A DNA stretch of 64,000 nucleotides, from assembly GCA_028715605.1 (NCBI GenBank), contig JAQURM010000002.1:124001-188000 (forward strand), in the 5' to 3' direction. The notes under the pieces were generated by a model. The model had not been told where the DNA came from. It made no database searches and saw only the letters and a program-made list of their open reading frames with translations. How positions within the stretch are numbered: the first letter of the stretch is position 1; each line of letters starts with the position of its first letter. Both the position numbers and the translations under genes were made by a program. Positions 1-64,000 of the stretch are shown piece after piece. Source of the DNA: Desulfovibrionales bacterium. Lineage in GTDB: Bacteria > Desulfobacterota > QYQD01.

Positions 1-2395
1 CCGTCCGTGTTGCGGCCTCCCATTCATCTTCAGTAGGCAGCCTTTTGCCTGTCCAGGCGGCAAAGGCCATGGCGTCTTCCCGGCTGACCTGAACCACAGG
101 GTGATTTCTTTTATTGTGTATCGTAGTTCCGGGCCCTGAGGGCTGATGCCAGCAGGTCCCATATACTGTCTCACAGCTAAGGCCGGACTGGCAGATAAGT
201 CTTATTGAACCGGTTTTTGCATCTACCGTTTTCTTAAAACGTCCGTAATAGACCTTTCCGTATCCAAGCCTTTCAGCGATGGTTTTGTATCCGGTCTTTT
301 CCACAAAAACTTCGAAGAGCGCGTTTGTAACCGGGAACCTGCCCATATAAAAGGCCTCTAAACGCACTTTTTGTTCAGGACGTTCATCTTTGCCGGGAGA
401 CTTATTGCCAACGATATAGTCTCCCGCCGGGATCAGAATATACTGATTGTAAAATCTTTCCCTGTCGCCGAGCAAGCGATTAAATTCCTCGGCCAGGAGC
501 CTGGCCCTCGGTATCTTATCCTCCTCTCCAAAAATGCCGTCCGAATATCCCGCCTCTGAACCGCTGGCGGAGAGGCCTGGCTCTCCAGATTTCTCTGTGA
601 TTTCCAGCTCCTCAATGCCTTCCTCGGCCTCATCCTCTTCAACTTCTTCGATGTCTCCCATCTCCTCAGGCTCTAGCTCTTCCTCCGGTGCCTTTTCCAT
701 TATCTCTGCTTCATCCGCCACTTCTGCATCATCCTGAGTAACCTCTTCCCCTTCGGGTTTTGTTTCTGCAATTTCATCTACGACCTCGGCTTCTTCAAGG
801 TTATCGGTGAGCTCGGCGGGTTCCAGGTCTTCTGTGCTTCCGGTTTCTTCGGCCTCGATCTCTGGTTGGTCGTCTATGACTTCTGCGAGGGTTTCTTGGA
901 CGTTATCCTCGGCGACCTCTTCGACTTCCTCCATCTCTTCCGGTACGGCATCTTCCGGTTCGGCATCCGGCAGGAGGCCGGCTTCATCGACTATTTCTGT
1001 GTCCCCTTGCGGCTCTGCCTCTTCCTCTGCTTCCACGATTTCCTGGATGGCTTCTTCCACTTCTTCTTCAACGACTTCGTTAGTATCCTGAAGTTCTTCT
1101 GATTCTTCAGGCCCTATTTCTTCGGGTTCCAGGTCTTCGATGAGATCGGCTTCTTCCACTACTGCGGGGACTTCTTCGGCTTCTTCCGGTGCTTTCTCTA
1201 CGAGGTCCTCTACGACTTCAACTTCGTCGAGGTCGTCACCGGTCTCGTCCGATTCAATATCATCTACGATCTCCGTCTCTGCGAGATATTCCCCGGTCTC
1301 CCCGATATTTTCGAGTTTTTCAGATCCCGGTTCTTCCGGTATTATCTCTTCGACAAGCTCGACTGTATCGACTACGTCAACCTCATTCGCAGCGATTTCT
1401 TCCGGACTAGCGGCATCTTCGGTTGATTCTGCTGCCGGAGCCTCTTTCGATGTGGTTCCCTCTCGCCCATCAGCTTCACCAACACCAGGTCCGTAGCCTT
1501 CGACACCGGACTCGATGCCGGTACCTCCCACCTCGTCTTTATTCTGTTCACTGCCCGTTTCTGCGGCATTTCCTGAAATCCGGGGAAGCGTATCAGTCTT
1601 TTCACCTGAAAATCCCCCTGTATCCCCCTTTTCCAAAGGGGGAATTTGGCTTTCTTCCTTTTTCAAGGAAGGAATTGAAAGGCCCCCGTCTCTTCCCAAC
1701 GGGGGGCTTAATATATCTTCCCCTTTAGTAAAGGGGGGTGTAGGGGGATTATCATTGTCCTTTGTGTCGCCATGTGCCATGTGCGTTTCATACGCCCTGA
1801 CTTCAGATGGCGCGGCAGGCCCATCAGTCAAATCGCCATGTGCTACTTTTAAACCAATTTGTTGCGACAACCCCTGGATTATATTTTTTAATTGGCTTAG
1901 CTTGCCTGTTCTGTCCGAATTCCCCGTATTAGCCAAGGCCTCCGGATCCGACAACACTTCGCGGACAATATTTAAGACCTCGTTTATCTGTTCCAGCGTA
2001 ACGCCTCCGTCCTTTTTCGCACTGCCGGTAAACGAGGTGAGCATCCGGTCTTTGGCCTCATCGGACATAACAAAGATATTGCCGCGTCCTATGATTATGC
2101 CCTCAGGATTTTTTCCATCCTCGTAAAGCCTTTTAAAATCCGCATTGACAGAGGATTTGATACTGCTCAGGTTTTTTCGCTTGGGTTTGATCGCAGAAGG
2201 ATCGTCTCCGGTGTCCCAGAGCGCCGTGACGAGTCTGTCCGTATCAATGCCCTGGAGGGTGGTGACGGCGTTTTCGCTTTCATAAAATTCCCTGACGGCA
2301 TGGATCAGCCTGTATTTTAATGTCTTATGGTCTCTATAGTTGAGGTTGGATATCGCCTCGTCGATTCCCTTGAGGGATATTACAGTGGTGGCCAC
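1..2395 (-). CDS. Large FGE-sulfatase (SUMF1-type) domain protein with acidic linker, C-terminus outside window
   Basis: The reading frame is open from a GTG at 2395 (AGGAGG five bases upstream) to the window edge, giving at least 798 residues with no stop. Residues 1-150 form a mixed charged region I do not recognise. Residues about 215-262 are encoded by an inserted repeat (see 1609-1752). Residues about 320-590 are a low-complexity linker dominated by Glu, Asp and Val. From about residue 650 the sequence matches the formylglycine-generating-enzyme/SUMF1 fold: ILIPAGDYIVG, FYMGRFPVTNALF, HPVVQVSREDAMAFAAW, GKRLPTEDEWE. The catalytic cysteine region would lie beyond the window. Such domains activate sulfatases, act in iron- or NO-related enzymes, or serve as binding modules, and I cannot tell which applies here. 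It sits 24 bases after the zinc-ribbon gene in the same direction, so they are probably one operon. Domain call confident, function unknown. Confidence 0.85.
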   Translation of the reverse strand, partial: MATTVISLKGIDEAISNLNYRDHKTLKYRLIHAVREFYESENAVTTLQGIDTDRLVTALWDTGDDPSAIKPKRKNLSSIKSSVNADFKRLYEDGKNPEGIIIGRGNIFVMSDEAKDRMLTSFTGSAKKDGGVTLEQINEVLNIVREVLSDPEALANTGNSDRTGKLSQLKNIIQGLSQQIGLKVAHGDLTDGPAAPSEVRAYETHMAHGDTKDNDNPPTPPFTKGEDILSPPLGRDGGLSIPSLKKEESQIPPLEKGDTGGFSGEKTDTLPRISGNAAETGSEQNKDEVGGTGIESGVEGYGPGVGEADGREGTTSKEAPAAESTEDAASPEEIAANEVDVVDTVELVEEIIPEEPGSEKLENIGETGEYLAETEIVDDIESDETGDDLDEVEVVEDLVEKAPEEAEEVPAVVEEADLIEDLEPEEIGPEESEELQDTNEVVEEEVEEAIQEIVEAEEEAEPQGDTEIVDEAGLLPDAEPEDAVPEEMEEVEEVAEDNVQETLAEVIDDQPEIEAEETGSTEDLEPAELTDNLEEAEVVDEIAETKPEGEEVTQDDAEVADEAEIMEKAPEEELEPEEMGDIEEVEEDEAEEGIEELEITEKSGEPGLSASGSEAGYSDGIFGEEDKIPRARLLAEEFNRLLGDRERFYNQYILIPAGDYIVGNKSPGKDERPEQKVRLEAFYMGRFPVTNALFEVFVEKTGYKTIAERLGYGKVYYGRFKKTVDAKTGSIRLICQSGLSCETVYGTCWHQPSGPGTTIHNKRNHPVVQVSREDAMAFAAWTGKRLPTEDEWEAATRT
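1609..1752. repeat. Inverted-repeat-flanked element inserted in frame in the FGE-domain gene
   Basis: The left end begins AATCCCCCTGTATCCCCC and the right end finishes GGGGGGTGTAGGGGGATT. With the adjoining CCCCTTTnnnAAAGGGG blocks these form imperfect terminal inverted repeats of about 30 bases around 144 bp. The host reading frame passes through it without a stop and gains a proline-, glycine- and lysine-rich segment (reading NPPTPPFTKGE). Related CCCCCTTTnnnAAAGGGGG sequences occur at 57585-57673 and about 40474-40512. Confidence 0.7.
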
Positions 2396-2419
2396 AAGAA
2401 CCTCCTGTTGCCTATGCCG

Positions 2420-3892
2420 CTATCGTTTTTTGCGGACAAGAACGCGTCTTCTTACCACTTTCCGGCGAGGGTTGGGAGATGGGGGAGATGGATTTGCAGC
2501 GTCATGCCGGGCGGGAACTGCGTTTTCTATTTCACCGGCCAGATGTTGCCGGTAACGGCAGGTCGCCCTCGGACATTTTAAGGATATTTCCCCTGCTGAG
2601 TCTTCGGTTTCAATTAGAAACGGATTTTTACACTGTGGACAAACAATGTGATGAGGTTTGCCCCAGCTTATAAGATTACAGTCACTGTTGGAACAGGTGT
2701 AGAAAGATTTACCCTTGGCAGTCTGTTTCGTCTCGATCTTGCCGATTCTACATACCGGACACGCGGAGGCCAGGTCCTCGGAGAAGGCTGCGATATGCTT
2801 TTCAATGATATCATCCGCGACGGCGGCCTCATCCTGTTCCGAAACAGGTTCGATTTCACTTTTTGCCTCGTCCACTGACTGTAAGTCCTGCATCTCACGC
2901 GATGCCTTCTCGGTTTTTTCCACCTCCGTTACTGCCGGACGGTCCGGTTCATCTACGACCGGCGTCGGGGCGGACAGATTCGCATCCGCCGGAGAGAGAC
3001 GGACATCTTCGACATGGGCGAACAGATCCTGTCCGGAAGTCTCATGTTTTGGAGCTGGCTCCGGCGCTGCCTGTACCGGCACAGGAGATTCTTCAATAGA
3101 ACGTGCGTCTTCAGCAGCGATTCTTTTTCTTTCCGGCTCAGTTGTCTTTTCAGATTCCCTTAGCCTTTGAACTTTGGTGTCACCGGGTTGGCCTATAATA
3201 TCTTCGGCAGGAACTTCTTTTTTAGCGAAGAAACTTTGGACCCTGATCTGGCTGATATCCTGGGCCCGGAGCACTGGAGATGCAGTGTCCACGTGTGACC
3301 TTGTCTGTTCCTGTCTGTAACGGAAAATTTTTGCCGTCGTTTGTTCCGGTTTTGCCGGGGTCTTTTGTTTTGATAAAGGAACCCCCTGCATCTGTAATGT
3401 CTGGTCAAACTGGCTGATCGCGGTTTCCAGTTCTTTACGTCCGGACAACACCTCATCCATGATCTGAACAAGGTAGGCGACAAGATTGACCCCGGGCATT
3501 TTGGGGAAGATGCGGTCGACTAAGCGGACCATACTGATGGCCGGTTTCGTGGCGGAAAGACTACTATCTAGGGAGGCATCAATATATCCTTTTTGAATTA
3601 AATCCCGGAGGGATGCCTTCAGGTCTTCATCCGGGTCAAGGCCGAATTCCGCCAATTCATTCAGGAATGTTTCCTCTGTAAAACGTTCGGGTGGAAAAGA
3701 TGAAGCGCTTTCGATATCGGTTTCACGTTCTACGGCGAGGATAAGGCATGGTATGGTCGCTACATTCAGAGGCAGCGAGCCGATTCCATACCTGGTCCCG
3801 ATCAGCCGTTCTATATGCCGTCCCAAGGCCTCATCAAATCGTGCACGAATATTACGTGTGGAAAGCTGCTCTTGCTCAATATTCTGCTGCAT
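2420..3892 (-). CDS. Zinc-ribbon protein of unknown function, upstream partner of the FGE-domain gene
   Basis: A 490-residue soluble protein. Residues 1-165 are a predicted helical/winged-helix-like region conserved in appearance (RARFDEALGRHIERLIGTRYG near the start). Residues about 165-375 are a charged, low-complexity linker. Residues about 379-445 carry two CxxC ribbons resembling topoisomerase C-terminal zinc fingers: CPVC with CSNSDC, then CPQC with CPRATC. The C-terminus is a basic tail (RRKVVRRRVLVRKKR) that could bind nucleic acid. The ATG at 3892 is the first in the frame. The gene is followed after 24 bases by the FGE-domain gene, and both have long unstructured linkers, which suggests they work together. 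No specific function can be assigned. Confidence 0.75.
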   Translation of the reverse strand: MQQNIEQEQLSTRNIRARFDEALGRHIERLIGTRYGIGSLPLNVATIPCLILAVERETDIESASSFPPERFTEETFLNELAEFGLDPDEDLKASLRDLIQKGYIDASLDSSLSATKPAISMVRLVDRIFPKMPGVNLVAYLVQIMDEVLSGRKELETAISQFDQTLQMQGVPLSKQKTPAKPEQTTAKIFRYRQEQTRSHVDTASPVLRAQDISQIRVQSFFAKKEVPAEDIIGQPGDTKVQRLRESEKTTEPERKRIAAEDARSIEESPVPVQAAPEPAPKHETSGQDLFAHVEDVRLSPADANLSAPTPVVDEPDRPAVTEVEKTEKASREMQDLQSVDEAKSEIEPVSEQDEAAVADDIIEKHIAAFSEDLASACPVCRIGKIETKQTAKGKSFYTCSNSDCNLISWGKPHHIVCPQCKNPFLIETEDSAGEISLKCPRATCRYRQHLAGEIENAVPARHDAANPSPPSPNPRRKVVRRRVLVRKKR

Positions 3893-4117
3893 AGGCGATC
3901 TCCGTCAGTATCTTCTCTCGGGCTTTTTTAAAGTATGATGGCTTCGCAGGAAGTCCGTTTGCTGCGAAATAGCGATCAGCCATCAGCGGTCAGCTTGAGT
4001 CGCCATTCTACTTCCTGAAAGCTGAGAACTGAGTGCTGAATGCTTTTGCATGGTGCATACGGACTTCAGATTTCTTATCGACACAAACGACCGGGAGATT
4101 AGCGCGCTAAAGGCAGG
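3893..4117. other. Intergenic region with a CAGC-rich dispersed repeat
   Basis: No gene is visible. Bases about 3939-4042 hold a degenerate array of the hexamer-to-octamer type found elsewhere in the window (gcgatcagccatcagcggt, gctgagaactgagtgctga), preceded by a GATGGCTTCGCA motif that also begins repeats at 28194, 31222 and 56549. Confidence 0.5.
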
Positions 4118-4474
4118 CTATGCATCGAGCCATCGAAGGCCGTTGTCTTCGCTTGACTCTTCACAAAGGGAGACTACGTTGAGAAATTCTTCCAAGGCCG
4201 CTTTGGCCTTAAGGTCTTTAAAACTAAGGAACATGATGCCTGTCCCACCATTGGCAAGATGCCGGGCCTCCCCGGTCACAAAGACATAGCCGAACCCCGG
4301 CACATCTATAGCCAGATCTACCTTATCATTTAAATCAAATACCTGGCAGGCAGGTAAAAAGCAGCCTCTCAGGCTGATATCCTTCGTAAAATGGGCCTCT
4401 CCGCCTTTAAGGATAACGACCTTGAGGCCAAAGTCAAAGCGCGGGGTTGTCCTCTGCTCTTTTCCCAAAGACAT
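4118..4474 (-). CDS. PilZ-domain protein
   Basis: A 118-residue single-domain protein. It has the two cyclic-di-GMP-binding signatures of PilZ domains: RTTPRF (RxxxR) near residue 7 and DISLRG (D/NxSxxG) near residue 33, followed by the expected beta-barrel pattern (VFVTGEARHLANGGTGIMFLSF). It probably senses cyclic di-GMP and passes the signal to an unknown partner. It stands alone between the tRNA-His terminator region and the zinc-ribbon/FGE operon and reads in the same direction as that operon. A second PilZ protein is at 29823-30299. Confidence 0.85.
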   Translation of the reverse strand: MSLGKEQRTTPRFDFGLKVVILKGGEAHFTKDISLRGCFLPACQVFDLNDKVDLAIDVPGFGYVFVTGEARHLANGGTGIMFLSFKDLKAKAALEEFLNVVSLCEESSEDNGLRWLDA

Positions 4475-4534
4475 TACCTCCTTTAGGGCGTTTCGGCATG
4501 TTCAGGGGATGACTTTAGATTTTATTTTGTTAAA

Positions 4535-4576
4535 GAAATAAAAAAAGGGTTATCCGCCATAGGCGGATAACCCTTT
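4535..4576 (-). terminator. Original terminator of the tRNA-His locus (displaced side)
   Basis: A perfect 15-bp hairpin (4544-4558 with 4562-4576, loop ATA) is followed on the minus strand by a U-rich run. It lies eight bases beyond the displaced tRNA-His 3-prime fragment. Before integration it was probably the terminator of tRNA-His. Confidence 0.8.
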
Positions 4577-4583
4577 GATTTTT

Positions 4584-4633
4584 CTGGGGTGAGCGGAGGG
4601 ACTCGAACCCTCGACCTCTGGGGCCACAACCCA
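4584..4633. repeat. Attachment site (left), displaced 3-prime fragment of tRNA-His
   Basis: These 50 bases are identical to 15690-15739 and correspond to the T-arm, variable loop and 3-prime anticodon arm of tRNA-His on the minus strand, including the CCA end. The match ends in the anticodon stem (ACCCA then ATC here, ACCCA then GTG at the right end). Confidence 0.9.
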
Positions 4634-4671
4634 ATCTTTTGCCTATTTTCGTGTTACTCACAGTTTTTCAC

Positions 4672-4700
4672 TTGACTTCACAACTTACTTACTTTATTAT
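4672..4700 (+). promoter_or_regulatory. Candidate sigma70 promoter for the integrase
   Basis: TTGACT (4672-4677) and TATTAT (4695-4700) are separated by exactly 17 bases. The integrase starts 128 bases downstream. The leader contains the repeated putative integrase arm sites at 4760-4781, which would allow autoregulation. Confidence 0.5.
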
Positions 4701-4759
4701 CTTTTTCAATATTAAGACGCTAACCTTAACTTCACTGAATTTCACTAAAAATAACACGA

Positions 4760-4781
4760 TAGGTAACTAATAGGTAACTAA
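4760..4781. repeat. Putative arm-type integrase binding sites, left
   Basis: TAGGTAACTAA occurs twice in tandem (period 11). The same tandem pair is found near the right end at 15624-15644. Paired short direct repeats flanking both cores are what lambda-type integrases bind as arm sites; this function is inferred. Confidence 0.5.
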
Positions 4782-4828
4782 TTTGACCTCTGGGTAAAAC
4801 CCCTGGGTGACTAAGGAGGCCCACCAAT

Positions 4829-5965
4829 ATGGCAAAATATGTTTCGGTCGATCCTGTCAGACATCCGGGAGTGGTGTATTACGAATCGGACAACCGGAAG
4901 CACAACGGCAAACCCGATAGATGTTTTTATATAACCTACAAAGTAGAAGGAAGGCTGACGCGGGAGAAAATCGGCTGGCTTTCCGAGGGGTATTCGGGGA
5001 AACTTGCAGGCCAGATACGGGCGGAACGGTTACGCAGTATCCGGCACGGAGAAGAGTTGCCAAAGCAACGGAAAAAGGTCCCTACCTTTGGAGAACTGGC
5101 AAAAGGCTATTTCGACCATTATAAAGGACTGCACGGCAAGATTGATTTGATTGATTTGAAACGCTATGAAGTGCATCTGGCGCCGGTCTTAGGCGATAAG
5201 AAAGCCGACCAGATTGACCCTTTAACGATCGACCGCATAAGGATTAACCTGAAGAAAGATGGGCGGGAAGGGAGCGTTTATAATGTCCTGGAGCTTGCCC
5301 GTCGAATCCTGAACTTTGCGTTTAAGAAGCGCCTTATAAAGACCGTGCCCGTAAAGATTGGTATGCCCAAACGGAACAATGAAAAGACGGAGTGCCTGAC
5401 CAGCGATGAATTGACGCGGCTGGTTGAGGTTCTGGATTCATATCCTAATATTCAGGTGGCGGGCATATTTAAACTGGCCTTGTATAGCGGAATGCGACGT
5501 TCCGAGCTTCTACGTCTGGAGTGGAGAGACGTTGACCTTGAGCGTCGAACTATCCGGCTAAGAGAGACAAAGGGCGGCATCGACCAATCTATACCCATGA
5601 ACGATCTGGCATATAAATTATTAAGTGAACATCCGAGGGTTGCAGGATCGCCTTTTGTCTTTCCTGGGAAAGACGGAAATAGACGTTATGATGTTAAGCG
5701 CCATGCTGACCATATCCGACGTTTGGCAGGGTTACCTGAAGGGTTCAGGCCGATGCACGGCCTAAGACATACCTATGCGTCTCTTCTGGCGTCAAGCGGG
5801 CAGGTCGATCTTTATACCTTGAGCAAGTTACTTACTCACAAATCACCGGTAACGACAAAACGCTACGCTCACCTGGCAGATAAAACGCTACAGCAGGCCA
5901 CCAATGTAATTAGCAACATAATAAGCCAGGCAAGCATTGAACCGGCTATTGAGGCCAAAAAATAA
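4829..5965 (+). CDS. Tyrosine recombinase (phage-type integrase)
   Basis: A 378-residue integrase that should catalyse insertion and excision of the element at tRNA-His. The N-terminal part has an arm-binding-like beta domain. A SAM-like core-binding domain covers residues about 85-180. The catalytic domain holds Arg in SGMRRSELLRLEW (about 221), His and Arg in HGLRHTYASLL (about 311-314), a His in KLLTHKS, and the nucleophile Tyr in KRYAHL (about 346), so all key residues are intact. The ATG at 4829 has AAGGAGG upstream. It lies just inside the left attachment repeat and reads into the element. Confidence 0.95.
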   Translation: MAKYVSVDPVRHPGVVYYESDNRKHNGKPDRCFYITYKVEGRLTREKIGWLSEGYSGKLAGQIRAERLRSIRHGEELPKQRKKVPTFGELAKGYFDHYKGLHGKIDLIDLKRYEVHLAPVLGDKKADQIDPLTIDRIRINLKKDGREGSVYNVLELARRILNFAFKKRLIKTVPVKIGMPKRNNEKTECLTSDELTRLVEVLDSYPNIQVAGIFKLALYSGMRRSELLRLEWRDVDLERRTIRLRETKGGIDQSIPMNDLAYKLLSEHPRVAGSPFVFPGKDGNRRYDVKRHADHIRRLAGLPEGFRPMHGLRHTYASLLASSGQVDLYTLSKLLTHKSPVTTKRYAHLADKTLQQATNVISNIISQASIEPAIEAKK

Positions 5966-5999
5966 CCTTGACCTATACTAAAAGGTGGTATATAGTCCC

Positions 6000-6287
6000 A
6001 TGAAATGGACGGTAACGATCAGCCGGGAAGCCGGGAAACAAATTGCGAAACTCCCACAGATGGTCAGGGATTCGTTGATTGCGTTGATTAAAGAGATTGA
6101 GGTGAACGGGCCGGTCAGGGGCAACTGGCCCAACTACAGCGCCCTGACGGGGAACCGTTATCATTGTCATTTGAAAAAGGGCCGACCGACGTATGTTGCC
6201 GTCTGGGAGCTTAAGAATAAAAAAGACAGGTCTGTTGAGGTGGTTTATGCCGGAACCCATGAGAAAGCGCCCTATCAGAAACGTTGA
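6000..6287 (+). CDS. higB: RelE/ParE-superfamily toxin, HigB-like
   Basis: A 95-residue protein with the RelE/HigB pattern: an N-terminal strand and helices (WTVTISREAGKQIAKLP), the segment YHCHLKKGRPTYVAVWE, and a terminal strand with KNKKDRSVEVVYAGTHEKAPY. Family members are ribosome-dependent mRNA interferases. The ATG at 6000, preceded by AAGGTGG, is preferred over an in-frame GTG at 5985. The toxin gene precedes and overlaps the antitoxin gene by 29 bases, the HigBA order. It probably stabilises the element. Confidence 0.8.
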   Translation: MKWTVTISREAGKQIAKLPQMVRDSLIALIKEIEVNGPVRGNWPNYSALTGNRYHCHLKKGRPTYVAVWELKNKKDRSVEVVYAGTHEKAPYQKR

Positions 6288-6609
6288 ATTGCGTTTTAGC
6301 GGGCCAGTGAAACACAAGAAGAAGGCTATTGATGCGTTGAGGTCTCTGGGCTTCGCAGAGGTGTTTTTTTCTGGTGAAGCCATTCCATGGCGTGCGGCAT
6401 TCCCGGAATACACCGACGAACAATTGCCGGGCCGTATTCTGGCCGGAGCGCGGGTAAAAGAAGGGATGTCGCAGGTAAGGCTTGCCAAGTTGACGGGCAT
6501 TCCACAGCGTCACATCAGCGAAATGGAGAACGGAAAAAGGCCGATCGGCAAGAAGAATGCTAAACTTTTCGCAGAAGCATTGAAGGTTGATTACCGAATT
6601 TTCTTATAG
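6259..6609 (+). CDS. higA: Xre-family antitoxin, HigA-like
   Basis: A 116-residue protein whose C-terminal half is a classical Xre helix-turn-helix (GMSQVRLAKLTGIPQRHISE, then MENGKRPIGKKNAKLFAEAL, residues about 65-105). The N-terminal half (VELRFSGPVKHKKKAIDALR) would contact the toxin. The start at 6259 lies inside the toxin gene; an upstream in-frame ATG at 6247 is the alternative. It should neutralise the toxin and repress the operon. Confidence 0.85.
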   Translation: MRKRPIRNVELRFSGPVKHKKKAIDALRSLGFAEVFFSGEAIPWRAAFPEYTDEQLPGRILAGARVKEGMSQVRLAKLTGIPQRHISEMENGKRPIGKKNAKLFAEALKVDYRIFL

Positions 6610-6618
6610 GGGTAACTT

Positions 6619-6795
6619 ATGGATCAGAGGAAAAGTAAGAAACCGCAATTAAGGGTATTGCCAAAAAAGTCGAAGCCGTCAGACAGAAAGCCGCTGGTGT
6701 ACCCGGAAGTGCATTGCCGGATAGGGTTTTTGGATCAGCCGTTGCCAGAGAGCTTGCCACCAAAAAACGGGTTGACTTCACCGGAAGAAGAGTAA
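6619..6795 (+). CDS. Small hypothetical protein (58 aa)
   Basis: An ATG ten bases after the antitoxin stop opens a 58-residue frame rich in Lys, Pro and Ser (begins MDQRKSKKPQLRVLPKK, ends LPPKNGLTSPEEE). There is a weak AGGGG upstream. It shares direction and spacing with the toxin-antitoxin pair and could be its third gene. No recognised domain; it is probably disordered. Confidence 0.4.
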   Translation: MDQRKSKKPQLRVLPKKSKPSDRKPLVYPEVHCRIGFLDQPLPESLPPKNGLTSPEEE

Positions 6796-6853
6796 TCGTC
6801 TTGGCCCCCTTACGGGACGCCGGAATATTGAAGTGTTAGAATAAGGAGGCTCC

Positions 6854-7711
6854 ATGAACGTTAAGAATATCAAAACTATCCTGATTGTTTTTGTCTTTTT
6901 ATTCCCTGCCTGTGCGCCCCAATTAACAGTTCAACATACCTTCTTAACCGCGCGTGGTGTGTTGGTACCAAGGGAAGAATTTGCCCCAATACCTAAGTTT
7001 GATTCCACATCCACGTTCCGTTCTGCAAAAAGTGTCAAAGAGAATTCTGTTGTTGAGTTAGGAGTGTGGCGGAAAGTATATATTGAAAGGGAAAAAGTTA
7101 TCAGGCAGATCTTCCTTGCAGACATTAAAATTACCAATACTTCTACCACACCATACATAACGCCGGAAGAACTGATTATTTTCGATGCGGACAAAAACGC
7201 TCTAAGACTACTCCGGCCAGATGAATATGTGTATTACATTGAAGGGATGACATCAGAAGACGCATTAGGACAATCCACAGCATTGTCCGCGTATGCGGCT
7301 CGCACTCAGGCAAACCAATTTTATAACACCTACACGGCCCAGTCTTATTACGGGAGTACCTATGGAAGCGATTTTGGGGCTTTTTTTTCGGGCTTTGATT
7401 CAGGCATGAGTACCGCTGCAAGTATTCATGCTTTAAGTTTAGCACGCCAGGCAGCCGAAATAAATGAAATTATAAGAACCTTCCGGCTTTGCGCGCTCAG
7501 ACCTATACTGACCTTGCCTGACAGCAGCAATGTGGGGAGAGTTTGGAGTTTGACGGGAAATTTGCCAATTGAGATACATATTTTTGCAGGTGGAGATCAC
7601 CACATAATTAAACTAAACCACAATAAACCAGGGCTCGGAGGCACCCTCCCGGGTTTCCGTGGAATTTTGGAGGATGAGGAGGAGGTGATATGTAATGGCA
7701 GGTGTCAATAG
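6854..7711 (+). CDS. Putative lipoprotein of unknown function
   Basis: A 285-residue protein. The N-terminus has two lysines, a hydrophobic stretch and a lipobox (LFPAC, Cys at residue 20), so it should be lipidated and held in the inner or outer membrane. The mature part has a Tyr/Ser/Gly-rich central segment ([20 protein letters not shown], about residues 157-176) between beta-rich regions. AAGGAGG precedes the ATG. It is not a standard satellite gene and may be cargo. Its last 17 bases overlap the SSB remnant. Confidence 0.75.
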
Positions 7712-7856
7712 GGTTATTCTGGTAGGTTATCTTGGGGCCGATCCTGAAGTGCGTTATACGAAAAACCGGGGATCGGGGTCCCTGGCCCCGTATGTTTTAT
7801 ACATGCCCCGGAGATTTTTCAACTTTTTTGGGCTTGTGGGGAGAAATTCCCCTTGA
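7695..7856 (+). pseudogene. Truncated single-stranded DNA-binding protein (SSB) remnant
   Basis: The first 23 or so codons read [20 protein letters not shown] then YTKN, an almost perfect SSB N-terminus (strand 1 of the OB fold). After that the homology ends and the frame stops at 7854-7856, only 53 residues in total against about 110-180 for the family. It overlaps the lipoprotein end and has GGAGGTGAT just upstream. The rest of the gene appears deleted, with the following promoter region joined on. Confidence 0.75.
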
Positions 7857-7882
7857 CAAAGTGGGACAAAATGTCCCATACT
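7853..7882 (+). promoter_or_regulatory. Candidate promoter with a palindromic operator in the spacer
   Basis: TTGACA (7853-7858) is followed after 18 bases by CATACT (7877-7882). The spacer contains a perfect 7-bp inverted repeat, TGGGACA-AAA-TGTCCCA (7862-7878). A repressor bound there would block the promoter of the terminase-like gene. The promoter is a fair match; the operator role is inferred. Confidence 0.4.
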
Positions 7883-7917
7883 TGAGAAAATTTTTCCCCA
7901 AAATAGGTGAAAACGGC

Positions 7918-8367
7918 GTGGAAAAGAAAAAAATTAAACCCAGACAGATGAAGTTTTTGCAGAAATATGTGGAGCTAGGTGATCTTGGAAAGGCATACGT
8001 GGCCGCCGGATATACAGCAAAAAACAAGCATTCAGCGTCTCAAGGTGGCAGTATGATGTTGAAAAAGCTTGATAAACTCATGGATTATCGGGAGATTTTC
8101 GACTCGATCGGCCTTACGGAGAGGTTTCTAGCCGAGAAGATGAAGGATTTATTGTCCTCGCCCGACCAGCAGGTGGCCGCCCGCACCCTGGCCGTTGCCA
8201 CCAAGTGCATAGGCTGGCAGAGGGAAATTATAGGTCTCGATGAAGGCTCTGAGATCGTTATCATGACGAGGAAGCAGGCAGCATCACAGCCCGCAAGCGG
8301 CGGTGATTCAGACGACATCCAGGCCAAGACAGCGGCATTGCCTGCTTCCCAGGGTATCATGAGGTAA
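7918..8367 (+). CDS. Terminase small subunit-like protein
   Basis: A 149-residue protein whose first half matches the phage terminase small-subunit pattern: KPRQMKFLQKYVELGDLGKA then YVAAGYTAKNKHSASQGGSM, LKKLDKLMDYR, and later LLSSPDQQVAARTLAVATKC. In phages this subunit recognises the pac/cos site. In satellites a stand-alone TerS redirects packaging of the helper phage to the satellite. The GTG at 7918 is chosen because the similarity begins immediately after it. There is no large subunit in the window, which supports a satellite role. Confidence 0.65.
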   Translation: MEKKKIKPRQMKFLQKYVELGDLGKAYVAAGYTAKNKHSASQGGSMMLKKLDKLMDYREIFDSIGLTERFLAEKMKDLLSSPDQQVAARTLAVATKCIGWQREIIGLDEGSEIVIMTRKQAASQPASGGDSDDIQAKTAALPASQGIMR

Positions 8368-8494
8368 TTTCAACACAGCTCAGCAGGGCCTAAGAAGGAT
8401 ATGGCCGTATCCTTTTACGGGTCTGGCGCTCCACCGCCAGGCCCGGCCCCGATTTATTCTTTAAAAGGTGGAAGCCATTGGTGGAGGTGGGTTA

Positions 8495-9124
8495 ATGTCA
8501 AAAAGAAAGACCAGAAGTGACCGGCCTATTTTCCTCGAAAAAACATTTAAACTTCTTTTTTTTGAAAGAAAAGTGCCTGTTTCGCTTAAGATAGGCGCCA
8601 CGTTACAAGACTGGGAAACCCTGTATACATATTTTTCGGACGATCCTGAAAGTCTGGGAACCCTGATATCCAGCCTCTTCCTGCATCCTGTCTTTAATGA
8701 ACATCTTAAAGATACTTATTCGCCACGTCCACGGGGGGTGCATTGTGTAGAAGGGAAAGGCGGGGAAACAGAAGAAGAGTTCATGGCAGAAGCCAGACGG
8801 TACCTGGCCGCTGCGTATGTCATATGTCAATATTGGTTAAAAAAGGATGAACAGCCGCAATTCTTTAGAGACTTGATGCAGAAAGAGAAAATTGTCACGG
8901 CAAGAGGGGGATATAGTGCCATAAGAGCTACCCTGGAACTGTTCGAGGAGAAATTCGGAGAGCGTAGGCGCCAGCTTGGATTGCTTCAAAAAACCAAGCT
9001 CCGTGGTTTCAAAGAAACGTATCTAAGACAGAAGACCAACCCGCACCTGGTGCCAGCTCAACACTTCTTTGAAAAAACCGGTCATAAATTGACCATCGAT
9101 GAACTCACTGACTATCTACCCTAA
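8495..9124 (+). CDS. Hypothetical protein
   Basis: A 209-residue soluble, mostly helical protein (FERRRQLG-type basic helices, EEFMAEARRYLAAAYVICQY). ATG 8495 follows GGAGGTGGG. I do not recognise a domain. It lies between the terminase-like gene and a good terminator, so it ends the first transcription unit of the element. Satellite elements often have small capsid-modifying or helper-interfering proteins in this place; nothing in the sequence itself shows such a role. Confidence 0.6.
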   Translation: MSKRKTRSDRPIFLEKTFKLLFFERKVPVSLKIGATLQDWETLYTYFSDDPESLGTLISSLFLHPVFNEHLKDTYSPRPRGVHCVEGKGGETEEEFMAEARRYLAAAYVICQYWLKKDEQPQFFRDLMQKEKIVTARGGYSAIRATLELFEEKFGERRRQLGLLQKTKLRGFKETYLRQKTNPHLVPAQHFFEKTGHKLTIDELTDYLP

Positions 9125-9151
9125 GTAACATCTATCCAAAACACACAGTCT

Positions 9152-9187
9152 AAGGCTAACTTGTTTGAGACAGGTTAGCCTTTTTTA
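9152..9187 (+). terminator. Intrinsic terminator after the hypothetical gene
   Basis: AAGGCTAAC (9152-9160) pairs with GTTAGCCTT (9174-9182), followed by a run of six Ts. Confidence 0.85.
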
Positions 9188-9190
9188 TTT

Positions 9191-9233
9191 GGGGGTTTCT
9201 AAAATGTCATTTTTGGCATCTTAAGAAACCCCC
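9191..9233. repeat. Perfect 10-bp inverted repeat upstream of the AlpA-like gene
   Basis: GGGGGTTTCT (9191-9200) is matched by AGAAACCCCC (9224-9233), with a 23-base centre. It lies just upstream of the probable alpA promoter and has no T-run, so a binding site or replication signal is as likely as a terminator. Confidence 0.5.
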
Positions 9234-9251
9234 TAACTAACTGATATACCG

Positions 9252-9279
9252 TTGATTTTTACGCTAATTGTGATATTAT
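9252..9279 (+). promoter_or_regulatory. Candidate promoter of the alpA-primase operon
   Basis: TTGATT (9252-9257) and TATTAT (9274-9279) with a 16-base spacer, 40 bases upstream of the AlpA-like start. Confidence 0.4.
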
Positions 9280-9319
9280 GTTCATCCATAATGAGCACAT
9301 ATCTTAAAGGAGGTTGAAT

Positions 9320-9547
9320 ATGCAGAAATCTATCATTCCACAGGCTTTATCCCCCGCTCAAGTCGAGCAATTCTTTGGCATTCCTACCGGGACACTGGCA
9401 AATTTGAGGTGGAGAAGGGAGGGTCCCAGATTTTTTCGAAGTTTATCGAGAAAAGTTATCTACAAAACTTCCGATATCCAAGCTTGGCTCTTCTCAAGTC
9501 CTGTGCAGACGAGGGATTCGATCGGGAGGTCCGGCGGCCATGAATAG
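9320..9547 (+). CDS. AlpA/excisionase-like helix-turn-helix protein
   Basis: A 75-residue protein with the small MerR-like winged helix of excisionases and AlpA regulators: LSPAQVEQFFGIPTGTLANL, then RREGPRFFRSLSRKVIYKTS, DIQAWL. ATG 9320 has AAAGGAGG six bases upstream; an in-frame TTG directly after the Shine-Dalgarno is not credible. In P4 and PICI elements the equivalent gene controls excision and activates the replication genes downstream, which fits its position ahead of the primase. It overlaps the next small frame by eight bases. Confidence 0.8.
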   Translation: MQKSIIPQALSPAQVEQFFGIPTGTLANLRWRREGPRFFRSLSRKVIYKTSDIQAWLFSSPVQTRDSIGRSGGHE

Positions 9548-9698
9548 CCTGAGAGGGAATCAGTTAAAGCGATCAGGCCGCCGGGCCTTACGTTGGATGG
9601 TTTTAACCTTATTGGATTTGCTGCGCTGGCCCTGGTGCCCGCGGGCTTCCAGGCTACTTGACCGATTGGACAATGAGCGTGGGGCAAGGAATGGATAA
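9540..9698 (+). CDS. Small hypothetical protein (52 aa), translationally coupled
   Basis: The ATG at 9540 overlaps the end of the AlpA-like gene and the TAA at 9696-9698 overlaps the ATG (9691) of the primase gene. The 52-residue product has an Arg-rich start and a short hydrophobic Trp/Leu segment (WMVLTLLDLLRWPWC). GGAGG lies ten bases upstream. The overlaps at both ends favour a real, coupled gene, but no homology is recognised. Confidence 0.4.
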   Translation: MNSLRGNQLKRSGRRALRWMVLTLLDLLRWPWCPRASRLLDRLDNERGARNG

Positions 9699-11766
9699 AC
9701 GAGATATTCTTTCACGCCTGGACTTCAAAAACTTCTACAAGAGACTTGTTCCCACCCTTAGGGAGCATGGGGGGCAAGCCATAGGTCTTTGCCCCTGGCA
9801 TGATGACCGGAGTCCCTCTTTAAGTGTAAATCTCAAAACCGGCCTTTATTATTGCCACGCTTGCGGTGCTAAGGGAGATGTCTTTACTTTCTACCAGCAA
9901 TTAAACAATGTAGATTTTCACACCGCCTTAAAGGAGATTGGAGAGATGACCAGTATTAAGACTGAACCGCAAAGGGTGGTGTCCCGGTTCGAATACAGCG
10001 ACCTGGCCGGTAATATCCTGTATGCCAAAGAACGTTTGGAACCTGGCAGTAACGGACGTTCAAAAGAGTTCCGCTTTAAACATCCGGTGGGGGACAAGTG
10101 GCAGTCTGGCCGAGGCGGGGAAGCCGTCCCGTACAGGTTGCCTGAGTTGGCCAGGTCAAAATACGCCTTCATCGTCGAAGGTGAAGCGAAAGCCGATCTC
10201 TTGCATTCATGGGGCCTGGCGGCTACCTGTCTGGATAGCGGGGCTTCCAGTCCGTGGCATAACCATTATCTTCAATATTTCGCAGACAAGGAAAAGATGG
10301 TCATTTTACCCGATAACGATACCCCGGGCCGGGACTATGCCAAAAGGATAGCCGTGGTTTTGCATGGCAACGTAGGGCAGATAAAGATAGTGGCCTTGCC
10401 TGGACTTCAAGAAAAGGGAGACGTTATAGACTGGACAACAATAGAGGGCAACAATAAGCAGAGGCTATTAGCCGTTGTTCAAGAAGCCGATGAATGGAAG
10501 CCGCAGGCTAAGGATTTAAGCTTTCTGATGAAGGGCTCAGACCTGGCCGGTATGGACATTAAAGTCGAATGGGCAGTCAAAGACTTTATCCCAAAGCAGG
10601 GTATAACGCTTCTACATGGCAAGGGTGGTATCGGCAAAACGTGGTTAAGCTTTATCCTGGCTGATGCAGTAAGTAAGGGTATGCCATTTACGGGGATTGA
10701 AACCCAGGCCATGCCGGTCGTTTATATTGACCTGGAAAACCCTCTACCTGCTGTAATCGAGCGTGTAAGAAAGATTGGCTGTGATAACGTCCTTTTTTGG
10801 CACGCAGGAGGAGGCAAAAAGAAACCACCTAAGTTGGACGGGAAGGATTTCCTTGAGTATGCAGACTTGCCACCCGGGGCATTGCTGATTTTCGATACGT
10901 TACGGGCAGCGCAAAGTGGGGATGAAAACAAGAGCCAGGATATGGCCCTGGTTATGAATAATTTGAAGACTCTCAGGGATGGCGGATTTACTATCCTGCT
11001 CCTGCACCACACGCCCAAAGGAAACGACCGGACTTATAAGGGGAGCACGGCCATTTTTGACTTAGCCGATCACGTCTTAGGACTTCATAAAGTGCGTAGA
11101 AACAACCTGGACGCAGAAGTAGATGACGACGAGGACACGGACTGCTACTACCGCTTTGGAACTAAAGAGAAGACCAGGTATCAGCCCTTTCATGTTTTCC
11201 TGGCCTTCGATCCTGAGAAGGGATTTGTCCCGGCGCCTGATCCGGATGAGGAGGCCATGAAAGATTTACATGGGCTAATAGTTGAACTTAAAGCCTCTTC
11301 AGGGGATTGGCCTATTCAGGGGAAGATTGTTGAGAAGGCCAAAGAGGTAATTGGACTAAGCAGGGATAGAACCTTAAGACTGCTGGGCAAGGGGGAGAAG
11401 GAAAAACTTTGGACTTCCGAAAGCCTGCCCTCTAAGAAGAATGCAAAGGTTTATAGGGCAAGTTCAGTTTTCGAGTTTTCGGGCACTATATATAGCCAGA
11501 AAACTAGAAAACTGGCTGAGACAGAAGACCAGTTTTCTGGAAAACATACCCCACCTAATAGCCCTGGAGATAGCATAAATACTGAGTTTTCCAGTTTTCG
11601 GGAGGGGTTACAGAAAACTCAGAAAACTGATTCTTCCGGGGTAGGCTGTCTAACCTACCAGGAAACTGGTCGTTGTCCTGGGGCGGATTGGATTGAAGAG
11701 CAACTAAAGGACGAGGCTTTATATCTTTCCCTTGAGGAAGAGCAGGGAGCCTTACCATGGAGCTAA
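9691..11766 (+). CDS. CHC2-type primase fused to RepA/AAA_25-type helicase
   Basis: A 691-residue replication protein. A DnaG-type zinc finger is at residues about 33-58 (CPWH with CHAC). A TOPRIM-like region follows (YAFIVEGEAKADLL, about 157, with ILPDNDTPGRDYA further on). A RepA-like hexameric ATPase has Walker A LLHGKGGIGKTW near 306, Walker B ALLIFDTL near 392, and LLLHHTPKG after it. It should prime and unwind the excised element. The start at 9691 overlaps the stop of the 52-aa frame; 9658 (TTG) and 9673 (ATG) are in-frame alternatives. The last 170 residues are divergent and low in similarity. Confidence 0.88.
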   Translation: MDKRDILSRLDFKNFYKRLVPTLREHGGQAIGLCPWHDDRSPSLSVNLKTGLYYCHACGAKGDVFTFYQQLNNVDFHTALKEIGEMTSIKTEPQRVVSRFEYSDLAGNILYAKERLEPGSNGRSKEFRFKHPVGDKWQSGRGGEAVPYRLPELARSKYAFIVEGEAKADLLHSWGLAATCLDSGASSPWHNHYLQYFADKEKMVILPDNDTPGRDYAKRIAVVLHGNVGQIKIVALPGLQEKGDVIDWTTIEGNNKQRLLAVVQEADEWKPQAKDLSFLMKGSDLAGMDIKVEWAVKDFIPKQGITLLHGKGGIGKTWLSFILADAVSKGMPFTGIETQAMPVVYIDLENPLPAVIERVRKIGCDNVLFWHAGGGKKKPPKLDGKDFLEYADLPPGALLIFDTLRAAQSGDENKSQDMALVMNNLKTLRDGGFTILLLHHTPKGNDRTYKGSTAIFDLADHVLGLHKVRRNNLDAEVDDDEDTDCYYRFGTKEKTRYQPFHVFLAFDPEKGFVPAPDPDEEAMKDLHGLIVELKASSGDWPIQGKIVEKAKEVIGLSRDRTLRLLGKGEKEKLWTSESLPSKKNAKVYRASSVFEFSGTIYSQKTRKLAETEDQFSGKHTPPNSPGDSINTEFSSFREGLQKTQKTDSSGVGCLTYQETGRCPGADWIEEQLKDEALYLSLEEEQGALPWS

Positions 11767-12065
11767 TCTCTGAACTCAGAAGCCAGGGTATAACTATCTC
11801 TCTTGTGGGAGACAGGCTTAAGATCGAACCACGGGAGAAGGTCACACCGGAACTTATCACAAAAATAAAGACCCACAGGCAGGAGATAGCCAGGGAGCTA
11901 AGGCAGCCCCAGGAGAAAAAAACGAATACGGCTTACTGCTCATGGCTAAAAAAGAAGGTCGAGGAATGCGGGCCGGTATGTTGTGAGGAACGGCCCGGAC
12001 GGGGTGTCACATATTGTTGTAACCACTTAAGGACTTATATGGCGAAGATCGGACGGTGGAAGTGA
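11757..12065 (+). CDS. TubC N-terminal docking-domain-like protein
   Basis: A 102-residue protein overlapping the primase end by ten bases. Residues 1-45 (ELISELRSQGITISLVGDRL, then a LTPEL-like segment and KTHRQEIA) look like the small docking domain found at the N-terminus of TubC-type megasynthases and in many phage and plasmid proteins downstream of primases. The C-terminal half has a cluster of six cysteines (two of them CC pairs) that may bind a metal. Its role in the element is unknown. Confidence 0.6.
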   Translation: MELISELRSQGITISLVGDRLKIEPREKVTPELITKIKTHRQEIARELRQPQEKKTNTAYCSWLKKKVEECGPVCCEERPGRGVTYCCNHLRTYMAKIGRWK

Positions 12066-12319
12066 TGCAGAGAAAGTCTTCAGAACTTTTAGAACAAGTA
12101 AAAGAAATAATTGAAAGCTATGACTTTGCGGTAACTCTGAGACAGATATACTACCAGCTCGTGACAAAACAGATCATACCCAACCAGCAAAAGTATTATG
12201 CCAAACTGTCAAGGTTATGCCTGAGCAGAGGCTACCGGGTTGGGATAAGGGCTGTTGGGGATCAATGTCAAGGCCCCGAAGTTTTTGGAGGGCTACAGGG
12301 TTGGCAAAACGTAGAATGA
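12065..12319 (+). pseudogene. Truncated protein of a phage/plasmid family, probably frameshifted
   Basis: The ATG overlaps the previous stop (TGATG). Residues 1-50 contain VTLRQIYYQLVTKQIIPNQQ and YYAKLSRL, a motif I associate with longer proteins of mobile elements. After LSRL the sequence is no longer family-like and ends at 84 residues. In the next frame the DNA reads LPGWDKG and then SRPRSFWRATG, resembling how the family continues, so a frameshift near 12215-12230 is likely. This rests on recall of the family pattern. Confidence 0.4.
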
Positions 12320-12358
12320 GGAGATCGTCAGGGCTGGTTATGCCTGGCTTCCGTTGAT

Positions 12359-13051
12359 CTATATTTTTTTGCTTCTGATTCTGATGCCAGCAAGGACCGC
12401 AAGACCAGAGCCGATAAGAAGCATGGTGGCTGGTTCGGGGATGGGGTCGGGGACTAGGTCAGGTACGGGGGCGGCGACATTTCCGTCACGCACGGCAATG
12501 GCGTAGTAGTCGCCCCCGCGCGTACCGATCTCGCGCTGGCTGCCGTCGTAAAAATAGAAGCCCAACGCGGACTTCAGAGTGAAAGGATTCTCCGTACTCG
12601 ACCAGTAGAAGTCGTTAATTAGATTCTGAAAATCACCGGTGTTTATTAAGCCATAGCCCGATTGACGAACGTTGTTCAAGGTGTCACGCCATCCCAGGTT
12701 AGCAAGCTCTGTATAGAACAGGTGCCCCATCTCACTGCTCGTGATGTTGTAGCCGAGGTTGGTGGTGCCGTCATAACCCCACACATATAGGCCATCCACT
12801 GTTGACGGCAGACGCCAGTCATCATAAATATGCCCGCCGAAATTCACAGTCAAATCAGATGCCCAAGTCATCTGATTTTGCCACCTATCATGGGAATTCG
12901 TGTAATCGTACCACGTAATATTAAGGTCATTGTCATAGATAAGTCGATTGCCGAGGATGTCAGTCCCACGGTTGAATAGTTCGGCATGGGCACAGATCGA
13001 ACCCCCAAAAACCATTACGAACGTAACGAATACCACTAATCCCCTCTTCAT
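12359..13051 (-). CDS. Secreted DUF1566-type protein with PEP-CTERM anchor
   Basis: A 230-residue exported protein. Signal peptide at residues 1-21 (KRGLVVFVTFVMVFGGS, cleavage after AHA). The middle matches DUF1566: WYDYTN, MTWASDL, DDWRLPSTVDGL, FYWSSTEN and a final AIAVRDGN. The C-terminus is a textbook PEP-CTERM signal: IPEPATMLLIGSGLAVLAGI followed by basic RIRSKK, the sorting signal for an exosortase, which must be encoded elsewhere. ATG 13051 gives the best signal peptide; in-frame ATGs at 13060 and 13117 exist. It reads against the replication genes and is probably cargo co-oriented with the trypsin-TPR gene. Confidence 0.85.
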   Translation of the reverse strand: MKRGLVVFVTFVMVFGGSICAHAELFNRGTDILGNRLIYDNDLNITWYDYTNSHDRWQNQMTWASDLTVNFGGHIYDDWRLPSTVDGLYVWGYDGTTNLGYNITSSEMGHLFYTELANLGWRDTLNNVRQSGYGLINTGDFQNLINDFYWSSTENPFTLKSALGFYFYDGSQREIGTRGGDYYAIAVRDGNVAAPVPDLVPDPIPEPATMLLIGSGLAVLAGIRIRSKKI

Positions 13052-13135
13052 CTTTCCCATCCTCTTGCGAATAAGGTCATCACTTACCTCCGAGCGGCGG
13101 TCCCGAGGTTTTTGCATGTTACAGATAAGGACAAG

Positions 13136-15337
13136 CTACTTCTCCTCCTTTTCTTTCTTTAACGGTACATCGGGATAGATTTTAGAGTAAAGTTTTTCGT
13201 ATAATGGTGAACCTGTCGTGCTGAGGTTATGGAGGGCTCCGACTGCGTTTTCCCGATCGCCTTTTTGTAGATATATGATACCGGCCCTATAGTAATAATC
13301 AGCCGCAAGCACCCCTTGACCTCTTCGGCCGTAGCAACATCCGAGATTCAATAATGCTGCGGCTTCGTCCTTATCTATTTCCAGCGCCTCTTTGTACGCA
13401 CCTTCCTCATCCTCCAGCCTTCCCAGCTTTGAGTAAACAAGCCCGAGATTAAAATAGAGGCTACTGAGGATAGCGCTTGAAAGATCACTCTTGAGATGGA
13501 TGGCTTTCAAATAGGCTGATTGAGCGCTGTCGTAATTTTTATTCTCATAGTATGCACGTCCTAAAAAGTAATGGGCATACGGGTCATCGGGCGCGGCCTC
13601 AATGTACAAGTTAAGGACAGATATGGCCTCTGGATATTGGCTAAGGTTGAAATATGACAAACCAAGCATATGCAGCGCATAAGTGTCTTCCGGGTCAAGT
13701 TCTATTACCATCTTATATGCGTTGACGGCCTTGGCATACTCGCCTGTTTGACAATAAGAATAAGCCAAGCGACTGTAAACGTGGATTTGACGACTACCCC
13801 TATACTGGCTCCAATCTGGAGATACAGAACCATTTGATATTAGAAATAAGAGCTTTTCGTAACATTGAATGGCTTGCTTATAATTACCAATCTTATAATA
13901 TCTGGCAGCCAGATACTCTATGTATTCACCGTTGTCAGGTTCAATTTTAACAGCCTGACTTAAGGCTTTTATAGCCTTGTCGTGTTGACCAGATTTCTCG
14001 CAAGATCGTCCAAGACAATAGTAAGTCTCCGCTAAAATATCCGGGGAAGCCATTGGATTGGCCTTTAGCTTATCAACTATTTCCTGCAAAGTCTTGGCGG
14101 CGTCTTTCTGATGTCCAGTGTTTAGATATGCAAAGTATATCATAACCGAGGTTTGTCTTCGGGGATTTTTTGCGGTCGCGAGAAACGCTTGACGGGCTTT
14201 TTGGGGATTACCAGCAACCAGATACGCCCTTCCGAGCCTTACATGATAGCGGGCATCGGGGTTAAGACCTATAGCCTTTTGGTATGCTTTAATAGCCCCG
14301 GCGTTATCCCCCGATGCAGATAGGGCTTGCCCCAGGATGTAATGGGGTTGGGCTAAGTCCGGCTTATTCCGAATAATCTTGTTACACAACTCGGTGATAT
14401 ATTGTACGAGTTGAGGGCAACCTACAGGTTCTTCCGGGACTAAGGGTAAGTGTACAGACAAATCTTCTAATAGAGGCAAAGCCCCAGCGTAGTCTTTGCT
14501 ATTTATCTTATGTAGCGCCTCTTGATACCAGTCATAACATAATTCAGGAGTCATAGGCTCTGTCATAGGCTCTGGAGCGGGAGCTGCCTCAGGAGCGGGA
14601 GCTGCCTCAGGAGCCGGAGCTGCCTCAGGAGCCGGAGCTTCGGCTGACAATTTCACAGACGAATTCTCTTCGTTTTGTCCGGGAAGAAGGTTTGCCACAT
14701 ATTTAACAGGGATTGCAAAGTTAAGGTTTTGTCCGCCTTCAACAAGGAAGCTTGCGATACCAATTACTTCGCCCTTTGTGTTAAATACAGGGCTTCCACT
14801 GCTCCCCGGTGAGACAGGGGCCGTTATTTGAATAAGGCCACTTTGTCTGCGCACGCCGCTTATAATGCCATTAGAAATCGTAGTTTCATACCCAAAGGGA
14901 CTTCCTATAACTATGATATCCTCGCCTATCTCTGGTTTGTAGTTTATTGCCAACCTGACCGCCGGGAGTTCTTTGCTTTCTACCTTTAAAATGGCAATGT
15001 CATTTTTTGCATCAAATATGATAAGATCCTCTATGCGAAGAACCGCGCCATTTTCCATCTTGACAAAGGACGCCGCCTCTGGTGATTTTGTTGACCCTGT
15101 CAACACATGGTAGTTGGTTGCAATAACGCCATTGGAGCCAACAATAAACCCGCTTCCTATAACATCCGCTTGTCCGTCTTTATAAGTATAAATGGTCACA
15201 ACGGAGTTTTTCTGCTCCAAAACTGCGTCCGGGATTTTAGCATCGGCCAATGAAGCGATAAAAAGAAGAAAGCTGAGGATAAAGAAAAGTTGCTGTAGGT
15301 ACCCCTTTCTTAGTTCTATCATCATCTCCACCCCCAT
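13136..15337 (-). CDS. Secreted trypsin-like (DegP/HtrA-type) protease with TPR repeats
   Basis: A 733-residue protein. An N-terminal signal peptide (QQLFFILSFLLFIASLADA) leads to a trypsin-fold domain with an intact triad: His in ATNYHVLTG (about 75), Asp in AKNDIAILKV (about 112) and Ser in SPGSSGSPVF (about 181). A repetitive Ala-Pro-Glu linker (about 232-258) joins it to at least nine TPR-like units (for example AGAIKAYQKAIGLNPDARYH, KAVNAYKMVIELDPEDTYAL) up to residue 720. There is no PDZ domain, unlike DegP. It should act in the periplasm or outside the cell, with the TPRs presenting substrates or partners. It is the largest cargo gene of the element. Confidence 0.88.
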   Translation of the reverse strand: MGVEMMIELRKGYLQQLFFILSFLLFIASLADAKIPDAVLEQKNSVVTIYTYKDGQADVIGSGFIVGSNGVIATNYHVLTGSTKSPEAASFVKMENGAVLRIEDLIIFDAKNDIAILKVESKELPAVRLAINYKPEIGEDIIVIGSPFGYETTISNGIISGVRRQSGLIQITAPVSPGSSGSPVFNTKGEVIGIASFLVEGGQNLNFAIPVKYVANLLPGQNEENSSVKLSAEAPAPEAAPAPEAAPAPEAAPAPEPMTEPMTPELCYDWYQEALHKINSKDYAGALPLLEDLSVHLPLVPEEPVGCPQLVQYITELCNKIIRNKPDLAQPHYILGQALSASGDNAGAIKAYQKAIGLNPDARYHVRLGRAYLVAGNPQKARQAFLATAKNPRRQTSVMIYFAYLNTGHQKDAAKTLQEIVDKLKANPMASPDILAETYYCLGRSCEKSGQHDKAIKALSQAVKIEPDNGEYIEYLAARYYKIGNYKQAIQCYEKLLFLISNGSVSPDWSQYRGSRQIHVYSRLAYSYCQTGEYAKAVNAYKMVIELDPEDTYALHMLGLSYFNLSQYPEAISVLNLYIEAAPDDPYAHYFLGRAYYENKNYDSAQSAYLKAIHLKSDLSSAILSSLYFNLGLVYSKLGRLEDEEGAYKEALEIDKDEAAALLNLGCCYGRRGQGVLAADYYYRAGIIYLQKGDRENAVGALHNLSTTGSPLYEKLYSKIYPDVPLKKEKEEK
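14574..14640. repeat. 18-bp tandem repeats encoding the Ala-Pro linker
   Basis: About three and a half copies of an 18-bp unit (minus strand reads GAGGCAGCTCCGGCTCCT with variants), encoding EAAPAP repeats in the trypsin-TPR protein. A nearby 12-bp duplication (GTCATAGGCTCT) encodes EPMT twice. The copy number may vary by slippage. Confidence 0.8.
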
Positions 15338-15650
15338 TTATGTCATTTGATCCTATAAGAGTCTATTAAAACAGTCAACGAATAACTGGCTTATTGTGCT
15401 TTGAAAATTTTCGCCCCGGCGAATCTGTTCGCCCAGGTCGAAGATACGCCTTAGGCGTGCGAATCTGACTATGGTGCGACTGGTCAGGAGTGGTTCGTAA
15501 GGCAGGGCGTTAACTTAGGCGATTTTCTGGCTGGCGGATATTGCGTAGGAACAAAAGTGTAAGGCTAAAACAGGCTGTATTAGATTCCTGTGCAGCCTGC
15601 TTCCGCCTGAATTTTTGCTTCCAGGGTAACTAATAGGTAACTAAAATTAA
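15338..15650. other. Intergenic right end of the element, with a decayed ORF
   Basis: No intact gene is visible. On the plus strand a frame from about 15454 to 15562 ends with GATGQEWFVRQGVNLGDFLA and GGYCVGTKV then a stop, which looks like the C-terminus of a lost gene. A palindromic TTCGCCCCGGCGAATCTG sits at about 15409-15426, and CGCCTTAGGCG at 15448-15458. Confidence 0.4.
15624..15644. repeat. Putative arm-type integrase binding sites, right
   Basis: GGTAACTAA occurs twice with period 11, the same tandem pair as at 4760-4781, and here lies 45 bases from the right core. Confidence 0.5.
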
Positions 15651-15682
15651 AAGGGCTAGAAGCTCAATTTCTTCTAGCCCTT
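15651..15682 (-). terminator. Element-borne terminator downstream of tRNA-His
   Basis: AAGGGCTAGAAG (15651-15662) pairs perfectly with CTTCTAGCCCTT (15671-15682). On the minus strand it lies eight bases after the CCA end and is followed by a U-rich stretch. Its spacing from the tRNA copies that of the original terminator at 4535-4576, though the stem sequence differs. Confidence 0.8.
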
Positions 15683-15689
15683 GATTTTG

Positions 15690-15739
15690 CTGGGGTGAGC
15701 GGAGGGACTCGAACCCTCGACCTCTGGGGCCACAACCCA
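15690..15739. repeat. Attachment site (right), within tRNA-His
   Basis: Identical over 50 bases to 4584-4633. It overlaps the 3-prime part of the intact tRNA-His gene. Confidence 0.9.
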
Positions 15740-15768
15740 GTGCTCTAACCACCTGAGCCACGCCCACC
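15691..15768 (-). tRNA. tRNA-His (GTG)
   Basis: A complete cloverleaf on the minus strand. The acceptor GTGGGCG pairs with CGCTCAC, the anticodon loop TTGTGGC gives anticodon GTG, the T-loop is TTCGAGT, the discriminator is C73 and CCA is encoded. The extra 5-prime G (G-1, at 15768) typical of tRNA-His is present opposite C73. The 3-prime part is supplied by the inserted element. Confidence 0.97.
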
Positions 15769-15778
15769 ATTGAAGATC

Positions 15779-15855
<77 letters not shown>

Positions 15856-16018
15856 AGGCTATTACAGCAGCCATCTTTAACAAGATTTTGGCGCCTTGTA
15901 AAGACAAAATTCAGCGCTGGCGTCTGCTTCGGTCGCATATTAAAAAGTTATTGCAAGGTATTCACTTTACCGCTATGGTTACGATCACGCCTCATATCTA
16001 CGCCAGGGTGAAAAAGCC

Positions 16019-16942
16019 ATGTTTGATCTTCACCAGTTAGAAGTTTTCTGCCGCGTCCTGGAATTAAAGAGCTTTTCAAAGGCTGCGGAATCAGTATATC
16101 TTACCCAGCCGACGGTGAGCGGGCATATTCAGGCCCTGGAGCAGTTTTTGGATACGCGTCTCTTTGATCGTCTGGGTAAGGAGGTTGTGCCTACCAGGGC
16201 CGGAGAATTGCTTTATAAATATGCCAGGCAGATGTTGAGCCTGCGGTCCGAGGCCCGGCGAGAGTTAGAGCTTTTTCTGGGCAGGGTCAAGGGAGAGATG
16301 ACCATCGGCGCCAGTACCATCCCGGGGGCATATATCCTTCCTGAGCTGATAGGTTCTTTTAAAAAAGAGCATAGCGACATCTATATCACCCTGACTATAG
16401 CTGATACTACGGGCGTTATAGAAAGCCTTCTGGCGGGAAAGATCGAGATAGGGGTGGTGGGGGCTAAAATAGAGGATAAAAGGCTCCAGTACCGGGAGTG
16501 GGTAAGGGACGAGATGGTGATTGTAGTCCCCTCCGGCTATAAGTGGGCAGGACGACGTTATGTCGAGGCAGATGAACTCAAAAAAGAGGCCTTCATGCTG
16601 CGCGAGCCAGGCTCCGGCACGCGTATGACCAGCCTCAAGGCCCTTGAGAAACTGGGCATGGATGCAAAAGAACTTAACATCATTGCCGAGATGGGCAGCA
16701 CCGAGGCCGTGCGCCAAGCCGTGAAGGCGGGAATAGGCATTAGTATTTTATCCCGGCGGGCGGTCAAAGACGATATTGCCGCGGGTTCCTTGCACGGACT
16801 GAGGGTAAAGGGGTTAGACTTATGGCGTGAGTTTTATGTCGTAGTTCTTAAAGGGCGTACGCTTTCTCCGATTACCGATTCCTTTCTTGATTTTTTGTTT
16901 TTGCGTGCAACCGGTTTTACCGGGGAGGAAATCCCGGCATAA
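16019..16942 (+). CDS. LysR-family transcriptional regulator
   Basis: A 307-residue LysR regulator. The N-terminal winged helix reads [40 protein letters not shown]. The effector domain contains the usual landmarks ([47 protein letters not shown]). In sequence style it resembles the CysB-like and selenium-metabolism-associated LysR proteins of anaerobes, which would fit the selenoprotein formate dehydrogenase at 47290, but the target is not shown. The ATG follows AGGGTGA. It is convergent with the thioredoxin/creatininase operon, so it probably does not control that promoter directly. Confidence 0.92.
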
Positions 16943-16953
16943 TGACTCGCCCC

Positions 16954-17496
16954 TTATCTCTTTAAGAGCGGCGCCATATCCTTTTCGAGGACATCCATTT
17001 TAAGCTCGCCTATGTATCTTTTTATTATATTCCCTTTTGAATCAACAAGAAAACTCACGGGGATGTAGTAGATACCCCCGTAATCCTTACATACCGCATT
17101 ATTGCCTATCAGAACAGGGTAGGTAATGCCGGCTCTTTTGATAAATTCGGCCAGGATTTTCTTGCCGGCAGATGTGGTAACATCGTCAAGCGAGATACTG
17201 ATAATTTCAAATCCCTTGCTCTTATATTTCTTGTACACAGCAATGAAAGCGGGTATCTCGGCCCGACAGGCAGGACACCCCGTGGCCCAGAAGTTAACCA
17301 GGACAACCTTGCCTTTAAAATGGCTGAGGCTTACCATGCGGCCATCCATGTCTTTCAGGGAAAAATCGGCGGCCCTGACGTTTTTTGCCTCTGAATCAGG
17401 AGATGTATAAAGTTGTACGGAAACTAACAAGATGAATACTAAAGCAATAAACCACCTTACTGAATGTCCAAAGTAACGACTTAAGTTATCTGCCAT
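16954..17496 (-). CDS. TlpA/ResA-like membrane-anchored thioredoxin
   Basis: A 180-residue protein with one N-terminal membrane segment (residues 14-30) and a periplasmic thioredoxin domain of the AhpC/TSA-Redoxin type. The active site is CPAC (Cys74, Cys77) in VLVNFWATGCPACRAE, with the cis-proline at YIPVSF. Such proteins reduce disulfides in cytochrome c haem sites or other periplasmic proteins. It starts four bases after the creatininase stop, so the two form an operon. Confidence 0.9.
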   Translation of the reverse strand: MADNLSRYFGHSVRWFIALVFILLVSVQLYTSPDSEAKNVRAADFSLKDMDGRMVSLSHFKGKVVLVNFWATGCPACRAEIPAFIAVYKKYKSKGFEIISISLDDVTTSAGKKILAEFIKRAGITYPVLIGNNAVCKDYGGIYYIPVSFLVDSKGNIIKRYIGELKMDVLEKDMAPLLKR

Positions 17497-17499
17497 GTT

Positions 17500-18219
17500 T
17501 TACTCCCTGAACTGTTCGATTCTTTCTGCCAGGTTGACGAGTTCGTCCGCTGCCGCATATAACAATTTTTTGCCTTTTTCCGTATTGGCCCTGGCCGGGT
17601 TGCCCCAGACACCATTCGGCCAGAATTTTCTCTTATTTCTTACCAGGATGAGATTGGGGAATGCCGGATATTCTTCCGGACTTGTGCCCTTGACCCATTC
17701 CGGGCGCAGGTAGAGCATGACTGACGTTTCTACCTCTCCGGCATGCGAATCACCGGCTGTTTCTACAAGACCCCGGGCGGCCCTTCCAACAAGATCGAGT
17801 ATGCTTAAAACCGCTATGTTGGCCTCAGGCAGGGCAGAGAGCAATTCCTCTCCGGCATCGGTAATAGCGGCCAGGTGTGTCCCGCCCGCGTGTCCGGAGA
17901 TGAGGATGAAATTCCTCAACCCCTGGGAATAGAGGGACGTAACGATGTCTATAGTCAGCCTGCGCAGGGTTCCTGCTTTTATGGTGATTGTGCCGGGATG
18001 TCCGCTTGTACTGCGGCACAGGCCATAATGGATGGGCGGAGCCACAAAGAGGGGCCTTTTCGAAGATGCGGCCCTGGCTGTTTCGTAGATATGTACGGTG
18101 TCTGTAGAGAGGGGCAGGTGGAAACCATGCTCTTCTACCGAGCCATAAGGGATGACGACCGTACGGGTCTTTTTCAGCCCTTCGACAAATTCAAGCATGG
18201 TAAGTTCTTCGAGGAGCAT
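17500..18219 (-). CDS. Creatininase-family amidohydrolase
   Basis: A 239-residue protein with creatininase-fold metal-binding motifs: IPYGSVEEHGFHLPLSTDT, the GHPGT segment, ISGHAGGTH, and DSHAGEVETSVML. The family includes creatinine amidohydrolase, the F420-pathway protein ArfB and the peptidase MftE, so the substrate cannot be named. The residues expected to hold the two metal ions (Glu, His, Asp, His, Glu) are all visible. It is the first gene of an operon with the TlpA-like protein and is divergent from the PHP gene. Confidence 0.85.
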   Translation of the reverse strand: MLLEELTMLEFVEGLKKTRTVVIPYGSVEEHGFHLPLSTDTVHIYETARAASSKRPLFVAPPIHYGLCRSTSGHPGTITIKAGTLRRLTIDIVTSLYSQGLRNFILISGHAGGTHLAAITDAGEELLSALPEANIAVLSILDLVGRAARGLVETAGDSHAGEVETSVMLYLRPEWVKGTSPEEYPAFPNLILVRNKRKFWPNGVWGNPARANTEKGKKLLYAAADELVNLAERIEQFRE

Positions 18220-18301
18220 AGTGGAATCTTTGTACGACCTGGAATGACGCCTTTTTTGAAATCTAATTGACTTTCAGGGGCATGTCAATAATAATTGCCG
18301 G

Positions 18302-19183
18302 ATGATTGACTTACACATACATACCATAGCCAGTTCCGACGGACAGCACGCCCCGGAGGAGATATTTGCCCTGGCCGGGAGGCATGGCCTTAAGGCTATT
18401 GCCTTTGCCGACCATAACAGCGTGGGCAGTGTGCCGGAAGGGGTTCGCCTGGGAAAAGAGACCGGCATAGAGTTCGTGCCGGCCATAGAGATCAACACCT
18501 TCTATTCAGACCTTGACCTGCACCTCCTGGCCTATTTTATCGATTATGAAGGCACATCTGTTCAGGACTGGCTGGCTGCCATACGGGTAGAAAAGGAAAA
18601 GCAGGCGCTGGGGAGGATCGCCAGGCTGCAGGAATCGGGTTTTGTCCTCACGGAAGAAGATGTACGCAGGCATTCGGGCGGTAAGATTCCAACCGGATAT
18701 TCTTATCTCAAGGCCATCTTGGACCGAAAAGAAAATAAGGAAGACCCAAGGCTCAGGACATATACTGAAGGAAATGGCGCCAGGTCGCCTTATTATCGAT
18801 TCTATCATGATTGGCTGAAGGGCGGGAGACCGGCCTACGTGCCCATTGAGGCCCTGGCTACACCCGGCGTCATAAGGCAGGTACTGAAGTGGAAGGCTGT
18901 TCCTGTTTTGGCTCATCCCATAGACACGCCGGATGCAGTCATTATGGGCCTTATAGGGGCCGGTTTGATGGGTCTGGAGGTCTATAACAGCTACCACAGC
19001 GCGGAACGGGTTAAACATCTCGAGGTCATAGCCGGGAAACACAACCTCCTTATGACCAGCGGCTCTGATTTCCACGGCCAAAAGATGAAGCCGGATATCG
19101 AAATGGGGAGATTGCAGGGAAACAAGATGTCCCTCCTTGACGCCCTCAAAGCGGCTAAGGCCCGTCTTGATGCGGCTTCCTGA
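18302..19183 (+). CDS. PHP-domain phosphoesterase
   Basis: A 293-residue PHP (polymerase and histidinol phosphatase) protein. Metal-binding motifs are seen: DLHIHTIASSDG at the start, FADHNSVG near residue 40, EINTFYSDLDLHLLAYF near 65-80, PVLAHPID near 200 and a final GSDFHG near 256. It resembles the RNase AM/YciV family, which removes phosphate from nucleoside 3-prime,5-prime-bisphosphates or trims RNA 5-prime ends. A second PHP protein is at 43440-44288. Confidence 0.88.
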   Translation: MIDLHIHTIASSDGQHAPEEIFALAGRHGLKAIAFADHNSVGSVPEGVRLGKETGIEFVPAIEINTFYSDLDLHLLAYFIDYEGTSVQDWLAAIRVEKEKQALGRIARLQESGFVLTEEDVRRHSGGKIPTGYSYLKAILDRKENKEDPRLRTYTEGNGARSPYYRFYHDWLKGGRPAYVPIEALATPGVIRQVLKWKAVPVLAHPIDTPDAVIMGLIGAGLMGLEVYNSYHSAERVKHLEVIAGKHNLLMTSGSDFHGQKMKPDIEMGRLQGNKMSLLDALKAAKARLDAAS

Positions 19184-19263
19184 TGTATATTTCCCGGGAG
19201 TAGTTCAAGCCGATTGCTTTTTACATGAAATGTATTATTATTTAATCAAAAGGAAGTGTATTC

Positions 19264-19716
19264 TTGAGTGTAAAGGTAGTCTGCCAGAATAAGAAGGCAG
19301 CGCATGAGTATTTTATCACTGAAAGATATGAAGCAGGTTTGGTACTTACGGGAAGTGAGGTCAAGTCTCTGCGGCAAGGAAAGGCAACCCTGGCCGATGG
19401 TTATGCGCAGGTGGTCGGGGGTGAGGTCTTGCTGTATAATGTGCATATAAGTCCGTATTCTCATACGCACCATGAGGAGCAGGACCCGACCCGCACACGC
19501 AAGGTTTTGTTCCACCGGCAGGAGATAAGAAGGCTGATCGGTAAGATACAGGAGAAGGGATTAACGCTCATACCGACCAAGATATATTTTAAAAATGGCT
19601 GGGTGAAGGTAGAGCTGGCCCTGGCCAAGGGTAAAAAGTTATACGATAAAAGAGAGAGTATAAAGAGGAGGGAAGAAGAAAGGGAGATAGCCAAGCGCTA
19701 TCGAGGTCGAAACTGA
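19264..19716 (+). CDS. smpB: SsrA-binding protein SmpB
   Basis: A 150-residue SmpB, the protein partner of tmRNA in rescue of stalled ribosomes. Signatures: CQNKKAAHEYFITERYEAGL, LTGSEVKSLRQGKATLADGY, the HISPYSHT motif and a basic C-terminal tail (ESIKRREEEREIAKRY). Length is normal. The start is a TTG, with AAGGAAG nine bases upstream. The ssrA gene follows ten bases after the stop, so protein and RNA partners are adjacent. Confidence 0.97.
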   Translation: MSVKVVCQNKKAAHEYFITERYEAGLVLTGSEVKSLRQGKATLADGYAQVVGGEVLLYNVHISPYSHTHHEEQDPTRTRKVLFHRQEIRRLIGKIQEKGLTLIPTKIYFKNGWVKVELALAKGKKLYDKRESIKRREEEREIAKRYRGRN

Positions 19717-19725
19717 CATATCCAT

Positions 19726-20078
19726 GGGGGCGAAACGGCTTCGACGGGGATATGGAAGTTTAAGCTGCATACCGAGGTCCTGTTGGCTCGTTAAACAAAC
19801 AGGAAAAAACAAAAGCAGACAACTGCGAATACGCACTGGCCGCTTAATAGGCCAGCGTCCTTCTGATTCGATCCTGCGGAACTAGAAAGGACGACGGATA
19901 GCGGGATAGCATCCCCTCAATCGCCTGCTGAGAGGGGAAGCGAAACTTTATGCGGGCTAATCTCCTGGTTGCCTTGCCCGGGGTGGAACCAGGGGGTGAA
20001 ATTGAACCCCAGGCTATGTATGTAGATGCTTAAATGGAGTATCTTCGGACGCGGGTTCGACTCCCGCCGCCTCCACCA
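19726..20078 (+). ncRNA. ssrA: Transfer-messenger RNA (tmRNA)
   Basis: A 353-nt tmRNA. The 5-prime end GGGGGCG pairs with CGCCTCC before ACCA, and the tRNA-like part has the conserved GAAACGGCTTCGACGGGGAT start and GGGTTCGACTCCC T-arm. The tag frame at 19815-19847 reads ADNCEYALAA followed by TAA, so the degradation tag ends in the normal ALAA but contains a cysteine. Pseudoknot segments fill the rest. Confidence 0.97.
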
Positions 20079-20091
20079 TTTTGATTTAGAC

Positions 20092-20140
20092 AACCCGTTT
20101 CTCCGGAGTGGTTCTCCGGGTGAACGGGTTTTCTATTTTC
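20092..20140 (+). terminator. tmRNA terminator
   Basis: AACCCGTT (20092-20099) pairs with AACGGGTT (20123-20130), with an inner CTCCGGAG/CTCCGGG stem, followed by a T-rich stretch. Confidence 0.75.
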
Positions 20141-20388
20141 TTCCTGTTTTCAGTCGGAACTTAGTCAAAACAACTATGAAAGCTCTGTACGAACGAGAGT
20201 CGAGGACGCCGGGGGCGTCTATACGAGCTTTGCGCGGCATGTTTAATGCCTATATCATAAATAAACAAGAAAAGCATATTTACACGACCGTTGTTCCCTG
20301 ACCGTCCCCCCTTGTTCCCGTCCCCTCTCCCATTCCCCGCTGCTTGCTACCAGGTTCGACACTGGCGGGCTGCGGGGAGTTTCAATCG
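20141..20388. other. Intergenic region after ssrA
   Basis: No convincing gene. A 41-codon frame (20176-20301) beginning MKALYERESRTPGASIRALR lacks a ribosome-binding site and is probably a remnant. ssrA 3-prime ends are common integration sites, and the accessory genes that follow fit that, but no duplicated ssrA end was found. Confidence 0.3.
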
Positions 20389-20634
20389 TTAGGCGCTTTT
20401 TTGATTTTTATAGTGTGAAGCATACCAATCTATAACTTGTCTGATCATCTTTTGATACGAGGTGTGCTGTTTCTTTGCTTCTTTTTTAAAAAAATCAATG
20501 CTCGATTTTTTCAAGGCAATCGTTACCTTCACGTTTTCCTCTTTCAAGACCAACTGGTCCGGCGGCAGAAGAAAATCCTTAACAACTCTTAACTCACCCA
20601 GCGGTTCATTCGTGTACTTTATTTTGCTCTTCAT
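20389..20634 (-). CDS. Orphan CopG/BrnA-like antitoxin
   Basis: An 81-residue protein with a ribbon-helix-helix pattern: NVKVTIALKKSSIDFFKKEA (strand then helix) and KKQHTSYQKMIRQVIDWYAS (second helix). AAGGAGG lies seven bases before ATG 20634. The family usually sits beside a BrnT- or RelE-type toxin. Here the upstream neighbour is a group II intron maturase remnant and no toxin is visible on either side, so it appears to be an orphan. Confidence 0.65.
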   Translation of the reverse strand: MKSKIKYTNEPLGELRVVKDFLLPPDQLVLKEENVKVTIALKKSSIDFFKKEAKKQHTSYQKMIRQVIDWYASHYKNQKSA

Positions 20635-20645
20635 ATATCTGCCTC

Positions 20646-20825
20646 CTTGGTACGTCGCGCAACGCTGCCATATCGGTGGAATTAAGTCGCAAAGGCTGCT
20701 GGCGTCTATCCCGAACCCTGGCCACACAAACCGGCATGACGAATCAATGGCTGAAGGAACAAGGGCTGGTTTCCATCAAAAAACTGTGGGTGGGCATTCA
20801 CTATTCCGCCTCAGGCGGATGCTAG
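20646..20825 (+). pseudogene. C-terminal remnant of a group II intron reverse transcriptase/maturase
   Basis: The plus strand reads SRNAAISVELSRKGCWRLSR then TLATQTGMTNQWLKEQGLVS, IKKLWVGIHY, the C-terminal end typical of bacterial group II intron-encoded proteins. No reverse transcriptase domain or start is present upstream, where the antitoxin gene is. After HIHY-type residues the expected ending is replaced by a TCCGCCTCAGGCGGA palindrome (20806-20820). Confidence 0.5.
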
Positions 20826-20873
20826 GTGGTGTGGGGAGGGGGAGAACAAAGCTTCCCCTTACCCGAACACCCT

Positions 20874-21470
20874 TCAATTCCATTTTTTGATTAGCGCTGT
20901 GATCCGATCAGCGACGCCCCAGGCATCGGAGATCTGCGAATTGCTTCGGAGCGCGGCCTTGAGTCGTGACGTAAAGGAAGGCTTCCACGTCTCAAGCTCT
21001 TCCAGGTAGCTCAGGTGTTCCTTGGCGGCGGCGAACGTGTTGCTTTGCTCGAAGAGGCTCACCAATGCCTCTGCCATCAACGCCTGCGTCTGCTTGTTCT
21101 TCCGATACGTGTCGAACAGTTCGCGGGCCACAATCGCGGCAGACTTACCCGTGCCGTCAAAGGCCTGAAACCGACCGATAAACCCATATGGGTCCTGCCC
21201 AAACCGGATCGAAAAAACCGGCACGCCTCGACCCATCCCGAAACCGATCTCCTGATCGGTCCAGTTGCTCTCATGAAAATCAGGATGGAGGAGAGCCACG
21301 AGCGCATCGCACGTTGCCAGTGCCGTCTCGATCTCCGTCTGCCATTCCTGTGTCGGCTCAATGTCGTTGTGAGCGACGAAAGCGGAGATGCCGTAAGCCC
21401 AGAGCGCTTCCTGGAGATCCGCCGAGAACTTACGATGGGCGGCCAAGTGGGTGACAAACAGCTTAAGCAT
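20874..21470 (-). CDS. TIR-domain protein, probable defence effector
   Basis: A 198-residue protein. Residues 1-110 form a TIR domain: LKLFVTHLAAHRKFSADLQE, ISAFVAHNDIEPTQEWQTEI, CDALVALLHPDFHESNWTDQ, EIGFGMGRGVPVFSIRF. The glutamate of SNWTDQE is where NAD-cleaving TIR enzymes have their catalytic residue. Residues 110-198 are helical. Bacterial TIR proteins of this type usually hydrolyse NAD or make signalling nucleotides during phage infection. It follows the 85-aa gene after nine bases, and the pair stands alone, so the partner probably acts as sensor or regulator. Confidence 0.8.
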   Translation of the reverse strand: MLKLFVTHLAAHRKFSADLQEALWAYGISAFVAHNDIEPTQEWQTEIETALATCDALVALLHPDFHESNWTDQEIGFGMGRGVPVFSIRFGQDPYGFIGRFQAFDGTGKSAAIVARELFDTYRKNKQTQALMAEALVSLFEQSNTFAAAKEHLSYLEELETWKPSFTSRLKAALRSNSQISDAWGVADRITALIKKWN

Positions 21471-21479
21471 GCCCGGGCG

Positions 21480-21737
21480 CTAGAACGGGGGCTCGATGCG
21501 GGGCGCGCCGCCAGCAGGCAGTTGGAACCCGACATGACGTGCGAGGTCGACGAGGGTTTCGCCCGAGCCCCCCTCAATCATTTGGAGCACGTACGCGTCC
21601 TTGCCTCCACTCCATTCGTTCGTCCACGGAAGCGAGAACTGCTTCAGCGTGACATCGATCAACGGCCAGTCCTCGCCGGCAAGGCGCTGAGAAATCTCCT
21701 TCATCAAGACGATTCGCTCGGACGGTGTTAGTGCCAT
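21480..21737 (-). CDS. Small helical protein paired with the TIR gene
   Basis: An 85-residue acidic helical protein (begins MALTPSERIVLMKEISQRL; then DWPLIDVTLKQFSLPWTNEW, KDAYVLQMIEGGSGETLVDL). I recall similar small domains fused to or beside defence effectors, where they could recruit the effector, but I cannot name the family. The start has no good Shine-Dalgarno, and a TATAAT box (21755-21760, minus strand) suggests a very short leader. It is the first gene of a two-gene unit with the TIR protein. Confidence 0.65.
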   Translation of the reverse strand: MALTPSERIVLMKEISQRLAGEDWPLIDVTLKQFSLPWTNEWSGGKDAYVLQMIEGGSGETLVDLARHVGFQLPAGGAPRIEPPF

Positions 21738-22088
21738 ATGGCGGGAGCTTATATATTATATAGACTCTACTTTTTTCATCTGAGCTGAATATGAGAAGTA
21801 TGGTATAGAAATTTGCTAAAAAACACAACAGGATAAAATTGTAATTAAACGAGGCTCTTGCAAAAGTCCCGGTTCTGTCATTCCCACAGCGATTCTGAGC
21901 GGAAATCTGGTTCTAACTGTTCGCTTCGGCGAATCTGCCTTTGACACGACAGAAAAAAAAGCGCTCAGAGATGCTTGGATTACCCACTTGAAATGAGAGA
22001 GAACCATTAATGATGATTTGTTATTCGGGGCTGTAAGTGGAACATTCACAGGGTGCCCCGGTTGACGCGGCAGACAGAGTGATTTAGT
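21738..22088. repeat. Intergenic region with a dispersed repeat fragment
   Basis: No gene. Bases 21850-21915 (GAGGCTCTTGCAAAAGTC, then TGTCATTCCCACAGCGATTC) match, in inverse orientation, the right end of the repeat at 30387-30523. TTCGCTTCGGCGAATCTG at 21922-21939 is a variant of the TTCGCC-GGCGAA palindrome family. Confidence 0.5.
21755..21760 (-). promoter_or_regulatory. Candidate -10 box of the TIR module
   Basis: A perfect TATAAT on the minus strand lies 18 bases upstream of the 85-aa gene start. The region is AT-rich and no clear -35 box is visible. Confidence 0.3.
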
Positions 22089-23462
22089 ATGCAGGCCATG
22101 CTTGGGCCACGCCTAGTACTTATCAATCCCTGGATTTATGATTTTGCCGCCTATGACTTATGGGCGAAGCCTTTAGGTCTGCTCTATTTGGCGGCCATAC
22201 TGCGCCGCAACGGATTTAGGGTGGATTTTGTCGATTGTCTTTATACCCGTCACTCAGAGACTTCAGGGGGACTTAAAAGTGGGCGCGGTAAAAGACGAAA
22301 ATTCGGGACCGGCAACTTTTTGAGAACACCCATCCCAAAACCGGCCGGATTAAAAAATATCCCCAGGACATACAGTCGTTACGGCATAACCCCGGAAGAC
22401 TTCAATGCCGGACTTAAGGCGATAGAAAGACCCGATGCCGTTCTGGTTACCTCCCTCATGACTTACTGGTATCCGGGGGTATTTGAGGCTATTCGTCTGG
22501 CAAAAGAGATTTTCCCCGGTGTCCCGATTATCCTGGGCGGTATCTATGCCACCCTCTGCACGGATCACGCGCGTGAGCGCTCCGGCGCTGACTACGTCCT
22601 TTCCGGGCCGGGTGAGGCACAATTATTAGACCTTCTATCGGATATTACCGGTCACAAACCGGCCTTTGTGCCTGAAACAAACACCCTGGACGGCCATCCC
22701 TATCCGGCGTTTGACCTCGTAGGCGACAGGGACTATGTCTGCCTCCTTACCTCGCGGGGTTGCCCTTTCCGGTGCGCCTATTGCGCCTCGCATAAGCTGA
22801 CGCCTTTTTTTACGCAACGTTCCCCGGAGGCGGTGATCGGAGAGATTTATTACTGGCATCAAAACTACAATGTACGTGACTTTGTCTTTTATGATGACGC
22901 CCTTCTTATTAACAAAAAGGTCCATATCTGGCCCATACTTGAAGGGGTAATCAGAGAAAAATTGCCTGTAAGGTTTCATACCCCAAACGCCCTCCATATC
23001 CGGGAGGTCGATGATTATACTGCCCGTCTCCTTTTCCGGGCCGGGGTTCAGACCATCCGATTCGGTTTTGAGACGGCCAACATGGCGCGGCACAAGGATA
23101 TGGACGGAAAGATTTGCGAAGGCGATTTGATACAGGCCATTAAGTTTCTCCGGCAGGCCGGATTTGAAGCCAAGGACATAGGTGTTTACATCTTGGCCGG
23201 CTTACCCGGTCAGGAATGGCGGGAGGTAGCCTATTCCATTGAGTATGTCAAGGCGGCGGGCGGGGCGCCTTATCTGGCCGAGTACTCTCCCATACCAGGT
23301 TCCCCCCTCTGGCCAAAGGCCTTAGAGACCGCCCGTTTCCCCATTGCCAGCGATCCCGTATATCAAAACAACTCCATTTTCCCCTGCGCCGGGGACTTTT
23401 CCTGGGAGACCGCGCAAAGGATAAAGATGCAGGCGCGCGCGGCCCGGGGCATAAGCTGCTAA
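22089..23462 (+). CDS. B12-binding radical SAM protein
   Basis: A 457-residue protein. The N-terminal 190 residues form a cobalamin-binding-like domain (PLGLLYLAAILRRNGFRVDF, ILGGIYATL). The radical SAM cluster motif is CPFRCAYC near residue 225, followed by FYDDALL, ETANMARHKDMDGK and GLPGQEW. Such proteins carry out methylations, ring rearrangements or other radical chemistry; the substrate cannot be told. No tailoring partners are adjacent. The end overlaps the convergent CDF gene by four bases. An in-frame ATG at 22098 is an alternative start. Confidence 0.88.
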   Translation: MQAMLGPRLVLINPWIYDFAAYDLWAKPLGLLYLAAILRRNGFRVDFVDCLYTRHSETSGGLKSGRGKRRKFGTGNFLRTPIPKPAGLKNIPRTYSRYGITPEDFNAGLKAIERPDAVLVTSLMTYWYPGVFEAIRLAKEIFPGVPIILGGIYATLCTDHARERSGADYVLSGPGEAQLLDLLSDITGHKPAFVPETNTLDGHPYPAFDLVGDRDYVCLLTSRGCPFRCAYCASHKLTPFFTQRSPEAVIGEIYYWHQNYNVRDFVFYDDALLINKKVHIWPILEGVIREKLPVRFHTPNALHIREVDDYTARLLFRAGVQTIRFGFETANMARHKDMDGKICEGDLIQAIKFLRQAGFEAKDIGVYILAGLPGQEWREVAYSIEYVKAAGGAPYLAEYSPIPGSPLWPKALETARFPIASDPVYQNNSIFPCAGDFSWETAQRIKMQARAARGISC

Positions 23463-31361: not shown

Positions 31362-32405
31362 ATGGCAAGATTGAAATCATACCTGAACGGGGCCGATCTA
31401 AAGGCCATAGGTGAACAAGGACTCTTATCTATTCTAAAGAAGAACTTTTCCCGTGTGGAGAGACCGGACGTCCTGCGCGGTATCGGCGAGGACTGTGCCG
31501 TAATCCCCATGAGCCGCACCCGGTATCTGCTGGTAACCACAGATACGCTGGTTGAAGGCATCCATTTTCGCCTGGATTATACCACGCCCTATCTACTGGG
31601 CAAGAAGGCTATGGCCGTTAATTTGAGCGACGTGGCCTCGATGGGAGGGACGCCTACGCACGCCTTTTTAAACCTGGCCCTGCCTGAAGAGACACCTATA
31701 TCCTTTGTGCGCCAATTAGCTCAGGGCATCAATTTTTGGTGCCGGCGTTATAACGTGCCCATTATCGGCGGAGATACGGTCTCCTGCCTCTCTGGTGTTG
31801 TGCTCACTATAACCGTACTGGGTGAAGGATATAGGGGAAAAATCGCCTTGCGGTCCGGGGCCAGGGAAGGGGACCTTATCTTTGTTTCCGGCTGCCTGGG
31901 TGATGCGGCGGCCGGACTGGCCTTGCTGGAAGGAAAGCGTAAGCCGGAACCGGCCTACCGGAGACTTTTTAGGGCACAACTGGATCCTATACCGCAACTG
32001 GAATTGGGAAGATACCTGGCCGGCCATAAGCTGTCTTCTGCCATGATCGATCTCTCGGATGGTCTGGCTACTGACCTGGCGCATATTGCCGAAGAGAGCG
32101 GTGTAGCCGCAGAAATTGACGCAGAGAAGCTTCCGGTTTCCACTGCCTGCCGCAAGCTGGCCGAAGAATCCGGCGCTTCCGCACTGGCCTGGGCCCTTTT
32201 TGGGGGGGAGGATTATGGTATTTTATTTATAGTTTCACCGGATCATGCCGAAAAGATAAAAAAAGAAGTGAAATCCTTGACCAGAGTAAGCCCGTTCTGT
32301 GTGGGTAAGGTAGTCAAGGGAAGAGGAGTTTTTTTGCGGGAAGACGGATATAAAAAAGATATCACCCATAAGGGGTACGATCATTTCGCAAAAAGGCAAC
32401 CTTAA
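31362..32405 (+). CDS. thiL: Thiamine-monophosphate kinase
   Basis: A 347-residue ThiL, the last enzyme of thiamine diphosphate synthesis. Landmarks: GIGEDCAVIPM, TTDTLVEGIHFRLDYTTPYL, GKKAMAVNLSDVASMGGTPT, NVPIIGGDTVSC, FVSGCLGDAAAGLALL, AMIDLSDGLATDLAHIA and GGEDYGILF. Length is normal for the family. Confidence 0.97.
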   Translation: MARLKSYLNGADLKAIGEQGLLSILKKNFSRVERPDVLRGIGEDCAVIPMSRTRYLLVTTDTLVEGIHFRLDYTTPYLLGKKAMAVNLSDVASMGGTPTHAFLNLALPEETPISFVRQLAQGINFWCRRYNVPIIGGDTVSCLSGVVLTITVLGEGYRGKIALRSGAREGDLIFVSGCLGDAAAGLALLEGKRKPEPAYRRLFRAQLDPIPQLELGRYLAGHKLSSAMIDLSDGLATDLAHIAEESGVAAEIDAEKLPVSTACRKLAEESGASALAWALFGGEDYGILFIVSPDHAEKIKKEVKSLTRVSPFCVGKVVKGRGVFLREDGYKKDITHKGYDHFAKRQP

Positions 32406-32420
32406 AAGGAGGTATCCGGG

Positions 32421-33410
32421 GTGGCTAATACCAGATTTAATTTTTCCACGATAGCGATCTCTTTGGGCCTTTTCATCGTAGCAGTATTTTTCTTAATCTT
32501 CATCACCGGCCAGTCTCCGGTCAGAACTGTGGGTGTTGTGCCCATTTTTGACTTGCCCGCCGGTCTAAGCTTCTGTGGTGAGCCGGTCCCTCTTGAAAGG
32601 CAGGACGTCCGGGAGATGCTGGACCGGGAATTTGTTATTTCCGTTTATGACCATGCCCAGGTCATCATGTGGATGAAGCGCGCCAACCGGTACTTTCCTT
32701 ATATCGAGAAAAGGCTTAAAGAACGGAATATGCCGGGTGACCTCAAATATGTAGTCGTAGTCGAAAGCGCGCTGAAGACCTATGCCTTCTCCGGTGCAGG
32801 GGCGGCCGGCCCATGGCAATTTATGGAAAAGACCGCAAAACGTTATGGACTGAGGGTCGATGACTGGATTGACGAACGGTTGAATTTTGAGCGGGCTACC
32901 GAAGCTGCCCTGGATTATTTCGGAGATCTTTATCAAAGGTTTGGCAGCTGGACTGTGGCCGTAGCGGCATATAATTGCGGCGAAGACCGGATGAATAGGG
33001 ACATTACCGGGCAGAATGTTAATAATTTTTATGGTCTTAATCTGCCCCTGGAGACAGAGCGGTATATCTTCCGGGGATTGGCCGCAAAGGTAATTCTTGG
33101 CGCTCCTGAACTCTATGGTTATAACGTGCCTGAGAAGAGTCTTTACCCTCCCCTGGAATATGATCGTCTTGATTTTAAGGCGTCAGGCGAGGTACATCTG
33201 CGTAACATAGCCTCTGCATGCGGTACGACCTTCAAGGCCGTCAAGGAAATAAACCCGCAAATAAGGAACAGCACTATCCCCGCGGGATGCTATGCCCTGA
33301 ATGTGCCCAAGGGGACGGCGGAACAGTTTAAGGCTAATTTTGCAAGCGCCTTGTCCCGGGGTAAGCGGGATAACATCTTGATTTGCAAGAAGAAGGACCG
33401 GGATAAGTGA
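32421..33410 (+). CDS. MltD-like lytic transglycosylase
   Basis: A 329-residue envelope protein with an N-terminal membrane anchor (residues 8-29). The SLT domain has the catalytic Glu in VVVESALKTYAFSGAGAAG (about residue 115) followed by PWQFM and AVAAYNCGEDRM. A LysM-like region is at the C-terminus (GTTFKAVKEINPQIRNSTIP). It should cleave murein glycan strands in the periplasm. The GTG start has GGAGG eight bases upstream. It lies 15 bases after thiL. Confidence 0.9.
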   Translation: MANTRFNFSTIAISLGLFIVAVFFLIFITGQSPVRTVGVVPIFDLPAGLSFCGEPVPLERQDVREMLDREFVISVYDHAQVIMWMKRANRYFPYIEKRLKERNMPGDLKYVVVVESALKTYAFSGAGAAGPWQFMEKTAKRYGLRVDDWIDERLNFERATEAALDYFGDLYQRFGSWTVAVAAYNCGEDRMNRDITGQNVNNFYGLNLPLETERYIFRGLAAKVILGAPELYGYNVPEKSLYPPLEYDRLDFKASGEVHLRNIASACGTTFKAVKEINPQIRNSTIPAGCYALNVPKGTAEQFKANFASALSRGKRDNILICKKKDRDK

Positions 33411-33597
33411 AGATTACCGGCGCGCCCGGCTGCTCTCCATACTACCGGTCGAAGATGTCCGCCTTAGGCGGATGCGAGCCTTCGACGCATGCGGGTAACC
33501 AGCAGGTGGGCGAGCCGTGTGAGTTCCGGGATACGATAGCGGGCTGTGCAGGCCAGGGTATAGCCCATCCCAGGGGTGCAGGTTATCTATTTTCATC
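33411..33597. repeat. Convergent intergenic region with nested palindromes
   Basis: GTCGAAG (33448-33454) and CTTCGAC (33480-33486) enclose the palindrome TCCGCCTTAGGCGGA (33458-33472). It lies between two convergent genes and may act as a two-way terminator, although no T-run is present. Confidence 0.5.
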
Positions 33598-35778
33598 CTA
33601 ATCGCATCGGGAAAATCCGCAGGACCGGCAGACGAGACATCCGCCTTCGGATTCCAGCGTCCCTCCACAGTCCGGGCAGGCCCCCATGGTCTTGTCATGC
33701 GGTGAGATGGGAAGATTGGTCACATTAGCTATGGCGCGGGCCACGGCGTCAGGGCAGGAAAGGATCATTTTCCCCTGATCCCAGATAGGCGATGGGCAAC
33801 GTATTCCCGAAAGCTGTCTGATGATCGCCTCCACCTTGAGGCCGGAACGTAAAGCCAGAGAGATAAGCCTGCCGATGGCCTCTATTTGAGAGGCAGCGCA
33901 ACCACCGGCCTTGCCTATCTGGGCAAACACTTCACATATTCCCTTTTCGTCTGAGTTTATGGTGATATACAGGTTGCCGCATCCGGTACGCATACGTTCT
34001 GTAATGCCTGTGGTGCGCATAGGCCGGGCGCGCGGGACGATTTCTTTTTTTTCTCCCTCTTTTTTAAAACTTAGCACCTGACCCTTCCGACTGCCGTAGC
34101 GATAGATGGTCAGCCCTTTCAATCCCTGTTCATAAGCCAGAAGGTAGACCTTGTGCACATCTTCGATAGAGGCTGTGGAGGGGAAATTGATGGTTTTGGA
34201 AACGGCATTATCTGTATGTTTCTGGAAGGCGGCCTGTAGCCGGATGTGCCATTTCGGGCTGATGTCCATGGCCGTCATATAGACCTTCTTCAGTGAATCC
34301 GGAATGTCCGGGATGCCTTGAATGGAGCCGCCTTGCGCGATGTCCTCCATAAGCTCTTTGGTAAGGATACCAGCCTTCTTGGCCGCTTCCTTGAAGTAGG
34401 GGTGTACTTCCAGGAGTTCGCTGCCATCTAAGACGCGGCGCACAAAGGAGACGGCAAAAAGCGGCTCTATCCCACTGGAACAACCGGCGATGATGCTGAT
34501 CGTGCCGGTAGGGGCGATAGTGGTAGTGGTGGCATTACGCATAAAAGGGGTTTTTGGATTATCGTATATGCTGCCTTTATAGTTGGTAAAGTTGCCGCGC
34601 TTTCCGGCTAAGTCGGCTGAGGCCAGTTTGGATTCACGCGAGATAAAAGACATGACGGTCTCTGCCGTTTTAACCGCATCCTTTGAATTATAAGGAATAC
34701 CCAGTTGTATGAGCATGTCGGCAAATCCCATTACCCCCAAGCCTATTTTGCGGTTGGCCTTGCTCATGGATTCAATCTGCAACAGGGGATATTTATTGAT
34801 GTCTATAACATTGTCCAGGAAGTGCACGGCATGATGTATTATTTTTTTAAGGCCGGCATAATCTACCTTGTCCGCCTTAACGAAGCGGGAGAGGTTGATG
34901 GAGCCAAGATTACAGGCTTCATAAGGGAGTAAGGGCTGCTCACCGCAGGGATTGGTGGCCTCTATCTCGCCCAGTTGTGGAGTGGGATTGTCCCGGTTTA
35001 TACGGTCGAGGAAGATTATACCCGGCTCGCCGGTGGCCCAGGCGGCCTCGACTATTTGGGTAAAGATATGGACGGCGGGGACAGATTTTACTTTATGTCC
35101 ATTCCGCGGGTTGATAAGGTCATATTCTTCGCCTTTGGCCAGGGCTCGCATGAATTCGGCGGTTATGGCCACTGAGATGTTAAAGTTGTTGAGCTTATCC
35201 GTCATCTGTTTGGCATTTATGAACTGTTCTATATCGGGGTGATCCACACGGAGTATTCCCATATTAGCCCCGCGGCGGGTCCCCCCTTGCTTGATTGTTT
35301 CCGTGGCTATGTCAAAAACCGTCATAAAGGAAACCGGGCCGCTGGATACGCCCTGTGTCGTGCGCACCACATCATTGGCCGGACGGATGCGGGAGAAAGA
35401 AAACCCGGTCCCTCCTCCGCTTTTGTGGATTATGGCGGTCTGTTTAATGGCCTCGAAGATGCTGTCAATTGAGTCTTCTACAGGCAGGACGAAACAGGCG
35501 GCGAGTTGTCCCAGCCTGCGGCCGGCATTCATCAGGGTGGGTGAGTTGGGCATGAAGAGGAATTCGGTCATCATCCGGTAAAAGGTGTCTTCTGTTTTCT
35601 TAACATCGGTCTTTTGGCCATGGATGGCGTCGGCAGCGGCCACGGCGCGGGCCACGCGGAGGAACATCTGTTCCGGTGTCTCTACGGCCTGGCCCTGCTC
35701 GTTTTTTTTAAGATAGCGCTTTTGCAGGACAGTGAGGGCATTTGCGGTCAGTTTCAATCCGGTTTTGGGAAGGGGCAT
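33598..35778 (-). CDS. nrdJ: Adenosylcobalamin-dependent (class II) ribonucleotide reductase
   Basis: A 726-residue reductase that makes dNTPs without oxygen. Landmarks: [58 protein letters not shown] with the catalytic Cys and Glu pattern, [20 protein letters not shown], and the C-terminal Cys-rich tail [20 protein letters not shown] that forms a zinc ribbon. It overlaps the ogt end by 25 bases. Class II enzymes need B12, consistent with an anaerobe that has a cobalamin-type radical SAM protein at 22089. Confidence 0.97.
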
Positions 35779-36293
35779 GATCTCTTCTCCTTATACGCAT
35801 TTTCCAGGGTGAGGAGCTTTGTTTTCAAGTTCAGGCCGGAACTAAAGCCGACGAGTTTACCGGTACTTCCTATGACGCGATGGCATGGTATTATAAGCGG
35901 GAGTGGGTTGGCACCTGCTGCCTGTCCTACGGCACGGGCCGCCTTCACTTTTCCGACAGCCCTTGCTATTTCCTGATAAGAACGGGTCTCACCGTAAGGA
36001 ATGGCCATTATGGCCTCCCAGACCGTCTTTTGGAAGGTGGTCCCTGTTACATCCATAGGCACAGAGAAGATGCGGCGTCTGCCGGCAAAGTATTCCCTGA
36101 TCTGGGTTATGACCGGGCCGTGTATTTCGGCATTTTCTTCCAAAGTTACCGCGCTTGCATGTCTTTTCTGTAGCCCGGCGGGGGTGCAATCCTTGGCCTC
36201 AGGACAGAAAATTATATAACATAAGCCCTTGACGTTGGACAGAAAAGTGAGACAGACGGAATTAATTCTGGCCTGCGTAAAAAAGAAGCGCAT
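35754..36293 (-). CDS. ogt: Methylated-DNA--protein-cysteine methyltransferase
   Basis: A 179-residue O6-alkylguanine repair protein. Active site [20 protein letters not shown] with acceptor Cys; the DNA-binding helix is [20 protein letters not shown], and [20 protein letters not shown] precedes it. ATG 36293 gives a family-like length; the frame extends to 36344 without support. It lies 11 bases after trkA and overlaps nrdJ, so the minus-strand run trkH-trkA-ogt-nrdJ could be one transcript. Confidence 0.93.
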
Positions 36294-36303
36294 GATGTTT
36301 TTA

Positions 36304-36957
36304 CTATAACTTCTCCAATTTTGCGATGTTATCCCTGTGGCCAATTACAAATAGTATGTCGCTATCTTTTACTACAAAGTCGGCGGGTGGAACCAGGATA
36401 AAATTATCAGTAAGGACTTCCTTTACGCCGATGACATAGACGTTATGTCTCACCCGCAGGTCAAGACCGCTCAATGTCTTCCCGATAAAGGCGGTAGGGG
36501 GCGCCAATTCTACCAGGGTGTAGTTTTCTACCATAGGGATGAAGTCCAGGATGTTCGGTGTAGAGAGACTCCTCGCCGTCTTCAGGGCCATTGCCTTTTC
36601 CGGATAGATTACCTCGGTAGCTCCGATCCGTTCCAGTATCTTGCCATGATCCTCATTCATGGCCTTCACTAAAATCTGTTTGACTTTTAGCTCCTTAAGG
36701 TAGAGGGTAACGAGGATGCTGGAGGCGATGTCTTCTCCGATGCTGACCAGCACTGCGTCCATCTGATCTATCCCCAGGGTTTTTAATATTTCCTTGTGTG
36801 CAATGTCAGCAACCACCGCCTGGGTGGAAAAGGGTTGAATTTCCTGTACCCGGTCCTTATCCTTATCGATAGCTATGACTTCGTGTCCATCTTCAAACAG
36901 GGCCTTAGCCAGGTGGAAGCCGAACTTTCCCAGACCAATCACGGCAAATCTTCTCAT
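36304..36957 (-). CDS. trkA: Trk/Ktr potassium uptake regulatory protein TrkA
   Basis: A 217-residue gating subunit. It has an RCK-N Rossmann domain (RRFAVIGLGKFGFHLAKALF, GHEVIAIDKDKDRV) that binds NAD or ATP, and an RCK-C domain (GKTLSGLDLRVRHNVYVIGV). The start at 36957 (MRRFAV) is preferred over 36978. It is directly downstream of trkH and has the short one-RCK-unit length of the KtrA type. Confidence 0.95.
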   Translation of the reverse strand: MRRFAVIGLGKFGFHLAKALFEDGHEVIAIDKDKDRVQEIQPFSTQAVVADIAHKEILKTLGIDQMDAVLVSIGEDIASSILVTLYLKELKVKQILVKAMNEDHGKILERIGATEVIYPEKAMALKTARSLSTPNILDFIPMVENYTLVELAPPTAFIGKTLSGLDLRVRHNVYVIGVKEVLTDNFILVPPADFVVKDSDILFVIGHRDNIAKLEKL

Positions 36958-36970
36958 AGCCCGCTCCTTT

Positions 36971-38344
36971 TTAACCAATCATAACCTTTTCTTCTGAATA
37001 ACGGAATTCAAATTCGGGCCGCTCTCTTCTGACTATTACATAGGCAAAGGTCAGTATCCCTACCCGGCCCATGAACATGAGGGCGCTTAAAATGAGCTTA
37101 TTCATGCTGTTGAGATAAGGGGTAACCCCCATGGAGAGCCCTACCGTGCCAAAGGCCGAGATGGTTTCAAAAAGATACGTAAGAAAACAGCCTCTGGCCG
37201 GATGCGAAGTCGGGCATGCCATTTCGCTGAAGAGCATGAGCATGTGGATGGTCAGTACGGTAAATACCGAGAGCATATACAGGGAGATACTCCGCATGAC
37301 CACTTCAGAAGGGATAGTCCGGTTGAAGACATGCACGTGGGGCCTCCCGCGCAATTTGTTCCAGACCAGGGCGGTCAGTACGGCCAGGGTGCTGGTCTTG
37401 ATCCCGCCGCCCGTCGATCCGGGGGAGGCGCCGATAAACATCAGGAGGATGATTATATAGAGGCAACTGTCTGTAAGGGAAGTGGTATCGACCGTGTTAA
37501 ACCCTGCGGTCCGGGGGGTTATGGATTGGAAGAGGCTGATGAGACATTTTTCATAAAATGGACGATGGGCCAGGACATTGTTGGCCTCAAACGCCCAGAA
37601 GAGCAGGGTTCCGGTTAAAATCAGTATCCCGGTGGTGACGATAACCATACGGGTATGCAGGGAAAGCCCTCTTCTTTCCGGGTGGCGCCTTACTCGCTGG
37701 TAAAGCTCGTAGATAACCGGAAATCCCAGACCGCCCATGACTATATTCGCACATATAGTGAGGTTGACACCCGCATGGCCGGTGTAGTTCATGAGATTGT
37801 TGCTAAAGGTGGAAAAACCCGCATTGCAGAAGGCGGATATGGAATGAAAGAAGCCATGGTACAGGGCGGTCGGAAATGGATAGTCCCTCCAGAAGCACAA
37901 GGCCAGAAGAATGGAAGCAGCCCCTTCCACCAAGAAAGTAAAAAGAAAAATGGATTTTATAAGGGTATGCATGTCTGTAATGGGTGCAGGGGTAAACGAT
38001 TCCTGCATCAACCAGCGTCCCCGGACGCTTATTCCCCGCCCCATAGAGAGGAATAGAAAAACAGAAAAGGTCATAACCCCTAACCCGCCTACCTGAATTA
38101 AGGTAAGGATAACCATTTGTCCGAAAGTGCTGAAAGATTTTGCTGTATCCAGGACGGTTAGACCGGTCACACAAAGGGCGGAGGTAGAGGTAAAGACGGC
38201 GTCAACGAGAGAGATGGGTTGAGTGGTGTGGGATATGGGTAGATATAGCATACCTGCTCCGATAATATCTATGACCAGGAAGCTCAGGATCAGAATATGG
38301 GCGTGATGGAGCTTTTGTAAATATCTCTGGAATACGGGATGCAA
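36971..38344 (-). CDS. trkH: Trk/Ktr potassium channel subunit TrkH
   Basis: A 457-residue membrane protein with the four pore repeats of TrkH/KtrB: TSTSALCVTGLTVLD, SISAFCNAGFSTFSNN, SITPRTAGFNTVDT, ETISAFGTVGLSMGVTP. A TTG start follows AAAGGA. It forms the potassium pathway gated by TrkA, encoded just downstream. It is divergent from the cold-shock gene. Confidence 0.95.
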   Translation of the reverse strand: MHPVFQRYLQKLHHAHILILSFLVIDIIGAGMLYLPISHTTQPISLVDAVFTSTSALCVTGLTVLDTAKSFSTFGQMVILTLIQVGGLGVMTFSVFLFLSMGRGISVRGRWLMQESFTPAPITDMHTLIKSIFLFTFLVEGAASILLALCFWRDYPFPTALYHGFFHSISAFCNAGFSTFSNNLMNYTGHAGVNLTICANIVMGGLGFPVIYELYQRVRRHPERRGLSLHTRMVIVTTGILILTGTLLFWAFEANNVLAHRPFYEKCLISLFQSITPRTAGFNTVDTTSLTDSCLYIIILLMFIGASPGSTGGGIKTSTLAVLTALVWNKLRGRPHVHVFNRTIPSEVVMRSISLYMLSVFTVLTIHMLMLFSEMACPTSHPARGCFLTYLFETISAFGTVGLSMGVTPYLNSMNKLILSALMFMGRVGILTFAYVIVRRERPEFEFRYSEEKVMIG

Positions 38345-38591
38345 ATTAGTTCCTTTCCGGATAGAATGTGCCCTATTTTATCCATAGTATTTTAAAAAAC
38401 AAGGTAATTTTGAGAACCGTGCCGGTCCGTAGCCGGAGGAAATTACTGTTGCTGATTAAATAAAAAATGATAGCTTAGCGGAAAAAGCTTGACAGAAGGT
38501 CAGATAATCGTTAAGTGTAGATATACTTTTATGTTTAGGAATAGTTTTTGTTTTTAGGAATAGTTTTTGTGTTATAGAGGTCGTATAGAGT
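38345..38591. other. Divergent region between trkH and the cold-shock gene, with an 18-bp tandem repeat
   Basis: A TTGACA at 38489-38494 may be the -35 of the cold-shock promoter. TTTAGGAATAGTTTTTGT is present twice without change at 38534-38551 and 38553-38570. No coding frame is visible. Confidence 0.5.
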
Positions 38592-38632
38592 TAGCCACCG
38601 AGGTCGATAGGGTCCGAAGTGGCTATTTTTTT
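38592..38632 (+). terminator. Terminator-like hairpin in the cold-shock gene leader
   Basis: TAGCCAC (38592-38598) pairs with GTGGCTA (38619-38625), followed by seven Ts. It lies 83 bases before the cold-shock ATG, with no plus-strand gene upstream, so it would act on the leader transcript as an attenuator or end a small RNA. Confidence 0.6.
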
Positions 38633-38715
38633 GAAAATTTCCATGTCAGGATTATCTCATAGGGATTTTTCCCGTTTATTTTTTTGTTTGCTAGTAAGAA
38701 AGGGGGTTTTGGTTT

Positions 38716-38916
38716 ATGGCGGAAGGTAAAGTGAAATGGTTTAATGAGAAGAAAGGTTTTGGTTTTATTGAGCAGGAGGGCGGTCCTGATGTCTTTGTGC
38801 ATCACTCTGCTATCCAGGGCGCCGGGTTTAAGACCCTGCGCGAGGGTCAAAAGGTAACCTTTGAGGTCCAGCAGGGCCCCAAGGGGCCCCAGGCCGTTAA
38901 CGTCGTTGGTGAATAG
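38716..38916 (+). CDS. Cold-shock protein (CspA family)
   Basis: A 66-residue single cold-shock domain with both RNP motifs: [12 protein letters not shown] and DVFVHHSAI, and the usual [20 protein letters not shown] ending. It binds single-stranded RNA/DNA and melts RNA structure. AAGGGGG lies 13 bases before the ATG. The leader has a tandem repeat and a terminator-like hairpin, consistent with post-transcriptional control. Confidence 0.97.
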
Positions 38917-38925
38917 ATAAAGACA

Positions 38926-38970
38926 GGGCCGAACCGGGTTTGTTCAATCTGTGTTCGGCCCTTTGTTTTT
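38926..38970 (+). terminator. Cold-shock gene terminator
   Basis: GGGCCGAAC (38926-38934) pairs with GTTCGGCCC (38953-38961), followed by TTTGTTTTT. It also serves the convergent rmuC end. Confidence 0.85.
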
Positions 38971-40231
38971 AGCCTTCTTTTTTATCCACGGACGAAGGCA
39001 GTGTCCGTTCTTCTTCCAGGTGCAAGACCTGTCCGGTTATGCCGGCCATCTGGTCGTGTATCTTTTCTGCACGTTTGTGTGCCTCTTCATATTTACGCTG
39101 GGCGAGGTCTATATTCCGACCAACGGCCGTAAACTGTTCGTAAAAAATGCCGAACAGTTTTTGCAGTTCACCTATGCTGCCCCGTATCTCCTGTGCCTGT
39201 TTTTCAATATGAAATCCCCTTAAGCCGAAGGCTATGGCCATAAGGTAGGCGTAGAAACTGTTGGGAGAAACAGGAACAACATGCCGTTCCAGGGCATAAG
39301 AGGCAATGGATTTTTCCTCTCCCAGTTGTTCATCTTTTACGATTACTTCATAAAATACGTTTTCGGCCGGGATATACATGAGGGCGAAGTCATAAGTGCC
39401 TTCCTCCGGCTTTATATATTTACGGGCGATTTCATCTATTCTGGTCTTCACCGAAGTCATAAATTCCCTTTTGGCTTTCTTGCGTTCTGCTTCGGTTTCA
39501 GCCTGTCGCAGACGTTCAAAGCTCTCCAGGGGAAACTTGGCGTCCACCGGTACGGTGTTGCTGCCTAAACGGATCAGGACGTCTACTTTTTCCCCGGATT
39601 TAAAGGCATACTGCGCTTCGTAGTTGCGCTGGGGCAGTATCTGAGACAGAAGGTCTTCCAGGAGATATTCGCCGAGCCCTCCGCGTAGTTTGGGGGCCCT
39701 GAGGATATCCTGCAGCCGGCTGATGTCCTTGCCCAGTTCCTGCATATGTTTAGCGGTTTCAAATAGTTCCCCCAGGCGTAACTGAACCTTGGATATTACC
39801 TCTGTAGCCCCCTGTAACTGCTGGCCTATGTTCCCTTGGGTCTTGGTAAGTTGTTCGTTCATGGCCTGAAGGAGCCGCCCCAACTGGTCATTAAGGGTGC
39901 GCGTAGTATCTTCTAACCGTTGATTCAGATTTTTTAATGTCTCCCCCTGACCCTGGTTGAGTTGTGCGGTCAGTTCACCAAGCTGGGTATTGAATGTGCC
40001 CACTATGGCGGCGAACTGGGTTTGCACGGTTTCCAGATGCCTGACCTGACCTTGCGCCTGTTGGTCACGCATGTCACCTATTTGCCGTATGATTTCCAAC
40101 AACTGCTCTTGTAAAAGGGAGGAGGTGGAGGTCTTTTCTTTCAGGGTGCGTATCTCCCGGAACAATAATAAGGCCCCGATTCCGGCAATAAGCAGGATGG
40201 TCAAGAAGATAAGGATAGTTTCAGCAGTCAC
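38969..40231 (-). CDS. rmuC: RmuC-family DNA recombination protein
   Basis: A 420-residue protein with an N-terminal membrane segment (ILIFLTILLIAGIGALLLF), a long coiled coil (residues 25-175), and the nuclease-like RmuC domain: LRGGLGEYLLEDLLSQILPQ, VDVLIRLGSNTVPVDAKFPL, EGTYDFALMYIPAENVFYEV, VVPVSPNSFYAYL. The family limits DNA rearrangement and may have endonuclease activity. It stands alone and converges on the cold-shock gene. Confidence 0.95.
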   Translation of the reverse strand: MTAETILIFLTILLIAGIGALLLFREIRTLKEKTSTSSLLQEQLLEIIRQIGDMRDQQAQGQVRHLETVQTQFAAIVGTFNTQLGELTAQLNQGQGETLKNLNQRLEDTTRTLNDQLGRLLQAMNEQLTKTQGNIGQQLQGATEVISKVQLRLGELFETAKHMQELGKDISRLQDILRAPKLRGGLGEYLLEDLLSQILPQRNYEAQYAFKSGEKVDVLIRLGSNTVPVDAKFPLESFERLRQAETEAERKKAKREFMTSVKTRIDEIARKYIKPEEGTYDFALMYIPAENVFYEVIVKDEQLGEEKSIASYALERHVVPVSPNSFYAYLMAIAFGLRGFHIEKQAQEIRGSIGELQKLFGIFYEQFTAVGRNIDLAQRKYEEAHKRAEKIHDQMAGITGQVLHLEEERTLPSSVDKKEG

Positions 40232-40533
40232 GATTTAATCTCCGGAGATTTTCTTTTTAGATTAATTAGTTTTCGTCCGGAAACCGAAAATCTCCGGACG
40301 AGCAGTCAGCACTCAGCTATCAGCGTTCAGCTTACGATGCTATTTGTCTTGATTTTTTGCTGAGAGCTGACGGCTGATGACTGAAAGCGTTAAGCCGGAA
40401 ACGGTAGTTTCCGGATGAACACAGATTACTTATATGGTTACTTATAGCCCATTTTTCTTATATTTTCCATTTTAAATCCCCCAAAACCTCTTCTTGCCAA
40501 AAAAGGGGGGATGACATTAGGGCGATAACTCCC
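40232..40533. repeat. Intergenic repeats upstream of the Hsp20 gene
   Basis: Contains TCCGGAAACCGAAAATCTCC (40275), a CAGC/TCAGC array (40307-40388), the CCGGAAACGGTAGTTTCCGG palindrome (40395-40414) and an AAATCCCCC...AGGGGGGAT unit (40474-40512). No gene is seen. Confidence 0.6.
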
Positions 40534-40562
40534 TTGACATTAAGCAGAGGATGACTATTTAA
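40534..40562 (+). promoter_or_regulatory. Candidate promoter of the Hsp20 gene
   Basis: TTGACA (40534-40539) with TATTTA (40556-40561) 16 bases on, or ATTTAA at 17. CCCTTGACA also resembles a sigma32 -35 element, but no matching -10 is seen. No CIRCE element is present. Confidence 0.4.
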
Positions 40563-40598
40563 TGATAATATCAGGGGAAGCCCGACTAAGGAGGCAGT

Positions 40599-41027
40599 AT
40601 GGCAATTATTACCATCCGCACCGGCAGGATATTGGGAGATATCCATCGGGATATGCTCAAAATGGTGGGCGACGTCTTCAATACGGCTGGAATGATGCCG
40701 CCTAATAGGGCCTGGGTCCCGCCGGTAGATATCTATGAGACCGAGAAAGAGGTCATAGTCCTAGTTGAAGCGGCGGGAGTCAAGCAGGAAAGTCTGGATA
40801 TAACCCTGTATAAGGACCTGCTCCGGATCGCGGGCCTGCGTGAAGGCGAGAGCGGCTCCCGGTCCAGAAAATTTTATCAGATGGAGATAGCCTATGGCGC
40901 CTTTGAGCGGGTGTTAAGGCTTCCTTCTGCCGTGGAAAGTGATGAGGCCTCGGCCTCCTATAAAAACGGTCTGTTATCCATAACCCTGCCTAAAATCAGA
41001 AAGACCCTTCGTGTGGAGATAGCATAG
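40599..41027 (+). CDS. Small heat-shock protein (Hsp20/alpha-crystallin)
   Basis: A 142-residue chaperone. The alpha-crystallin domain runs from WVPPVDIYETEKEVIVLVEA to ALERVLRLPS-like and ends with the hallmark YKNGLLSITLPKI. It prevents aggregation of unfolded proteins. AAGGAGG precedes the ATG. It is 41 bases upstream of lon in the same direction, which suggests shared heat-shock control. Confidence 0.93.
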   Translation: MAIITIRTGRILGDIHRDMLKMVGDVFNTAGMMPPNRAWVPPVDIYETEKEVIVLVEAAGVKQESLDITLYKDLLRIAGLREGESGSRSRKFYQMEIAYGAFERVLRLPSAVESDEASASYKNGLLSITLPKIRKTLRVEIA

Positions 41028-41068
41028 AGTTTGCAGGGACCTTAACCTTAAAGGAGTAGATAAAGCTC

Positions 41069-43447
41069 ATGACTGAACAAAAAGAAGAAATAAAGGTCGA
41101 AGAGATACGGGATGAAGGCATTAAATGGCCCGAAGAATGGCCGGTAATTCCTGTGGAAGACACCGTCCTTTTCCCGCAGATGGTTATCCCTTTGACCATA
41201 TCGGATAAGAAACTGGTTAAGCTCATTGATGACGCCCTTTCCGGCGAGCGCCTGGCGGCCGTATTTACAACCAAGTCTGAACCCAAGGGGGAGCTCTATG
41301 ATGTGGGAACCTCGGCTCAAATCCTGCGCATGATGAAGGTCCAGGAAGACCAGGTGCGCCTGCTGGTGCAGGGGGTGGCCCGCATGCGGAATGCAGGCAT
41401 AACCTCCACGGAGCCGTATATGAAGGCCCGGTTAGAACGTCTATATGATAAGATGGCTAAAGACAAAGAGGCCGAGGCCCTTGTTTATAACCTGCGCAAT
41501 CTCTTTCAAAAGATATTGGAATTAAGCCCCCACATCCCTTCTGAATTGGGTACAATTGCCTTAAATATCGAGGATCCGGGGACCCTGTCGGATATGATTG
41601 CCTCCAGTCTGAATATCTCCATATCCGAACGCCAGGACATACTGGAGACCCTGGAGGTCAAGGCCAGACTGGAAAAGGTGATGCGGCTGGTTACCCGACA
41701 GACAGAGATTCTGGAACTTGGCCGAAAGATACACACCCAGGTCAAGGGGGAAATTGATAAGACGCAGCGGGAATATTACCTGCGGGAGCAGTTAAAGGCT
41801 ATTAAGAAGGAGTTGGGTGAAAAGGATGAACTGAGCGTCGAGATAGATGAAATGCGGACCAAGATAGAGGAGAAGAAGCTTCCCGATGTAGTAAATAAAG
41901 AGGCTATGCGCGAGCTCGACCGTCTGGCCAGGATGCACCCCTCTTCGGCCGAATATACGGTAGCCAGGACATATCTGGACTGGATTCTGGATCTGCCTTG
42001 GCATGAAAGCACCGAGGATAGTCTGGACATAGCGGATGCCCAGAAGATATTGGACGAAGATCATTATGATCTGGAGAAGGTGAAAAAACGGATTATTGAG
42101 TATCTGGCGGTAAGAAAGCTCAAGGCCGACATGAAGGGGCCCATCCTCTGTTTTGTCGGGCCGCCCGGTACGGGTAAGACTTCCCTGGGACGATCTGTGG
42201 CCAGGGCCCTGGGGAGAAAGTTTATGCGCATCTCCCTGGGCGGGGTGCGGGATGAAGCAGAGATCCGGGGGCACCGGAGAACCTATATCGGGGCGTTGCC
42301 CGGCCGTATTATCCAGGGCATACGTCGGGCCGGTTCCAATAATCCGGTTTTTGTCCTGGATGAGATAGATAAGCTTGGCGCCGATTTCAGGGGAGATCCG
42401 GCCTCAGCCCTCCTGGAGGTATTGGACCCGGAACAAAATAATACGTTTTCCGATCATTACCTGGATGTTCCGTTTGACCTCTCTAAGGTTATGTTCATTA
42501 CGACCGCCAACCTCCTGGATACGGTTCCGCCTGCCCTTCTCGATCGTATGGAGGTCCTGGAATTGCCGGGTTACACTGACGAAGAGAAGATGCGGATCGC
42601 CCAGAAATACCTTATTCCCAGGCAACTGTCTGAACATGGCCTGAAACCTAAACAGGTACGTTTTGAGAAGAAGGCCATACAGAAGATTATAAGCGAATAT
42701 ACCCGTGAGGCCGGTTTGAGGAATCTGGAGCGGGAGGTGGCGGCTATTTGCCGCGGTATTGCCAGGAAAGTGGCTGCCGGTGAGATGGAGAAGTTTGCAG
42801 TGCGTGCCGAGGCGGTGCCGGAGTTTCTGGGACCACCCCAGTTTTACTCGGAGGTAGCGGATCGTACGGCTGTGGCCGGGGTGGCTACCGGACTGGCCTG
42901 GACACAGGCCGGCGGTGAGATCCTTTTCATTGAGGCGACAAAAATGAAAGGCAATGGGCGGTTGTTGCTCACCGGAAAGTTGGGCGAGGTGATGAAAGAG
43001 TCGGCGGAAACAGCCTTGAGCTTTGTCCGCTCCAAGGCCAAAGGCCTGGGAATCGACGAGGGTTTGTTTGAGAAAAATGATATACACATCCATGTGCCGG
43101 CGGGCGCTATCCCTAAAGACGGACCTTCTGCCGGCGTGGCCATATTTACCGCCCTGGTGTCTCTTCTGACCAATAAGCCGGTCAATAGCCAGGCAGCTAT
43201 GACCGGGGAGATAACTCTGCGCGGCCGCATCCTGCCGGTGGGGGGTATAAAGGCCAAGGTCCTGGCGGCCAGCCGGGCCGGGATAAAGACGATTATTCTT
43301 CCAAAGCGAAACGAGAAGGATATGGAAGAGATACCGGATGATGTTAAAAAAGGCCTGGATTTTAAGTTCCTGACAAGAATGGAAGAGATTATCCCCATAG
43401 CCTTTGCTGGGAAGGGTTCCAGCCGGCGGAAAGGTCGGCATGCCTGA
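41069..43447 (+). CDS. lon: ATP-dependent protease Lon
   Basis: A 792-residue LonA. The N-terminal substrate domain (PVIPVEDTVLFPQMVIPLTI) leads to the AAA+ module with Walker A GPPGTGKTSLGRSVARAL (about 363), Walker B VFVLDEIDKL, and the C-terminal protease domain with catalytic Ser in KDGPSAGVAIFTALVSLL (about 686) and Lys in RILPVGGIKAKVLAASRAG (about 729). It degrades misfolded and regulatory proteins in the cytoplasm. It overlaps the PHP gene by eight bases. Confidence 0.98.
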   Translation: MTEQKEEIKVEEIRDEGIKWPEEWPVIPVEDTVLFPQMVIPLTISDKKLVKLIDDALSGERLAAVFTTKSEPKGELYDVGTSAQILRMMKVQEDQVRLLVQGVARMRNAGITSTEPYMKARLERLYDKMAKDKEAEALVYNLRNLFQKILELSPHIPSELGTIALNIEDPGTLSDMIASSLNISISERQDILETLEVKARLEKVMRLVTRQTEILELGRKIHTQVKGEIDKTQREYYLREQLKAIKKELGEKDELSVEIDEMRTKIEEKKLPDVVNKEAMRELDRLARMHPSSAEYTVARTYLDWILDLPWHESTEDSLDIADAQKILDEDHYDLEKVKKRIIEYLAVRKLKADMKGPILCFVGPPGTGKTSLGRSVARALGRKFMRISLGGVRDEAEIRGHRRTYIGALPGRIIQGIRRAGSNNPVFVLDEIDKLGADFRGDPASALLEVLDPEQNNTFSDHYLDVPFDLSKVMFITTANLLDTVPPALLDRMEVLELPGYTDEEKMRIAQKYLIPRQLSEHGLKPKQVRFEKKAIQKIISEYTREAGLRNLEREVAAICRGIARKVAAGEMEKFAVRAEAVPEFLGPPQFYSEVADRTAVAGVATGLAWTQAGGEILFIEATKMKGNGRLLLTGKLGEVMKESAETALSFVRSKAKGLGIDEGLFEKNDIHIHVPAGAIPKDGPSAGVAIFTALVSLLTNKPVNSQAAMTGEITLRGRILPVGGIKAKVLAASRAGIKTIILPKRNEKDMEEIPDDVKKGLDFKFLTRMEEIIPIAFAGKGSSRRKGRHA

Positions 43448-44288
43448 TCTGATCGATCTCCATTGCCATACCACGGCCTCGGATGGAAGCCTGACCCCGG
43501 CCGAACTGGTCTGTAAGGCGCGGGAAAGCGGCCTCAAGGCCGTGGCCATTACCGATCATGATACGGTAGAAGGTGTGGGTGAGGCCCTGGCTGAGGGGGA
43601 GAGGCTTAATTTCGAGGTTATACCCGGTATTGAGATCAGCGCGGAGATACCCTCCGGCTCCATGCACATACTGGGTTATTTTATCGACCATAACTCTTTA
43701 GAGCTGCTTGCGGTGCTCCGGAAACTGCAGGATTCCCGGGAAACCCGCAATCAGCGAATAATAGAAAAACTCCATTCCCTGCACATGGAGGTAAGCTACG
43801 CAGAGCTTTTGCGGGTAGCCGGAGGCGGACAGGTGGGCCGGCCGCATATTGCCGAGCTCCTTGTACAGAAGGGTTTTGCCCCCAGTTTACAGGCGGCCTT
43901 TGATATTTATCTCAAGAAGGGGCGACCGGCCTATGTAGAGAAATTTCGCCTTACGCCGGCCGAGGCCATTAAACTCATTACCCGGGCCGGTGGGATGGCT
44001 GCGCTGGCCCATCCCGGATCTTTAAAAAAATCTCCGGAAGAGGTGGAGAAGGTAGTAGGCGAGTTAGAAGCTGCCGGTCTCAGGGGATTGGAGGTCTTCT
44101 ATACCGAACATGCACCGGAACAGACGCGGGGCTATCAAAGGATCGCCAGCAGGCATCATCTTATACCTACAGGGGGTACGGACTATCATGGAGACTATAA
44201 GCCCGGAATTAAACTAGGTCGGGGGCGGGGGAGTCTGCGTATTCCTTATGCGTTGTTGGCTGATATGAAGAAAAAAATGGGCAAGTGA
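43440..44288 (+). CDS. PHP-domain phosphoesterase (RNase AM-like)
   Basis: A 282-residue PHP protein with complete metal-site motifs: DLHCHTTASDGSLTPAELV, AITDHDTVEGVGEA, VIPGIEISAEI, MHILGYFID, AALAHPGS and GGTDYHGD. It matches the family of nucleoside 3-prime,5-prime-bisphosphate phosphatases. The ATG at 43440 lies inside the end of lon, so translation is coupled. It is a paralogue of 18302-19183. Confidence 0.92.
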   Translation: MPDLIDLHCHTTASDGSLTPAELVCKARESGLKAVAITDHDTVEGVGEALAEGERLNFEVIPGIEISAEIPSGSMHILGYFIDHNSLELLAVLRKLQDSRETRNQRIIEKLHSLHMEVSYAELLRVAGGGQVGRPHIAELLVQKGFAPSLQAAFDIYLKKGRPAYVEKFRLTPAEAIKLITRAGGMAALAHPGSLKKSPEEVEKVVGELEAAGLRGLEVFYTEHAPEQTRGYQRIASRHHLIPTGGTDYHGDYKPGIKLGRGRGSLRIPYALLADMKKKMGK

Positions 44289-44301
44289 GGTAAGACGGGT
44301 T

Positions 44302-44874
44302 TTGAAGGTTATCGGCATCTATTCCAGCCCGCGGGTCGGCGGCAATTCGGATCTGCTCCTTAAGGAGATGCTGCGCGGGGCTGCCGAGGCCGGGACGTCA
44401 GTTGAAGAAATATTTCTCCGGGAGTTCCACTTTGCTCCCTGTATGGAATGTAGTTCCTGCAACGAGACCGGCGAATGCGTGGTCCAGGATGATATGCAGT
44501 TGATCTATCCCGGGCTGGAATCCGCAGACCGTATTATTATTGCTTCACCGGTATTTTTTTACAGTGTTACGGCCCAGCTTAAGGCCATGATCGACCGCGG
44601 CCAGGCCCTGTGGTGCAAGAATGCCTATCTCCGCCAGATTCCAGCGCCGGAGGTGAGCGGCCGCAAGGGTTTTTTCCTGTCTGTGGGCGGCACCAAGGGC
44701 AAAAATCTTTTTGATTGCTCGGTCACCACGGTGCGTGTCTTTTTTGAATCCATCGGCATTGCCTTCGTGGGATACCTTGGTTATCGCCGGATTGATCACA
44801 AAGGGGCCATACTGGAACATCCCGCCGCCCTGACCGAGGCCTTTGAGGCCGGGAAGAGGTTTTGCCGGGAATGA
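44302..44874 (+). CDS. NADPH-dependent FMN reductase/iron-sulfur flavoprotein-like
   Basis: A 190-residue flavodoxin-fold protein. The FMN-binding loop is YSSPRVGGNSDLLLKEML, the cysteine segment CMECSSCNETGECVVQDDM follows near residue 47, and IIASPVFFYSVTAQLKAMID is typical of the family. Members reduce quinones or iron with NAD(P)H, or carry an iron-sulfur cluster on the cysteines. Start is a TTG with GAGGTAAG upstream. It overlaps the MBL gene by four bases (ATGA). Confidence 0.87.
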   Translation: MKVIGIYSSPRVGGNSDLLLKEMLRGAAEAGTSVEEIFLREFHFAPCMECSSCNETGECVVQDDMQLIYPGLESADRIIIASPVFFYSVTAQLKAMIDRGQALWCKNAYLRQIPAPEVSGRKGFFLSVGGTKGKNLFDCSVTTVRVFFESIGIAFVGYLGYRRIDHKGAILEHPAALTEAFEAGKRFCRE

Positions 44875-45638
44875 TCGAGGTTATCGTAGCCGGTTCCGGT
44901 ACCGGCGCCCCGTCTCTGCGCCGGGCCGCGCCCTCTACCTGTGTTAGGCACAACAATTATACACTGCTTCTCGATTGTGGCTCGGGTACGCTGCGTCAGC
45001 TACTAAAGGTCGGGATTTCCCCTGAACAAATCGATGCCATTTTCTTAAGCCATTTCCATCCCGATCATGTGGGAGACTTGGTGCCTTTTCTTTTTGCGAC
45101 CAAATATAACCTTGGCTACCGGCGCACCGTACCATTTACTATATTAGCGCACGGCCGGGTTACCAGCCTGTATGAAGACATGAAGAACGCCTTTGGCCAT
45201 TGGGTGGTGCCGCCGTCAGGCCTCATGCAGATTCAAGAACTGGAGGCAGACACAAGGAAGATCATCCCTCCGGGCGACCTGAAACTGAGTTTTTCTCCAG
45301 TGCCGCACACCCCTGAGAGCCTGGCCGTTCGTATCGATACGGAAGATGGCCGGTCAATAGTCTATTCCGGGGACACGGATTATTCGGCCGGTTTGATTGA
45401 ACTGGCTAAAGATGCGCATCTCTTTATCTGCGAGTGCGCCTGTCCTGAAGGTATGAAGATGGAAGGGCATCTGACCCCCTCCCTGGCCGGCCGGATGGCT
45501 GCGGAAGCCGGTTGCAAGCGGCTGATGCTGACGCATCTTTATCCGATCTGCGATGATAGTAATTTAATCGAACCCTGCCGCCGCCATTATGATGGTGAAT
45601 TAATCATAGCCGAAGACCTTCTTAGGCTTGTTATCTGA
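44871..45638 (+). CDS. Metallo-beta-lactamase-fold hydrolase
   Basis: A 255-residue MBL protein with LSHFHPDHVGDL (HxHxDH), the second-site His in VPHTPES, SGDTDYSAGL, and a final LTHLYPICD. The order resembles RNase Z/ribonuclease BN-type or AtsA-like hydrolases; the substrate is not clear. ATG 44871 overlaps the previous stop. It ends the lon-PHP-flavoprotein-MBL cluster. Confidence 0.9.
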   Translation: MIEVIVAGSGTGAPSLRRAAPSTCVRHNNYTLLLDCGSGTLRQLLKVGISPEQIDAIFLSHFHPDHVGDLVPFLFATKYNLGYRRTVPFTILAHGRVTSLYEDMKNAFGHWVVPPSGLMQIQELEADTRKIIPPGDLKLSFSPVPHTPESLAVRIDTEDGRSIVYSGDTDYSAGLIELAKDAHLFICECACPEGMKMEGHLTPSLAGRMAAEAGCKRLMLTHLYPICDDSNLIEPCRRHYDGELIIAEDLLRLVI

Positions 45639-45676
45639 TAGCTGATGGCTGACTGCCGACCGCTGAAAGCTTAATC

Positions 45677-46663
45677 TTACTTGCGGCGGGTAATTATGTA
45701 ATCAGCCAGTCCCAGAAGTATATCCTTGGTCGGGGAGGGAGGGAAGACGGAGAGGCTATCCCTTGCCCTTTCGATCGATTTCTGTGCCCGGGCATAAGCA
45801 TAGTCAAAACCGCCATATTTTTCAATCAGTCCTCGTGCGGTGATGAAATCATCCTGACTGATGTGCTCCTGCATGAACAGCTTTCTCAGCTTATCATGGT
45901 CGGCCTTTGTGCTCTTATCTAGGGCAGAGATAAGAGGCAGGGTGACCTTGCCCTCACACAGATCATTTCCCACTTTTTTGCCAAACTCCTTTATGTCTGC
46001 CGTATAGTCCAGGACATCGTCGGTCAACTGGAAGGCTATCCCCAGATTTTCACCATAGGAACGCATGGCCTCTTCTTTTTCAGCAGGCACATTGCCTAGG
46101 ATGGCGCCTACTTCACAGGCGGCGGCCATGAGAACAGCCGTCTTGCGATGTATAACCTGCATGTATTCATCTTCGGTAATTTCAAGGTTTTCGGCGTTGA
46201 GTAATTGCAGGACTTCTCCCTCGGCCATGAGGGTGGTGGCCTTTAAGAGGGCCTCCATGATGCGGATATTGCCCTGGAGGGCAGAAATGAACAGGGATTT
46301 TGAATAAAGGAAGTCGCCTACCAGGATAACCGCTTGATTCCCATAAACATCTTTGGCCGGGGCCTTTCCCCTGCGGATTTCCGCATTATCCACCACATCG
46401 TCGTGTAATAGTGTGGCCGCATGGAGATATTCAAAAATGGCGGACAGGTCAAACTTATGGTCACCGTGACAGTCGCACATCCGGGCTGATAGGATCATCA
46501 GGAGCGGACGAATGCGCTTGCCCCCGCTAAATAATATATAGCGGCTGACGTTCGAGATAAACGGTACATGGGAGGACAGATTATGGGCTATAGCCACTTC
46601 AATACGTTGGAGATCATCTTTTACCAGGGATAAGAAATGGTTACCGTTCACGGCGTGCAACAT
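45677..46663 (-). CDS. Polyprenyl diphosphate synthase (IspB-like)
   Basis: A 328-residue trans-prenyltransferase. It has the two Asp-rich motifs: LLHDDVVD (first) and FQLTDDVLDYT (second), plus SGGKRIRPLLMILSARM. It makes the long prenyl chain of the respiratory quinone. The 38-base gap to the convergent MBL gene holds a short CAGC repeat. Confidence 0.93.
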   Translation of the reverse strand: MLHAVNGNHFLSLVKDDLQRIEVAIAHNLSSHVPFISNVSRYILFSGGKRIRPLLMILSARMCDCHGDHKFDLSAIFEYLHAATLLHDDVVDNAEIRRGKAPAKDVYGNQAVILVGDFLYSKSLFISALQGNIRIMEALLKATTLMAEGEVLQLLNAENLEITEDEYMQVIHRKTAVLMAAACEVGAILGNVPAEKEEAMRSYGENLGIAFQLTDDVLDYTADIKEFGKKVGNDLCEGKVTLPLISALDKSTKADHDKLRKLFMQEHISQDDFITARGLIEKYGGFDYAYARAQKSIERARDSLSVFPPSPTKDILLGLADYIITRRK

Positions 46664-46969
46664 AGTCTAAAAGTAGGTCGTTGTCAAAAAGATTCTCCTT
46701 AAAAATCTTACAATTAGAGGCTGTTGGGATTTGCCTATCTAGTGTTTATCCGGAAACTACCGTTTCCGGTCGTGCCATAGGCAGATTCGCCGGGGAGAAA
46801 AAAATCTAAGACAAGCAACACATTAAGCTGAACGCTGATAGCTGAGTGCTGATTGCTCCATCCGGAATCCTTGGGTTTCCAGATGGGAACTATCTATGCC
46901 GGAGACTTAAATGTCTATTTGGAGACCGGAAATAATTGTTGACCTTTTTAGGTCTTTAATGATAGCCTA
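46664..46969. repeat. Intergenic repeats upstream of the fdh promoter region
   Basis: Holds TCCGGAAAC-TAC-GTTTCCGG (46749-46769), GGCAGATTCGCCGGGGAGAA (46780-46799), a CAGC/CTGA array (46828-46857) and an imperfect copy of the TCCGGAAA repeat (46858-46890). No gene is seen. Confidence 0.6.
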
Positions 46970-47013
46970 TTATGAAATAAATAAATGTTGGTTATGAAAT
47001 AAATGAATTTTGG
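46970..47013. repeat. 22-bp tandem direct repeat upstream of fdhA
   Basis: Two adjacent 22-base units starting TTATGAAATAAAT and ending TTGG (46970-46991 and 46992-47013) differ at two positions. A regulator site spaced by two helical turns is a reasonable reading. Confidence 0.55.
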
Positions 47014-47053
47014 TTGAGTCCCAAGAACTGCAAAAGAAACTTGTGGTAAATTA

Positions 47054-47069
47054 AGTGAAACATATCACA
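47054..47069. promoter_or_regulatory. CRP/FNR-like palindrome upstream of fdhA
   Basis: AGTGA-AACATA-TCACA matches the TGTGA-N6-TCACA consensus of CRP-family proteins in nine of ten positions. It lies 220 bases upstream of fdhA. No promoter could be placed with confidence between it and the gene. Confidence 0.45.
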
Positions 47070-47289
47070 AATTAATTTTGAAGGGCTGTTCTTTGTTGAG
47101 TTTCGCTGACTAGTGGTTGGACAGAACGTGTAAGCATCTCTTCCTTATACGGTAGATAACTTCTGGAGAGTTTGTATAAAAGTTGACATAATTATGAAGA
47201 GAGAAGGGGGGTGGGTTAAAGATTAGCTTGCATGTTGCCGATAAGTCTAATGTTAAGGTAAAAACTTTTGACGAAAGGGGGACGCTATT

Positions 47290-50200
47290 GTGAAAATCTC
47301 ACGTCGTAACTTTATCAAGGCCTCCGGCGTGGCCGCAGCAGGGCTGGGACTGAGCCAGCTCGGCTTTGACCTCTCCCCGATAGAGAGTTATGCGGCTGAA
47401 CTCAAGATCAAAGGCGCCAAGGAAACCACCCATGTCTGTTGCTATTGTTCGGTGGGCTGCGGCCAGATCTCCCATGTATCAGAGGGAAAGTTAATCAACT
47501 TTGAGGGAGACCCTGACCATCCCATCAATGAAGGGGCCCTGTGCGCTAAGGGGGCGGCAAGTTATCAGATTGCCGTCAACGAAAATCGTCTAAAAAAGGT
47601 ACGTTATCGCGCCCCATACAGCGCCAAGTGGAAAGAGGTGAACTGGGATTGGGCCCTGGAAAAGATAGCCAGGAACATTAAAAGAGACCGAGACGCCAGT
47701 TTTACAGAGAAGAATGCCGAAGGGAAGGTGGTCAACCGAACCAACCGCATTGCCTCGGTGGGTAGCGCTGCCCTGGACAACGAGGAATGTTGGCTGTATT
47801 CGAAGTTCCTCCGGTCTCTGGGGCTGGTTTATATCGAGCACCAGGCCCGTATCTGACACAGCGCCACTGTGGCGGCTCTGGCAGAGTCGTTCGGACGCGG
47901 TGCTATGACGAACCACTATATAGATTTCAGAAATGCCGATGTCATCTTAAACATGGGCAGTAATGTCTGCGAAAATCACCCTGTGTCTTACAAATGGATA
48001 AAGGCAGCTCAGGATAAGGGGGCGGTATTTATCCATGTTGATCCCCGTTTCACCCGCACTTCGACCAAGGCCGATATCTACGTCCGGCTCCGTTCAGGAA
48101 CGGATATCGCCTTTTTGGGCGGCATGATCAAGTACATCCTGGATAATAATCTTTACGATGAATTTTACGTCAAAGGTTATACTAACGCCTCTTTTATCGT
48201 TACCCCGAAATACAGTTTTAATGACGGTCTGTTCTCAGGCTATGATCCGAACAAGAGGGCCTATGATGCATCAACCTGGGCCTTAGAAAAAGATGAAAAT
48301 GGGATTCCGAAAAGAGACCTGACCTTACAAGATCCCGGATGTGTCTTCCAGCTTCTGAAGAAACATTATTCCCGTTACACATTGGAGAAGGTCTCTCAGA
48401 TCACCGGAACCCCTGCCAAGGACTTGGAAAAAGTTTATAAGGTCTATGGTTCTACCGGCGCTCCTGATAAGGCGGGTACAGAATTATACGCCATGGGTTG
48501 GACTCAACACACGGTGGGTGTACAGAACATCCGGGCGATGTCCATGATCCAAACCCTTCTCGGAAATATGGGAATTGCAGGCGGCGGGGTCAATGCCCTG
48601 CGCGGAGAGTCCAACGTCCAAGGTTCAACCGATCAGGCCCTGCTTTATCATATCATACCCGGGTATTTGCCGAACCCACGGGCTCAGTGGGCGACGCTCG
48701 CCGATTATAACAAGACTACGCCTTCTTCCAAAGATCCCCGGAGCGTCAACTGGTGGAAAAACCGGCCCAAGTATGTGGCCAGCCTTTTAAAGTCCTATTA
48801 TGGGGATAAGGCCGTCAAAGAAAATGATTTCGGATATGCGTGGCTTCCCAAACTGGATCCCACTCAGGATGCCTCATGGCTAAATCTCTTTGACGAGATG
48901 TATAAGGGGGTCTTTAGTGGCTTTCTTGCCTGGGGCATGAACCCGGCCTGTTCAGGCGCCAATGCCGGCAAGGTCCGACAGGCCCTGTCCAAACTGGACT
49001 GGATGGTCAATGTCAACGTCTTTGATAGTGAGACAGGGTCCTTCTGGCAGGGGCCGGGGATGAACCCCAAAAAGATCAAGACAGAGGTGTTCCAGTTGCC
49101 CTGTGCTGCTTTCCTGGAAAAGGAAGGCAGCATCAGTAACAGCGGCCGGTGGATGCAATGGCGCTATAAGGCCGTTAATCCTCCGGGGGAGGCAATGCCG
49201 GATGGGGATATCATTTATGAACTCTTTAAAAAGGTCCGGAGTCTGTATGAGAAAGAAAAGGGCGCCTTCCCCGCACCAATCCTGAGTTTGAAATGGGATT
49301 ATGAAACTAACGGACATTTTGATATCCATAAGGTAGCCAAAGAAATCAACGGGTATTTTCTGGAAGACATACCGGAACATCCGGTGGACAAGAAGGCTTA
49401 CAAAAAGGGGACCTTGGTGCCAAGCTTTGTCTTTCTGCTGGATGACGGTCGGACATCATGCGGCAATTGGATCTATTCCGCCAGTTACACCGAGGCCGGC
49501 AACATGGCTGCGCGCAGGAAAAAATCTGATCCCACCGGGTTAGGACTATATCCGGAATGGAGCTGGACCTGGCCGGTCAACCGGAGGATCATATACAACC
49601 GCGCCTCAGTGGATCTGGAGGGAAATCCGCGTGATCCCAAACGGCCGTTACTTAAGTGGGATATGGAGGCCAAGAAGTGGCTCGGTGACGTACCGGATGG
49701 TCCGGCGCCTCCTATGGGCGCCAACGGCATATATCCCTTTATCATGAAACCCGATGGAGTGGCTTCTGTCTTCGGACCGGGATTAAAGGATGGGCCATTC
49801 CCTGAGCATTATGAGCCGCTGGAATGCCCGGTTGAGCGGAACCTGATGTCCGGCCAGCGCATTAACCCGGCTATTAAGATTTATGCGGGAGATTTGGATA
49901 AGTTTGCCACTTGCGATCCTAAATACCCGTTGGTCTGCAGCACTTACCGGGTTCCGGAGCACTGGCAGACGGGTGTGCTGACCCGGTGGCTTCCTTGGCT
50001 TATTGAAGCCGAGCCGCAGATGTTCTGCGAAATGAGTTATGAGCTGGCGGAGCTTAAGGGTATCCAAAATGGAGAGCCGGTGGTCGTGGAGACGCAGAGA
50101 GGCAGTGTAGAGGCGGTGGCTATCGTAACCCACCGTCTTAAACCCTTCCAGATCGCGGACCAGACTGTACACCAGATAGGCATTCCCTGGCATTTTGGCT

Positions 50201-50349
50201 GGAGATGGCCGGAGAGTAAGGACTTCTCACGGGGGGGAGACAGCGCTAACCTGTTGACTCCCACGGTAGGCGATCCCAATACCATGATTCCGGAATCCAA
50301 GGCCTTCATGGCTAACGTCCGCAAGGCAACAAGAAAGGCGAGGAGGTGA
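47290..50349 (+). CDS. fdhA: Formate dehydrogenase catalytic subunit, selenoprotein with in-frame UGA
   Basis: A molybdo/tungsto-pterin enzyme of 1019 residues. It begins with a twin-arginine signal (SRRNFIKASGVAAAGLGLSQ), then a [4Fe-4S] motif CCYCSVGCGQ with CAKGA. At 47854-47856 a TGA lies within ARI-U-HSATVAALAESFGRGA, which corresponds to the ARV-U-H site of known formate dehydrogenases, so it is read as selenocysteine and not as a stop. The rest continues with MTNHYIDFRNADVILNMGSN to the C-terminal pterin-binding domain. Start is GTG 47290 with AAAGGGGGA upstream. With fdhB it should form a soluble periplasmic enzyme; no membrane gamma subunit is present. Confidence 0.96.
47873..47889 (+). 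promoter_or_regulatory. Candidate bacterial SECIS hairpin
   Basis: CGGCTCT-GGC-AGAGTCG folds into a seven-pair stem (one G-U) with a GGC loop. The loop Gs lie 24 and 25 bases after the UGA, close to the spacing of loop guanines in E. coli fdhF, which SelB recognises. It lies within the fdhA coding frame. Confidence 0.6.
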
Positions 50350-50354
50350 TCTGA

Positions 50355-51095
50355 ATGGCTGGTAAATCATTTTTCATAGATACAAGTTTATGTACGGCCT
50401 GCCGGGGCTGCCAGGTAGCCTGCAAGCAGTGGAATAAAAATAAGGCAGAGGTGACTACCCAGCGAAACTGGGGCAATCATCAGAACCCGCCGGATTTCAC
50501 CTCTAATACCTTTAAACTGGTGCGGTTCAATGAGTTGGAAGAGGGTGGCACGGTAAAATGGTATTTCTTTCCTGACCAGTGCAGGCATTGTATTGATGCG
50601 CCCTGTATGGAAATGGCCCAGGGGCTTGGGTCCAAGGCTATTACCCGGGATGCGGCTACCGGCGCTGTCTTGTTTAACCCTAAAATAAAGGTCAGCAAGA
50701 CTGATTTCGAGGAGATCCGGTCGGCCTGTCCCTATGACGTCCCGCGCCGGAATGAAAAGGCTGGGACTATGGCCAAATGCACTATGTGTATCGACCGTGT
50801 CACCAACGGCCTGTTGCCTGCCTGCGTCAAGACCTGTCCATCCGGCGCCATGAATTTCGGGGATCGGGACAAGATGCTGGCTTTAGCCAATAAGAGGCTG
50901 GAAGAAGTTAAGAAAAGGTATCCCAAAGCGCAACTCCTTAATGCGGATGATGTGCGGACTATCTTTTTGGTAGTTGATGATCCTGTAAAATATCACAAAT
51001 TCGCCGCGGCGAGCGACACCTTTGGTGTCACCAGGCTGGCAGCCATCAAGAAAATGATACGGCCTCTGACCAATCTGGCGAATTGGCCGGGTTAA
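50355..51095 (+). CDS. fdhB: Formate dehydrogenase iron-sulfur (beta) subunit
   Basis: A 246-residue electron-transfer subunit with four cluster-binding cysteine sets: CTACRGCQVACKQW, CRHCIDAPC, CPYDVPRR with CTMCIDRV, and CVKTCPSGAM. It begins five bases after fdhA. It has no membrane segment, which fits the soluble FdhAB type of sulfate reducers, exported with FdhA through the TAT system and passing electrons to a periplasmic cytochrome. Confidence 0.95.
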   Translation: MAGKSFFIDTSLCTACRGCQVACKQWNKNKAEVTTQRNWGNHQNPPDFTSNTFKLVRFNELEEGGTVKWYFFPDQCRHCIDAPCMEMAQGLGSKAITRDAATGAVLFNPKIKVSKTDFEEIRSACPYDVPRRNEKAGTMAKCTMCIDRVTNGLLPACVKTCPSGAMNFGDRDKMLALANKRLEEVKKRYPKAQLLNADDVRTIFLVVDDPVKYHKFAAASDTFGVTRLAAIKKMIRPLTNLANWPG

Positions 51096-51103
51096 GAATC
51101 AAG

Positions 51104-51142
51104 CATAATGGGGGTGACACGCCTAGTGTCACCCCCATTATG
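51104..51142. terminator. Perfect 17-bp hairpin between fdhB and fdhE
   Basis: CATAATGGGGGTGACAC (51104-51120) pairs base for base with GTGTCACCCCCATTATG (51126-51142), loop GCCTA. There is no T-run, so it may be a terminator, a transcript-stabilising stem or a partial stop that lowers fdhE expression. Confidence 0.6.
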
Positions 51143-51266
51143 TCATTAGTCCATGGTCGTTTGTCACTGGTAAAAGCGGTCAATCTTCCGCAGTTAACCA
51201 ATGACTAATGGCCAGTTGCGACACCTATATTTTACCAAAATCCCGCGTAGCAAATGGTTATATATA

Positions 51267-58862: not shown

Positions 58863-61571
58863 TTGCGTATGAATGTGAAACAGGTTTCCGGATCAAAAAA
58901 AGGCGTTGATAGAAGGTCGGCCGGGGATCATAGGCAGATAGAGCTTATCACCACGCACCTCAATGCTGACTTTGACGCCCTGGCTTCCATGCTGGCCGCC
59001 AAGAAACTCTATCCCGGCGCCATATTATCTTTTCCCGGCTCCACGGAAAGGACTATCAGGGACTTTTTTGTACAATCGACGGCCTATCTTTATGATTTTA
59101 CCCGCATAAAAAATGTCCCCATAGCGGACATACGCCGGCTCATTCTGGTGGATACCAGACAGCCGGGGCGTATTGGCCGGTTTGCGGAGGCATTGCAAAA
59201 CCCGGGCATAGAGGTCCATATTTATGATCACCATCCTTCTTCCGCCGAGGATATTAAAGGTAGCGTGGAAATCATACGTCCGGTAGGCGCTGCGGTTACT
59301 ATTCTGACGGGGTTATTACAGGAGAAAGGAATAGACATCACCCCGGAAGAGGCCACTATCATGGCCCTGGGTATCTATGAAGACACCGGCTCCTTCACCT
59401 TCACTTCCACTACTGCCGAAGACCTGAAAGCCGCATCCCTTCTGCTCGAAAAGGGGGCGGACCTCAACATTATTTCAGATATGCTGGCCCAGGAGCTTAC
59501 GGCTGAGCAGGTCTCCATACTTAATGACCTGATTCAGTCGGCTTCAACCTATACCATCCGGGGGATCGATATCGTCATCAGCAAGGTCATAGCCAATAAG
59601 TATGTGGGTGATCTGGCCGCGCTGGTGCACAAACTTATGGACATGGAGAATCTGGAGGTCCTTTTCTGTCTGGCTTCCATGGAAGATCGCATTTTTATTA
59701 TTGCCCGCAGCCGCAACCCGGAAGTTAACGTGGCTACGATCCTGGCTGATTTTGGCGGCGGGGGGCACCCCACTGCGGCTTCTGCCACGATAAAGGAACT
59801 AACCATACTGGAGGCGGAAGAAAAACTCATCGGCATTCTGCATAGGGAAATAAGCCCGCAGAAGACGGCGCGGCAGATTATGTCCGGCCCGGTTATCCAT
59901 GTCGCCCCGGATCTCCCCATGAAACAGGCTAATGAGATGCTGACCCGCTATAACATAACTGTCCTGCCGGTAATAGAAGACGGCAAGATCGCGGGGCTTA
60001 TTTCCCGCCGGGTCATTGAAAAGGCCATTTTCCATGGATTAGAGAATCTGCCGGTCAGCGAATACATGACTACCGAATTTGCGGTGGTTGGTCCGGAGGC
60101 CAGTTTCTACGAAATCCAGGCTATCATTATAGATCACAAACAGCGTTTTCTCCCGGTCGTAGAGGCCGGCCGGGTAGTGGGGGTTATTACCCGCACAGAC
60201 CTTCTGAATATTCTGGTAGCCGATGAGTCACGTATTCCCCACCATATAATAGAAGAACAGGAAAAAGGATATTATGCAAGGGAAAGGAATATCACCGCTC
60301 TTCTCCGTGAGCGGCTTCCGGCGCATATAATATCCTTACTGGAGGCCATTGGTAAGATAGCAGATGAAGTTAATTGCAACGCGTATGTCGTGGGAGGATT
60401 TGTCCGGGATCTCCTCCTGCGCGTGCCTAATCTGGATATGGACCTGGTTATTGAAGGCGACGGCATCAGGTTTGCCCAGCGGCTGGCGGAAAAGTTTTCG
60501 GCCCGGGTCAAAAGCCATAAGAAGTTTGGCACGGCTGTGGTCGTTTTCCCGGACGGTTTTAAATTAGACGTGGCCACCGCCCGTCTGGAATATTACGAAT
60601 ATCCGGCGGCTATGCCCACCGTTGAGTTAAGTTCCATTAAACTGGATCTTTATCGACGGGACTTCACCATTAACACCCTGGCCATAAGACTTAATCGACC
60701 GCGTTTTGGCACCCTTGTTGATTTTTTTGGAAGCCAGCGAGACCTAAAGGACAGGCGCATTCGCGTCCTGCATAATCTAAGCTTCGTGGAAGACCCTACC
60801 CGTGTCTTCCGGGCCATACGATTTGAACAGAGATATGGCCTGGAGATAGGAAAACATACGGCAAACCTTATCCAGAATGCGGTGCGTATGAATTTATTCG
60901 ACCGGCTTTCCGGCAAAAGGCTTACGAGTGAACTGAGGCTTATACTATCTGAAGAGAACCCATTGCCTGCCGTCAAACGCTTGGCCGGGTTTGATCTTCT
61001 GAAATTTATTCATCCGGCCATTTCGTGCACCGGTGAAATAGAGAATCTGTTTAACAATCTGAAGGCCGCCCTTTCCTGGTATCATCTGTCTTTCATCGAT
61101 AAACCGGTCGGGAGCTGGGTGTCTTATCTTTTAGTCCTGACGGAGCGCTTGGCTGACGCAGAATTCGGGGCCCTCTGCGACCGGCTGGCCGTTTCACCCC
61201 GTCAGAAATCAGGTTGGATGCAGGAACGGGAACTGGCGAATAAGGGCCTGGCTCACCTGAATCAACGGGAGCACATACTGCCTAGTGAAATTTGCACGCT
61301 CTTAAGACCGCTTAGCGCTGAATTCATATTATATATGATGGCCAAGGCTGCAAAAAAGACTGGCCAAAAAGCCATTTCTTTGTATATTACAAAGCTCAGC
61401 AGCGTAAAACCGCAGATCACCGGAGATGATCTCATTGCCTTGGGGCTCGAGCCAGGGCCGCAATTCAAGACCATCCTTGAAGCCGTATTAAAGGCAAAAC
61501 TAGACGGCTCGGTGAAGTCTAAGCCTGATGAACTAAGATTTGTCCGGGAAAACTATATAAAGAAGGGATAA
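58863..61571 (+). CDS. DHH-CBS-CBS-tRNA nucleotidyltransferase/poly(A) polymerase fusion
   Basis: A 902-residue fusion. Residues 25-320 form a DHH/DHHA1 phosphoesterase (NADFDALASMLAAKK, DHHPS, GGGGHPTAAS). Residues 335-455 are two CBS domains. From residue 490 it is a class II nucleotidyltransferase (AYVVGGFVRDLLLRVPNLDM, DLVIEGDG, RRDFTINTLAIRL, EDPTRVFRAIRFEQRYG). In related bacteria such enzymes add A or CCA to tRNA, with the DHH part of uncertain role. It lies five bases after xerD. Confidence 0.94.
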   Translation: MRMNVKQVSGSKKGVDRRSAGDHRQIELITTHLNADFDALASMLAAKKLYPGAILSFPGSTERTIRDFFVQSTAYLYDFTRIKNVPIADIRRLILVDTRQPGRIGRFAEALQNPGIEVHIYDHHPSSAEDIKGSVEIIRPVGAAVTILTGLLQEKGIDITPEEATIMALGIYEDTGSFTFTSTTAEDLKAASLLLEKGADLNIISDMLAQELTAEQVSILNDLIQSASTYTIRGIDIVISKVIANKYVGDLAALVHKLMDMENLEVLFCLASMEDRIFIIARSRNPEVNVATILADFGGGGHPTAASATIKELTILEAEEKLIGILHREISPQKTARQIMSGPVIHVAPDLPMKQANEMLTRYNITVLPVIEDGKIAGLISRRVIEKAIFHGLENLPVSEYMTTEFAVVGPEASFYEIQAIIIDHKQRFLPVVEAGRVVGVITRTDLLNILVADESRIPHHIIEEQEKGYYARERNITALLRERLPAHIISLLEAIGKIADEVNCNAYVVGGFVRDLLLRVPNLDMDLVIEGDGIRFAQRLAEKFSARVKSHKKFGTAVVVFPDGFKLDVATARLEYYEYPAAMPTVELSSIKLDLYRRDFTINTLAIRLNRPRFGTLVDFFGSQRDLKDRRIRVLHNLSFVEDPTRVFRAIRFEQRYGLEIGKHTANLIQNAVRMNLFDRLSGKRLTSELRLILSEENPLPAVKRLAGFDLLKFIHPAISCTGEIENLFNNLKAALSWYHLSFIDKPVGSWVSYLLVLTERLADAEFGALCDRLAVSPRQKSGWMQERELANKGLAHLNQREHILPSEICTLLRPLSAEFILYMMAKAAKKTGQKAISLYITKLSSVKPQITGDDLIALGLEPGPQFKTILEAVLKAKLDGSVKSKPDELRFVRENYIKKG

Positions 61572-61578
61572 TTACAGA

Positions 61579-62244
61579 TTGGAAGAGACCATACAACGTC
61601 TGGTGATACTGGTTCCGGCTGTATTGCTGGCTGTCACGGTGCATGAGGTCGCGCATGGTTGGGTGGCCGACCGCCTGGGGGATAAGACGGCGCGTCTGCA
61701 TGGGCGGCTGACCTTTAATCCCATAAAACATCTCGATTTGGTGGGTACGGTGGTATTTTTTCTGACGCAGATGATCGGCTGGGCAAAACCGGTGCCCGTT
61801 AACCCGTATAATTTTCAAAATCCCCGGAGAGACATGGTCTGGGTATCTCTGGCCGGTCCCCTTTCCAACCTTATCCTGGCGGTCTGCAGTGCGATTCTGT
61901 ACCACTTACTGGCTTCCGGTTTCAGTTTGGGCAGCGGGGGCCTTTCCACTTCGCTGGCCTTTATAACGGAGCCGCTTTTATTGATGAGTTATGCTGCGGT
62001 GCGCATTAATGTCGGGTTGGCTATTTTCAATATTATTCCCATCCCACCTTTAGACGGCAGCAAAATTCTGGCCGGTATTCTCCCGGCCTCACTGGCCGAT
62101 AGTTACGCCCGCATAGAGCGTTTTGGTTTTTTGATTTTACTTTTATTACTGTTCACGGGCATTATCGACCGGCTGGTTTTTCCTGTGATAAGAATGCTGA
62201 CCGGGTTGCTGTTGCAAAGTGATATGGTTTTCGCCTGCTGTTAA
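61579..62244 (+). CDS. Site-2 protease (M50 family)
   Basis: A 221-residue membrane metalloprotease. The zinc motif is HEVAHGWVADRLGD in the first membrane segment, and the second ligand motif is NIIPIPPLDGSKIL. It is of the short FtsH-independent type without PDZ. TTG start; it begins seven bases after the preceding gene. It cleaves membrane-embedded substrates, which here are unknown. Confidence 0.9.
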   Translation: MEETIQRLVILVPAVLLAVTVHEVAHGWVADRLGDKTARLHGRLTFNPIKHLDLVGTVVFFLTQMIGWAKPVPVNPYNFQNPRRDMVWVSLAGPLSNLILAVCSAILYHLLASGFSLGSGGLSTSLAFITEPLLLMSYAAVRINVGLAIFNIIPIPPLDGSKILAGILPASLADSYARIERFGFLILLLLLFTGIIDRLVFPVIRMLTGLLLQSDMVFACC

Positions 62245-62273
62245 CAGAGCAATTGACCGGTAAGGAGATATTC

Positions 62274-63287
62274 ATGGCGGAACCGAAGAGGATCCTAAGC
62301 GGTATGCGGCCTTCAGGCCGCCTCCATCTCGGACACCTGCACGGTGTACTTAAGAACTGGTTATCCCTGCAAAAGGAATATGATTGTTTTTTCTTCGTGG
62401 CCGACTGGCACTCGCTGACCACAGAATACAATAATGCCGGAGAAATTCAGGGCAATATTGTCAACATGGTTATTGACTGGCTGAGTGTAGGCATTGATCC
62501 GGTGAAAAGCACTCTCTTTATCCAGTCAGAAATCAAGGAGCACGCTGAACTGCACCTGCTGCTGTCCATGATTACCCCGCTGCCCTGGCTGGAGAGAAAC
62601 CCTACTTACAAGGAACAGCAGGAGCAGCTTGTCAATAAGGATCTGAACACCTATGGATTTTTAGGTTATCCGGTGTTGCAGGCGGCTGATATTATCATGT
62701 ACAAGGCAAACGGGGTGCCGGTGGGCGTCGATCAACTGCCCCACGTGGAGCTGACCCGCGAGATAGCAAGGCGTTTTAATTTTATTTACAAAGAGGTTTT
62801 TCCCATACCGGAACCAATGCTTGCCGAGGTTCCGAAGCTGCCGGGCATTGATGGCCGCAAGATGAGCAAAAGCTATGGCAATGCCATATTTCTCTCGGAT
62901 ACGCCGGAAGAAATGTCACACAAGATAAGCCAGATGGTGACGGATACCAACCGTATGCGGCGCAAAGACCCGGGCGACCCGGAAAGGTGCTTTGCCTTTG
63001 CCCTGCATCGCCTTTACTTTCCGTCTGTGGTTCTGGACGAGATCACGGATGCCTGCAAAAAAGCGACTATAGGCTGTGTGGAGTGCAAAAAGAGGCTGGC
63101 ATCTGCCGTCGTTTCCGCTATGGAGCCAATCCGGGAGAAGAGGCGGTCTCTGCTCAAAAAATCGGAGTGGGTTATAGAGATTCTGGAGAAAGGATCACAC
63201 AAGGCCCGGCAGCAGGCCATGGCCACCATGGAAGAGGTGCGTGGCGCCGTCTGGGGTACTCAGAGATGGAATATCAAGTCAAATTAG
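62274..63287 (+). CDS. trpS: Tryptophanyl-tRNA synthetase
   Basis: A 337-residue class I synthetase charging tRNA-Trp. HIGH region GMRPSGRLHLGHLHGVLKNW and KMSKS region GRKMSKSYGNAIFLSD are both intact, with VGVDQLPHVELTREIARRFN between them. ATG 62274 has AAGGAGA upstream. It overlaps scpA by 22 bases. Confidence 0.97.
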   Translation: MAEPKRILSGMRPSGRLHLGHLHGVLKNWLSLQKEYDCFFFVADWHSLTTEYNNAGEIQGNIVNMVIDWLSVGIDPVKSTLFIQSEIKEHAELHLLLSMITPLPWLERNPTYKEQQEQLVNKDLNTYGFLGYPVLQAADIIMYKANGVPVGVDQLPHVELTREIARRFNFIYKEVFPIPEPMLAEVPKLPGIDGRKMSKSYGNAIFLSDTPEEMSHKISQMVTDTNRMRRKDPGDPERCFAFALHRLYFPSVVLDEITDACKKATIGCVECKKRLASAVVSAMEPIREKRRSLLKKSEWVIEILEKGSHKARQQAMATMEEVRGAVWGTQRWNIKSN

Positions 63288-63973
63288 ATGCCTTTGAGGG
63301 CCCGCTGGATTTACTCCTCCATCTCATTAAAAAGAACAAAGTCAATATCTACGATATCCCCATTGCTGTAATAACCCGGCAATACCTGGAATATCTCGAC
63401 CTTATGCGTGTCCTCAACATTGAGGTGGCCGGAGAGTTTCTGGTTATGGCGGCCACCCTTGCCCATATCAAGTCGCGCATGCTCCTCCCCCAACCTCAGG
63501 CAGAAGATGAAGAGGACCCCCGCCTGGAAATTCTACGTCCCTTGCTGGAACTTTTGGAGATCCAGGACGTCGCCGGGGAACTGGTAAAACGCCCTCTGCT
63601 GGACAGGGATGTCTTTTGCCGCGATTTTGTGCCGGATGAAGTAAAGGAAGGAGATGAGGAAAAGGAGCCGGCCGCATTTGCCGTGGGGATCTTTGACTTG
63701 ATAGACGCCTTTCGCCGCCTGATGGAAAAAGAGTCTGTCGAGCATTTCATGGATATTACCCTGACCCGGATCAGTCTAAGTGAGAAGATAGATGAGATAT
63801 TAAATCTTCTTTCGCCGGGGCAGCCTGTTTCTTTTCACGCCCTTTTTACCGATCCATTGACCCGCCGCGGGATGATCCTTACCTTTATCGCCTTGCTTGA
63901 AATAGCCCGTTTGGGCCTGATCCAGATATGGCAGCGCCCTGCCGGCGGCGAGATAGAGCTTCAACTTAAATAA
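63266..63973 (+). CDS. scpA: Segregation and condensation protein ScpA
   Basis: A 235-residue kleisin of the SMC-ScpAB condensin. Landmarks: KLDAFEGPLDLLLHLIKKNK, NIYDIPIAVITRQYLEYLDL, EFLVMAATLAHIKSRMLLPQ, and a C-terminal winged helix (FIALLEIARLGLIQIWQ). The ATG lies inside trpS. Complete; scpB would be expected just beyond the window. Confidence 0.95.
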   Translation: MEYQVKLDAFEGPLDLLLHLIKKNKVNIYDIPIAVITRQYLEYLDLMRVLNIEVAGEFLVMAATLAHIKSRMLLPQPQAEDEEDPRLEILRPLLELLEIQDVAGELVKRPLLDRDVFCRDFVPDEVKEGDEEKEPAAFAVGIFDLIDAFRRLMEKESVEHFMDITLTRISLSEKIDEILNLLSPGQPVSFHALFTDPLTRRGMILTFIALLEIARLGLIQIWQRPAGGEIELQLK

Positions 63974-64000
63974 ATCAGACTTGCTATTTTGAAGGATTTC

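Follow-up and report, generated by a model that had tools for sequence, protein, structure and literature searches.

The window analysed here is a 64,000-nucleotide stretch of DNA in which two adjacent minus-strand genes encode a trypsin-like protein with TPRs and a PEP-CTERM-tailed DUF1566 protein. Both are carried by an 11.1-kb island inserted in tRNA-His. The first-pass annotation of this DNA gave the coordinates and strand of the two open reading frames correctly, and also their setting: the cargo opposes the integrase and primase and sits at the tRNA end of the island. The features of the island are as follows.

4572..4633, no strand: attL, 62 nt repeating part of the 3' end of tRNA-His, 97% identical to attR; left end of the insertion according to the empty sites of G001 and G002
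4762..4781, plus: left copy of a 20-nt repeat, GGTAACTAATAGGTAACTAA, putatively an integrase arm site; it occupies the same position in the island of G003
4829..5965, plus: tyrosine integrase (PF00589, E 5e-27)
6193..6609, plus: HTH_3 phage-type regulator (PF01381, E 4.4e-12; PHROG transcription regulators)
6854..7711, plus: open reading frame without family match
7732..8367, plus: open reading frame with a weak terminase small subunit match (phrog_51, E 1.3e-6), which may concern the HTH part alone
8468..9124, plus: open reading frame without family match
9314..9547, plus: HTH_17, AlpA/excisionase type (PF12728, E 2e-5, 25.2 bits against a cut-off of 27; phrog_66 excisionase, E 5.5e-4)
9658..11766, plus: primase-helicase, CHC2 zinc finger and AAA_25 (phrog_239 DNA primase/helicase, E 3.6e-33)
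11757..12065, plus: small protein with a TubC_N-type domain (PF18563, E 8.5e-11), closing the replication block
12359..13117, minus: cargo gene 2, DUF1566/Lcl_C with predicted signal peptide and PEP-CTERM tail (252 aa; likely start 13051)
13136..15337, minus: cargo gene 1, predicted signal peptide, trypsin-like domain and about ten TPRs (733 aa)
15350..15378, minus: promoter-like site preceding the cargo genes (9/12), weak, as such sites are no commoner than in shuffles
15625..15644, plus: right-hand copy of the putative arm site; right-end homology of the G003 island starts at window position 15619
15651..15682, no strand: 12-bp hairpin at the island edge, flanked by T-rich sequence and resembling a terminator on either strand
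15678..15739, no strand: attR, mostly inside the intact tRNA-His gene
15691..15767, minus: tRNA-His(gtg), the integration target

The island and its relatives

The island lies between two copies of a 62-nt stretch from the 3' end of tRNA-His, 97% identical to each other, and the tRNA-His site is empty in two of the four congeners compared (G001 and G002). The limits of the island are therefore more than chance. In a third congener, G003, the site is occupied by a related island, and the right flank of the site had no long match in G004. The G003 integrase is 84% identical to that of the window and uses the same site. The cargo slot is exchangeable between these two islands: a SocA/Panacea antitoxin gene fills the tRNA-proximal slot in G003 in place of the window cargo, and where the ends of the G003 island are visible they carry toxin-antitoxin genes.

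No structural genes were recognised among the profile and PHROG matches of the island proteins, and the only packaging-related match was the weak terminase small subunit at 7732-8367. This composition is that described for tRNA islands and phage satellites, namely att repeats, an integrase, regulator and replication genes, a size of 7-20 kb and no structural genes (PMC13376191, available text). A closer comparison is offered by the PICMI of Vibrionaceae, which carry an integrase (PF00589), AlpA (PF05930/PF12728), a primase (DUF3987/DUF5906) and a Fis regulator (PMC10803314, available text). As in the PICMI described there, the window island is a small element with an integrase and a primase, without capsid genes, whose accessory genes lie in a hotspot beyond the primase; its HTH_17 protein is a candidate AlpA that scores under the PF12728 cut-off. 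It differs from them in that its primase is of the CHC2 and AAA_25 type and that no Fis match was found among the island proteins scanned. It differs further in its tRNA-His site, its exported cargo and the lack of a known helper phage.

The two cargo proteins

The DUF1566 protein matched PF07603 (Lcl_C) with an E of 1.3e-7 and 32.3 bits, under the curated cut-off of 34.9, and is 49% identical to a homolog in genome G214 (locus L134) that itself scores 55.1 bits. Translation likely starts at the internal ATG at 13051, as this Met is invariant in alignment A2 and AGAGG lies about 9 nt upstream. The exosortase-sorting tail proposed earlier was borne out by scores above the cut-offs of both PF07589 (25.9 bits against 20.7) and TIGR02595 (18.6 against 16). 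Comparison with solved structures gave nothing credible, and AlphaFold2 run on the single window sequence reached a pLDDT of only 34, so the lectin-like fold is taken from the family, in which Lcl-CTD (DUF1566) is C-type-lectin-like (PMC11162425, available text). The window protein and Legionella Lcl would be alike as exported binding proteins with a DUF1566 domain. The window protein differs in having no collagen repeats, in its PEP-CTERM tail and in its score below the family cut-off.

The G214 homolog is a target of a diversity-generating retroelement (DGR), with the reverse transcriptase (RT) gene adjacent. Over 140 nt, 26 of the 28 differences between its variable region (VR) and template (TR) fall at TR adenines, and the variable region stops just short of the PEP-CTERM tail. 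The targeted positions also vary in the four island proteins, with a pairwise difference of 0.72 against 0.42 for the framework (permutation p 0.005), although part of this contrast may come from framework residues that are fixed (Trp, Gly, Ala). Of the Pfam domains in DGR targets, DUF1566 is reportedly the most frequent (PMC6642488, available text), and through its homolog the window protein resembles these variable proteins. It differs in that no template was found near its gene, in window positions 1-20000, or around the island loci L131, L138 and L147, while the positive control, L134, was recovered. Because its homolog is diversified by a DGR, the DUF1566 domain is probably a binding surface. 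Our literature search found no paper joining PEP-CTERM with 'diversity-generating retroelement'.

The larger cargo protein matched Trypsin_2 (E 5.6e-29) and TPR_2 (148 bits). His77, Asp113 and Ser180 lie within the motifs TNYHVL, KNDIAIL and PGSSGSP and by homology would form the catalytic triad, in keeping with the DegP-type triad named in the first-pass annotation. Its other claims for this protein, nine or more TPRs and no PDZ, agree with about ten units counted by eye and with the absence of PDZ among the matches listed (25 of 31, and 25 of 53 families). In a PDB search (best 60 of 181 matches), DegP-type structures covered residues ~43-231 only, and TPR chains were matched beyond residue 231. 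The protein is like DegP/HtrA in its predicted signal peptide and trypsin-like domain with matching triad. It differs in its TPRs, in the PDZ domain not seen among those matches and in its score of 117 bits against the TIGR02037 cut-off of 416. Signal peptides had been proposed for both cargo proteins, and judged by eye both products look exported.

Full-length trypsin-TPR was found in two of the 297 genomes, the window's own and G004. The G004 gene, the sole full-length relative, adjoins tRNA-Arg. Together with its upstream DNA it is accessory, the conserved flank stopping at the tRNA-Arg 3' end, and it is present without DUF1566. The catalytic His and Asp have been lost in frame from its trypsin part, so either protease activity may be dispensable or the G004 copy has decayed. 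Both frames are open, with a dN/dS of about 0.37 between the two copies.

The first-pass annotation had asked that an exosortase be sought in the genome. None was found in the window's own assembly, G000 (PF09721 and TIGR02602; none at E<=1), which is 97.5% complete and holds ten PEP-CTERM matches, and sorting of the window protein is therefore only predicted. Strong exosortase matches occur in three of the four congeners. An exosortase cluster like that of G001 (L071) had no homologous cluster in the three G000 stretches compared. Given the congener exosortases and the ten PEP-CTERM matches, the gene may be in sequence missing from the G000 assembly.

Exported cargo in other tRNA islands

Matches to DUF1566 were found in 16 of the 297 genomes. 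Of 20 DUF1566 places including the window, four, again with the window, lie between att repeats. The other three are in families other than the window's, each with exact repeats: L131 in tRNA-Arg (47 nt), L138 in tRNA-Thr (47 nt) and L147 in tRNA-Gln (27+20 nt). The first-pass annotation had asked whether the pair recurs in other islands; the DUF1566/PEP-CTERM gene does so, and the pair does not. As a unit the pair occurs in one of 297 genomes, the window's own, and we rejected it as a conserved unit. Nor, among the 297 genomes, was the pair found in chromosomes with a housekeeping role. The four island DUF1566 proteins are dispersed over the tree, with 4 label changes and none of the branches starred, and a single ancestral island for all DUF1566 cargo is unsupported. 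A wider class search of 46 genomes added one genome, G317, in whose DUF1566 stretch no integrase was found.

The L147 island is a 2.5-kb remnant that has lost most of its integrase. Such a remnant fits a reading in which the cargo operon is decaying or silent, the PEP-CTERM protein staying in the membrane for want of an exosortase and the genes being passengers on the way to loss. The missing exosortase match and the catalytic residues lost in G004 fit it too. We consider this very improbable, as three congeners have strong exosortase matches, G000 has kept its ten PEP-CTERM matches and L147 has kept its DUF1566 frame open despite the loss of most of its integrase.

An integrase lies within 10 kb at five of the 20 DUF1566 places, against 1.06 expected (Poisson p 0.005); the figures were 4/19 (p 0.02) without the window and 4/17 (p 0.004) without the window and G145. 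At L132, a tandem DUF1566 gene has an integrase 6.3 kb away. At the remaining 15 places no integrase lies that near, although several of the DUF1566 contigs are short and could hide some.

Three further delimited islands were found through their integrase or primase and not through their cargo. One in tRNA-Met (L176) carries a Sel1+Trypsin_2 protein with a signal peptide, one next to tRNA-Asn (L186) carries a PEP-CTERM protein, and a sibling island (L179) has no evident exported cargo. Exported cargo was therefore present in two of three islands delimited independently of cargo, window excluded. No att sites were found at further integrase loci (among them L177, L178, L180-L185 and L187-L191), and their cargo was left out of this count. 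We rejected a close relationship between the Sel1-trypsin protein and the window trypsin-TPR; the Sel1-trypsin branch is very long in its trypsin part, indicating an independent protein of like build.

These counts bear on a rival reading, in which DUF1566 PEP-CTERM and HtrA-TPR genes would be common envelope genes of the phylum that islands acquired without selection. Trypsin-TPR proteins of ~340-490 aa do occur elsewhere in the phylum, and most DUF1566 places lack a nearby integrase. Set against this are an integrase proximity about five times expectation, the exported cargo of islands found independently of it, and the open frames and dN/dS of the trypsin-TPR copies. We regard such chance acquisition as rather unlikely.

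Possible roles of the cargo

The reading we favour, with some confidence, is that a small satellite-like integrative island in tRNA-His carries the two genes as exchangeable envelope cargo. They would probably be transcribed together from near attR. The trypsin-TPR protein would be exported to the periplasm and act as a DegP/HtrA-type protease whose TPR arm holds protein partners. The DUF1566 protein would also be exported, its PEP-CTERM tail directing exosortase-dependent sorting to the outside, where the C-type-lectin-like domain would be displayed as a binding surface. Together the products would change what the envelope binds or displays, and carriers may benefit by adhering, by binding matrix or by excluding phages or rivals. 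Similar cargo in islands of distant bacteria suggests that altering the cell surface is one way in which islands of this kind can pay for themselves.

SaPIbov2 encodes a Gram-positive surface protein, and its island genes are unlike those of the window. It is nonetheless a satellite-type island with surface protein cargo, Bap (PMC7785521, available text), so the premise of the first-pass annotation that satellite cargo usually serves intracellular defence was too narrow. The window cargo differs in consisting of a predicted PEP-CTERM lectin-like protein and a predicted periplasmic protease.

Phage exclusion by the island cargo is possible. SocA/Panacea antitoxin genes, such as that in the equivalent slot of G003, are often tied to defence. 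A more specific proposal is exclusion at the envelope, where the DUF1566 protein at the surface would bind or mask incoming particles or phage receptors and the trypsin-TPR protein in the periplasm would attack injected or tail proteins. The location of the cargo on an island, the G003 slot and the prominence of DUF1566 among DGR targets are consistent with it, as are matches of the protease domain alone to trypsin domains in the PADLOC models RT-Protease_XI (E 1.7e-17) and LmuA (E 1.7e-9). However, no PADLOC family spans either protein whole, the partial matches being to protease or TPR parts alone, and adhesion or nutrition would explain the same features. We therefore judge it unlikely.

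A broader conjecture, and quite a doubtful one, is that satellite-like tRNA islands of the phylum carry a class of outward-facing cargo, comprising exosortase-sorted lectin-fold binders of the DGR-diversified kind and secreted trypsins on helical-repeat arms. These would act extracellularly to recognise and exclude rival phages or cells, matching on the outside the defence hotspots that known satellites carry for use within the cell.

Satellite cargo has mostly been mined for intracellular defence, and the available text of PMC9122126 says nothing on exported cargo. In this phylum, exported cargo was seen at tRNA islands of five families, alongside integrases and replication genes that differ between islands. 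If this recurrence holds and the DUF1566 domain is a binding surface, surface traits such as adhesion, matrix and phage exclusion spread among environmental bacteria on minimal islands, and their cargo slot is a place to seek extracellular functions.

In phage records there was no DUF1566 match, and trypsin-TPR gave nothing beyond DegP-like partial matches. Viral contigs gave no match to trypsin-TPR or alignment A2, and one match to alignment A3 (26%). Plasmid records held one partial DUF1566 match (34%), and two viral contig matches to the island primase were found at 30-31%.

Organization of the tRNA-His island and its cargo genes

Two 62-nt copies of the tRNA-His 3' end were found, at 4572-4633 and 15678-15739 (97%), and a 20-nt repeat close to each island end (4762 and 15625) probably represents the integrase arm sites. 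Between the att copies, as these tRNA-end repeats are termed here, lie genes for an integrase, an HTH_3 regulator, an AlpA-type HTH protein and a primase-helicase, together with small genes. In the congeners G001 and G002 the site is empty, and the left flank up to window position 4633 continues directly into tRNA-His (from window 15678 or 15675). The pair carried as cargo was present at the positions assigned by the first-pass annotation:

12359-13117, minus strand: DUF1566 gene; Pfam matches to Lcl_C (DUF1566; 32.3 bits, just below the cut-off of 34.9) and PEP-CTERM (25.9 bits, above the cut-off of 20.7)
13136-15337, minus strand: trypsin-TPR gene; Pfam matches to Trypsin_2 and many TPR families

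The expected motifs of the trypsin-TPR protein hold His77, Asp113 and Ser180. Its DegP-type matches end near residue 231, and the remainder is covered by TPR chain matches. As read from the sequence, both products have putative signal peptides, the trypsin-TPR protein would have about ten TPRs, and the DUF1566 gene would start at 13051.

A related island occupies the same tRNA-His site in a third congener, G003, with its two ends visible on two contigs. At the left end, attL and the arm repeat are the same as in the window and the integrase is 84% identical; it is followed by a MerR-HicB-like protein and then HicA. The right-end homology to the window stops at window 15619. Because the G003 slot beside the tRNA holds other genes, the cargo slot is exchangeable:

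L157 3891-4825 and L148 9312-10181 (stretches of G003): one end (the tRNA-adjacent slot) carries the SocA/Panacea antitoxin gene and an unknown neighbouring gene, the other HicA and the MerR-HicB-like gene

Relatives of the cargo in other genomes and islands

Recurrence of the pair, proposed in the first-pass annotation as a check on its reading of secreted island cargo, was not observed: among 297 genomes, both genes were found together only in the window's own (G000). DUF1566 matches (E<=1e-10) occurred in 16 of the 297, full-length trypsin-TPR relatives in two (G000 and the congener G004), and matches to the trypsin part alone in 13 more.

In G004, the sequence in common with G000-G003 stops at or just past the 3' end of tRNA-Arg(acg) (566 or 580), and past this tRNA the trypsin-TPR gene follows at a distance of about 1.7 kb. 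Dispersed short repeats apart, only that gene and parts of its upstream region are common with the window past the tRNA. No integrase was found on the 6.8 kb contig; an island at this tRNA is likely. The G004 protein (L026 2295-4175) lacks about 100 residues, including the His and Asp, through an in-frame loss at a 6-nt microhomology. Elsewhere the frame is open, and dN/dS between the remaining parts and the window gene is about 0.37. Nearby are an NYN-domain protein (L026 1004-1645) and a second Trypsin_2 protein (L026 5454-6161) with no evident signal peptide. Also noted were two dispersed repeats, each about 100 nt long (L026 86-201 and 4218-4318; window 21749-21840). Their copies are numerous in every one of G000-G003, together giving 40 to 46 matches per genome, and one copy lies exactly at the downstream end of the G004 trypsin-TPR homology.

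DUF1566 homologs were located at 20 places in 16 genomes, three of them, besides the window, between exact tRNA att repeats:

L131 (G098): tRNA-Arg, 47 nt att; ordered as in the window, integrase first and DUF1566 toward the tRNA end
L138 (G207): tRNA-Thr, 47 nt att; DUF1566 inside
L147 (G236): tRNA-Gln, 27+20 nt att; 2.5 kb remnant that retains part of an integrase and an open DUF1566 frame

At a fifth place (L132, in G132) an integrase accompanies a tandem DUF1566 gene, and a search for att repeats there found none. An integrase lay within 10 kb at 5/20 places versus 1.06 expected (p 0.005), at 4/19 without the window (1.03 expected, p 0.02), and at 4/17 when G145, with its numerous repeated integrase copies, was also left out (0.64 expected, p 0.004). 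The other 15 places, several on short contigs, had no integrase within this distance. Island DUF1566 proteins were scattered in a tree whose branch support was not firm. The PEP-CTERM tails of the window and L138 proteins scored above the Pfam cut-off and that of L147 slightly below it (19.2 versus 20.7); by eye, L131 has only a VPIPGA-type variant. In L138 (10560-12260), an RDD membrane protein gene adjoins the DUF1566 gene and is followed by two small ORFs, possibly a toxin-antitoxin pair.

We also examined islands reached through integrase or primase relatives, independently of their cargo, and att-delimited on one contig (n=3, window excluded). Exported cargo was found in two of the three:

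L176: tRNA-Met, 49 nt; Sel1 and Trypsin_2 protein with signal peptide, DUF3800 gene, nuclease
L186: tRNA-Asn, 51 nt; PEP-CTERM protein adjoining the tRNA
L179: tRNA-Arg, 47 nt; exported cargo not evident

By eye, the L176 trypsin keeps its His, Asp and Ser motifs. It is very distant from that of the window; the Sel1-trypsin is an independent protein of similar build. A small protein with a TubC_N-type docking domain lies at the end of the window's replication block (11757-12065), and a similar small ORF was seen by eye after the L176 primase (8541-8915).

Proposed envelope location and a probable binding surface

The first-pass annotation read an exosortase-sorting tail in the DUF1566 protein. 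No exosortase (PF09721, TIGR02602) was found in the window's own assembly, which is 97.5% complete, although that assembly has 10 PEP-CTERM matches. Strong exosortase matches were present in three of the four congeners (G001, G003 and G004), and the simplest explanation for the absence would be a missing contig or replicon. Our interpretation is that both genes are envelope cargo on a satellite-like island. The trypsin-TPR product would be a periplasmic HtrA-type protease whose TPR arm binds partners, and the DUF1566 product a lectin-fold binder sorted to the surface. The gain to the carrier may be adhesion, matrix binding or phage exclusion; none of the PADLOC models fits the whole length of either protein. 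In the literature searched, mainly listed records, there was no match for the recurrence at tRNA islands of exosortase-type binders akin to targets of diversity-generating retroelements (DGRs) and of secreted trypsin-solenoid proteins. Surface cargo as such is already known from a satellite, since SaPIbov2 carries the surface protein Bap (PMC7785521).

Lcl, which recognises sulphated glycosaminoglycans, has a C-type-lectin-like DUF1566 domain (PMC11162425), and among the targets of DGRs DUF1566 is reported to be the most frequent Pfam domain (PMC6642488). One homolog, in G214, is 49% identical to the window protein and is itself a DGR target. Over 140 nt, the variable region and the template disagree at 28 sites, 26 of them template adenines, and next comes a reverse transcriptase:

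L134 (G214:C231) 3484-6419: DGR that targets a DUF1566 protein bearing a PEP-CTERM tail
L134 about 4785-4922: template
L134 4935-6419: reverse transcriptase with a MutS_I-like C-terminal match

A search of window 1-20000 and of the surroundings of L131, L138 and L147 gave no DGR template. In 14 homologs other than that of G214 (0.82 versus 0.50, p 0.0003), as among the four island proteins (0.72 versus 0.42, p 0.005), the positions targeted by the G214 DGR were the more variable ones, a contrast that conserved framework residues can explain in part.
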